Part shown: positions 1 through 35,139 of the stretch, piece by piece
Layout: every line of letters starts with the position of its first letter
How positions within the stretch are numbered: position 1 is the stretch's first letter
Origin: a virus
IMG/VR virus record: IMGVR_UViG_3300046170_000103
Coordinates: 1 to 35,139 of that record
Length of the DNA: 35,139 nucleotides
Reading direction: 5' to 3' (one strand)
The notes under the pieces: generated by a model
What the model was told of the DNA's origin: nothing
Seen by the model: the letters and a program-made list of their open reading frames with translations, nothing else
Databases searched by the model: none
Made by a program: the position numbers and the translations under genes

Positions 1-1168
1 AACCACCTCTTGGACAAATTACAAAATGATAAAATTCATTTGCAGTTAAATCTTTTAAAGAACCAGTACCAGTAGAACCACTTGTAGGCACTCCACTATT
101 TTCCCAAGTTCCATTTTTTCCAAAATATAATTTTTGATTATCTAAATCCATTGCAATCATTAAAATATCTCCAGTTGTATAAGTGTTAATATTGCTACCA
201 CCATGTACTAAAGCACCATTATTTCTCCAACCTGCTGAGCCAGTAAGTTCTCCAATTAATTGAGTTGAAGTAGTATTTGAAACATTAGGTTGATAAGCAA
301 CACCTATTGCTTGATAACTTCCAACAGAATTTATTTTAATTTCACAATAATATTTACCAGAAGATGCACCTATTGTTGATTGTGTGGAACACCAATTTCC
401 ACTATCTGATGCTGTAATAGAATTATTACCATGACCATAAGTTTTACTTGCTGACGAATAAACTAAAGCATTTAATGTAGCAAAAACATTGTCTGGACAA
501 TCTAAAGTATCTGTAAGTGTACCACCTGCAACTGTAAAGTTATTACCATTACCAGATTGGTCTGTAACACTATTACCATCTTTTAAAATAAAGAAACCAT
601 TGTTTCCATAAGTAACACTAGGAGAAGTTTTAATTGTCCATTCTCCAGTTGTTGCATCTGTTTCTCCAAATGCTGATGCGTCATAAGCAGTTCCATCTAT
701 GAAGTGTATGTGAGACATGTAGCCATCAAAATAAGCACTATGACCAATTAAAAATCCAATAGTATTTGCTGTACCAGAATTATTAAACAAAGTGTCATAA
801 TTTTGAGATGGATAAGTAGCTGTTGCAAATGATGTTTCTTGCACTCCATTTAAATAATATTTTACTCTGTTAGATGCTGTAGCTTGTGTGGTATCAACTG
901 CAATTACTACATGATACCAAGCTGAAGTATCTCTTAATATTCTATTAGGTGCAATACTAATAACTTCACTACCTACATATTCATAAAATTTTAAACAATT
1001 TTCTCCAGTTCCTGTGCTAAATTGTAATCCACCCTCTGTACCAGAAGTTCCAGCAGTAATTACTTTTTGATTATTTCCAGTTTTACTTCTTTTTATCCAT
1101 GCACTAATAGTAAAAATTTTTCTGTTACCTGTACTACTTGGTGTTCTTGTTAAATATGTTGTAGCCAT
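1..1168 (-). CDS. LamG/SPRY-type tail or surface adhesin, N-terminal part (gene cut by window start)
   Basis: Starts with ATG at 1168-1166, sharing one base with the stop of the upstream gene (TAATG), and stays open to base 1 (389 codons). Residues ~19-110 resemble a LamG/concanavalin-like jelly roll (TISAWIKRS, WYHVVIAVDTTQ, YYLNGV). Residues ~270-389 resemble a SPRY-like domain (GKYYCEIKI, AIGVAYQP, ending FYHFVICPRGG). Such domains typically bind carbohydrate or protein, so a role in the tail or in host-surface contact is inferred from position after the fibre genes. The C-terminus appears to lie at 34978-35139 across the circular join, but the two parts are out of frame by one base. Confidence 0.75.
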   Translation of the reverse strand, partial: MATTYLTRTPSSTGNRKIFTISAWIKRSKTGNNQKVITAGTSGTEGGLQFSTGTGENCLKFYEYVGSEVISIAPNRILRDTSAWYHVVIAVDTTQATASNRVKYYLNGVQETSFATATYPSQNYDTLFNNSGTANTIGFLIGHSAYFDGYMSHIHFIDGTAYDASAFGETDATTGEWTIKTSPSVTYGNNGFFILKDGNSVTDQSGNGNNFTVAGGTLTDTLDCPDNVFATLNALVYSSASKTYGHGNNSITASDSGNWCSTQSTIGASSGKYYCEIKINSVGSYQAIGVAYQPNVSNTTSTQLIGELTGSAGWRNNGALVHGGSNINTYTTGDILMIAMDLDNQKLYFGKNGTWENSGVPTSGSTGTGSLKDLTANEFYHFVICPRGG

Positions 1169-1893
1169 TAGTTAAATTGTCCACCCCCTGTTGCACCGAA
1201 GCTAGAAGTTAAACTAAAGCTACGATCAGTTGTTTGGTTTTCACCATCCGTAATTCGAAGTGTGAAATTATAGGTTGTTGCAGTTGTGCTTGAACCACCA
1301 AAGTCTGTAGTTGTTATCACACCTGTTGTAGAATTTAAAGAACAATTTGCTTGAGAAGCATTTGTTAATACATTGGTTACTTCAGAATAAGTAACTGCAC
1401 TATCTGAAGTTCCAGCAACTGTAGCTACAGTTCCAGAAAAATCTCCTGCAATAGTTCCTAGTGTACCTGCAGCAGTTGTCCAAGTAGGAGCATCTGAAAC
1501 AGTTAAAATATTTGTAGATGATAGTACGGCTAAACCATTAGGATTTTCTATTCTAATTTTATATTGAGCATCAACAGTTAGTGTTGCTTGAACTGTTAAA
1601 GAAGTTGAGTTGTTAAATGTAACTGTGTCTGCAACATACCAGATACCAGTAGAAGGATTTAAAAATTCTACTTGTGGTACTGAAACATAATTAGTTCCTG
1701 TAATTGTAATTGAAGTTTGAGCATTAGTAATAACATCTGGAGTTATAGAAGTTATTGTAGGTTTTGTTTCTGCAACACCTGTTAATTGAGAACCATCTAA
1801 AGCAGGAAGTCTAGCAGAGTTATCAAGTTTAACAAAGTTTTCTGCTGTGTTAGCAGTAGAATAAACTGTTGCTATATCTTTAGCTTTAGTCAT
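1168..1893 (-). CDS. Tail-associated protein with IPT/TIG-like and Ig/cadherin-like domains
   Basis: A 241-residue protein. The N-terminal ~40 residues (NFVKLDNSARLPALDGSQLTGV) look like the attachment segment seen in many phage fibre-like proteins. Residues ~45-130 (PTITSITPDVITNAQTSITI, then a GTNY turn) match the IPT/TIG immunoglobulin-like fold. Residues ~135-232 look like a second, cadherin-like beta domain with the typical ITDG turn. The C-terminus is Gly-rich (GATGGGQFN). It follows the fibre genes and couples by TAATG to the LamG/SPRY gene, so it is probably a virion surface protein. The domain calls are by eye. Confidence 0.7.
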   Translation of the reverse strand: MTKAKDIATVYSTANTAENFVKLDNSARLPALDGSQLTGVAETKPTITSITPDVITNAQTSITITGTNYVSVPQVEFLNPSTGIWYVADTVTFNNSTSLTVQATLTVDAQYKIRIENPNGLAVLSSTNILTVSDAPTWTTAAGTLGTIAGDFSGTVATVAGTSDSAVTYSEVTNVLTNASQANCSLNSTTGVITTTDFGGSSTTATTYNFTLRITDGENQTTDRSFSLTSSFGATGGGQFN

Positions 1894-1898
1894 GAGGA

Positions 1899-2159
1899 TT
1901 AATCCTCGCTAGGTGGTGTATAACCAGTTAATGCAGTTGCTTCTGCTTGTGTTAATCCCAAGTCTAATAGCTTTTGATTGCCACTAGATTTTGGGTCTAC
2001 ATAGTTATCCATTTCAGTTTGTATTTCTGACCAAGTTGGTGCTGTGCCATCAAACATATCTGCTTTCATAGCATTGTATTCAGTTTCATTACTTGGTGGA
2101 TTACCAGTATAACCTTGAAAGTTTTCTTTTTTAGAAACTATTGTATCAAATTTTGCCAT
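1899..2159 (-). CDS. Small acidic protein next to fibre genes, possible tail-fibre assembly chaperone
   Basis: 86 residues, acidic, no membrane segment. The C-terminal half (LTQAEATALTGYTPPSED) has the Leu/Ala pattern common in small proteins encoded beside phage tail fibres, several of which are assembly chaperones. No family can be named with certainty. A good ribosome site (GGAG, spaced about 8) lies upstream of the ATG. It sits between two surface-protein genes with short gaps of 17 and 5 bases, so it is co-transcribed with them. Confidence 0.6.
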   Translation of the reverse strand: MAKFDTIVSKKENFQGYTGNPPSNETEYNAMKADMFDGTAPTWSEIQTEMDNYVDPKSSGNQKLLDLGLTQAEATALTGYTPPSED

Positions 2160-2176
2160 TTTATTTTTCTCCTATA

Positions 2177-2953
2177 TTAAAAGTCTAATTCTTGAATTGT
2201 TACTTCACCAACAGTTTGATTTAATCTTGAATCATCACTACTGTTTGGACAAAATATATTTGCAGGATTTGTTGCAGCACCATTACTATGCCAACCAATA
2301 ACCCAGTTTTTACTACCAGTAGATGAACTAGCATTAACTACAAAATGTCCACTCCAAGTCATCGTATTACTACTAACTGCATTGTAATCCCAACTCCAAG
2401 CATCAGTAGTTTTTGTACCATCAAATGTAAAATAAGTCATACTGCTACCAGATGCATCGTTGAAAAATGGAAATCTATAATGAACAAGTAATTTAGTATT
2501 TGCTTTGACTTGAGTATGTGTACCACTCATTAAAGAAGTTTCACTACCAGAAGAACTTAAAGATACTCTTGTTGATTGTTTTGCATTAGTTAGTTGTAAA
2601 GTTTTTCCTGCATCAGCAGTTACCCAACTAGGATTTGCACCAGAACCATTAGTTTGTAGTAATTGACCACTTGTTCCTGCACCAAGTCTTTGTAATCCAC
2701 TTCCATCTCTGTAAAGTATATCACCTTGCGTAGTAAGTGTTGTTCCTACATCTGTTCCATCAGTACCATTAGTACCTGCTGAACTCATTTGATCCCAGAA
2801 ATTTGTATCTGTTGGAAGGTTACCAGTTGATGCAGCAGTACATACATAAGATGATCCATTGTATGAAACAACATCATCTACTGCATAAGCAGTACCACCT
2901 GCGTAAGCACCTTTCCAATTAAATTTTATAGATCCTAAATTTACAATAGCCAT
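2177..2953 (-). CDS. Tail appendage protein with carbohydrate-binding-module-like N-terminus
   Basis: 258 residues. Residues ~12-57 (FNWKGAYAGGTAYAVDDVVS, then YNGSSYVC and FWDQM) have the Trp/Tyr spacing of the small carbohydrate-binding modules of the CBM5/12 type, often found in phage tail proteins. A linker rich in Gly/Thr follows. Residues ~125-258 form a beta-rich C-terminal domain resembling C1q- or TNF-like trimeric heads (TQVKANTKLLVHYRFPF, GEVTIQELDF). Probably a trimeric appendage or receptor-binding protein. The family assignments are by eye; the tail role follows from the neighbours. Confidence 0.65.
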   Translation of the reverse strand: MAIVNLGSIKFNWKGAYAGGTAYAVDDVVSYNGSSYVCTAASTGNLPTDTNFWDQMSSAGTNGTDGTDVGTTLTTQGDILYRDGSGLQRLGAGTSGQLLQTNGSGANPSWVTADAGKTLQLTNAKQSTRVSLSSSGSETSLMSGTHTQVKANTKLLVHYRFPFFNDASGSSMTYFTFDGTKTTDAWSWDYNAVSSNTMTWSGHFVVNASSSTGSKNWVIGWHSNGAATNPANIFCPNSSDDSRLNQTVGEVTIQELDF

Positions 2954-3011
2954 GTGTTCTCCTTATACTTATTTTTAAATTGTTGCAACTAAATTTCCAT
3001 CATTATTTATG

Positions 3012-4532
3012 CTAAAAGTGAAGCCCACTAGCACTAAATAAAACATCATCAAATGAAGCATAAGTCGTATCGCTTATGTCATCTACACCACCATTTGTAG
3101 TAGTTACTATTAATTCACCACTAGCATTTTTACTAAATCCATATACCTCTGCAGAACTTGCATTACCTGGTTGGAATGCACCAGCAGAATTATTGTAAAC
3201 TAAAACTTGACCATCTGAAATACCACCTGTTGATACATCATTTGCGTCATTAATACTAAAGTTAGATAATTGGAAAGTTCCAAATGCAATAACATCTACA
3301 ACATCAGTTCCAGAAGTTCCAATCGCACTAGCAAAAACAATAGATGTTCCAGAAGTTACAGTAACATCTGTACCATTAACCATCTTAACACCATTTAGAT
3401 ATACATCTATAAATCCTGCATCGTAAGCAAGTGTATTAGTGTTGTCATCAGCTCCAGTAATTGTAGTAGTTGAACTAGATACTGTGTATGTAAACCTACT
3501 TGAAGTTCCATTCACACTTGAGCCAGCAGGAATCCACCCACTAGATGAGTAAACTTTCATGGTTTGTGAAGAAGAATCAAAATATAAATCACCAACATCT
3601 AATGCGCTTCCATCTGGATCTGCAGTTGGAGCTGAACTATTTGGTCCAAGATAGATATTTGCGAAAGCGTTTATGTCTGCAAGATTGTTTGCTGCAGTTG
3701 TGATTGAAGATATGTTTGAACCTACATTCGTAACATTTGTATTGTTAGTTGCTACTAAATTTATATTCGTACTGTTTGCATTAACTGCATTAATATTTGC
3801 AGAATTTGAATTAACTGCAGATATTGCAGAACTTATTCCAGATACATTGGAAATTTCAGTATCTATTCCTGCAGTTGTGTTTATATTCGCTATGTTAGTT
3901 GCAGTTGTGTTTACATTGGCTATAGATCCTGCAACAGTTCCTATTGTGTTTGAACCAGATAAATCTGCAGCTACAGTATTTACATTAGCTTGATCTGAAG
4001 TTGTTAATTGAATTTGTCTCCATGTAGTGTTAGTCAAATCGTAGACTTTCATTACATCATCCGTAGTATTAAAGTATAATGCTCCGTCTGTTAATGCGTC
4101 TCCATCATTATCTACTGTAGGATCACTAGCTTTAGCACCTAAAAATCTATCATCGAAATTATCTAACGCAGATTCTGCTGCTGCTTGAGCAACCTCTGCT
4201 GCAGTTTGTGCAGTTTCTGCATTTGTCTCTGCTAACTCTGCTGCCGTCTTTGCAGTTTCGGCATCGTTCTTATGACTTAACGCATTTGCTTCACTTGTTG
4301 ATGCATTATTCGCACTAGCTAATGCTTCTGCTGCTTTTGTAGTTGCAGTATTGCTTGCCGTAGTTGCGCTAGCTGCGTCTACTAATAAATCCCATTTAGC
4401 ACTATCTGTGTTTGTAGTTAGAGGTTGAGATCCAGAAGATGTGTGAGCTGTGTTAGCTAAAAAAATATTATTTGTTGATGTGTCTTTAACTATATCTCTA
4501 GCAGAATAAGTTGTGCCTGCAGACCAGATCAC
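3012..4532 (-). CDS. Tail fibre, C-terminal part (separated from N-terminus by a +1 frameshift)
   Basis: The frame opens with GTG (M-I-W-S-A-G) inside the end of the upstream frame. It has no ribosome site of its own and continues the fibre N-terminus encoded by 4498-5043. Residues ~52-125 are an Ala-rich coiled coil (heptads such as AAELAETNAETAQTAAEVAQ). Residues ~180-290 repeat an N-I-x-x-V pattern typical of triple-stranded beta shafts. A ~40-residue unit occurs twice (130-171 and 294-333; see findings). The C-terminus is beta-rich and Ser/Thr-rich. Fused, the fibre would be about 680 residues. Likely the trimeric host-recognition fibre. Confidence 0.8.
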   Translation of the reverse strand: MIWSAGTTYSARDIVKDTSTNNIFLANTAHTSSGSQPLTTNTDSAKWDLLVDAASATTASNTATTKAAEALASANNASTSEANALSHKNDAETAKTAAELAETNAETAQTAAEVAQAAAESALDNFDDRFLGAKASDPTVDNDGDALTDGALYFNTTDDVMKVYDLTNTTWRQIQLTTSDQANVNTVAADLSGSNTIGTVAGSIANVNTTATNIANINTTAGIDTEISNVSGISSAISAVNSNSANINAVNANSTNINLVATNNTNVTNVGSNISSITTAANNLADINAFANIYLGPNSSAPTADPDGSALDVGDLYFDSSSQTMKVYSSSGWIPAGSSVNGTSSRFTYTVSSSTTTITGADDNTNTLAYDAGFIDVYLNGVKMVNGTDVTVTSGTSIVFASAIGTSGTDVVDVIAFGTFQLSNFSINDANDVSTGGISDGQVLVYNNSAGAFQPGNASSAEVYGFSKNASGELIVTTTNGGVDDISDTTYASFDDVLFSASGLHF

Positions 4533-5043
4533 CTTTAAAAGTTCCTAGTTCTTGAGATACAACAAGTTCTCCATTAGAATCAAAACCAAAAATTTTTCCT
4601 GCTCTATCAGTTGAACCAATAGCAAACTCTGTAGTGTTCATTGTGTTTGTTCTTGATAACTTAATAGATCTATCAACTTCTTCTTGTAACTGTTGAATAG
4701 CCATCATAGATCTATCTAATCCTTCTTCATGACTTTCTGCAGGGAATGCGTCATTAGCGATATAATCGATAGATTGAGTTTGAGGTAATGCTCTTCTTAA
4801 AACTACAGTTTCTGTAGCAGTTGGAATATTACCTGTTGTAAATACAATAGTTCCACCAGATCCAGATCCTGCACCAGTAACTGTATAATGTGTAGTTAAA
4901 GTCTTAACTGTTTCAGTTGCATTAGCATCCCTAATAATTACTTGAATATCTGTATCTGCAAATATTTTAAAAGTATAGTTGAAGGTATCTAAAGTACCAT
5001 TTCCAGAATAGGAATTTTTTACTGTAGTCGATGATATAGTCAT
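4498..5043 (-). CDS. Tail fibre, N-terminal T7 gp17-like attachment domain (frameshifted fragment)
   Basis: 181 residues read as printed. The first ~155 match the N-terminal domain of T7-type tail fibres that docks on the tail: TFNYTFKIFADTDIQVI, then VLRRALPQTQ, then a helical QQLQEEVDRSIKL segment. The last ~12 codons (DLVCRHNLFC) do not continue the family pattern. One base downstream, the other frame reads WSAGTTYSARDIVKD, the usual continuation, so a surplus base lies near 4520-4530 (GGTGATCTGG). Starts at ATG 5043, four bases from the preceding gene. Confidence 0.85.
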   Translation of the reverse strand: MTISSTTVKNSYSGNGTLDTFNYTFKIFADTDIQVIIRDANATETVKTLTTHYTVTGAGSGSGGTIVFTTGNIPTATETVVLRRALPQTQSIDYIANDAFPAESHEEGLDRSMMAIQQLQEEVDRSIKLSRTNTMNTTEFAIGSTDRAGKIFGFDSNGELVVSQELGTFKGDLVCRHNLFC

Positions 5044-5046
5044 ATG

Positions 5047-5664
5047 CTAAAAACCTTTAAACATTGATGATGGTTTAGTCAATAAATATTCTTGGTTATA
5101 CTCTTTTTTCATTCTTCTTTCCACTCTTTTTAATGCTCCTGGAGACATAGTTTCCATCATATTATAACCTATTAAATAATCATAAACTGTCTTAATATAA
5201 AACAAATTCATAAAAGGTATATTGCTACTTACTGCTCTATATGCTGCTTTACCTGCTTTACCACCTTCTCCACGAATACCATAATTAATTGCTAACAATA
5301 AATCTGCTACAGTTGTTGCTCCTGGTCCAGCAAGACCTGCAATAATAGTTGATCCGTCTCTTTGTTCTTTAAACAAAACATCACCATATAAACCTAAACC
5401 ACCACCTTGTAATAGAGCTGCCATAACTGTGTTCCATTTAGCAGGATCTCTTGGTTCTCTTCCTTTTAAAAAATCTTTTGCCGTCATTGAAGCATATCCT
5501 AATAAACCAGTTGTAACTATAGTTGCAGCTATACCTTTTGCACCTCTACCTATATCTTGATTTGGTCCAGATCTCATGTAAGCTAAATCTCTACCAATTA
5601 CTTTATTAAAAATTGCAATAGGAAAACCTTTAAATTGACCAAGAAATCTAAATGCTTCTCCCAA
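5047..5664 (-). CDS. Large internal virion protein, C-terminal fragment (frameshifted)
   Basis: 205 residues, opening with TTG at 5664 inside the upstream frame. Reading GTLAGTP from 5648-6496 straight into LGEAFRFLGQFKGFP here gives a smooth protein, so this is the C-terminal third of one gene split by a surplus base near 5660 (run of C then T). It contains hydrophobic Gly-rich stretches (GIAATIVTTGLLGYASM; GGGLGLYGDVL; GLAGPGATTVADLLLAINYG) that could insert in or cross a membrane. This fits an ejected core protein of the T7 gp16 kind. The basic tail (KRVERRMKKEY) precedes the end. Confidence 0.75.
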   Translation of the reverse strand: MGEAFRFLGQFKGFPIAIFNKVIGRDLAYMRSGPNQDIGRGAKGIAATIVTTGLLGYASMTAKDFLKGREPRDPAKWNTVMAALLQGGGLGLYGDVLFKEQRDGSTIIAGLAGPGATTVADLLLAINYGIRGEGGKAGKAAYRAVSSNIPFMNLFYIKTVYDYLIGYNMMETMSPGALKRVERRMKKEYNQEYLLTKPSSMFKGF

Positions 5665-6496
5665 AGGGAGTACCTGCTAAAGTTCCTTGTGTCATTATTC
5701 CTTTAACTCTAGCATCTGGTTGAATTACTGCAAATAAAGTTCTGTCTAGCATCATTCCAGATACTGAATATTTAAATTTTTGTTTTTCTATTTGCGCTTC
5801 TCTTTTACTTAAATTTTCTATACCTGTAATTTTCTTTATATCTGCATCAGAAACTTGATCTAACAAACCAATATTAATAAATTCCATACCATCATCTGCA
5901 GTTTCCATGGCAGTTTTTCTTATTACATCCCATTTATTTGAGTCTATATTGTATTTTTCAAATAGTAATTGTAGTTGTTTATTTAACTTATTGTAGGGTA
6001 GTTTTTTTTGTCTTGCATAATAGTTAGCCATACCCAACATAGCATTTTCTTTTAATGTATTAGTCCACCAAGTAAGTAAATTAAATTTAAAGAATGTTCT
6101 TTGTATTTCTGTTCCTCTTCTACTTAAATTATCTCCTACTTGATTTCTTCCTGCAGTATCATGAATAGTTCCGTCAAGCATTAATCCTAACATTTCTGCT
6201 ATTTCTTTTTTTTGTTTTGTATTCTTAACTCTTGCAAGCGCACCAAATGCTTCTGAAATTCCACCTAATAAAGTATTGCCACCTTGATCTTTCATTTCAG
6301 ATCCATAGATACCCAAATCAGTTGCAGCAGATATTGCAGCTCCACCTAGTTTTGATATGTTTCCTATCAATCTTCCTATTGCTCCATATTTTGCAAGAGC
6401 AAAATTTTCTACAGTATTTAAAGATCCATCAACTACATTCCAGTATTTTTGAAATGAATTAAAATTAGCAATCTTACTTCTATCTCTTCCTTGCAT
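5648..6496 (-). CDS. Large internal virion protein, middle fragment (frameshifted both ends)
   Basis: 282 residues from an internal Met. The same frame is open further upstream to about 6547 (GTNPKKNFESIREAIYDSM) and continues the C-terminus of the 6543-7631 product after a +1 shift. Mixed helical protein with a Trp-rich stretch (FKFNLLTWWTNTLKENAMLG) and an amphipathic, Lys-rich second half. No catalytic motif was recognised. Its place after the lysozyme-bearing core gene and before the fibre corresponds to the core and ejection protein genes of T7-like phages. Confidence 0.75.
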   Translation of the reverse strand: MQGRDRSKIANFNSFQKYWNVVDGSLNTVENFALAKYGAIGRLIGNISKLGGAAISAATDLGIYGSEMKDQGGNTLLGGISEAFGALARVKNTKQKKEIAEMLGLMLDGTIHDTAGRNQVGDNLSRRGTEIQRTFFKFNLLTWWTNTLKENAMLGMANYYARQKKLPYNKLNKQLQLLFEKYNIDSNKWDVIRKTAMETADDGMEFINIGLLDQVSDADIKKITGIENLSKREAQIEKQKFKYSVSGMMLDRTLFAVIQPDARVKGIMTQGTLAGTPFGRSI

Positions 6497-6542
6497 ACTG
6501 TCATAAATAGCTTCTCTAATACTTTCAAAATTCTTTTTAGGA

Positions 6543-7631
6543 TTAGTACCCTAGTCTATCTATCATTCCAATATTTCTTCCTGCCGTCATCAAACCAGAA
6601 AGAAATGTTTCTTGAAGATTACCATTGCCAAATTTTTCATGATAAGTAAACCACTCTCCAGCATTTTTAAAATGTAAAACCCTTTTACCACTAGCTGCTT
6701 TTGCTACACTTCTTGAACCAAAAACATTTACACCATCAGCTATTTGTATCTTGTTTCCAACTAAAGAATTGTAAACTTCTGCCATAAACTCATCTATATT
6801 TTCTACTGTATCAAAAGTTCTTTGATCTAGTTTTGGCTCTACAAAGTTTCTCCATGCTTTATAATTTTTATTATAGTTTATATCTTTACCTTTCATATTT
6901 ACATCTGCTTCTACTTCATCTAATTTTATTCCTAAAGTTTCGGCAGCATTTCTAACATTGAATTGATCATGACTATGTTTAACAACCCAACCCCAAAGTT
7001 TAGGTATATTTGCTCCTCTATCATTTAACATAGTTCTTATTGCTTCAGAGTGTTCTTCTAATAATATTCCTATTCTTTTTATATCTGCATTAGTTTCTGT
7101 AATAGGTGGTTTAATACCTGCTCTTTTTTCTATATCTGTTTGTTGTGCGCCAGCTTCTTCCATAACTTGTACTATTCTTTTTTGTGTAGGAAGATCTGCA
7201 TCAGTAAATAATTTTTCTAATCCTTCTTTACGAAGTTTTTGTTTGAATGCGTTAATCAAGTTAGCTTGAACAGTATCTTGTAAATTAGCTACAGAGTTTC
7301 TTGCACCTGCTCTTATTTCACTTGATCCAACTAATAATGCTAATAACCCTTCTTGCTCAACACCTTTATAATTATCTAAAATAAATTCTATTTCTTTTCT
7401 TGCAATAATTTCATCATTTAAAGCATTTGCTCTATCTATTACTTTTTGTGCTTTTATTTGTGCAGAAACATCTTTAGCAATAGCGTCTACATTAATTTCA
7501 TCTATACGATTAACTCTTCTTTCTGCCATAGCTTGTTTAAGGCTATTCATTATTTCATCTTTTTTTACTCCAGTAAAAGATGATTCTTTTAATAAATTTT
7601 CTATTCTGGTTATACATACATTTTTAGCCAT
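6543..7631 (-). CDS. Large internal virion protein, N-terminal fragment (frameshifted)
   Basis: 362 residues starting MAKNVCITRIENLL, three bases after the stop of 7634-8899. Largely alpha-helical and charged, without a signal peptide. The frame ends ...IGMIDRLGY, whereas the +1 frame reads ...DRL-GTNPKKNFES, so a surplus G in GGG near 6548 breaks the gene. Together with 5648-6496 and 5047-5664 it encodes one protein of roughly 860 residues. By position it is a core/ejection protein corresponding to part of T7 gp16; function is inferred. Confidence 0.75.
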   Translation of the reverse strand: MAKNVCITRIENLLKESSFTGVKKDEIMNSLKQAMAERRVNRIDEINVDAIAKDVSAQIKAQKVIDRANALNDEIIARKEIEFILDNYKGVEQEGLLALLVGSSEIRAGARNSVANLQDTVQANLINAFKQKLRKEGLEKLFTDADLPTQKRIVQVMEEAGAQQTDIEKRAGIKPPITETNADIKRIGILLEEHSEAIRTMLNDRGANIPKLWGWVVKHSHDQFNVRNAAETLGIKLDEVEADVNMKGKDINYNKNYKAWRNFVEPKLDQRTFDTVENIDEFMAEVYNSLVGNKIQIADGVNVFGSRSVAKAASGKRVLHFKNAGEWFTYHEKFGNGNLQETFLSGLMTAGRNIGMIDRLGY

Positions 7632-7633
7632 TA

Positions 7634-8899
7634 TTATCTACCATTCCTACAGTTAATATAATCTGCTGTAATTTTTTCTAAATCTTTTGATTTAGTTTTT
7701 AATTCATCTAAATTATCTTTTGTTTTTTGAACAGTTAATTCTCCCTCTATATCATCACCAAAATTTAAATCATAACCAGATTCTGTTTGTTTGTTTCTTA
7801 AAGCTAGCAATCTTTCTTCCATAATTGGAGTTTCTTTTTCTAATACTTGTGAATCTTTATTTATAATTTTTTGTTTAAAATTTTGTAATTCTACTTCATC
7901 ACTTACTAATTTTTTAATAGTAGTAGATGTTTTTTCTGGTGGGTTAGGAGTTCCAGATCGAAGAGTTGCATCAGCATTAGCAACACCAGTTACATCTACA
8001 GGATTGTCTTGCGCAACATCACCTATAGCTTTGCTTAATAATAACTCTCTAGTTCTAGGATCTGTTTTTTCTAGCTTCATCATAATGTCACTATTTTCTG
8101 GGTAATACTGTTTGTATAAATTTAACTCTGGTTCTCCACCAGTACCAGCATCTAAATCTTTTTTATTTTTAATTAGTTGTTCTTGAAACTTTCTAGCAGT
8201 TCTAATATCTTTTAATTTACCTGCACCTACATGAAGTCCAGTACCAAGAATAGTACCAAAACCAATATTCATAAAACTATCTACTATACCATAATCTGCT
8301 TGTATTTGTTTTGCAGAAGTATAAACGATAGGCTCAACAACTGCTGCACCAAAAGATCCTTCAACTGCACCTCTGATTGCTCTTGCTCTTGGTAATGTCA
8401 TACTAGGTTGTGCAACAAGTTTAGCAAATCTTGCTTGACCAAATACAGGAATAAAAGATGCTCCAATATTTATAGGATCAAGAAAACTACCCCCTATACC
8501 TACTGCTAACTTTGAAGCACCAACATAAAAACCACCAGAAAAAGGATTCCATGATCCTTGTGGTCCACGCTCTAATATACTTTGTCTTTCTCTTTCTTCT
8601 TTTTTTTGATCAACCATAATATCTACAACAGATTGATATTCATCATTTTCAAAATACAAACCTAAATCTGAATACTTTTTGTTTAATTCTTGTTTACTAA
8701 CTGGCTCTATACCTTCTTCTTCTGATTGATTTTTAGCGTCTGAAATTTGATAACTTTTATATAATCTATATGCAGGATTAAAGTTTATAGTCTCTTCGTA
8801 AGTAGCACCTAATACTTCACCAAAAGAAGTTTTGTATTGATCATAACCAGACTCTTTAGCCGTTTCATTTATATTTAAACCAAATGTAAAATTTGCCAT
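7634..8899 (-). CDS. Internal virion (core/ejection) protein
   Basis: 421 residues, starting ATG GCA AAT TTT ACA at 8899. Residues ~115-215 are Gly/Ala-rich and hydrophobic (FYVGASKLAVGIGGSFLDPI; FGTILGTGLHVGAGKL), typical of the membrane-active N-terminal part of podoviral core proteins. The rest is helical and charged. The short C-terminal tail with one Cys and a Gly (DYINCRNGR) is a common ending in this protein group. It is followed within three bases by the next core gene. No lytic motif was seen. Confidence 0.75.
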   Translation of the reverse strand: MANFTFGLNINETAKESGYDQYKTSFGEVLGATYEETINFNPAYRLYKSYQISDAKNQSEEEGIEPVSKQELNKKYSDLGLYFENDEYQSVVDIMVDQKKEERERQSILERGPQGSWNPFSGGFYVGASKLAVGIGGSFLDPINIGASFIPVFGQARFAKLVAQPSMTLPRARAIRGAVEGSFGAAVVEPIVYTSAKQIQADYGIVDSFMNIGFGTILGTGLHVGAGKLKDIRTARKFQEQLIKNKKDLDAGTGGEPELNLYKQYYPENSDIMMKLEKTDPRTRELLLSKAIGDVAQDNPVDVTGVANADATLRSGTPNPPEKTSTTIKKLVSDEVELQNFKQKIINKDSQVLEKETPIMEERLLALRNKQTESGYDLNFGDDIEGELTVQKTKDNLDELKTKSKDLEKITADYINCRNGR

Positions 8900-8900
8900 A

Positions 8901-11129
8901 TTATTTATCTAAAAAATATTTTTTAAAAAAATCATTTCTAGCTAATGATTTAGTTTTACCATTAGATTTAAAAAATCTTTTATATTCTTTTTTCATACCT
9001 TCTTCATCACCTGCAAATAATGCTTTTTTGAAAAGAGGAAAGACATCTTTATTTTTAAAATTTCTTACATTAAATTGAAAATCAATCAGCATTTGTTTTC
9101 TTCTACTGTCTAAATTAATAAATTTTTCTCCATGAGTTTTAATTAAAATTTGTTCTGTTTTTTGTAAATCTTTTTTTAAAATATCATTTGATATTTCTTC
9201 AACATTATCTTTTGTTATTGTAGATAAATCATAACCATATACTGTATTAGTTTCTTGTTCTTCTGGAGTAAGTTTGTGTCCAAATCCTATTGTATCTAAT
9301 CCACCTTCTGGAGATTTATGTCTAAAATGTTTTACATTTCCAGATTTAAGTTTTTTATTTTCTACATCTTTAATGTAAGTTTCAAAAGAACTATCTATTG
9401 ATGGTGATATTTCTGATGCTTCTGCATCCATATTTGGTATACCAATAGTTTCTCCAAATGCACCTTCTGGAATTTCACTTGGTCTTTTACCAAGAGAAAA
9501 ATCTTTTTCATTCATTTTTTCTTGATAACCAAAGTATCCTCTAGACATTTGTATTTTAGATTCAATATCTAAATCAACAACAATATCACTTCCAGGAATT
9601 GTATCTCCATCGTGATCTTTTGGAAAATATAATGGATCTCCATTTTCATATTCAACTATTCCAAAACTATTTCCACTTAATACAATACCAAAAACAAAAC
9701 CTTTTCCATCTGGTGAGTTTCTCCACTCTCCATGTTCTCTCATATTATATTGCATTTTTTCTGTAAGTTCTTGACTTGCAATACCTTCTTTTTTAGAACT
9801 AAAAGTAGCTAAATTAAGTTGTGATAAATAGTTATTTTTTATAATTTCCATCATGTCTTTATTTCTTTGTATTTTTTGAGGAACTATTGTTTTGCCTGTA
9901 GTAGAATCTATAAAAGTTTTTTCATAATAATAAGTATCTTCTATGTCAAAATTTTTAGTAAACATTTCTACTGCTTTTTTTGCAGCAGCATTAAAAGTTT
10001 TTGTATCACCATTAGTAAATTCAAGAGATCCATATCCTGCTAAAAACTCAACAACATCTTCAATAATTGGAATTTCATCACTAGGATCAAAAGGAACATT
10101 TCTTTTAATTATGTTTTCAAGATCTTTAAAATTTGAATCTTGTCTAATAAGAGATCTCATTTTAGAAAAACTTATCTCGCTATCATCTCTGTCTTTTAAA
10201 TCTTTTTTTAAATCTTTTATTATATTAGGATCATCAAGACTTAAAAATTTCATTTTATCTTCTTGAGTTGCAAAACCTGCGCTTATAAATCTTGCTCCTG
10301 TTGGCAATCCATCGAGAGTTAATTGTGCTAATGCTTCATCTTCTAAATTACCATATTTTGTTACTAAACCTTGAAGCATAGCATCTTGTAAATTAATATT
10401 TTTATCTTTAGCTGCTTGCTTGTATTCAGTTATAAATTGTTTTGACGCAGAGTTTGTCATTACTTTTTGATTAGTTTTTTTAATACCAAGATTATTAGTT
10501 TGATATTCCATTATACTAACAGCAATTTCTTTAGAAAGACTTGCAGCAATATCTGGATTTTGTTCACTTTCTAATTTTTGTACTAAATTTTTAATATCTG
10601 GACTAGTTCTAATAGTATATTCTACAGGATCATTTTTTATATCTTCTGATCTTTGTGCTACAATTGAATTATAAAATTTTTCAATATCTTTTGCTTTATC
10701 ATAAAGATACATTTCTTTTGCTTCTTGAATAAAACCTTGAGCAACTTCAAAGACATCTTGTTCACTTGATCTATGAATAGTTTTTACATTATCTGCAGTA
10801 TCTCTAAAAATAGTTTCTTGTTGTATCATTGCATTTGCAGCTTCTTCTGGAAGAACTTCTGCAACTAAATCTAAATCAAAAGGCTCAACATCTTGACCAT
10901 CATTAATTTGTTCAACATGAGATCTCCATTGTGAATCAATTAAAGGTACTAAAGTTTTTTTAGCTTTTTCTATAAGCTGTACTCTTGAGTCATAATTTAA
11001 TCCAACAAAATCTTTTTCATCTTTTAGCATCTCTAATGCTTCTCTAGGATTGTTAGAGATCATTTTTTCTGCTTCTAAAAATTTTATTTCATTAGGTATG
11101 CCTGCAATCATTCTACCTAAAACTAGCAT
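8901..11129 (-). CDS. Internal virion protein with C-terminal lysozyme-like domain (C-terminal fragment of a frameshifted gene)
   Basis: 742 residues in this frame. The printed ATG (MLVLGRM) is probably not the real start: the protein continues from 11207-11686 through a short middle frame, giving about 925 residues. The body is helical and acidic. Residues ~590-735 form a phage-lysozyme-like (GH24) domain: a Glu in KDVENKK, then PEGGLDTIGFGHKLT, then helices (DFQFNVRNF, NDFFKKYF). The Thr of DTIGFGH matches the catalytic Thr of T4 lysozyme, but the T4 Asp20 equivalent is not obvious. Expected to cut peptidoglycan during DNA entry, as gp16 does in T7. Confidence 0.8.
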   Translation of the reverse strand: MLVLGRMIAGIPNEIKFLEAEKMISNNPREALEMLKDEKDFVGLNYDSRVQLIEKAKKTLVPLIDSQWRSHVEQINDGQDVEPFDLDLVAEVLPEEAANAMIQQETIFRDTADNVKTIHRSSEQDVFEVAQGFIQEAKEMYLYDKAKDIEKFYNSIVAQRSEDIKNDPVEYTIRTSPDIKNLVQKLESEQNPDIAASLSKEIAVSIMEYQTNNLGIKKTNQKVMTNSASKQFITEYKQAAKDKNINLQDAMLQGLVTKYGNLEDEALAQLTLDGLPTGARFISAGFATQEDKMKFLSLDDPNIIKDLKKDLKDRDDSEISFSKMRSLIRQDSNFKDLENIIKRNVPFDPSDEIPIIEDVVEFLAGYGSLEFTNGDTKTFNAAAKKAVEMFTKNFDIEDTYYYEKTFIDSTTGKTIVPQKIQRNKDMMEIIKNNYLSQLNLATFSSKKEGIASQELTEKMQYNMREHGEWRNSPDGKGFVFGIVLSGNSFGIVEYENGDPLYFPKDHDGDTIPGSDIVVDLDIESKIQMSRGYFGYQEKMNEKDFSLGKRPSEIPEGAFGETIGIPNMDAEASEISPSIDSSFETYIKDVENKKLKSGNVKHFRHKSPEGGLDTIGFGHKLTPEEQETNTVYGYDLSTITKDNVEEISNDILKKDLQKTEQILIKTHGEKFINLDSRRKQMLIDFQFNVRNFKNKDVFPLFKKALFAGDEEGMKKEYKRFFKSNGKTKSLARNDFFKKYFLDK

Positions 11130-11214
11130 CTGAAACTTTACCTTTATAGTTTGTTGTATATAAATCTTCTAAATCACTACCTAAAACTGCATAGTCAAAT
11201 CCTTCATCAGGTAT
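11113..11214 (-). pseudogene. Middle segment of the lysozyme-bearing internal virion protein, isolated by two +1 shifts
   Basis: About 33 codons in the frame between the two neighbouring open frames: I-PDEGFDYAVLGSDLEDLY, then TTNYKGKVSDASFR, then stop. It is entered from 11207-11686 by a +1 shift near 11214 and left by another near 11116-11118 (AGGTAGA), after which RMIAGIPNEI continues in the 8901-11129 frame. It has no start of its own. Best read as part of a single gene spanning 8901-11686 rather than as a separate gene. Confidence 0.6.
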
Positions 11215-11686
11215 CTATGGCAGTTATCATTAACTTTTGTTTTTTTTCATTAACTAAAGTATCTAACGCAATTAAAGTATTTCTTTCAACTGCACTAGTT
11301 GTTCTAAATATTCCTTTCTGTACTTCAGATAAAGCATACTGATTAAATAAATCTTGAGTTCCTCTATTACTTGCAAGACTAGAATATTTTTTCATTAAAA
11401 TATTTGATTGAGTCTTAACTAAATTTTGTGCTTGATCTTGGTTTTCTAAATTACCTGCTTGATCATAAACTGATTGCATATCTCTAACAAAATCATTTTC
11501 TAATCTTAATGCTTCTGTTTTGTTTTCAAAATCTTTTTGCTTAACTCTATGTTGTACTATTTCTTTTGTTACAGGTGCTAAAACATTTCCAATAGTTTGA
11601 TTAAGACCCATTTGAATATTAGATTTAACAGATCCAACTTCACCTGTTATTGTTGCTTCAGTTCTAAATGTAGGTATTTTTGGCAT
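11207..11686 (-). CDS. Lysozyme-bearing internal virion protein, N-terminal fragment (frameshifted)
   Basis: 159 residues starting MPKIPTFRTEATITGE, an N-terminus common to core proteins of marine podoviruses. Start overlaps the stop of the gp14-like gene (TAATG at 11686-11690). A helical, coiled-coil-like region follows (VKQKDFENKTEALRLENDFV). The frame ends ...MITAIDT and the +1 frame continues IPDEGFDYAVLG, so the stop at 11207 looks artefactual. Together with 11113-11214 and 8901-11129 it forms one core gene. Confidence 0.75.
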   Translation of the reverse strand: MPKIPTFRTEATITGEVGSVKSNIQMGLNQTIGNVLAPVTKEIVQHRVKQKDFENKTEALRLENDFVRDMQSVYDQAGNLENQDQAQNLVKTQSNILMKKYSSLASNRGTQDLFNQYALSEVQKGIFRTTSAVERNTLIALDTLVNEKKQKLMITAIDT

Positions 11687-12180
11687 TACATATCTCCCAC
11701 TTTAATTCCTTGATCTACAGGTTTAGTTCCAAAATTACTCATGTTAAGTAAACTTGTTCCTGTAGAAGCAATAGTTTGTAGTTGTGCCATCCTAGCTTGT
11801 TGTCTAGCCATTTGACCAGATATTCTAGCAAAGTTTGCTTCTTCAATTTTTTTAGATTGAGCAACTTTAGAATTGTATCTCATAATGTTTTCTTGCATAT
11901 ACTTCTCTCTAGCATTTGCTGCTGCTATTCTATATGCTGTACCTGTTCCAGAAACTACACCAGATCTAGCAAAAGCTACTTCTGCTTGACCTACTAATTT
12001 TTGATAAGACTCATCAAATCTAGCAATATCAAATTCAGTTTTTTTTTCTATTTGTACTGCTTCTGCTTCTGCTACTTTAGCATTACGCTCATTAACAGCT
12101 TGATTAAATTTTCCAATCTTACCTTGTTGTTGAACTGTTGCTGCACCTATTGCGCCAACTACTGCTGCTTGCCACCCCAT
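11686..12180 (-). CDS. Internal virion protein B (T7 gp14-like)
   Basis: 164 residues. The N-terminal hydrophobic Ala/Gly segment (WQAAVVGAIGAATVQQQG) is followed by long Ala/Gln-rich helices (ERNAKVAEAEAVQIEKKTEF; ARSGVVSGTGTAYRIAAANA) and a GQMARQQARMAQLQT stretch. This is the usual look of gp14-type core proteins, which are ejected and form part of the trans-envelope channel. TAATG overlaps link it to both neighbours, so translation is coupled. Position between a gp13-like gene and the large core protein supports the call. Confidence 0.8.
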   Translation of the reverse strand: MGWQAAVVGAIGAATVQQQGKIGKFNQAVNERNAKVAEAEAVQIEKKTEFDIARFDESYQKLVGQAEVAFARSGVVSGTGTAYRIAAANAREKYMQENIMRYNSKVAQSKKIEEANFARISGQMARQQARMAQLQTIASTGTSLLNMSNFGTKPVDQGIKVGDM

Positions 12181-12632
12181 TAGAATAACCTCGCATACAT
12201 ATATTGATCAGAACCATCAAAACCAAATTTTCTCATTAAACCTTCTTCTTCCAATCCTAACCATTTAGCAAATTTTAAACCTGTTGTATAGTTTGCTCTT
12301 ACAGCACTTTGAACTCTATTGATATTATTTTCTTTAGCAATTCGTGCAAAATCTTTCTTTATTGCTTTTGCAACAGCTATAGGATGATCTAAAGCATCTT
12401 TAGTTGCTAGTACCCAACCTTCTGCAACACCATTCCAAATAATTTTCATGCCTGCAGCAAAGATAGGTTTACCATTAATCATACCTGTGAATGCTAAATT
12501 TTCTTGTTCTAAATTCATTGCGTTACCTTCAAACTCCATATCTTTATCCATTAACATATGATTCATTTCTTGTTTCATAATGTATGCTCCATGCTCTCCT
12601 CTGTACTTTACAATATTGATTATTCTATCCAT
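12180..12632 (-). CDS. gp13-like internal virion protein A with GNAT-like fold
   Basis: 150 residues. Residues ~55-150 (INGKPIFAAGMKIIWNGVAE, then GWVLAT; RVQSAVRANYTTGLKFAKWL, then GLEEEG) follow the strand-helix order of a GNAT acetyltransferase: 'R.Q..V...Y..g.kf...LGFe.EG'. The family includes T7 gp13-type morphogenesis proteins that have probably lost acetyl transfer. It overlaps the tail tubular B gene by 8 bases and the gp14-like gene by one. A role in core assembly is inferred; enzymatic activity is uncertain. Confidence 0.75.
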   Translation of the reverse strand: MDRIINIVKYRGEHGAYIMKQEMNHMLMDKDMEFEGNAMNLEQENLAFTGMINGKPIFAAGMKIIWNGVAEGWVLATKDALDHPIAVAKAIKKDFARIAKENNINRVQSAVRANYTTGLKFAKWLGLEEEGLMRKFGFDGSDQYMYARLF

Positions 12633-14652
12633 CGTTTGTTTGAAGTTTAGGATATAATGACAATATCGTCAAAGGTAAAGGTTGAGTTTGTCTAACAAAT
12701 ATAAAACCATCTGTTTCATAGTTTCCTCTAAATTCTATTTCTTTGTCTCCAGTAAATACATTAATACCACTATTCATTGCGTTAGCTGAAGATCTAAAAG
12801 GTATTCTTTCCATGTTAGCTAGATCTGGACCAATCTCCACACCAATACTTTCATAAAGTCTAGCAGTAATCTCATAGATTCTTTTAGTCTTACTTTGTGA
12901 TGTACCATTCTGTGCGCCTGCATCTATTCTCATTGTTTGTAATAAAGATGTATAACTTAATCCAACTTTAACTTTACTTGCAGCTCTCTCTAAAACTATT
13001 GCTCCAGAACTTACAACCTTATCTGGGTGCGTTGCGCCATCTGCTAATACTGAAACTGTTTGACCTTCAAGATGAGCAAGACCAGAAATATTTGTAACTG
13101 CAGATCCATCATAAGATAATTGTGAGTCTAAAAAATTAAATGAAGTATCATCTGTTTCATCGAAGTCATATTGATGAATATATTCTACATATCTTTTTGT
13201 AGCACCATTGATTGTTCTTTTTATAATAACCCATGTTTGATATTCAGAATCATCTGTAGGAATTGTAGCAACACTATCACAAACTGAATTACCACTTCCG
13301 AATACACCACCAAAAATATGTCTATGCCAGGCAACTACTTGTTGTTCTCTTTGATAAGTTAAGCCAACTAATTGACCATCGTTTCTTGCGCACCAGATAA
13401 CTTGATTAGGTTCTTGTTGATATGATAGTTGTTTAAATCCACCTTCAGAAATATGCTCGGCAAGGATAGTTAGATCTGGAGCCACATAACCATCAACATC
13501 AAAGTTGTAAGCTAATTCTCTTAACTTTCTTCTTGCTCTTTGTAAAAATAAAGTTGCGTTACCAACAGCTAGAGCATCTACATTTGCAGCTCCATTGTTA
13601 GATTGTTTTTTAATTAATATGTTTGTAGGTGTTATTGCAATATCAGTTCCACCACCACTAACTGCAAACTCACCCCCTGCAGTACCAATAATTAAAGTTC
13701 TTGTAGCTGTCATAAATCTAATTGCGTTTACTTGGTTTGATGCAATTGTATAAATAATAGAATCATCATCTGCTACAACTCCATGATAATTATCATCCAT
13801 GTTTTCATAATCACCAGACTTTGAAAAAAATAATGTTTGTGGTTGAGATAAGGTTGCTGCAAATACTAATCTTTGTTCAAAGAAAGTTACGCAAGAAGGA
13901 TAACCAGTAGTGTCTGAAAAAGATCCTAATGCAAAATCAGTTGTAGCTGAACCATTTGATATGTCTGATATGACTTCCATATTAACAACAGTTGTTGATG
14001 TGTATCCTGTAATTTTTACATGACCATCAAGCATATGAACTAATCTTCCAACATCAGTTGACAACCAACCTTGATTAGAATTAACTCCAGTAGTTGATGA
14101 TAAAGTTAATGTACCTGTTTGACCTGCATTCGTATGTGATGCTGTCATAGTTGTTGTTTCAATATTGTGATCCATAAATGGACCATTCGTAAATTCAACA
14201 CTTGTTAGTGTCCAGGATGTGTGACCTGTTCTAGCTAATTTTTTTACTGGATGATTGGGGTGACATAAATACATAACATCAGCACTTTGTGCATATTTAA
14301 TATCAAACAATTCTGATTCTAAATAAGGTGAAGATATTTCGTAAGCTGAACCACCAGATAATATTTGACCATTATCTTTATAAAATCTTATGTACTGTTC
14401 ACCAAACTCTAACATATAAGTTTGTGTTGTACTAAACTCAAAAGGAATTAATCTTGTTTCTTTAGAACTATCTTTTACTTCTGCTACAAACTGTGATCCA
14501 GATCTTCTTGCTGCACTTCCATGAGGATAGACAATCATGTTTTCTAAAGTCTTACATCCTGTAGGGTATTTTTGTAGATCGTTTCTACCATCTAGCCTTG
14601 GTGATAATTCTCCACCTGTGAAGTTCGTTAATTGAACAGCAACTCTAGCCAT
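12625..14652 (-). CDS. Tail tubular protein B (nozzle, T7 gp12-like)
   Basis: 675 residues, near the usual gp12 length. The start VQLTNFTGGELSPRLDGRND, with YPTGCKTLENMIVYPHGSAA soon after, is the signature N-terminus of podoviral nozzle proteins. Later hallmarks include the LVFAATLSQPQTLFFSKSGD strand and the QPLPLTILSLYPKLQT ending. It forms the distal hexameric tail tube below tail tubular A. Start ATG is 4 bases after the preceding stop, and the stop overlaps the gp13-like gene. Confidence 0.93.
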   Translation of the reverse strand: MARVAVQLTNFTGGELSPRLDGRNDLQKYPTGCKTLENMIVYPHGSAARRSGSQFVAEVKDSSKETRLIPFEFSTTQTYMLEFGEQYIRFYKDNGQILSGGSAYEISSPYLESELFDIKYAQSADVMYLCHPNHPVKKLARTGHTSWTLTSVEFTNGPFMDHNIETTTMTASHTNAGQTGTLTLSSTTGVNSNQGWLSTDVGRLVHMLDGHVKITGYTSTTVVNMEVISDISNGSATTDFALGSFSDTTGYPSCVTFFEQRLVFAATLSQPQTLFFSKSGDYENMDDNYHGVVADDDSIIYTIASNQVNAIRFMTATRTLIIGTAGGEFAVSGGGTDIAITPTNILIKKQSNNGAANVDALAVGNATLFLQRARRKLRELAYNFDVDGYVAPDLTILAEHISEGGFKQLSYQQEPNQVIWCARNDGQLVGLTYQREQQVVAWHRHIFGGVFGSGNSVCDSVATIPTDDSEYQTWVIIKRTINGATKRYVEYIHQYDFDETDDTSFNFLDSQLSYDGSAVTNISGLAHLEGQTVSVLADGATHPDKVVSSGAIVLERAASKVKVGLSYTSLLQTMRIDAGAQNGTSQSKTKRIYEITARLYESIGVEIGPDLANMERIPFRSSANAMNSGINVFTGDKEIEFRGNYETDGFIFVRQTQPLPLTILSLYPKLQTNDG

Positions 14653-14655
14653 AGG

Positions 14656-15237
14656 TTAGTACCTTGCGTTTATAAAAGATGAAGATCCAATAACATCTGA
14701 TTGACCATTGTCTGGATTAGTATTTTGACCTTCTGTAGCATCTACAAATCTTGCTTCTCTTAATTTGTCTTGAAATAAATTATACATATTAGAAGCCGTA
14801 GGATTAGATGAAGTTACTGCATAAGCAATGTCTGCTGCTAGTGATGCAGAAATTGTTTCTCTTAATAGTTCATCATATTGATTAGCATCTGTTACTCTTG
14901 AAACATATTGAATTTTTACTGTTCCATGGTTTGCTAAAATTTTTCTACCTTCTACTTTAAAATCATAATCGTAATTTAATATTCCAAGAACTCTCAAACA
15001 ATCTGCAGGTAAAGTAAATTGATAACTAAAACCCCATGAAGGAGTTTCTGTATCTCTTGCTAGTTCAACTCTTTTGATTAAACAATTCCAGGGATGAGAT
15101 CTAAATAAACTATCTCTAACTTGTGTGTATCTTGCGTTGCAAAGTCTTGCGTTTTTTGAATCTTCTGTAAGTGATAATATTGTCGATGCACCAAGTTGGT
15201 TTAATGCTCCATTACAAATGTCTACTACTGATGCCAT
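14656..15237 (-). CDS. Tail tubular protein A (adaptor/gatekeeper, T7 gp11-like)
   Basis: 193 residues, the usual size. Characteristic pattern: DICNGALNQLGA at the N-terminus, CNARYTQVRDSLFRSHPWNC, then FTLPADCLRVLGI, then ETISASLAADIAYAVTSSNP. It forms the dodecameric ring between portal and nozzle. Sits directly upstream of tail tubular B with a 3-base gap and one base after the small 66-residue gene. Confidence 0.93.
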   Translation of the reverse strand: MASVVDICNGALNQLGASTILSLTEDSKNARLCNARYTQVRDSLFRSHPWNCLIKRVELARDTETPSWGFSYQFTLPADCLRVLGILNYDYDFKVEGRKILANHGTVKIQYVSRVTDANQYDELLRETISASLAADIAYAVTSSNPTASNMYNLFQDKLREARFVDATEGQNTNPDNGQSDVIGSSSFINARY

Positions 15238-15238
15238 A

Positions 15239-15439
15239 TTACTTCCTTATAATATACTTTCGCCTTATATGTCTATCTTTTTCTAAAGCGAATATTTCTT
15301 CTGTCGTTCTTTCTTGTTTAGTATCAAATCCATAATGATTTTTACCATCATTCTTAAATCTATCTACTAAAACATATCTATAAACATGATCTCCTTTTTT
15401 AAAATGTAGAACAGTTTGTAGATCTTTAATTTGTTTCAT
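15239..15439 (-). CDS. Small basic protein between capsid and tail tubular A
   Basis: 66 residues, rich in Lys/Arg and aromatic residues (VLHFKKGDHVYRYVLVDRFK; EKDRHIRRKYIIRK), no membrane segment. The family is not recognised. Its ATG lies just downstream of a GC-rich hairpin (15446-15477) that follows the capsid gene, and it is almost contiguous with the tail tubular A gene, so it belongs to the neck gene group. A head-completion role is possible but unsupported. Confidence 0.6.
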   Translation of the reverse strand: MKQIKDLQTVLHFKKGDHVYRYVLVDRFKNDGKNHYGFDTKQERTTEEIFALEKDRHIRRKYIIRK

Positions 15440-15445
15440 GCACTC

Positions 15446-15477
15446 TAGGGGGTTTCCACTCTCGCTTCCACCCCCTA
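15446..15477 (-). terminator. Hairpin downstream of the capsid gene (attenuator or partial terminator)
   Basis: Perfect 8-bp inverted repeat TAGGGGGT / ACCCCCTA with a 16-base loop, starting 13 bases after the capsid stop. It is the most GC-rich short element in an AT-rich stretch. There is no U-run directly after the stem on the minus strand, so full intrinsic termination is unlikely. Stabilising capsid mRNA or lowering read-through into the tail genes would fit. Confidence 0.5.
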
Positions 15478-15489
15478 AAATTCTATTTA

Positions 15490-16353
15490 TTATGCTTCGT
15501 GAGCAAGTATTTCTACAACTTTAGCTTCTTCCATTCTAGTTGCACCGAATGCAGCAGAATAGTAAACTTGAGTTGCGTAACCCTTGTCAGATCTTTCATC
15601 GATTCTAGCAGTTGAATCTTTTCCAACAGCTAATGCAACACCATCTTGTACGAAAGCGATACATTTTCTTTTGCTTGAAGCGATTGATAGTCTGTTAGTT
15701 ACACAGAAATCAAAACCTAGGAAAGTATTAACATCACCAGATGCTAACGCTTTTACTGTGTTGAAATCACTTGAAGTTACTTCAGTAGTTCCTAATAGAT
15801 CTGTGATCTGTTTTGGAGATACGATGATGTATCTTTTTAGTGAAGGATCAACATCAGCTAGATCGATGATTTCTTTCGCTTGTCTTAATTTAGCGATAGT
15901 TAAACCAGCAGTTCCAGCTTCAGCAATCTTTTGAGCAGAAGGTAATGCAACAGAAGTACCACCAGCAACACCTGTGTCAGATGCTCCTGTAGCAGCAGCA
16001 ATAATTGCATCATCCATTGCTCTACCCATTGCATAAGCAGCAGCTTGTGCATAGCTAGAAGTTGGATCTACTAACATTCTTACTTTATCTAGATCATCAA
16101 CTAAATCTGCGAACTCATAGTCAACAAGTGAAACTCTTCTTCTTGAGTGAGGAGTATCTGCTTGTGGAGTGTCAGAGTGTCTAGTTGATCTTACTGTTGC
16201 AGTTACACTTCCGATTTGATCGAAGAATGCATTTTTTCCTGTAACAGATTCAAGTCTCACTTTATCTCTTAAAAGTGATCCTTTTTGTTGTGATAACATT
16301 TGTATGTTTGAACTATATTGTTCTACAAATGCTTTTGTTATTTCAGTTGACAT
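15490..16353 (-). CDS. Major capsid protein
   Basis: 287 residues, short for a podoviral capsid protein. It lies directly after the scaffold region and before the tail genes. Helical N-terminus (AFVEQYSSNIQMLSQQKGSL) followed by a beta/Arg-rich loop (DTPQADTPHSRRRVSLVDYE, FADLVDD), then Ala-rich YAQAAAYAMGRAMDDAI and a C-terminal domain with PKQITDLLG and AFGATRMEEAKVVEI. These features are typical of HK97-fold capsid proteins of marine podoviruses. It has a strong ribosome site (AGGAG, 7 bases from ATG). The codons are visibly less A/T-biased than in the core genes, as expected for a highly expressed product. Confidence 0.9.
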   Translation of the reverse strand: MSTEITKAFVEQYSSNIQMLSQQKGSLLRDKVRLESVTGKNAFFDQIGSVTATVRSTRHSDTPQADTPHSRRRVSLVDYEFADLVDDLDKVRMLVDPTSSYAQAAAYAMGRAMDDAIIAAATGASDTGVAGGTSVALPSAQKIAEAGTAGLTIAKLRQAKEIIDLADVDPSLKRYIIVSPKQITDLLGTTEVTSSDFNTVKALASGDVNTFLGFDFCVTNRLSIASSKRKCIAFVQDGVALAVGKDSTARIDERSDKGYATQVYYSAAFGATRMEEAKVVEILAHEA

Positions 16354-16453
16354 AATTGTCTCCTATTATTTGTTAAGTTATTATTAAACAAAATCAGAGG
16401 AGTTCTCAAAAAAATTGGCTTCTCTTGGATTTAAAGTCTTTTAGACTACAAGT

Positions 16454-16636
16454 CTATTCCTTGTTGTCAGAAAGGTTCTTACGAATTGTCTTTCTTTTGT
16501 TAGGCGAATTTTCACTCGCCTTACAAACCCATGTATAATATTCTTCGCAGATTGGCAAGGGATTAGATTTTTGATTCTCTGATCCACTCTCTACAACAAT
16601 ACGAAGTATTTCTAATCTTATTTCTTGATTATCCAT
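16454..16636 (-). CDS. Small protein between scaffold and capsid
   Basis: 60 residues starting MDNQEIRLEILRIVVES, with a mid-region C-x-x-x-x-Y-Y-T-W-V-C and a very basic end (NKRKTIRKNLSDNKE). Its start overlaps the scaffold stop by 8 bases, so translation is coupled. Similar short proteins sit at this place in related phages, but no function is known. About 100 bases separate it from the capsid start; they contain a short hairpin (AGTCT-TTT-AGACT, 16427-16439) and the capsid ribosome site. Confidence 0.6.
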   Translation of the reverse strand: MDNQEIRLEILRIVVESGSENQKSNPLPICEEYYTWVCKASENSPNKRKTIRKNLSDNKE

Positions 16637-17501
16637 TAATCATTGTTCTTAAAGTAAATACTTGTTGAACTACTTTGTCATGATCTGGATGAGACTTATT
16701 CCAATATGGACCATCCCTATCATTAACAAGTTTACTGATTTCGGCTTCATAATCTGTACCTCTATCAACATTCTCACTTTCTGTACTTACTAATTTATCT
16801 TCTGACATTAGATTAGCAATGCTTGCAAAACCTTTAATCACAGAAGGATGATCTCCAATACGAGTACCATCTTTTAGTTCCATGTTAAGAATATCTTCAC
16901 TCATGTTTGCTTTAGCAATAGCACCAGCTTTTTTTATATTCTCATCATAAGATCTACCCCACTCTTTACGAAGTTCTTGTTCTGCATTTGCTTGAGCAGT
17001 TTCAGTATCTACTCTTGCTTGTTGAATAGAACCTTCCATAGAATTTTTGTAGAACTCTAGAATACCTTGCGCTTGTTTATTATTTAAACCAAGTTGATGA
17101 GCATTCTCTGCAAATTGTTTTATTGCAGTATCATCTAATGGAGCTGTTTCAGATTGTACTTCTAGTTTATATTTATCTGGAGATTCTGGTCTACCTAGTT
17201 TTCCATAAACTTCTTGCCATTGATCATCTGTTGAGTTTTCATTTGGTACTGCAACTTTATCTTGACCAATCATTCTAGTTGCGTTGATATAACTTTTAGC
17301 TAGCGCATCTATTTCAGTAAATTTAGAAATGTTAGGATCGTTTCTAAACTCTTCCGAGATTGTTTCTTTCCAAGATTTAGCAACAGTTGGTTGTTCTGCT
17401 GTTGTTGAAGTAACTGGTTGTTGTGTTACTTGAGGAGTGTCTGTAGTAGTTGTTGTCTCTTCTACAGGCACATCAGTTTGTGTTATCTGTTCACTTGACA
17501 T
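16629..17501 (-). CDS. Scaffolding (capsid assembly) protein
   Basis: 290 residues. Low-complexity Thr/Gln/Val-rich N-terminus, then WKETISEEF and LAKSYINATRMIGQDKVAVP, then GKLGRPESPDKYKL. This segment is characteristic of podoviral scaffold proteins. The remainder is Gln/Glu/Ala-rich helix, including NAEQELRKEWGRSYDENIKK. It is expected to template procapsid assembly and then leave. Located between portal/Bbp19 and capsid, overlapping the 60-residue gene by 8 bases. Confidence 0.88.
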   Translation of the reverse strand: MSSEQITQTDVPVEETTTTTDTPQVTQQPVTSTTAEQPTVAKSWKETISEEFRNDPNISKFTEIDALAKSYINATRMIGQDKVAVPNENSTDDQWQEVYGKLGRPESPDKYKLEVQSETAPLDDTAIKQFAENAHQLGLNNKQAQGILEFYKNSMEGSIQQARVDTETAQANAEQELRKEWGRSYDENIKKAGAIAKANMSEDILNMELKDGTRIGDHPSVIKGFASIANLMSEDKLVSTESENVDRGTDYEAEISKLVNDRDGPYWNKSHPDHDKVVQQVFTLRTMING

Positions 17502-17727
17502 TCTTATTCTCCTTTTGCAGCATTTGTTTTATAAATAGAAGAACGCTGCGTTGACCTTCCATATATGCACTTTCATGACTATCACCTTTTACATTGGTGG
17601 TAGAATGATAATGACATCTTTTTTCTAAATCAGACAAAACTTCTTTGCCTTCGTCTGTGTTAAAAATATATTGATAGTTATCTTTTAGTTTCTTTATGAA
17701 ACTTTCCATTTGTTTTTCTGATTGCAT
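17491..17727 (-). CDS. Bbp19-like small head protein
   Basis: About 78 residues from the third in-frame Met (ATG 17727), one base beyond the portal stop. Two earlier Mets at 17745 and 17739 lie inside the portal gene and are less likely. The pattern TDEGKEVLSDLEKRC then EGQRSVLLFIKQMLQ resembles the Bbp19 family found between portal and scaffold genes in many podoviruses. The exact role is unknown. It overlaps the scaffold gene by 11 bases. Confidence 0.7.
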   Translation of the reverse strand: MQSEKQMESFIKKLKDNYQYIFNTDEGKEVLSDLEKRCHYHSTTNVKGDSHESAYMEGQRSVLLFIKQMLQKENKNVK

Positions 17728-17728
17728 A

Positions 17729-19354
17729 CTACTCAACATCTGCATTAGCTACTGCTTGCGCTTCTTCTGGCAATGCTTTTGCTAATGGTGCTACTTTTCC
17801 TCCTGCTTCTGCTAATTGTTGTACTTGTTGCATCTGTTGCATTTGTTCTTGTTGTTGTGCTTGCGCCTGTCTTTCTGCGTCTAATTCAGATTGTGGTTTT
17901 AATATTTTTTGAGGTACACCAACAATGCTAGTTAGATGTCTAACTAATTTATCCATATTGATATGATCAAATACTGGAGCAACATTTGATAAGCTACCCA
18001 TAATTTCTATTGCTCTCATGATAGATGAAAGTTCTGTAGATTTTTGTGCTTTAGCTAATGGTGATACATATTCAATCTCAATGTCTTGACCAGATAAAAA
18101 GTCTGGTGCTTGTGCAAATAAATTTCTTCTCATTAAAATTGCAAATGCTCTATCGATTAATGGTTTTAATAATTCAGATTGAAGTCTACCCAAAACTGGT
18201 CCAAGCAATCTCATCTTCTCTTCATTTCTTTGTATAACTTCTGTTGCCGTCATTTGTGGACCATCTTGCATCATTAATTGATTTACATAGAAAGCATTTC
18301 TAATTGAGTTTCTTCTTTGCTCTTCCATGTTTAAACCTAGTGTATTGTTTGCACCAATGTTTAAAGGTTCAATTCTATCTCTAGTTCCTGCTCTGTAAAA
18401 ATTTAAACCACCAGGTACTGTTCTTACAGGTAACATAAAACCATCATCTGGAACAAGTAAAGGTGGATCAACTTGTTTTTGCGCAGACTTGATTATAGTT
18501 TTTGACATTTCATTTAGCATCTTAACATCTGGCAAAGCTGTCATTGCAGGAGATCTACCATAGATTTCGTGTGATGCTTTTAAGTATCTAGGTACTACAA
18601 AAGGAAACTCTTTAAATCCAGAAACAGATAATTCATCACCACTATCTGCATCCATGTAAATAGATTCAAAAGGCATATTTTCTTTATCTTGTTTTGCAGG
18701 ATTAAAATCTGATCTAGGATAAACTGCGTGAAGTATATCTACTTCTTCGTAAGGATCCTTCTTTGCTGTAACTGCAATGTGAGTTGATACATTACCAAAC
18801 TTTTGTATTGCAGCTCTTGCAGATATTCTAAACTTTCTAAATACTGTATCGATTCTTCCTTTATCATTTTCTGAAATATAAATTTCATTAATGTGTCTTG
18901 TAGAAAATTTTAAATTATCTTCGTCATCTTCTTCTATAAACATTGCAGCAGTTCCAAATGTAATTAGATCATGATACAATTCAAAAATTTCTTGTTGGAA
19001 GTTTGATTGATTGAATGCAGAGTACATAACTTCAGTAGCAGATTCTAACCATGCTTTAGCTTCATCTTCTCCTTCCATTCCTTGATCTTTAAATTTTAAA
19101 GAGAACCAAGGTGTTGATGGATTAGTTAGCATACCATGAAGTGATGCTGATAATAATTCTACTGATTGTAATGGAGAACCATCAAAAATAAGTTCTGTTC
19201 TTTTATCACCTTTAGATCTTGACTTTGTTACATCTGCTTTTCTTGGTTGCATATAGTCTGCAACTTCTTGCCAATGACTTTCCCAATTTTGTCTTTGAGT
19301 TTTTAGTCTGTCAAATCTTGATAATAAAATTTTTGCTTTTTCTGATTGTGCCAT
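17729..19354 (-). CDS. Portal (head-to-tail connector) protein
   Basis: 541 residues, the usual size for the head-tail connector family of T7-like phages. Typical N-terminal pattern: RFDRLKTQRQNWESHWQEVA, DYMQPRK, and IFDGSPLQSVELLSASLHGM, followed by LTNPSTPWFSLKF. The central 'VPRYLKASHEIYGRSPAMTA' and 'VDPPLLVPDDGFMLPV' motifs and the C-terminal Gln-rich barrel/crown helix (QAQAQQQEQMQQMQQVQQLA) are all present. It forms the dodecameric ring at the packaging vertex. One base separates it from the preceding gene. Confidence 0.95.
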   Translation of the reverse strand: MAQSEKAKILLSRFDRLKTQRQNWESHWQEVADYMQPRKADVTKSRSKGDKRTELIFDGSPLQSVELLSASLHGMLTNPSTPWFSLKFKDQGMEGEDEAKAWLESATEVMYSAFNQSNFQQEIFELYHDLITFGTAAMFIEEDDEDNLKFSTRHINEIYISENDKGRIDTVFRKFRISARAAIQKFGNVSTHIAVTAKKDPYEEVDILHAVYPRSDFNPAKQDKENMPFESIYMDADSGDELSVSGFKEFPFVVPRYLKASHEIYGRSPAMTALPDVKMLNEMSKTIIKSAQKQVDPPLLVPDDGFMLPVRTVPGGLNFYRAGTRDRIEPLNIGANNTLGLNMEEQRRNSIRNAFYVNQLMMQDGPQMTATEVIQRNEEKMRLLGPVLGRLQSELLKPLIDRAFAILMRRNLFAQAPDFLSGQDIEIEYVSPLAKAQKSTELSSIMRAIEIMGSLSNVAPVFDHINMDKLVRHLTSIVGVPQKILKPQSELDAERQAQAQQQEQMQQMQQVQQLAEAGGKVAPLAKALPEEAQAVANADVE

Positions 19355-19355
19355 A

Positions 19356-20090
19356 TTACATTCCTAATAAACTTGGTTTACCTAAAGTCAAGCCACCAGT
19401 TGCTCCAGTAACTCCTGTCATGATTGTTGGTGATCTTCCTTTTGCTTTAACTCTTCTTTTTTTTAATTCAATACTATCTTCTGCTTGTGCTGCTTTGCTT
19501 TGTGAAACTTCTGCAGTAGTTGGTGTTGTTGTTAGTAAAGTTCTTCCACCAATATTTTTTTCAACTATGTATGATCCACTACCTTCATCACGATTATTAA
19601 TTGTTCTTCCCATTGCATCAACTGTACCAGATCCTCTTCCTTGAATATAACCTTTATAATCATCTATAGATGCACCATAAAATCCACCACCTGGTTTTGC
19701 TTTTCCAATAACATTTCTTTCATAGTAAGATTTATTTACTTCAAATCCTTTTTTACCTAAACCTGTAATATGTAAACCTTGAGCAAGAGGTGAAAATCTT
19801 GCTAAACCTGTAGGTGGTTGATATGAATAATCTTTAAATGCTTGAGCATCTTTTTTTTCTTTAGCAACTTTTAATGCTAGTTCATTTCTTCTTTTTGTTG
19901 CAGCAGAAACTTTTGTTGTTGTATAAGTTGTAGTTCTATAATTTTCTCTATTATTAGTTCCACCCCCACCATTAAATGATGTTGATGTTTTTTTTGCTCC
20001 ACTATTACCAGAAGAAAAAGCATGAGATGTACTGTAGCTTTCTTTTTTATTAGATGACGCACCTATTGTTGAATAGTCTCTTCCTGCCAT
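19356..20090 (-). CDS. Gly/Ser/Thr-rich protein with C-terminal GRxxTI(M)TG motif
   Basis: 244 residues. The N-terminal ~80 residues are low complexity (Ser/Thr/Gly/Asn). The middle has Gly/Tyr-rich YYERNVIGKAKPGGGFYGAS. The C-terminus has a basic KKRRVKAKGRSPTIMTG motif closely matching the C-terminal motif of the 73-residue protein at 20260-20481. It sits between terminase and portal, where unnamed small head proteins are frequent. Probably virion- or packaging-associated, function unknown. Its ATG directly follows the TAA of the 55-residue gene. Confidence 0.65.
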   Translation of the reverse strand: MAGRDYSTIGASSNKKESYSTSHAFSSGNSGAKKTSTSFNGGGGTNNRENYRTTTYTTTKVSAATKRRNELALKVAKEKKDAQAFKDYSYQPPTGLARFSPLAQGLHITGLGKKGFEVNKSYYERNVIGKAKPGGGFYGASIDDYKGYIQGRGSGTVDAMGRTINNRDEGSGSYIVEKNIGGRTLLTTTPTTAEVSQSKAAQAEDSIELKKRRVKAKGRSPTIMTGVTGATGGLTLGKPSLLGM

Positions 20091-20258
20091 TTACTTTCCG
20101 AAAGTTAAAGATGATTTAGTATCAGATTTAGTTTCAGATTTAGATTCTCTGTTTACTGCTATACCATTTTGTAAATCATTCATGTTATTAAATTTTGGTT
20201 CTTCTTTCTTTGCAGTAGGTTTCATTTTCTTGATAGCTTTTTTAATTTTATCTAACAT
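20091..20258 (-). CDS. Small Lys-rich protein near terminase
   Basis: 55 residues: MLDKIKKAIKKMKPTAKKEE start, a short NNMNDLQNGIAVNRES middle, then a Ser/Thr/Lys tail repeating (S)ETKSDTKSS. Very basic N-terminal amphipathic helix. A GGAG ribosome site lies 6-7 bases upstream of the ATG, and the stop abuts the ATG of the next gene (TAAATG). Family not recognised. The coupling on both sides argues for a real gene. Confidence 0.6.
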   Translation of the reverse strand: MLDKIKKAIKKMKPTAKKEEPKFNNMNDLQNGIAVNRESKSETKSDTKSSLTFGK

Positions 20259-20259
20259 A

Positions 20260-20481
20260 TTAATCTCCTAATAAAGTTTTTAGTTTTTCTTCCTTATCTT
20301 CCTGTATACCTAATGGTCCAGTAAGTATTGTAGACTTTCTACCTCTTCTTCTTCTTTCTATTGCAGCTTGTTCCTTGTCAATTCTTGCTTGTTCCTCTGC
20401 CGAAAGTTCTGGATCTGGCGCTTCCACAGGAGCTGGTGGTGGTGGCAATGCTGGCATTTTTGGTTTAAATATTGAACCCAT
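20260..20481 (-). CDS. Small Pro-rich protein with RRRxGRxSTILTG motif
   Basis: 73 residues: MGSIFKPKMPALPPPPAPVE start, an acidic/Ala helix, a run of Arg and the motif GRKSTILTGPLG (residues ~47-58). Short proteins with this Pro-rich start and '(K/R)GRxSTILTG' motif are widespread beside podoviral terminase and portal genes. Their role is unknown. It begins two bases after the terminase stop, so it is co-translated with it. Confidence 0.7.
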   Translation of the reverse strand: MGSIFKPKMPALPPPPAPVEAPDPELSAEEQARIDKEQAAIERRRRGRKSTILTGPLGIQEDKEEKLKTLLGD

Positions 20482-20483
20482 AA

Positions 20484-21755
20484 TTATATAATCCTATAGT
20501 TATTATCTGCTACACTTTGTGGCGCAGTTTGTCTAGTATTTAATTCTTGTAAACCTACTGCTAGATACCTCATCGCATCGCAAGCATGACTACTCCAATC
20601 ATGCACAGGTTTAGATCTAAACATTCTTGATTTGTCTACATACTTCCTGTGGTAATGTCTTAACGCATCTATTAACTTTTTGCAATGGTCTGTATCAAAC
20701 CAACATCTATTCAATAACATTGTTACTGCATGAATACCTTCTTCTACTGGTAGCTTCGGTACTACCTTAAACCTAACTCCTAACTGATATGCAATCTCTC
20801 TTCTGGTTTTGCCATTGCCGAACTCTTGTACATCAATGTCGTGTGGAGCAAAGTGATCTTTGTAGATGTAAGGTTTTTCGTTTAGCATCTGAATATAGTG
20901 AGGTAAGCCATGACCTCTTTCTTCATGATAATCTATTATCTGTACTGCCGTACCTTTTTGTTGAAAAAATATAATACTACTGTGGTCTGCGACACCGAGA
21001 TCCCAGGCAGTTGAGACAGGCAAAGTAGGATCGTAGGGAACTCTAGCTAGTTGTTTCTTGTCATCTAGTTTAGATACTTCTTCTCCATAGATTGCACCTT
21101 CTATATTGGCTATCCAATCGCACTCAAATTCTTGCAGGTACTTCTTCTCACCCATAACTTCTTTTGCTTTATCTAACTCTTCCTGGTCAACTATCTTTGT
21201 TTCACTTGCTTTAGCTTTGTAGTTAAACCAATCTTCTGCACCATTTGCGTGTTGGTATAGATCATAGAAGTTATTGTTCATTCCTGCAGGTGTACCAATA
21301 AAGACACAGTAGCCTTTACGATCTGATAGAGCTGGTCTAATTATTTCTGCAAATAGCTTTCCATCGATGTTTGCGTACTCATCTATAACGCAGCCATCCA
21401 GGTAGATACCTCTCAATCCATCAGAGTTTTCTGCTCCGAGTAATGTAATCCTAGCACCATTTGGCAAATCTACTCTTAACTCTGTTTCATTGAACTTTGT
21501 TGATGGGATTTTATCAGTAAACTGTTTCATGTAATCCCAGGCAATGCTTTTTGCCTGTTTGAATGTAGGAGCAATATATGCAAATCTTGGGTTCTTATGT
21601 GGACACATTAATGCAGATTTAATTAAATGGTTGATCATGCACACTGTTTTACCGAACCTTCTGTGGCAAACTAGCACACTCCATCTATGATTGTTAATTT
21701 GTTTATGTAAATATGCTTGATGCTTCCTTGGTGTGTAAGGTATTTTAATATTCAT
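20484..21755 (-). CDS. terL: Terminase large subunit
   Basis: 423 residues. The ATPase domain has an atypical Walker A, CHRRFGKT (~30-37), the 'APTFKQAKSIAWDYMK' adenine-side motif, Walker B CVIDEYA (~122-128) and the coupling motif FIGTPAG (~152-158). The nuclease domain shows TAWDLGVADHSS (Asp252), IIDY (Asp275) and HDWSSHACDAMRYLA (Asp393), the three acidic sites of the RNase H-like fold. It packages DNA into the prohead and cuts concatemers. The matching small subunit is not adjacent; the candidate is at 25992-26465. Confidence 0.96.
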   Translation of the reverse strand: MNIKIPYTPRKHQAYLHKQINNHRWSVLVCHRRFGKTVCMINHLIKSALMCPHKNPRFAYIAPTFKQAKSIAWDYMKQFTDKIPSTKFNETELRVDLPNGARITLLGAENSDGLRGIYLDGCVIDEYANIDGKLFAEIIRPALSDRKGYCVFIGTPAGMNNNFYDLYQHANGAEDWFNYKAKASETKIVDQEELDKAKEVMGEKKYLQEFECDWIANIEGAIYGEEVSKLDDKKQLARVPYDPTLPVSTAWDLGVADHSSIIFFQQKGTAVQIIDYHEERGHGLPHYIQMLNEKPYIYKDHFAPHDIDVQEFGNGKTRREIAYQLGVRFKVVPKLPVEEGIHAVTMLLNRCWFDTDHCKKLIDALRHYHRKYVDKSRMFRSKPVHDWSSHACDAMRYLAVGLQELNTRQTAPQSVADNNYRII

Positions 21756-21946
21756 TAGTGTATCATATTGGATCTATCACCATGATCTAGTGGTTGATAA
21801 TCAACACCTAGTGTTACCATGACATAGTTTATAAACAAATTTGCAGATTCTTTATTAGGAATACCAATAAATTTAACTGTTACTGAATTAGTTTTCTCAT
21901 CTATAAAAGCAATACAATCAAAATCGTCTGTGTCTAGATAAGCCAT
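21755..21946 (-). CDS. Small protein upstream of terL
   Basis: 63 residues, acidic N-terminus (MAYLDTDDFDCIAFIDEKTN) followed by strand-like NSVTVKFIGI and helical ESANLFINYVMVTLG. It is the first gene of the late block. Its stop overlaps the terL start by one base (TAATG), indicating coupled translation. Family not recognised. It does not resemble a small terminase. Confidence 0.6.
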   Translation of the reverse strand: MAYLDTDDFDCIAFIDEKTNSVTVKFIGIPNKESANLFINYVMVTLGVDYQPLDHGDRSNMIH

Positions 21947-22091
21947 ATACCATATGTAGTGGATTTGAAAAAAAATAAAACAAAAAAGTGTTTGTGTATA
22001 ACTGGCTAGGTGTCTGTGTGTCTGTTGAAATTATCCATGTATATATATGTATAACATCGCAGGTAAAACCTGGGGTATAGGGGTGCCTTAA

Positions 22092-22123
22092 TTTAGACAA
22101 ACTTACACCATTTTTTAGACAAA
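22092..22123 (+). repeat. Tandem 10-bp repeat TTTAGACAAA, 22-bp period
   Basis: Two exact copies, 22092-22101 and 22114-22123, begin 22 bases apart, about two turns of the helix. A regulator could therefore bind both on the same face. A TATAGT hexamer follows six bases after the second copy. The spacing suggests an operator or activator site, but no binding protein is assigned; the winged-helix protein at 26698-27372 is one candidate. Confidence 0.45.
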
Positions 22124-22187
22124 AAGGATATAGTTTAAATTATTACTAGTGATAACAAAAATATATCGTTAATTATTTAATAAGCAT

Positions 22188-22214
22188 TTTCTGATAACGA
22201 TTAATTATCAGAAA
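22188..22214. promoter_or_regulatory. Perfect 10-bp palindrome, operator-like
   Basis: TTTCTGATAA (22188-22197) and its exact complement TTATCAGAAA (22205-22214) are separated by CGATTAA. The dyad resembles a dimeric repressor or activator site. It could also fold as an AT-rich RNA stem followed by TTTTTA on the plus strand, so a weak terminator is the alternative. Its place between the divergent gene blocks favours the operator reading. Confidence 0.5.
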
Positions 22215-22432
22215 TTTTTAGATCCGTTGGTCATAATGCGTAAACAGAAAAAAGATTGCTTAATGTTTGGATAGTAAATTATCTCTATTTTTAATTCCAA
22301 TTCCTAAACCAATAAACAATTGAGCTGCGCCACAATCTAGCCATAATTATTATGCGTCAATGTGTCATGTTATATTTTTAAATTATATCTTTAAGTTACC
22401 CTTATAAGTTAAATTAAACAGTAAAGGAAAAA

Positions 22433-22658
22433 ATGACAAAAAAACTAATAAAAGAAGTAAAGCAAAATAAGACAGATCGAAAAAATAGAAGTTGTTAATG
22501 ATATTGATAAATTATTTTATGATATTGAAAATATTGAAGATCAAGCGACAGTTTTTAGATTAGTTTTAAGACAATTAAATAATTCAACATTGATTGCTTT
22601 AAAAACTTTTATTGAAAATGATTTAAACACTTTAAAAAATTTGAAAGGGGGTAAATAA
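22433..22658 (+). pseudogene. First early gene, small protein broken by a +1 shift
   Basis: ATG at 22433 after AAAGGAAAAA gives MTKKLIKEVKQNKT and then stops at 22496-22498. The frame one base on is open from about 22460 to TAA 22656-22658 with IEKIEVVNDIDKLFYDIENI and then EDQATVFRLVLRQLNNSTLI. Joined at AAGACAGATCG (about 22470-22478), the product is about 74 residues, helical and acidic. The downstream half has no ATG start of its own and its stop overlaps the next start (TAATG). This supports one gene carrying one surplus base. Confidence 0.55.
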
Positions 22659-22831
22659 TGCAAATTAAAGTATCAATTAAAAATGTTTATGGCGTTGAAC
22701 GAATTTATCCAAAATGCAAAATTGCTCAAACATTTTTAGCATTAATGCGAAAAAGAACTTTTGACAGGGAAGAGATCCAGGAAATTAAAACAATGGGATA
22801 TTCTGTCGAAGTTGTTACAGAACAACTGTGA
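22658..22831 (+). CDS. Small conserved-type phage protein (57 aa)
   Basis: MQIKVSIKNVYGVERIYPKC start, then FLALMRKRTFDREEIQEIK and MGYSVEVVTEQL. The plan is a strand, 'YPKC', a helix, 'T...i..Ik.mGy.VEVV'. I recognise this plan from many short phage and prophage proteins of unknown function. The start overlaps the previous stop (TAATG) behind a GGGGG ribosome site. Confidence 0.65.
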   Translation: MQIKVSIKNVYGVERIYPKCKIAQTFLALMRKRTFDREEIQEIKTMGYSVEVVTEQL

Positions 22832-22900
22832 CAATATCGCACATGGAAAAAATAAGACTATCAAAATAATAATAAGGAAACAAAAAAAGGAAAAAAACAA

Positions 22901-23557
22901 ATGATACATATATCTAAAATGACGGGAAAGCTAGAAGGTTTTCAAGCTATATCAACAAACACAACAACAAACGAATATTGCAAAAAACAATATAATAAAC
23001 AAGATCCAAAAAATATTTGTACTTTTTGTTATTCTCACGAAATGTTGAATACATTTAGAAAAAATATGGCGCCTGCATTACAAAGAAATACAGATCTTTT
23101 AAATTCAAAAGTTTTACATCCAGACGCATTGCCTGTAATTAATAGCGCATTTTTTCGTTTCAATGCTCATGGGGAATTAGCATTAGATAAAAAGCAAGCA
23201 ACAATAAATTTAGAAAATTATGTTAATATTGCTTTAAAAAATCCTCATTGTAATTTTAGCCTTTGGACAAAAAGATTTGATGTGATCAAGCCGTTTTTTG
23301 ATACACACCAAAAACCAAAAAATCTAATATTGATTTACTCATCACCATTGACTAATCATATAATGACAAAAACCCCTAAACATTTTGATAAAACTTTCAA
23401 TACAGTTGTTGAAACTGATTTCCAGGATCAACAAAATTGTACGGGTCAAAAATGTAAAGATTGTTTGTTATGCTACAAAAAAGATACAACATCGATCATA
23501 GTTGAAAAAGTTAAAACATACGGAAAAAAGAAATTAAAACAAAAACTAACCAAATAA
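22901..23557 (+). CDS. Gp88-like Cys-rich protein
   Basis: 218 residues. Two Cys clusters: an N-terminal C-x14-C-x2-C (residues ~27-45) and a C-terminal NCTGQKCKDCLLCYKK (C-x5-C-x2-C-x2-C). Between them are FFRFNAHGEL and NPHCNFSLWTKRFDVIKPFF, the strand-helix order of phage proteins annotated as gene product 88-like. The Cys pattern suggests a metal or Fe-S cluster, and a link to radical-SAM-like enzymes has been proposed for such families, but the chemistry is unknown. A ribosome site AAGG precedes an A-rich leader ending CAAATG; the next gene has a nearly identical leader. Confidence 0.65.
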   Translation: MIHISKMTGKLEGFQAISTNTTTNEYCKKQYNKQDPKNICTFCYSHEMLNTFRKNMAPALQRNTDLLNSKVLHPDALPVINSAFFRFNAHGELALDKKQATINLENYVNIALKNPHCNFSLWTKRFDVIKPFFDTHQKPKNLILIYSSPLTNHIMTKTPKHFDKTFNTVVETDFQDQQNCTGQKCKDCLLCYKKDTTSIIVEKVKTYGKKKLKQKLTK

Positions 23558-23575
23558 GGAAAGGAAAAAAAACAA

Positions 23576-23854
23576 ATGGCAACACTTAAGCAATTAGTAA
23601 AAATACAAAGCGCAATTGATAACAGAGCGATTGCGTCAGATACAATGGAAACCCTGGAAAGTAATTATTATTTTTCAAAATCTAAAGGAATTAATATTAA
23701 ATTTGGGGATATGCACATCGACCATTTTTTGCGCTCTTTAAGTTTGGATAAAGAAAAAAAAGACACCAGGGATATTGAGACGGCAAAACTAATATTAAAA
23801 CAAAAAAAAACATTAAAAAAGATAGAAAGGTTATTGGATGAATTGGAAAGATAA
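23576..23854 (+). CDS. Hypothetical early protein (92 aa)
   Basis: 92 residues, charged and helical, with a Lys-rich C-terminus (LILKQKKTLKKIERLLDELE) that could form a coiled coil. No family recognised. It uses the same A-rich leader as the Gp88-like gene and overlaps the next small gene by 17 bases. Probably an early host-interaction protein, by position only. Confidence 0.6.
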   Translation: MATLKQLVKIQSAIDNRAIASDTMETLESNYYFSKSKGINIKFGDMHIDHFLRSLSLDKEKKDTRDIETAKLILKQKKTLKKIERLLDELER

Positions 23855-24005
23855 AAGAATAAAAGAAATTAATCACGATATTTCAGAAACCAAAAAAAAA
23901 TATAATTTCAATTTACATGGATATTATGTTGAAGAATATTCGGATATTATAAACTCAAAAGCAAAAAGTTTTGAAGAGTTTAAAAAAGAAAGGGGGGTTA
24001 TTTGA
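23838..24005 (+). CDS. Hypothetical early protein (55 aa)
   Basis: Starts at ATG 23838 inside the end of the preceding gene and ends at TGA 24003-24005. Sequence is charged and helical: MNWKDKRIKEINHDISETKK, then YYVEEYSDIINSKAKSFEEF, then KKERGVI. No family recognised. The tail ..GVI is encoded by an AGGGGGGTTATT stretch that doubles as ribosome site for the tiny membrane gene that follows. A similar junction follows 24090-24338. Confidence 0.5.
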   Translation: MNWKDKRIKEINHDISETKKKYNFNLHGYYVEEYSDIINSKAKSFEEFKKERGVI

Positions 24006-24073
24006 GTAATACTCAATATTATTTTTCGGTCACAATATTATTTTTAATAATAGTTTTAATTATAACAATCTAG
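24002..24073 (+). CDS. Putative 23-aa single-span membrane peptide (TTG start)
   Basis: TTG at 24002, a few bases after a GGGGGG ribosome site, gives MSNTQYYFSVTILFLIIVLI followed by ITI and TAG. Almost the whole peptide is one hydrophobic helix. The start overlaps the stop of the preceding gene, as elsewhere in this block. Its shortness keeps confidence low, but the membrane character and coupling argue against chance. Confidence 0.35.
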   Translation: MSNTQYYFSVTILFLIIVLIITI

Positions 24074-24089
24074 AAAGGATATAAAAAAA

Positions 24090-24338
24090 ATGAAAAAAAA
24101 ATATTTAGTAAAATTCAATTGTGTCATTGGGGAATATGAGCATTTAGAAACTTATATTTTTGATAAAAAAATGACAGAGTATGGATATTGCAAAAAGTTT
24201 TGGGGTTTATCTAAAAAGAACGAATTAAAAACAAATGTTTTTTGGGATAACTTTATGGAAAATGCGATAGAGGTTTATTCAGAAAGAGAAATAACTCTAA
24301 ATCAATATAAAGAAATTGAAAGATTGGGGGTTATTTAA
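24090..24338 (+). CDS. Hypothetical early protein (82 aa)
   Basis: 82 residues with ATG 15 bases after AAAGGAT. Rich in aromatic and charged residues (YLVKFNCVIGEYEHLETYIF; YGYCKKFWGLSKKNE; NQYKEIERLGVI). No family recognised. It ends with a GGGGG-containing junction, and its TAA overlaps the ATG of the next gene (TAATG). Confidence 0.6.
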   Translation: MKKKYLVKFNCVIGEYEHLETYIFDKKMTEYGYCKKFWGLSKKNELKTNVFWDNFMENAIEVYSEREITLNQYKEIERLGVI

Positions 24339-24709
24339 TGAATAATTTAGAAGTAATACAAGCGATAAAAAACGCAACAAACATACAACCAAAAAAACAA
24401 AAACAGTTTGCTTGCGTTCATTATTTTCATAAGATACCCAACTCAAAAGAGGGTTGGGATTTTATAAAAGCAATAAGAAAATTTGTGAATAAAGATCGTT
24501 ACAAGGTTCGGATATTGGGAAGAGGTTCCAGAAAGGAATACGGCACGCAATCCTTTATTCCATTAAAACACGCAACTAATTATTCAGTTTATATTGATCA
24601 TAAAATTATGGATAGAAATCATCCAGACTTTTTAAGTCGTAAATTTTATGATGTTAGAAGTCAAGTTTATGAATTAAATAATTTTTTAAATCAACCAATT
24701 GGAGAGTAA
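24338..24709 (+). CDS. Hypothetical early protein (123 aa)
   Basis: 123 residues, basic. The centre (KDRYKVRILGRGSRKEYGTQ; PLKHATNYSVYIDHKI) alternates basic and strand-forming residues and might bind nucleic acid, but no motif identifies it. It starts at the TAATG overlap behind a GGGGG ribosome site and stops 7 bases before the methyltransferase ATG. Confidence 0.6.
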   Translation: MNNLEVIQAIKNATNIQPKKQKQFACVHYFHKIPNSKEGWDFIKAIRKFVNKDRYKVRILGRGSRKEYGTQSFIPLKHATNYSVYIDHKIMDRNHPDFLSRKFYDVRSQVYELNNFLNQPIGE

Positions 24710-24716
24710 AAAAAAT

Positions 24717-25334
24717 ATGAAAGTATTAATAGCTTGTGAGTATTCTGGAACTGTCAGAGAAGAGTTTAAAAAACTTGGTCATGACGCCTGGTCATGTGAT
24801 ATTTTGGATACAGAAATTCCAGGAAATCATTTTAAAGGGGATGTGTTAGAGCATTTAAATAAAGATTGGGATTTAATAATTGCTCATCCACCATGTACCT
24901 ATTTATCCAATGCAGGAGCCTGTCGTTTATATCCAGAAAAAGGTAAATTGGATATGGAAAGATACGAAAAAGGGTTGGTAGCAAAGGATTTTTTCATGAA
25001 ATTTTATAATCATAGTTGTACAAAAATTGCTATTGAAAATCCTGTATCTTCTCGGATATTTGAATTACCAAAATATTCCCAGGAAATACAACCATACGAA
25101 TTTGGTCATCCATACACAAAAAAAACTAGATTGTGGTTAAAAGGATTGCCAAAATTAAAACCTACTAACATCATAGATAAATCAGAAGTAAAAACATTTA
25201 TTGAAAGTGGTACTAGTAGATATAAAAATACAAACAAAAATAAAAATAGATATGTTGCAAGAGGTTCTAAAGACAGATCTAAATTTTGGTCTGGGATTGC
25301 TCAAGCAATGGCTCAACAATGGGGTAATGAATAA
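24717..25334 (+). CDS. C5-cytosine DNA methyltransferase-like protein (short form)
   Basis: 205 residues from ATG 24717; an upstream in-frame TTG at 24699 lies within the previous gene and adds nothing conserved. Motif I-like VLIACEYSGTVREEF binds S-adenosylmethionine, followed by the acidic motif WSCDILDTE. Motif IV is AHPPCTYLSN with the catalytic Cys, and motif VI-like is IAIENP. The later RLWL and YVARGSKDRSKFWSGIAQA complete the short phage version, which lacks an obvious target-recognition domain. It may protect phage DNA or modify cytosine. Specificity cannot be read from the sequence. Confidence 0.75.
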   Translation: MKVLIACEYSGTVREEFKKLGHDAWSCDILDTEIPGNHFKGDVLEHLNKDWDLIIAHPPCTYLSNAGACRLYPEKGKLDMERYEKGLVAKDFFMKFYNHSCTKIAIENPVSSRIFELPKYSQEIQPYEFGHPYTKKTRLWLKGLPKLKPTNIIDKSEVKTFIESGTSRYKNTNKNKNRYVARGSKDRSKFWSGIAQAMAQQWGNE

Positions 25335-25483
25335 TGCCAGATCAAACATTAGATGAAATAAGAATAGTACAAGAAATAAATAAAGCTAGAAACCATGAAA
25401 GGAAAAAAAGAGAAAAAGAAATAGAACAGGAAATACAAAAAGAAAACGAAGATTATCTAAAGGAGATACAAAATAAATTATGA
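25334..25483 (+). CDS. Small highly charged helical protein (49 aa)
   Basis: MPDQTLDEIRIVQEINKARN followed by HERKKREKEIEQEIQKENED and YLKEIQNKL: a continuous charged helix, probably coiled-coil. Its ATG overlaps the methyltransferase stop (TAATG) and its TGA overlaps the next ATG (ATGA), so it lies in a chain of coupled genes. Function unknown. Confidence 0.5.
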   Translation: MPDQTLDEIRIVQEINKARNHERKKREKEIEQEIQKENEDYLKEIQNKL

Positions 25484-25641
25484 AACAACAAAATTTAGAA
25501 GAGTTAAAAAAACAAACTCTAATAAATATTTTGAGTGCTAAAGGAATTATTTACACTCACTATAAAAACAAACAACTAAACAATAAGGATAAAAAAAATG
25601 TTAAGCAAATACGAAGCCTGGCTACAAACTGCACAAACTAA
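25480..25641 (+). CDS. Small basic hypothetical protein (53 aa)
   Basis: Starts at the ATGA overlap with the preceding gene: MKQQNLEELKKQTLINILSA, then KGIIYTHYKNKQLNNKDKKN. The last ~15 codons overlap the next gene (start 25598) in another frame. Not recognised. Coupled start supports it moderately. Confidence 0.4.
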   Translation: MKQQNLEELKKQTLINILSAKGIIYTHYKNKQLNNKDKKNVKQIRSLATNCTN

Positions 25642-25828
25642 TGAATCAATAACTTATCATGAGGGTTATCTTGCAAAAGATAGATTTTATGACTACTCCA
25701 TAAGGGATATAGCAAATTTGTTTATGCGTGCTTATGAAAGTAAAAGAGTTGTTTTATTTCAAAAACGATTGGAATATGGAAACATAAATCATGATCCTAA
25801 ATTTCAATACATAGCTAAAAAAATATAG
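25598..25828 (+). CDS. Hypothetical early protein (76 aa)
   Basis: 76 residues: MLSKYEAWLQTAQTNESITY, HEGYLAKDRFYDYSIRDIAN, LFMRAYESKRVVLFQKRL. The 'Y(H)xGxLAxDR...i..iA.l...' arrangement recalls small unnamed proteins seen in other phages, without known role. Its ATG follows AATAAGGAT with an A-run spacer. Confidence 0.55.
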   Translation: MLSKYEAWLQTAQTNESITYHEGYLAKDRFYDYSIRDIANLFMRAYESKRVVLFQKRLEYGNINHDPKFQYIAKKI

Positions 25829-25839
25829 AAAGGAAAACA

Positions 25840-25995
25840 ATGCCAAAGAAAAAAACAACAAAGAAAAAACAACCAAACATTTTAAAAGGTTTAAAAATAG
25901 AAGTTCTTGCAGATAGTAAAAAAGATAAGCATCAATTTCAAAAAGTTTTAAGTCAATTTCTTTTAAAAAAATATCAACAAGGTTATTTTAATTAA
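25840..25995 (+). CDS. Small basic protein ending the early plus block (51 aa)
   Basis: MPKKKTTKKKQPNILKGLKI then EVLADSKKDKHQFQKVLSQF and LLKKYQQGYFN. The Lys-rich N-terminus precedes an amphipathic helix, which may bind nucleic acid. A clear AAAGGAAAAC ribosome site precedes ATG. Its TAA (25993-25995) overlaps the TAA of the convergent small-terminase gene within a palindromic TTAA. Confidence 0.5.
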   Translation: MPKKKTTKKKQPNILKGLKIEVLADSKKDKHQFQKVLSQFLLKKYQQGYFN

Positions 25996-26465
25996 TCTTT
26001 ATTGTCTGGGGGTATATCAGTTATATCCCCAGATACATCAATCAAATCATCAGTATTATCTTCCCAGGATATAGTCATTTTAGTATCAATGTTTTGTTTT
26101 ATAGGTTTATTATCGCTATATAAATCGGATACCTTGCCTGCAATCCATTGGATAAACTTTGTTTTCTCTCGGATAAATAAAATTTCTTGTGGAGATTCAA
26201 TTTCTTGATAGCTAAAAACTTGCAACAGTTTGTCTATTAGAGTTTGGATACCTAATTTTCTTGCTTCAGTTACCTTATGCTCTGCTTCTGGATTTTTTTT
26301 TAAGTAGTGATAAAACTTCGCCAAGCTGTACGGATACTGCTTTTCCTCTAGTATCTCTGTAAGGGTTAAGCCGTTTACCAATTTTTCGCAAATGGTAGAT
26401 AGACTTTCCTTTGTTATCAATTCTTGGTTTGGTTTTTGTGTAATAGTATTCTTTGATTTGGTCAT
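25992..26465 (-). CDS. terS: Terminase small subunit (Sf6-type), separated from terL
   Basis: 157 residues. The pattern STICEKLVNGLTLTEIL, SLAKFYHYLKKNPEAEHKVT, EARKLGIQTLIDKLLQVF, then REKTKFIQWIAGKVSDLYSD corresponds to the Sf6/ubiquitous small-terminase plan: an HTH DNA-binding segment, a Trp/Phe helix of the AxxxGxxxLxDKLL type, and RxxxKxWxAxKxxPxxYGD. It would recognise the pac site and feed terL. It lies 4.2 kb from terL with plus-strand genes between. Its first 191 bases overlap the broken upstream frame. Confidence 0.8.
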   Translation of the reverse strand: MTKSKNTITQKPNQELITKESLSTICEKLVNGLTLTEILEEKQYPYSLAKFYHYLKKNPEAEHKVTEARKLGIQTLIDKLLQVFSYQEIESPQEILFIREKTKFIQWIAGKVSDLYSDNKPIKQNIDTKMTISWEDNTDDLIDVSGDITDIPPDNKD

Positions 26466-26698
26466 CTGTATAGTTCCTAAATTGTATTAGTTTGGATAGT
26501 TGTTTTATTCTTGTTTCATCTGTGTATTTAGCTTTATTAAATTTATCGTAGTTTTGAAATCCATGGTACTTGCACTTGAATAACTTACCACCAGATAATG
26601 GATAACCCTTTCATTCTACAAGGTATTTTCTTACCTTCTCTTAATCCAGCTCTAGTAAAACCCTGGCAAAAAACTTTCTGCTGCGCTCTTCCAGGCAT
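26275..26698 (-). pseudogene. Cys/HG-motif small phage protein, broken by +1 shift
   Basis: ATG 26698 overlaps the stop of the winged-helix gene (TAATG). The frame reads MPGRAQQKVFCQGFTRAG, then KKIPCRMKG, then stops at 26585. Removing one G from GGG (26606-26608) continues as YPLSGGKLFKCKYHGFQNYD and then TRIKQLSKLIQF. The joined C-x(n)-C...GGKLFKCKYHG plan resembles the small phage proteins with 'C..k...G.pC......nGrCk.HGG'. The second frame stays open to 26275, deep inside terS, so dual coding or artefactual extension must be distinguished. Confidence 0.55.
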
Positions 26699-27372
26699 TA
26701 CTTATTTTCCCATGGTTTGATCCCATTTCTTTTATTGTATTCAACTTTCTCTCTGTATCTTGGGTTAGCTTGTTTCTTTATTTTGGACAATGCGCTCAAT
26801 ATTTTATCTGCATTAACATAAGTCGCTTTGCTTTCTCGTTCCTTATCTTCCTTTCGTTGAATTGCTTGCTTACATAAATATACATTAACAGTTTCTGCTT
26901 TTAATTCATCAAGGGGGAGTTTAGATAATTCATCTAATATCTTCTCGGTATCCCCTGCAAAACTCTTAACTATTTTACCTATATTATTAATGGATATTGT
27001 TTCTTCTAATGTAGCCGTAAAACGGCTATCTTGTGTAGGTTTAACGGCTATCTGGGTTGGCTCGTAAAGTTTCTCGGCTCGCAAAAATGTCTCATTAACA
27101 AGATAAGTTTTACCAGATCTACCCCTAACAGACTTAACAATATTTAATTTATTAAGTGTTTCCAGGCACGATTTAATTGTGGTCCGACAAAGACCTGTAT
27201 CCTTATGTATTGTTTCATGCCTTAATCCAGCTTTATAGCCATTTTTTTTCCAGGCATATTTCATTACAGATAAGAATACATTTAAACAATGTGACTTCCT
27301 CTCTCCGTCTACCAGATCTAAATGGTGGTATAGCTTATAAGTTATGTGTAAAAATCCTCTGCTTACATTCAT
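26698..27372 (-). CDS. Winged-helix DNA-binding protein, possible replication initiator or regulator
   Basis: 224 residues. Residues ~45-95 (AGLRHETIHKDTGLCRTTIK, SCLETLNKLNIVKSVRG, RSGKTYLVN) form a winged helix-turn-helix like those in phage replication-initiation proteins and HTH_36-type regulators. The C-terminal half is helical and charged with a conserved-looking basic end (KKQANPRYREKVEYNKRNG). As the genome lacks a polymerase or helicase, this could bind the phage origin or act as a transcription switch. Its ATG overlaps the upstream stop. Confidence 0.65.
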   Translation of the reverse strand: MNVSRGFLHITYKLYHHLDLVDGERKSHCLNVFLSVMKYAWKKNGYKAGLRHETIHKDTGLCRTTIKSCLETLNKLNIVKSVRGRSGKTYLVNETFLRAEKLYEPTQIAVKPTQDSRFTATLEETISINNIGKIVKSFAGDTEKILDELSKLPLDELKAETVNVYLCKQAIQRKEDKERESKATYVNADKILSALSKIKKQANPRYREKVEYNKRNGIKPWENK

Positions 27373-27761
27373 TATTTATCCTTTCTTTTTTTAGATTTAC
27401 ATTTTGGTTTATGGTGGTCGTGCAAGGATCGTAGAATTATGACCCATTCATCTTCACTCATTAGTCTAAACTCTGTCTTACGGCTCTTTATACGCTTGAT
27501 ACGGAAGGTTAGGCTAGTTGGTGTCAATTCTTTATAGAATACTAAAAAACAAGGGATGTTTAAGCGTTCTGCGATGATCTTTGAGAGGGTTGTAGCCTTC
27601 CATTCTTGACCTTTGTCATAACAAGTCTCAATGATAGCTAAAGGTTCGTAACAGTATTGGCAGCACTCGACACTATCAACATCTATATAAGCAATGCCGT
27701 CATATTTTCTGTGCCAATCAGAATACTTTCCATTACTAAAAGCATATACATCACGAGCCAT
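27372..27761 (-). CDS. CxxC protein with nuclease-like acidic arrangement
   Basis: 129 residues. AYIDVDSVECCQYCYEPLAI then IETCYDKGQ, with LSKIIAERLNIPCFLVFYK later. Similar phage proteins have 'D.D.vE.C..C..PLalIE' followed by 'A...A...g.pa..v.Y', which looks like a metal-binding knuckle inserted in a restriction-endonuclease-like fold. That reading is tentative. The C-terminus is basic (HHKPKCKSKKRKDK). It shares its stop with the next ATG. Confidence 0.55.
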   Translation of the reverse strand: MARDVYAFSNGKYSDWHRKYDGIAYIDVDSVECCQYCYEPLAIIETCYDKGQEWKATTLSKIIAERLNIPCFLVFYKELTPTSLTFRIKRIKSRKTEFRLMSEDEWVIILRSLHDHHKPKCKSKKRKDK

Positions 27762-27906
27762 TTTTTAATATCCTTATCTCGTTTTCTTTCTCTTCAATCT
27801 CTTTCTCAAGCGCAAAAATTATATTTTCTTGTTTCTTAATAAATTTCTTGGCTCTTTCTAATTCTTTTTTACAATCAGTTTCTTCAAATATTCCAGAATA
27901 TGTCAT
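27751..27906 (-). CDS. Small coiled-coil protein (51 aa)
   Basis: MTYSGIFEETDCKKELERAK then KFIKKQENIIFALEKEIEEK and ENEIRILKNGS: heptads throughout, so a coiled coil is nearly certain if it is expressed. Its ATG overlaps the TGA of the upstream gene (ATGA), and its end overlaps the following gene by 11 bases. No function known. Confidence 0.5.
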   Translation of the reverse strand: MTYSGIFEETDCKKELERAKKFIKKQENIIFALEKEIEEKENEIRILKNGS

Positions 27907-28163
27907 TTTTCCTTTATAATTTTCTTAACTACAGCTCTAGGATACGCAGTTATATTTCCAATGGATAGTTTATCTTCATCATAAGAAAAAGATGTAAATA
28001 TTTTTACTACTTTAGAATCTTTATAATATAGAAATCCAACATCTTCACACCAGGAGTAACTAAACTTATCAACATCAGATAAATCATCATACCATTGTGA
28101 GCTGCTACAAATATCAACCCAAATTATTCGAACCTTTTTATAAGGTAGTTTTTTTTTAGTCAT
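27903..28163 (-). CDS. Hypothetical protein, first gene of the minus island (86 aa)
   Basis: 86 residues, strand-rich: KVRIIWVDICSSSQWYDDLS, then DVGFLYYKDSKVVKIFTSFS and IGNITAYPRAVVKKIIK. The 'iW.D.....W.......' opening followed by 'G.l......' is common in small phage proteins of unknown role. It starts next to the shared divergent promoter; if that promoter is used, the leader is only a few bases long. Confidence 0.6.
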   Translation of the reverse strand: MTKKKLPYKKVRIIWVDICSSSQWYDDLSDVDKFSYSWCEDVGFLYYKDSKVVKIFTSFSYDEDKLSIGNITAYPRAVVKKIIKEK

Positions 28164-28172
28164 TTTTACTCC

Positions 28173-28223
28173 GTTATATAAATAAAATCTTCCGTTGACA
28201 ACACATATAAATGCCTGTATTAC
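28173..28223. promoter_or_regulatory. Overlapping divergent sigma70-like promoters sharing their -35 bases
   Basis: Plus strand: TTGACA at 28195-28200, 17-base spacer, TATTAC at 28218-28223. Minus strand: TTGTCA at 28201-28196, 17-base spacer, TATAAC at 28178-28173. The two -35 hexamers overlap by five bases. Expected starts lie near 28230 and 28166, giving almost leaderless messages for a plus ATG at 28235 and a minus ATG at 28163. This is by far the best promoter-like arrangement seen in the window. Confidence 0.6.
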
Positions 28224-28234
28224 CTACAAAAAAA

Positions 28235-28549
28235 ATGGAAAACAAAAAAATAGAAAAAGCATTTTCAATATTTAATGGTGGTGAAGGATTAGATCATTGG
28301 TCTTATTCATCTACAAGTACACCCTTTGCAAAAAATATTATTGGTTACAGTTTCCCTCAAGAAGTTAGAAGGAAGTTTCCATTTAGATACAAAGCTAACT
28401 TTGGTAACCTAGTTAATAATGTGGTCCAGAAACAAATTGCAGATGTAATTTACAAATCAAAAACAATTAAAGAAACAGAATGGGATCGAGATTATAAAGT
28501 TTGTTTCGATCAAGAAAAAGAAATTATAAATTCAAAAGCCACCTGTTGA
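28235..28549 (+). CDS. PD-(D/E)XK exonuclease, N-terminal fragment (frameshifted)
   Basis: 104 residues from Met at 28235. The earlier in-frame ATG at 28211 falls between the -35 and -10 of the likely promoter, so 28235 is preferred. Residues such as LDHWSYSSTSTPFAKNIIGY and FPFRYKANFGNLVNNVVQKQ resemble the N-terminus of phage exonucleases of the RecB/lambda-exo-like superfamily. The frame ends ..NSKATC, whereas the +1 frame reads KPPVDAKDKFGREAMIKFAE into the catalytic half. A surplus A in AAAA (about 28535-28538) is the likely cause. Confidence 0.7.
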   Translation: MENKKIEKAFSIFNGGEGLDHWSYSSTSTPFAKNIIGYSFPQEVRRKFPFRYKANFGNLVNNVVQKQIADVIYKSKTIKETEWDRDYKVCFDQEKEIINSKATC

Positions 28550-28577
28550 CGCAAAAGATAAGTTCGGCAGAGAAGCT

Positions 28578-29150
28578 ATGATTAAGTTTGCAGAAGATTG
28601 TATTCCAATCACAAAAAAAGTTGTGCAGCAGATTGTCGAAAAAGAAAAATTAGTTTGTGAAAGATATGTAGAACTAAAAGAGTTTGGTCAAATTAAACCT
28701 ACTATTGGTCGTATCGATTATGAAACTAAAACAAAATTTATAGAACTTAAAACTAAACCACCTAATTTAAGGAAGGTTAAAGGTAAGGAAGAGTGGAATA
28801 TGATCACTCAAGATTTACCTTCAGAGCCTACAATAGAAAACCTTACACAAACTTCGTTCTACTACATGGCAACAAAGAAGATACCTTATCTGGTATATGT
28901 TAATGATAAAGATTTTGTTATCTTTGATAAGAGCCATGAGTTAATGAAGGCAGATCATTTACAACATCTTTATGATGTCATGGTAGATAAAATTCTAACA
29001 TGGGAAAAAATGATTATGTTTTCTGAAGGTAACATCAACAGATTAGCAAGCATGATGGAGCCACCAGATCTTAATCATTTCTTTTATTATAAAGATCTAG
29101 CAGATGAACAAAAACAACTAATAACCAAACTATGGGGAATAAAAATATGA
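28578..29150 (+). CDS. PD-(D/E)XK exonuclease, catalytic C-terminal fragment (frameshifted)
   Basis: 190 residues from an internal Met; the frame is open from about 28540. Catalytic motif: TIGRIDYETKTKFIELKTKP, i.e. Asp47 with Glu56-x-Lys58. A YMATKKIPYLVYVNDKDFVI strand follows. Together with 28235-28549 it gives a nuclease of about 305 residues. It directly precedes an ERF annealing protein (ATGA overlap), a standard partner pair: the exonuclease makes 3' single strands and ERF anneals them. Confidence 0.8.
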   Translation: MIKFAEDCIPITKKVVQQIVEKEKLVCERYVELKEFGQIKPTIGRIDYETKTKFIELKTKPPNLRKVKGKEEWNMITQDLPSEPTIENLTQTSFYYMATKKIPYLVYVNDKDFVIFDKSHELMKADHLQHLYDVMVDKILTWEKMIMFSEGNINRLASMMEPPDLNHFFYYKDLADEQKQLITKLWGIKI

Positions 29151-29836
29151 GTAGTGAAGCTAATGTTTACCAAATAAATAAAAAAAATATGAAAAATATA
29201 TACGAAAAACTTTACAATGCCTGTAATCATGCGAGTGGTGTAAAGAAAGCAAGCAAGGTAAAAGGTATGCCTTTTAATCCTTTATTACATGATGATGTAC
29301 AAAGAGTTGCAATGGCAGCTCTATTAGAAAATAGATTATATGCAACTTGTAACTATGTTACAGACATTACACCTAAATGTGTAATTGTAACCTGTACCAT
29401 GAAGATAACTGACATCGATGATCCAAAAAATTTTATTATAGTTGATGGATGTACTGCGATGGGTGGTCTAGATAAATATGGAACAGGTCAAGCAATGTCA
29501 TACAGTAGAAAGTATGCGTTCCTAAATGCGTTGAATTTAAAAACAGGAATGGATTTAGAAGATGGTTATAACGCAAAACCATTTGAAGAAAATTCTCCAG
29601 AGCAATCTGTAGAAGAACCTACCTACCTTGATGATGAGGTAAATGTAGAAGATATAATAAAAGATATTTCTGACACAACAACTGCAAGACAATTATCTGC
29701 AGTTAAAGATTTGGTTAGAGATCAAGTTATGTATCTTAAAAAAAATAACCTTAAAGCATTCGAGCAAGTTATGAAACATACTCGTGAGCATGAGGTCAAA
29801 CTAAACAATAATAAGCAACAATTTTTAGACGACTAA
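29147..29836 (+). CDS. erf: ERF-family single-strand annealing protein
   Basis: 229 residues from ATG 29147, which overlaps the exonuclease TGA (ATGA). An in-frame ATG at 29132 lies inside the exonuclease gene. The diagnostic ERF core is present: VTCTMKITDIDDPKN, then MGGLDKYGTGQAMSYSRKYA and FLNALNLKTGMDLEDG. The C-terminus is an acidic linker plus charged helix. It should anneal complementary ssDNA for recombination-dependent replication or repair. Confidence 0.88.
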   Translation: MSSEANVYQINKKNMKNIYEKLYNACNHASGVKKASKVKGMPFNPLLHDDVQRVAMAALLENRLYATCNYVTDITPKCVIVTCTMKITDIDDPKNFIIVDGCTAMGGLDKYGTGQAMSYSRKYAFLNALNLKTGMDLEDGYNAKPFEENSPEQSVEEPTYLDDEVNVEDIIKDISDTTTARQLSAVKDLVRDQVMYLKKNNLKAFEQVMKHTREHEVKLNNNKQQFLDD

Positions 29837-29864
29837 TTGTTGTTTATATAACCAAGGAGTAAAC

Positions 29865-30170
29865 ATGGATAATAAATCCGACAAGATATACATTAACCTA
29901 ACCAAGAACCCAGATTGGAAGTCACCAGAAGATAAACTTCCTATATATGTTGGTCCAAAAAATATGAAGCATCCAGATAAGAACTGGACCATTGGAGTAA
30001 ACATTAATGGTAAGTGGTATAACCAGGCTGCCTTTCCGTCTAAAGATCAAGACGGCAAAGTAAAAGCAGGAGAGTTGACTATAATTTTAACACCAAGTGG
30101 AGCAGGTAAGTCTACTAATAATAGCTTTGCAAAAGCAGATGATGGTGGTAATAACGAATATACCTTTTAA
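29865..30170 (+). CDS. Hypothetical protein following ERF (101 aa)
   Basis: 101 residues with a strong AAGGAG ribosome site. Strand-rich: YVGPKNMKHPDKNWTIGVNI, then NGKWYNQAAFPSKDQDGKVK and GELTIILTP, ending in a Gly/Asn-rich tail. Small beta proteins after ERF genes are often ssDNA-binding or recombination accessory proteins, but no OB-fold signature can be claimed. The sequence SGAGKS near the C-terminus is not a plausible P-loop (no beta strand plus helix around it). Confidence 0.6.
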   Translation: MDNKSDKIYINLTKNPDWKSPEDKLPIYVGPKNMKHPDKNWTIGVNINGKWYNQAAFPSKDQDGKVKAGELTIILTPSGAGKSTNNSFAKADDGGNNEYTF

Positions 30171-30188
30171 CTTAGGCTAAAGGGTATC

Positions 30189-30234
30189 AAGCAGGGTGGG
30201 GTTTTTTTCCCTTTCCGTTTTCCCCACCTTGCTT
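30189..30234 (+). terminator. Strong 13-bp hairpin with T-rich loop after the ERF operon
   Basis: AAGCAGGGTGGGG (30189-30201) pairs with CCCCACCTTGCTT (30222-30234), with one G:U pair on the plus strand. The 20-base loop is pyrimidine-rich with a T7 run. It lies 19 bases after the stop of 29865-30170 and 9 bases before the next ATG. There is no U-tract after the stem, so it may act as an RNA stabiliser, processing site or regulated terminator. Confidence 0.5.
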
Positions 30235-30242
30235 ACAAACTT

Positions 30243-30458
30243 ATGACAGATAATATTAAAGAACCAAAACATTATACTCAATACAAGATTGAGCCTATTG
30301 ATTTTATTATTTCTAATAATTTAGATTTTTGTACAGGTAATATAATTAAGTATGTTTTAAGATATAATTTAAAAAATGGTGTTGAAGATCTTAAAAAAGC
30401 TAAACAGTATATAGATTTTTTGATCGAAAAAAAAGTTGAAAAAGGTACAAAAGTATGA
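30243..30458 (+). CDS. DUF3310 family protein (T7 gp1.7 nucleotide kinase-related)
   Basis: 71 residues. The family plan is complete: KEPKHYTQYKIEPIDFIISN, then LDFCTGNIIKYVLRYNLKNG and VEDLKKAKQYIDFLI. DUF3310 includes the nucleotide kinase gp1.7 of T7, although most members are untested. It starts just after the 30189-30234 hairpin and overlaps the next start (ATGA). Confidence 0.85.
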   Translation: MTDNIKEPKHYTQYKIEPIDFIISNNLDFCTGNIIKYVLRYNLKNGVEDLKKAKQYIDFLIEKKVEKGTKV

Positions 30459-30709
30459 CAAAATTTAAAAGAATTATCAATGGAGAGTGTCATTTTCAAA
30501 TGATTGAACTCTTTGATGATGTAGAGAAGGCTGCAAACAACTCGAATAGAGGAGAGTTTGTAGAAGTAAAAATCGATAACTTAAAGTACGATTTTACAAC
30601 AGTAGCAAAGGAGCATGATGGAAAACATCAAGATGCGTCTGCAGAAGCTAAAGGATCTTCAAGCGAAGAAACACGAGAAGTACCTGGAAGCGAAGCTAAA
30701 AGTAAATAA
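30455..30709 (+). CDS. Hypothetical protein (84 aa) with out-of-frame overlap at its C-terminus
   Basis: Starts at the ATGA overlap with the DUF3310 gene. Residues 1-54 look like a compact domain (FKRIINGECHFQMIELFDDV; EFVEVKIDNLKYDFTTV). The last ~30 residues are low complexity (Gly/Ser/Glu/Lys) and are encoded by the same DNA as the coiled-coil gene from 30618. They are therefore likely a by-product of that overlap, or the original stop has been lost. Confidence 0.55.
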   Translation: MTKFKRIINGECHFQMIELFDDVEKAANNSNRGEFVEVKIDNLKYDFTTVAKEHDGKHQDASAEAKGSSSEETREVPGSEAKSK

Positions 30710-30782
30710 GTATCAACAAGATTCTTATAAATTACTTTGGCAAATAGAGCAGACAAAAGAACAGTTGTTATCTTTTAAATAG
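30618..30782 (+). CDS. Small coiled-coil protein (54 aa)
   Basis: MENIKMRLQKLKDLQAKKHE then KYLEAKLKVNKYQQDSYKLL and WQIEQTKEQLLSFK: clean heptad spacing, basic. A GGAG ribosome site stands 4 bases before ATG 30618; a second ATG three bases earlier is too close to it. It overlaps the preceding frame by 92 bases. This frame has the more protein-like composition in the overlap. Confidence 0.55.
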   Translation: MENIKMRLQKLKDLQAKKHEKYLEAKLKVNKYQQDSYKLLWQIEQTKEQLLSFK

Positions 30783-30829
30783 ATAATAACTTATAGTTGA
30801 AAAAAACGAACACAAACTGTAGGGGATCT

Positions 30830-31051
30830 ATGACCATAAATATAAGTCAACACTATAATACACACATTAAAAACTTAAATCAGAATCATTTTATCTACAA
30901 GGTTAAGAAAGCATTTTACCTTCTTACGAACCAGGAAGAAAGATTATATGAGGTAGGGTTCTCGGAAGGATTTCTGTACGCAGCAGAACTAATGCAAAGA
31001 CAACCAATATTAGATAGCAATAATAAAAATGAAAATTGGTATCAAATATAA
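30830..31051 (+). CDS. Hypothetical protein (73 aa)
   Basis: ATG 30830 after AGGGGA is preferred over an upstream in-frame TTG (30797) that has no ribosome site. Residues ~20-62 (FIYKVKKAFYLLTNQEERLY, EVGFSEGFLYAAEL) form two helices like a small four-helix-type domain. No family recognised. It overlaps the DnaA-like gene by 23 bases. Confidence 0.6.
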   Translation: MTINISQHYNTHIKNLNQNHFIYKVKKAFYLLTNQEERLYEVGFSEGFLYAAELMQRQPILDSNNKNENWYQI

Positions 31052-31352
31052 AAACGCAAACATAGAAGTTGTTTCTAAACTTGTAGATAAAGTGTGTGAA
31101 AGATATACTGTTAGCAAGAACGATGTATTCAGTAAAGGTAGAACTTCAGATGTAGTTCGAGCAAGAAGCATTGTCTATAATCTTTTACACGAACAATACA
31201 ATGTAAGTATCTCTTCAATGAGTAGAGTATTTAATCAAGATCATACAACAGTAATTAACTCTCTCCGTAATAAACAGGAGAAGAGAAGATACTGGAACCC
31301 TGGTAATACTATTTGGGAAGAGTATGAAGAGTTAAGAAAAATTACTTTTTAA
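31029..31352 (+). CDS. Stand-alone DnaA domain IV-like DNA-binding protein
   Basis: 107 residues. Residues ~14-82: VVSKLVDKVCERYTVSKNDV, then SDVVRARSIVYNLLHEQYNV and FNQDHTTVINSLRN. This matches the C-terminal domain of bacterial DnaA: the 'a...a..y.v....l.......v..aR.ia.yL' helices, then the DHTTV signature loop that contacts the DnaA box. No AAA+ part is present. It could bind DnaA boxes on phage or host DNA, either to open an origin or to block the host's. It is the last plus-strand gene and its end overlaps the convergent gene by 11 bases. Confidence 0.8.
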   Translation: MKIGIKYKNANIEVVSKLVDKVCERYTVSKNDVFSKGRTSDVVRARSIVYNLLHEQYNVSISSMSRVFNQDHTTVINSLRNKQEKRRYWNPGNTIWEEYEELRKITF

Positions 31353-31503
31353 ATCCAGACTTCATATTCTTGTAAGCCTTCGCAGAGATTGTAGACTTCT
31401 TTTTAGAATTTGAAGTGCCAGCTTTTTTTTTCTTATTGATGTTATAGTAAAGACCCTTCTTTGCGATCTTACCAGTAGCTGTTTTGTGATAACCTTTTTT
31501 CAT
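31342..31503 (-). CDS. Very basic small protein (53 aa)
   Basis: MKKGYHKTATGKIAKKGLYY then NINKKKKAGTSNSKKKSTIS and AKAYKNMKSGFKK. About 20 Lys, no acidic residues. I recognise this type of protein from other marine podoviruses; function unknown, DNA or RNA binding likely. Its ATG lies inside the end of the upstream gene and its stop overlaps the convergent DnaA-like gene. Confidence 0.6.
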   Translation of the reverse strand: MKKGYHKTATGKIAKKGLYYNINKKKKAGTSNSKKKSTISAKAYKNMKSGFKK

Positions 31504-31699
31504 GTTGCTCCTTATGTTGTTTAACTTTTAACTCACAGTAGTTGTCAAAGCAAGAACCTTCTTTACCATCATGACAAAAATATTCTTTCTTATGAGTAAC
31601 TATCCATCCACCTTCATCACTCATTAATTGTTTGTCACACTCTTTGCAATGACCACAAACTAATGATTGAACTTTTGGTTTCTTCCAGGTTTTTTTCAA
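31469..31699 (-). CDS. Small Cys-rich zinc-binding-like protein (76 aa)
   Basis: 76 residues. CGHCKECDKQ near residue 15 and FCHDGKEGSCFDNYC near 42-55 give six to seven Cys plus His, compatible with one or two zinc knuckles. Basic ends. No family name is certain. The last 34 bases overlap the start of the next gene. The start lies one base after the stop of the DUF6321-like gene. Confidence 0.55.
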   Translation of the reverse strand: MKKTWKKPKVQSLVCGHCKECDKQLMSDEGGWIVTHKKEYFCHDGKEGSCFDNYCELKVKQHKEQHEKRLSQNSYW

Positions 31700-31700
31700 A

Positions 31701-31982
31701 CTAACACTTCCATCTTCTTCTAGCTTGTCTTATTCTAGAGTTAGGATCGTTCCTTGTTTTAGCAGAAGATCTTTTAAGTTGACCAAGAGATCTTGCGCAA
31801 TATGATTTTCTTCTTTTAGCTGCCTTTGATCCAGGTTTAACTTTACCTGTTACTGCAGTTTTTAATTTACTACCAGGATTGGCTCTTCGATATGCTCTTA
31901 CACCTTTAGCCGTCATGCCAGCTCCAGACTTTGTTGGTCTGTAGTTTGCGTTCTTACCTTTAGTAGTCTTTCTTATTGCCAT
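31701..31982 (-). CDS. DUF6321-like basic protein
   Basis: 93 residues, extremely basic. Typical phrases: KSGAGMTAKGVRAYRRANPG, SKLKTAVTGKVKPGSKAAKR, RKSYCARSLGQ, ending RIRQARRRWKC. This family is found in many marine and cyanobacterial phages, usually uncharacterised. High Lys/Arg content suggests nucleic-acid binding, perhaps DNA packing in the head or binding to host nucleic acid; that is inference. Confidence 0.8.
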   Translation of the reverse strand: MAIRKTTKGKNANYRPTKSGAGMTAKGVRAYRRANPGSKLKTAVTGKVKPGSKAAKRRKSYCARSLGQLKRSSAKTRNDPNSRIRQARRRWKC

Positions 31983-31984
31983 AA

Positions 31985-32173
31985 TTACCTGCTGCTTAAT
32001 CTATCCATGTGATTATATATTCTACCTATCTGTTTATCAACAGACATTATTTCTTCAGTAAGCATACCAATATGAACTTGTAATTCTACAATAGTCATCA
32101 ATACATAAGTAGATAATCCTAAAAGGATTGTACCTAATAAACCTATTAACATTGTATTGTGTTGTCGTTTCAT
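31985..32173 (-). CDS. Single-span membrane protein with coiled tail, spanin- or holin-accessory-like
   Basis: 62 residues: basic MKRQHNTM start, membrane helix residues ~8-30 (LIGLLGTILLGLSTYVLMTI), then a periplasm-type helix (HIGMLTEEIMSVDKQIGRIY). N-terminal anchor plus helical tail resembles an inner-membrane spanin, but it is short. Its ATG overlaps the TGA of the upstream gene (ATGA). Confidence 0.6.
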   Translation of the reverse strand: MKRQHNTMLIGLLGTILLGLSTYVLMTIVELQVHIGMLTEEIMSVDKQIGRIYNHMDRLSSR

Positions 32174-32334
32174 TTTGCAATCTTACCTTTGTTAATTCCT
32201 TTTTTAATTACATAATCTTTAGTACCATTAGCACCATGATTTACTTCTTTCTTTAACAACTTAAATAGATCCATCTCTTTTAAATTTTTTTCTATTTTCT
32301 TTTTAAAAGATTCTAATACTTTAGTGTCTCTCAT
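32170..32334 (-). CDS. Small basic protein (54 aa)
   Basis: MRDTKVLESFKKKIEKNLKE then MDLFKLLKKEVNHGANGTKD and YVIKKGINKGKIAK. A charged helix followed by a basic tail. Both ends use four-base ATGA overlaps with neighbours, which is good support for translation. Function unknown. Confidence 0.55.
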   Translation of the reverse strand: MRDTKVLESFKKKIEKNLKEMDLFKLLKKEVNHGANGTKDYVIKKGINKGKIAK

Positions 32335-32471
32335 TTTCTTTTTCTTTTTTTATTTAATAGATTAACTCTTGAATGCCATAACCATGTAGTAAACTTTATA
32401 GAATAAGTCTCAAGCCATGAAAATAAATTATCTAAACCACCAAAAAATTTTAATAAGAATTTATCGATCAT
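32331..32471 (-). CDS. Small aromatic/basic protein (46 aa)
   Basis: MIDKFLLKFFGGLDNLFSWL then ETYSIKFTTWLWHSRVNLLN and a KKRKRK end. An amphipathic, Phe/Trp-rich helix that may lie on the membrane, with a positive tail. Start overlaps the upstream TGA and its own TGA overlaps the next ATG. No family recognised. Confidence 0.5.
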   Translation of the reverse strand: MIDKFLLKFFGGLDNLFSWLETYSIKFTTWLWHSRVNLLNKKRKRK

Positions 32472-32605
32472 CTTCCTTGACCCTTGTATCTTGTAAGTTT
32501 CTGTTGTCTTTTTTCATTTTTATTTTTAGACTTCTTATGCGCTCCTGGTCCACGCTTCTTTGGTTTATCTCTAGGTATAAAATGTGTAAACTTTTGTTTT
32601 GCCAT
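32468..32605 (-). CDS. Very basic small protein (45 aa)
   Basis: MAKQKFTHFIPRDKPKKRGP then GAHKKSKNKNEKRQQKLTRY and KGQGR. The 'F......P..kKRGpG.HKK..NK.EKR......YkGQGR' plan recurs in marine podoviruses beside the holin-like genes. Role unknown; likely nucleic-acid binding. It couples to the downstream gene by ATGA. Confidence 0.6.
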   Translation of the reverse strand: MAKQKFTHFIPRDKPKKRGPGAHKKSKNKNEKRQQKLTRYKGQGR

Positions 32606-32617
32606 TATCTTTTCTTC

Positions 32618-32722
32618 TTATATTTCTTTTTCTTTTTCTTTCTTACCTGTTTGCTGCGCAAGTAAAGTAGGTTTCTTTCTACTATACTGCGATACAAACA
32701 TTGTTGGTGCTTCGTTACTCAT
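32618..32722 (-). CDS. Tiny hypothetical protein (34 aa)
   Basis: MSNEAPTMFVSQYSRKKPTL then LAQQTGKKEKEKEI. The start lies one base after the holin-like gene stop, and a 12-base gap precedes the next gene. Short but flanked by coupled genes in the same direction. Not recognised. Confidence 0.4.
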   Translation of the reverse strand: MSNEAPTMFVSQYSRKKPTLLAQQTGKKEKEKEI

Positions 32723-32723
32723 A

Positions 32724-33155
32724 TTATTTCTTTACTAAAGATCCACCAAAATACAATCCAATTATTGCAGAAACTAAATTAGTATCTAATGGTGTGATTA
32801 CAAAACTGTTAGACGATAATGTTATCCATTTCATAACTTCTTTTTCTGGTATAAAAAAGAATGAAGGTTTGAACTCTAGATAACCTACAATAACACTAGT
32901 GTCTGGTGATATTATTGGCATTAATTTTGGCAGCAAGACTATCGCAAAGACAGCAGTTAATGCTATAATTCTTCTGGTCCATTGGAAACCTTTGTTCTCA
33001 TATTCTCTTGCTTCTTTAAAACCTTTTTGTTGAACTTCAGCTCTTTGTATAAGCATCTTTTGTTCTTCTCTTTTTGCTTTTATACTTTGTGACCAGATAC
33101 TCATTACTCCACCGAGTACAGTAGAACCTAGCATTGTTATCATTTCAAATGGCAT
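32724..33155 (-). CDS. Holin candidate, 3-TM GTA-holin-like membrane protein
   Basis: 143 residues. Hydrophobic segments at ~5-20 (ITMLGSTVLGGVMSIW), ~61-84 (RRIIALTAVFAIVLLPKLMP) and ~122-140 (SAIIGLYFGGSLV), with a basic helical stretch between the first two. The FQWTRRIIAL motif before TM2 is typical of the '3TM holin' family described from gene-transfer agents. Expected to open the inner membrane at lysis. It lies in the group of membrane and secreted proteins after the tail genes. Confidence 0.65.
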   Translation of the reverse strand: MPFEMITMLGSTVLGGVMSIWSQSIKAKREEQKMLIQRAEVQQKGFKEAREYENKGFQWTRRIIALTAVFAIVLLPKLMPIISPDTSVIVGYLEFKPSFFFIPEKEVMKWITLSSNSFVITPLDTNLVSAIIGLYFGGSLVKK

Positions 33156-33163
33156 TGTTTCTC

Positions 33164-33466
33164 CTATTCATATATTATTTTTACTTTTAATTTCTTTTGT
33201 TCTTTAGTTGCTCCTCTAGATATAAAGGATCCTTTAAGATTTCTTTTATATCCATCTGGCGCAGTATAACTGTCAACCTTTCTATAATTTTTAGCCTTAA
33301 CATCATAAGCATTATACTCACCTGTAGTCATATTTAAAGTAACAATGTCTATTGGTCCAAGACCACCCAGGGGTGTAAACACTAGTATATTAGGATCTTT
33401 TGCAAGACGAAGTTGAGCAGTAAGTTCTGTAGTTAAGCCAACTATAGCTTTTTTTCTTCTAGCCAT
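33164..33466 (-). CDS. PD-(D/E)XK nuclease-like small protein
   Basis: 100 residues. GLGPIDIVTLNMTTGEYNAY then DVKAKNYRKV: Asp40 in the first strand and Asp55-x-Lys57 after a turn, the active-site plan of PD-(D/E)XK enzymes including Holliday-junction resolvases. The N-terminus is basic. Odd place for a nuclease, within the lysis-like group; it may resolve concatemers late in infection. It overlaps the upstream gene by 8 bases. Confidence 0.55.
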   Translation of the reverse strand: MARRKKAIVGLTTELTAQLRLAKDPNILVFTPLGGLGPIDIVTLNMTTGEYNAYDVKAKNYRKVDSYTAPDGYKRNLKGSFISRGATKEQKKLKVKIIYE

Positions 33467-33704
33467 TATATTTGATGTAGCCTAGCAAGGAAGCTATCGC
33501 ACCACCAATTAGCAGCAGAACTCTAAAACCACCCTTACTTTTATTAACATCACTTTTTAATTCTTTTATATCTGTACGCATTTCATCAATAGCTTTAAAT
33601 AAAGTTTTCATTCTTTCTGCGCAAACTTTTTCGTGGTAAGATATTCTTATAGAGTTGTTATCTTCTATATTTTGTTTTAAAGTTTTTTTTTTACGCACCA
33701 TCAC
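33459..33704 (-). CDS. Tail-anchored coiled-coil membrane protein, XhlA-like
   Basis: 81 residues. Basic start (MMVRKKKTL), long coiled coil (EKVCAERMKTLFKAIDEMRT, DIKELKSDV) and a single C-terminal membrane helix (FRVLLLIGGAIASLLGYIKY). This is the layout of hemolysin XhlA-like lysis accessory proteins. It overlaps both neighbours by several bases. The lysis role is inferred from structure and position next to the 3-TM protein. Confidence 0.6.
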   Translation of the reverse strand: MMVRKKKTLKQNIEDNNSIRISYHEKVCAERMKTLFKAIDEMRTDIKELKSDVNKSKGGFRVLLLIGGAIASLLGYIKYNG

Positions 33705-33903
33705 CTACCTTGTTACAAAAATAAGTAACATATAATTCTTCTTCGTTAAATCTTTCAGAGTTATAATTGATAACTTCTACAGTTGCTAATGCTCCTGCTT
33801 TATTACAATCACTCCATGTATAAAATTCCATGGGTGACATTGTAGGTGTGTTACACATTCCTGTCATAGCCGAACAGATAGTATAAGCTAAAACAAATTT
33901 CAT
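33691..33903 (-). CDS. Small secreted Cys-containing protein (70 aa)
   Basis: 70 residues: hydrophobic N-terminus MKFVLAYTICSAMTGMC, then TMSPMEFYTWSDCNKAGALA and YVTYFCNKVGDGA. Four Cys and a signal-like start suggest export and disulfides. Similar 'MKFVL.Y..Cs...g.C......F..W.eC' proteins occur in marine podoviruses near lysis genes. Its ATG directly follows the stop of the tail-like gene (TAAATG). Confidence 0.55.
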   Translation of the reverse strand: MKFVLAYTICSAMTGMCNTPTMSPMEFYTWSDCNKAGALATVEVINYNSERFNEEELYVTYFCNKVGDGA

Positions 33904-34311
33904 TTATCTAGCCGTACATGGTACATTGTTAGTTCCAACTAGGGGTGCTTCTGCAAAACACATATAAATGTATGATTCACCAGATTGATTTAAACCTGCA
34001 TCAGTTCCTCTTAATTTAAAACCATTACTTAAAATATCTGTTGCAAAAGCTGATGCTTTATTTTCTGCATTAGAATTATTAGCTGATGGGTGTTGTGTTT
34101 GATTAGGGTTCATTTGACCAAAATTTTGTAAAGCTGCTGTACCACTTCTTTTATTATCTTTCATATACCAATTATCAGTATTACTAGTTCTTTTTATCAT
34201 AACAAAAGCAGGTTTAAATCCTGTATAAATAAATGTTCCATCATTATTTCCATTCCCTGTGTAGCTTCCAAACTTTGCTATAACCTGTTTTTTCTGAGAA
34301 GCAGTAGGCAA
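33904..34311 (-). CDS. Repeat-rich tail/surface protein, C-terminal fragment (frameshifted)
   Basis: The true continuation starts near 34264 as KFGSYTGNGNNDGTFIYTGF, then KPAFVMIKRTSNTDNWYMKD, ending YIYMCFAEAPLVGTNNVPCT-AR. The printed ATG (34311) and its first ~15 residues are an out-of-frame lead-in. This ending is typical of C-terminal domains of marine phage fibre-like proteins. It belongs to the 34244-34978 gene; one surplus A in AAAG at about 34266 splits them. Confidence 0.75.
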   Translation of the reverse strand: MPTASQKKQVIAKFGSYTGNGNNDGTFIYTGFKPAFVMIKRTSNTDNWYMKDNKRSGTAALQNFGQMNPNQTQHPSANNSNAENKASAFATDILSNGFKLRGTDAGLNQSGESYIYMCFAEAPLVGTNNVPCTAR

Positions 34312-34978
34312 TCATATCATTACCACTATGATTTACAGCACTATCAGTTCCAACAGAAAATACTGATGATGTTGGAGAAGTATTATTCCAATAAGCAATA
34401 TGAGCAGAAGTTGCTGCAGTAGTGTCTAAAAACAGTATATTAGTATTTCCTAAATTTTCATTATAAACACCCCAAGCACTTGAACCTAAAGATTTTGTAA
34501 TAACCATTTTAGGTGCAACACCTAATCCATGACCAATAGTTGCGTTAGAACCACTACCAGACCATTTAACAATACTAAATCCACTTGTAGTATTAGCACT
34601 AACAGTTGAGGTTATGCTTCCATCTGTGTTTGATGAACCTGCACCATTTGCTTTCCAGTTCCATGATGCGTAATTTGAAGATTGATTATTTGTTTCACCA
34701 TAATCACTTCCATCTAAAACAAAACCATCAGAATTGAAACTCATAAGATAACCACCTGCAGCATCTTCTGTTTCTGCATCTGTTGTATTTGAATGAAGTG
34801 ATTTATTTGAACCTCTAACTGCATTAACTAACACATGATTATGTGTATAACTTCTATTTTTAATCCATGTAAAATCTGGTTGAAAACCAACACCAGAAAT
34901 AGTTTGAACTGAACCACTACCAGAATAAAGTTTAGTATTAAAATAATCTGAAGATTTATTAATTGTTGTGTATGCCAT
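34244..34978 (-). CDS. Repeat-rich tail/surface protein (DUF7483-like), N-terminal part (frameshifted)
   Basis: 244 residues, of which the last ~7 (VWKLHREWK) are out of family. The body shows the 'TI.gvGFqPDf.WiKnRs' and 'NYASWNWKANGAGSSNTDGS', 'GFSIVKWSGSGSNATIGHGL' pattern, a beta-repeat unit common in phage appendage proteins. NDMIAYCFSEKTGYS should continue to KFGSYTGNG in the +1 frame. Fused length is about 360 residues. Its start overlaps the stop of the LamG/SPRY gene (TAATG). Confidence 0.75.
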   Translation of the reverse strand: MAYTTINKSSDYFNTKLYSGSGSVQTISGVGFQPDFTWIKNRSYTHNHVLVNAVRGSNKSLHSNTTDAETEDAAGGYLMSFNSDGFVLDGSDYGETNNQSSNYASWNWKANGAGSSNTDGSITSTVSANTTSGFSIVKWSGSGSNATIGHGLGVAPKMVITKSLGSSAWGVYNENLGNTNILFLDTTAATSAHIAYWNNTSPTSSVFSVGTDSAVNHSGNDMIAYCFSEKTGYSKVWKLHREWK

Positions 34979-35139
34979 TATAAGTTTAATCCTTTTGTTG
35001 ATAAGGCAGTATAGCCTGTTGGTACATCATATTCAAATATTCCATTTCCACTTGCGTTAGTTCCTGCACTAGATACTGCTGTAGTTCCGAAGTAGCCATT
35101 GCCGAAGTTCCAAGAGTTATTAACTACAACTGTATTCCC
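34978..35139 (-). CDS. LamG/SPRY-type surface protein, C-terminal part (cut by window end)
   Basis: 53 codons open to the window end: NTVVVNNSWNFGNGYFGTTA then VSSAGTNASGNGIFEYDVPT and GYTALSTKGLNL, stop TAA 34980-34978. The ending 'GIFeYdVPtGYtALstkgLN' closes SPRY-type tail proteins in marine phages. It follows naturally after FYHFVICPRGG at base 1, although the circular join needs one base removed (or two added) to stay in frame. Confidence 0.7.
   Translation of the reverse strand, partial: GNTVVVNNSWNFGNGYFGTTAVSSAGTNASGNGIFEYDVPTGYTALSTKGLNL

Follow-up and report, generated by a model that had tools for sequence, protein, structure and literature searches.

A DnaA domain IV protein of HTVC010P-type pelagiphages and its candidate binding site near the late genes

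What use would a phage have for the DNA-binding domain of DnaA without the rest of the bacterial initiator? The question arises from an ORF of 107 amino acids that starts with ATG and occupies the plus strand at 31029-31352 of a viral sequence of 35139 bases (record IMGVR_UViG_3300046170_000103), called the window below. A preliminary description read this ORF as a free-standing DnaA domain IV in a phage genome without replication enzymes. I find instead that it almost certainly encodes one half, domain IV, of a phage protein that has two domains and is about 173 amino acids long (Table 1).

With window positions 20001-34000 as the query, megablast matched 24 phage records, every one of them a Pelagibacter phage, and the best match was HTVC024P (90% over 63% of the query). 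Judged by sequence comparison, the window is an HTVC010P-type pelagiphage; these phages are the second most abundant known pelagiphage group according to the available part of PMC12753301. A late protein of its relatives matches window positions 1168-110 and continues at 35136-34981. Since this one protein spans both window ends, the record seems to be circular or permuted, with its ends joining.

Table 1. Coordinates of the features discussed in the text, in window positions
Feature	Position	Strand	Basis
Small conserved gene, 63 aa, adjoining terL; first of the leftward late genes	21755-21946	-	Alignment of 11 phages
DnaA-box-like 9-mer TTATACACA, candidate binding site	21993-22001	-	Begins 55 nt before the start of the first late gene
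Conserved AT-rich block CATGTATATATATG, close to the box	22036-22049	.	Alignments of 11 phages and of 27 non-redundant sequences
Replication-initiator-like (lambda O / DnaD-like) winged-helix protein	26698-27372	-	PHROG matches of homologues
Erf-type single-strand annealing protein, same gene cassette	29132-29836	+	PF04404 E 3.4e-7; phrog_155 E 8.2e-12
Ribosome-binding-type leader GTAGGGGATCT, directly before the ATG at 30830	30819-30829	+	Same or near copy in 11 phages
N-terminal half, residues 1-66, helical in the model	30830-31027	+	Frame of the upstream ORF; 98% to HTVC024P gp26
Frameshift point, one base more than relatives, A-rich stretch	31023-31033	+	Comparison with relatives and isolate proteins
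C-terminal half, DnaA domain IV	31029-31352	+	PF08299 E 5.4e-15; fold match to 1J1V
Eight further frameshift points	4525; 5651-5660; 6528-6549; 11119-11125; 11210-11216; 26597-26606; 28531-28543; 34274		At least two supports each

The two halves of the protein

Pfam family PF08299 (Bac_DnaA_C) matches residues 17-80 of the 107-amino-acid ORF with E 5.4e-15 and 55.6 bits, the gathering score being 31.5, and no further Pfam family matches it at E<=0.01. The DHTTV motif noted at the outset is present. The structure was predicted with AlphaFold2 and 45 relatives for L002, a relative with an intact gene that is identical to the window over the 107 amino acids. The model has a mean pLDDT of 81.1 and a pTM of 0.60; in blocks of ten residues, pLDDT lies between 85 and 94 in domain IV (69 for the last residues) and between 53 and 81 in the first 70 residues. 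Its residues 79-173 fit E. coli DnaA domain IV on a DnaA box (1J1V) with a Z of 12.6 and an rmsd of 2.0, a common fold over 92 aligned residues. VIA-align gave the same Z for 3PVP and placed the first non-DnaA row at 5.4, Foldseek returned 1J1V as its top PDB match (E 1.0e-3, TM by target 0.79), and a sequence-profile search matched 1J1V at 1.4e-9. The Pfam match and the predicted structure thus agree with the original assignment to DnaA domain IV without the ATPase part: in the intact 173-amino-acid relative PF08299 alone was above its Pfam cut-off, the AAA+ ATPase domain III being absent. Compared with E. coli DnaA, the phage protein lacks the AAA+ domain and possesses an additional helical N-terminal half.

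The available part of PMC7561715 lists six base-contact residues of DnaA (R399, P423, D433, H434, T435 and H439). Four of these six, R399, D433, H434 and T435, are retained in the phage domain; in the alignment P423 is replaced by S and H439 by N in the window type, the latter position being H in several relatives. Among 46 relatives, the equivalents of R399, D433 and H434 are invariant and that of T435 is kept at 90% or more. The loop preceding DHTT is one residue shorter in the phage domain than in E. coli DnaA. A second copy of the domain was also sought in SAR11, where 125 of the 147 genomes searched had one match and none had two.

The N-terminal half of the protein is encoded in the window within another ORF (30797-31051), in a different frame from 31029-31352. 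Taken alone, this upstream ORF has no Pfam or PHROG match at E<=1, and the full protein matches DUF7046 over residues 20-128 with an E of 0.02, under the cut-off of that family. Phycobilisome-subunit rows returned for the N-half by VIA-align, at a Z of about 4, were not accepted as kinship.

Sequence identities indicate that the N-half and the C-half have different histories. The Skadi1 protein is 82% identical to the window type over residues 1-66 and 35% identical over the remainder, and compared with HTVC203P the corresponding figures are 34% and 82%. These different identities point to a probable exchange of the N-half at the linker. The Skadi1 gene itself (L045, 8797-9306) carries a window-type N-half and an HTVC203P-type C-half. 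Across the genome, HTVC203P is the best match of Skadi1 in 16 of the 24 pieces compared, and it is also the best match in the gap that precedes the late genes; the N-half plus seven other pieces side with phages other than HTVC203P. A coupling of C-half type with gap sequence, for which Skadi1 served as the test case, was rejected because its similarity to HTVC203P reflects shared descent.

One gene split by an extra base

In HTVC010P-type pelagiphages, GenBank already annotates this protein as DnaA-like or Bac_DnaA_C. HTVC024P gp26 (QPZ53346.1), labelled 'DNA replication initiation (DnaA)', is the same gene in the same place as the window gene; residues 1-66 of gp26 are 98% identical to the N-half of the window, and the comparison of gp26 with the intact window-type L002 gives 98% identity in the N-half and 90% in the C-half. 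Greip gp42, Skadi1_28 and Lederberg_50 are further orthologues in HTVC010P-type phages. All of these are one intact ORF, whereas the window has two. DnaA is listed among the proteins of all HTVC010P-related genomes in the available part of PMC6811365, and in that of PMC6813254 Bac_DnaA_C is named only as a search model. Proteins annotated 'Chromosomal replication initiator, DnaA C-terminal' from uncultured Caudovirales phages in BFVD, together with phrog_27829, are likewise domain IV without ATPase, but their lengths and flanking parts differ from those of the window protein. The many phage proteins of this type in BFVD make domain IV without ATPase a known kind in phages. By sequence search at E<=0.01, the window protein matched only Pelagibacter phages and, weakly, four human-faecal phage contigs.

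The earlier view of the domain as free-standing is contradicted by its relatives. In all 32 close viral loci (L002-L033, of which L029 reaches its contig end), domain IV is the C-terminal half of one ORF of about 173 amino acids, and the same single-ORF form was found in all ten isolates examined from the 19 Pelagibacter phage records matched by the search. In the related loci the ORF starts with MTINIS or similar and has the domain at its end. Of 171 viral loci, 163 are uncut by a contig end, and these comprise 161 with the two-part protein, two with a different longer protein and none with the short form, counts that are biased toward full-length hits because some of the loci came from full-length queries (34 loci were retrieved with the 107 amino acids alone as query). 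A different viral protein, 195 amino acids long from the start codon taken, has DnaA_C in mid-protein with other flanking parts (L034:3705-4289 and L035:9836-10420).

Compared with its relatives, the window contains one extra base at about 31024-31030, in an A-rich stretch. To the left of this base the window agrees with L005 and L006 (their T) and to the right with L002-L004 (their ATG), which gives the impression of two strain types joined at this place. The gene is intact in L006, which shares 99.6% identity with the window over 5.6 kb. The free-standing look thus results from one extra base halving a normal two-part gene, and the free-standing form is either artefactual or that of a rare mutant. 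The one-base indel is probably a sequencing or assembly error, and the sequence would also permit a natural mutant at the split point. Programmed frameshifting at the A run was rejected, as the relatives read through in frame and the sequence there is varied.

Could the split nevertheless be real? This lineage would then translate only domain IV, beginning at the ATG at 31029, and other environmental phages may do likewise with their DnaA_C proteins. BFVD does contain many viral DnaA C-terminal proteins, some of only 92-110 amino acids, and an in-frame ATG is found at the boundary in L002, L003, L004 and L007. However, besides the want of any short form among the 163 contained loci, the leader at 30819-30829 is conserved, with GTAGGGGATCTATG or a near copy ahead of the full-length start in all 11 phages compared, whereas no ribosome-binding-type leader was seen before 31029 in the window sequence. 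The same record also has eight further supported frameshifts, and I regard a real split as very improbable.

Those frameshifts emerged from a comparison of isolate proteins with the window in which points were counted by their number of supports. Nine points have at least two supports (about 4525, 5655, 6540, 11122, 11213, 26600, 28535, 31020 and 34274) and four have one, while the same test on the ten isolates gave no point with at least two supports in nine of them and four in HTVC010P. An indel-rich record is the simplest reading of the many splits. Homopolymers were considered as the cause and set aside; runs lie near most points but also in a quarter of random 30-base stretches. The genes split at the other window points include the tail fibre, internal virion proteins, a methylase-like gene and a nuclease. 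In HTVC010P (L041), the supported points lie at about 14543, 16292, 24592 and 28059 and may affect annotations built on that genome. With nine supported frameshifts in the record, split or free-standing genes there should not be taken for biology without checking relatives.

Replication genes and a box upstream of the late genes

That the genome is devoid of replication functions is not supported, since an O-like initiator and an Erf-type annealing protein are both present. As for the narrower claim that polymerase, helicase and primase are missing, none of the three appears among the families matched by the ten window proteins scanned, but the replication-initiator-like gene at 26698-27372 qualifies it. 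Of 11 homologues of that protein, all match phrog_270 ('replication initiation protein'; best value 1.5e-7) and ten match phrog_678 ('replication initiation O-like'). The member encoded in the window scores weakly (E 0.0083 and 0.0032, respectively), its label in relatives is 'putative transcriptional regulator', its Pfam matches are mainly to HTH families, and no solved relative was found by sequence at E<=1. Section 7 of PMC10504331 reports that Skadi encodes a lambda-like helicase loader, lacks a DNA polymerase of its own and relies on that of the host. None of the ten isolates carries an RNA polymerase annotation. The DnaA-like gene stands at the end of the rightward nuclease-Erf cassette in the window as in HTVC010P-type relatives, and in the ten isolates it is the last gene of its rightward run. 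Nearby, 30243-30458 encodes a DUF3310 protein alone; 9 of the 25 PHROG families shown with a match to it carry a kinase label.

The preliminary description had proposed the gap at 21947-22432 as DNA for a binding assay, and a conserved DnaA-box-like site is indeed found there. The exact TTATNCACA occurs in this gap, the main intergenic region, upstream of the small gene that adjoins terL, in six of 11 phages (the window, HTVC024P, HTVC204P, HTVC010P, HTVC034P and HTVC203P). At the same position Greip, HTVC100P and Skadi1 have TTATACAAA, and Lederberg and HTVC035P have TTATCAACA; the matching 9-mer of HTVC035P is close to the AT-rich block and so may be a different element.

A wider sample of 80 loci around the small gene (the best 80 of 344), together with the isolates, provided 27 non-redundant upstream sequences. 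Between -78 and -46 relative to the start of the late gene, and on the same strand as that gene, TTATNCACA is exact in 11 of the 27 and within one mismatch in 23, counts that, like all such box counts, are inflated by the relatedness of the sequences. Shuffles gave means of 0.29 exact and 2.8 within one mismatch, with maxima of 2 and 7. Among 560 permuted motifs TTATNCACA ranked first, but other permuted motifs reached 20 and 17 of the 27; as the sequences are also related, part of the box signal is shared descent. The box starts at -67 in 16 sequences and at -55 to -58 in the other 11, about one helical turn between them, and no more than a handful of old indels may account for these two spacings. 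The final bases of the box differ from sequence to sequence. From the box to the AT-rich block the distance ranges from 8 to 78 in the 26 sequences that have the block.

The gap contains one exact TTATNCACA and the whole window three, and a DnaA-box cluster is absent. None of the 11 phages has an exact box in its early control region or in the leader of its DnaA-like gene; with one mismatch allowed, boxes appear in four of the early control regions and in one of the leaders. A genome-wide scan, which had also been proposed, gave no enrichment of DnaA boxes across the 11 phages. Summed over these genomes, TTWTNCACA was observed 42 times compared with about 84 in shuffled sequence and 76 under a Markov model, and TTATNCACA 18 times against 27.5 expected. 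Since the latter ranks 141 of 560 permuted motifs, the low box count signifies no enrichment rather than proven avoidance. An apparent excess of boxes in SAR11 (122 against 45, in 120 loci around 16S) is unusable, the loci being homologous to each other. A search for iterons in the gap, the O-like gene and the DnaA-like gene leader recovered only short two- or three-copy repeats, and a promoter consensus scan of the region upstream of the late genes found 8 promoter-like sites against 7.4 in shuffles. Elsewhere in the gap, a 14-base block, ACTANATNTRGTAT (21947-21960, minus strand), abuts the start codon of the small gene and is strongly conserved in the 27 sequences. It has no ribosome-binding-type sequence and may serve as an operator or as part of a promoter for a leaderless transcript.

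Possible roles of the protein

The protein probably binds the candidate site at 21993-22001. To what end? I favour control of the late operon, with a probability of about 0.38, over a function at the origin, and a function at the origin over occupation of host boxes. The protein, produced from the last early gene, would bind the single box that lies 55-67 nt ahead of the first late gene; bound there, it would regulate a late operon transcribed by the host RNA polymerase, while its N-half would contact a partner. Late-operon control is preferred because the spacing between the box and the first late gene is maintained and because the gene for the protein comes last among the rightward early genes. 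In some phages late regulators, such as lambda Q, are encoded at the end of the early genes. Counting against this reading are the lack of TTATNCACA enrichment in whole genomes, a promoter scan hardly above the shuffles, the one-mismatch boxes in some early control regions and one leader, the varying end of the box and the replacement of P423 and H439. The fuller proposal, a DnaA DNA-binding domain turned into a late-gene switch that works from a single box at helically phased distances and with an N-half exchangeable between phages independently, is speculative and, taken as a whole, rather unlikely.

Alternatively, the protein may be an accessory that binds the box near the AT-rich block, this being the origin, and together with the O-like protein recruits the host helicase and polymerase. 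This suggestion, which I consider tentative, is consistent with the replication labels that GenBank places on the relatives' proteins, with an O-like initiator in the same genome, with the AT-rich CATGTATATATAT block conserved near the box in most sequences, and with the helicase loader and dependence on host DNA polymerase described for Skadi in that section of PMC10504331. The cumulative GC-skew minimum of the window also falls at 21-22 kb, beside the gap, but the direction of the genes switches near the same place and that turn would also give it. A domain IV protein without ATPase is able to bind boxes and unable alone to open DNA. Thus the lack of an ATPase domain argues against an origin, as does a single box in a region with neither cluster nor iterons. 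Furthermore, the distance from the box to the AT-rich block is not kept, whereas that to the late gene start is.

A third reading, and a distinctly improbable one, is that the protein would sit on the DnaA boxes of the SAR11 oriC and so prevent the host from initiating. The R, D, H and T residues from the available list of contacts (PMC7561715) are common to host and phage domain IV, so overlapping host and phage sites are plausible, but identity to the host domain IV is only about 31% in a rough global alignment and the phage itself contains a conserved candidate target.

Two results of this analysis, the conserved box close to the late genes and the exchange of domains, were not found in the literature examined. 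That literature likewise does not show how HTVC010P-type phages start replication or switch on their late genes without polymerases of their own. For that question, the DnaA-box-like site near the late-gene start offers one protein and one 9-mer.
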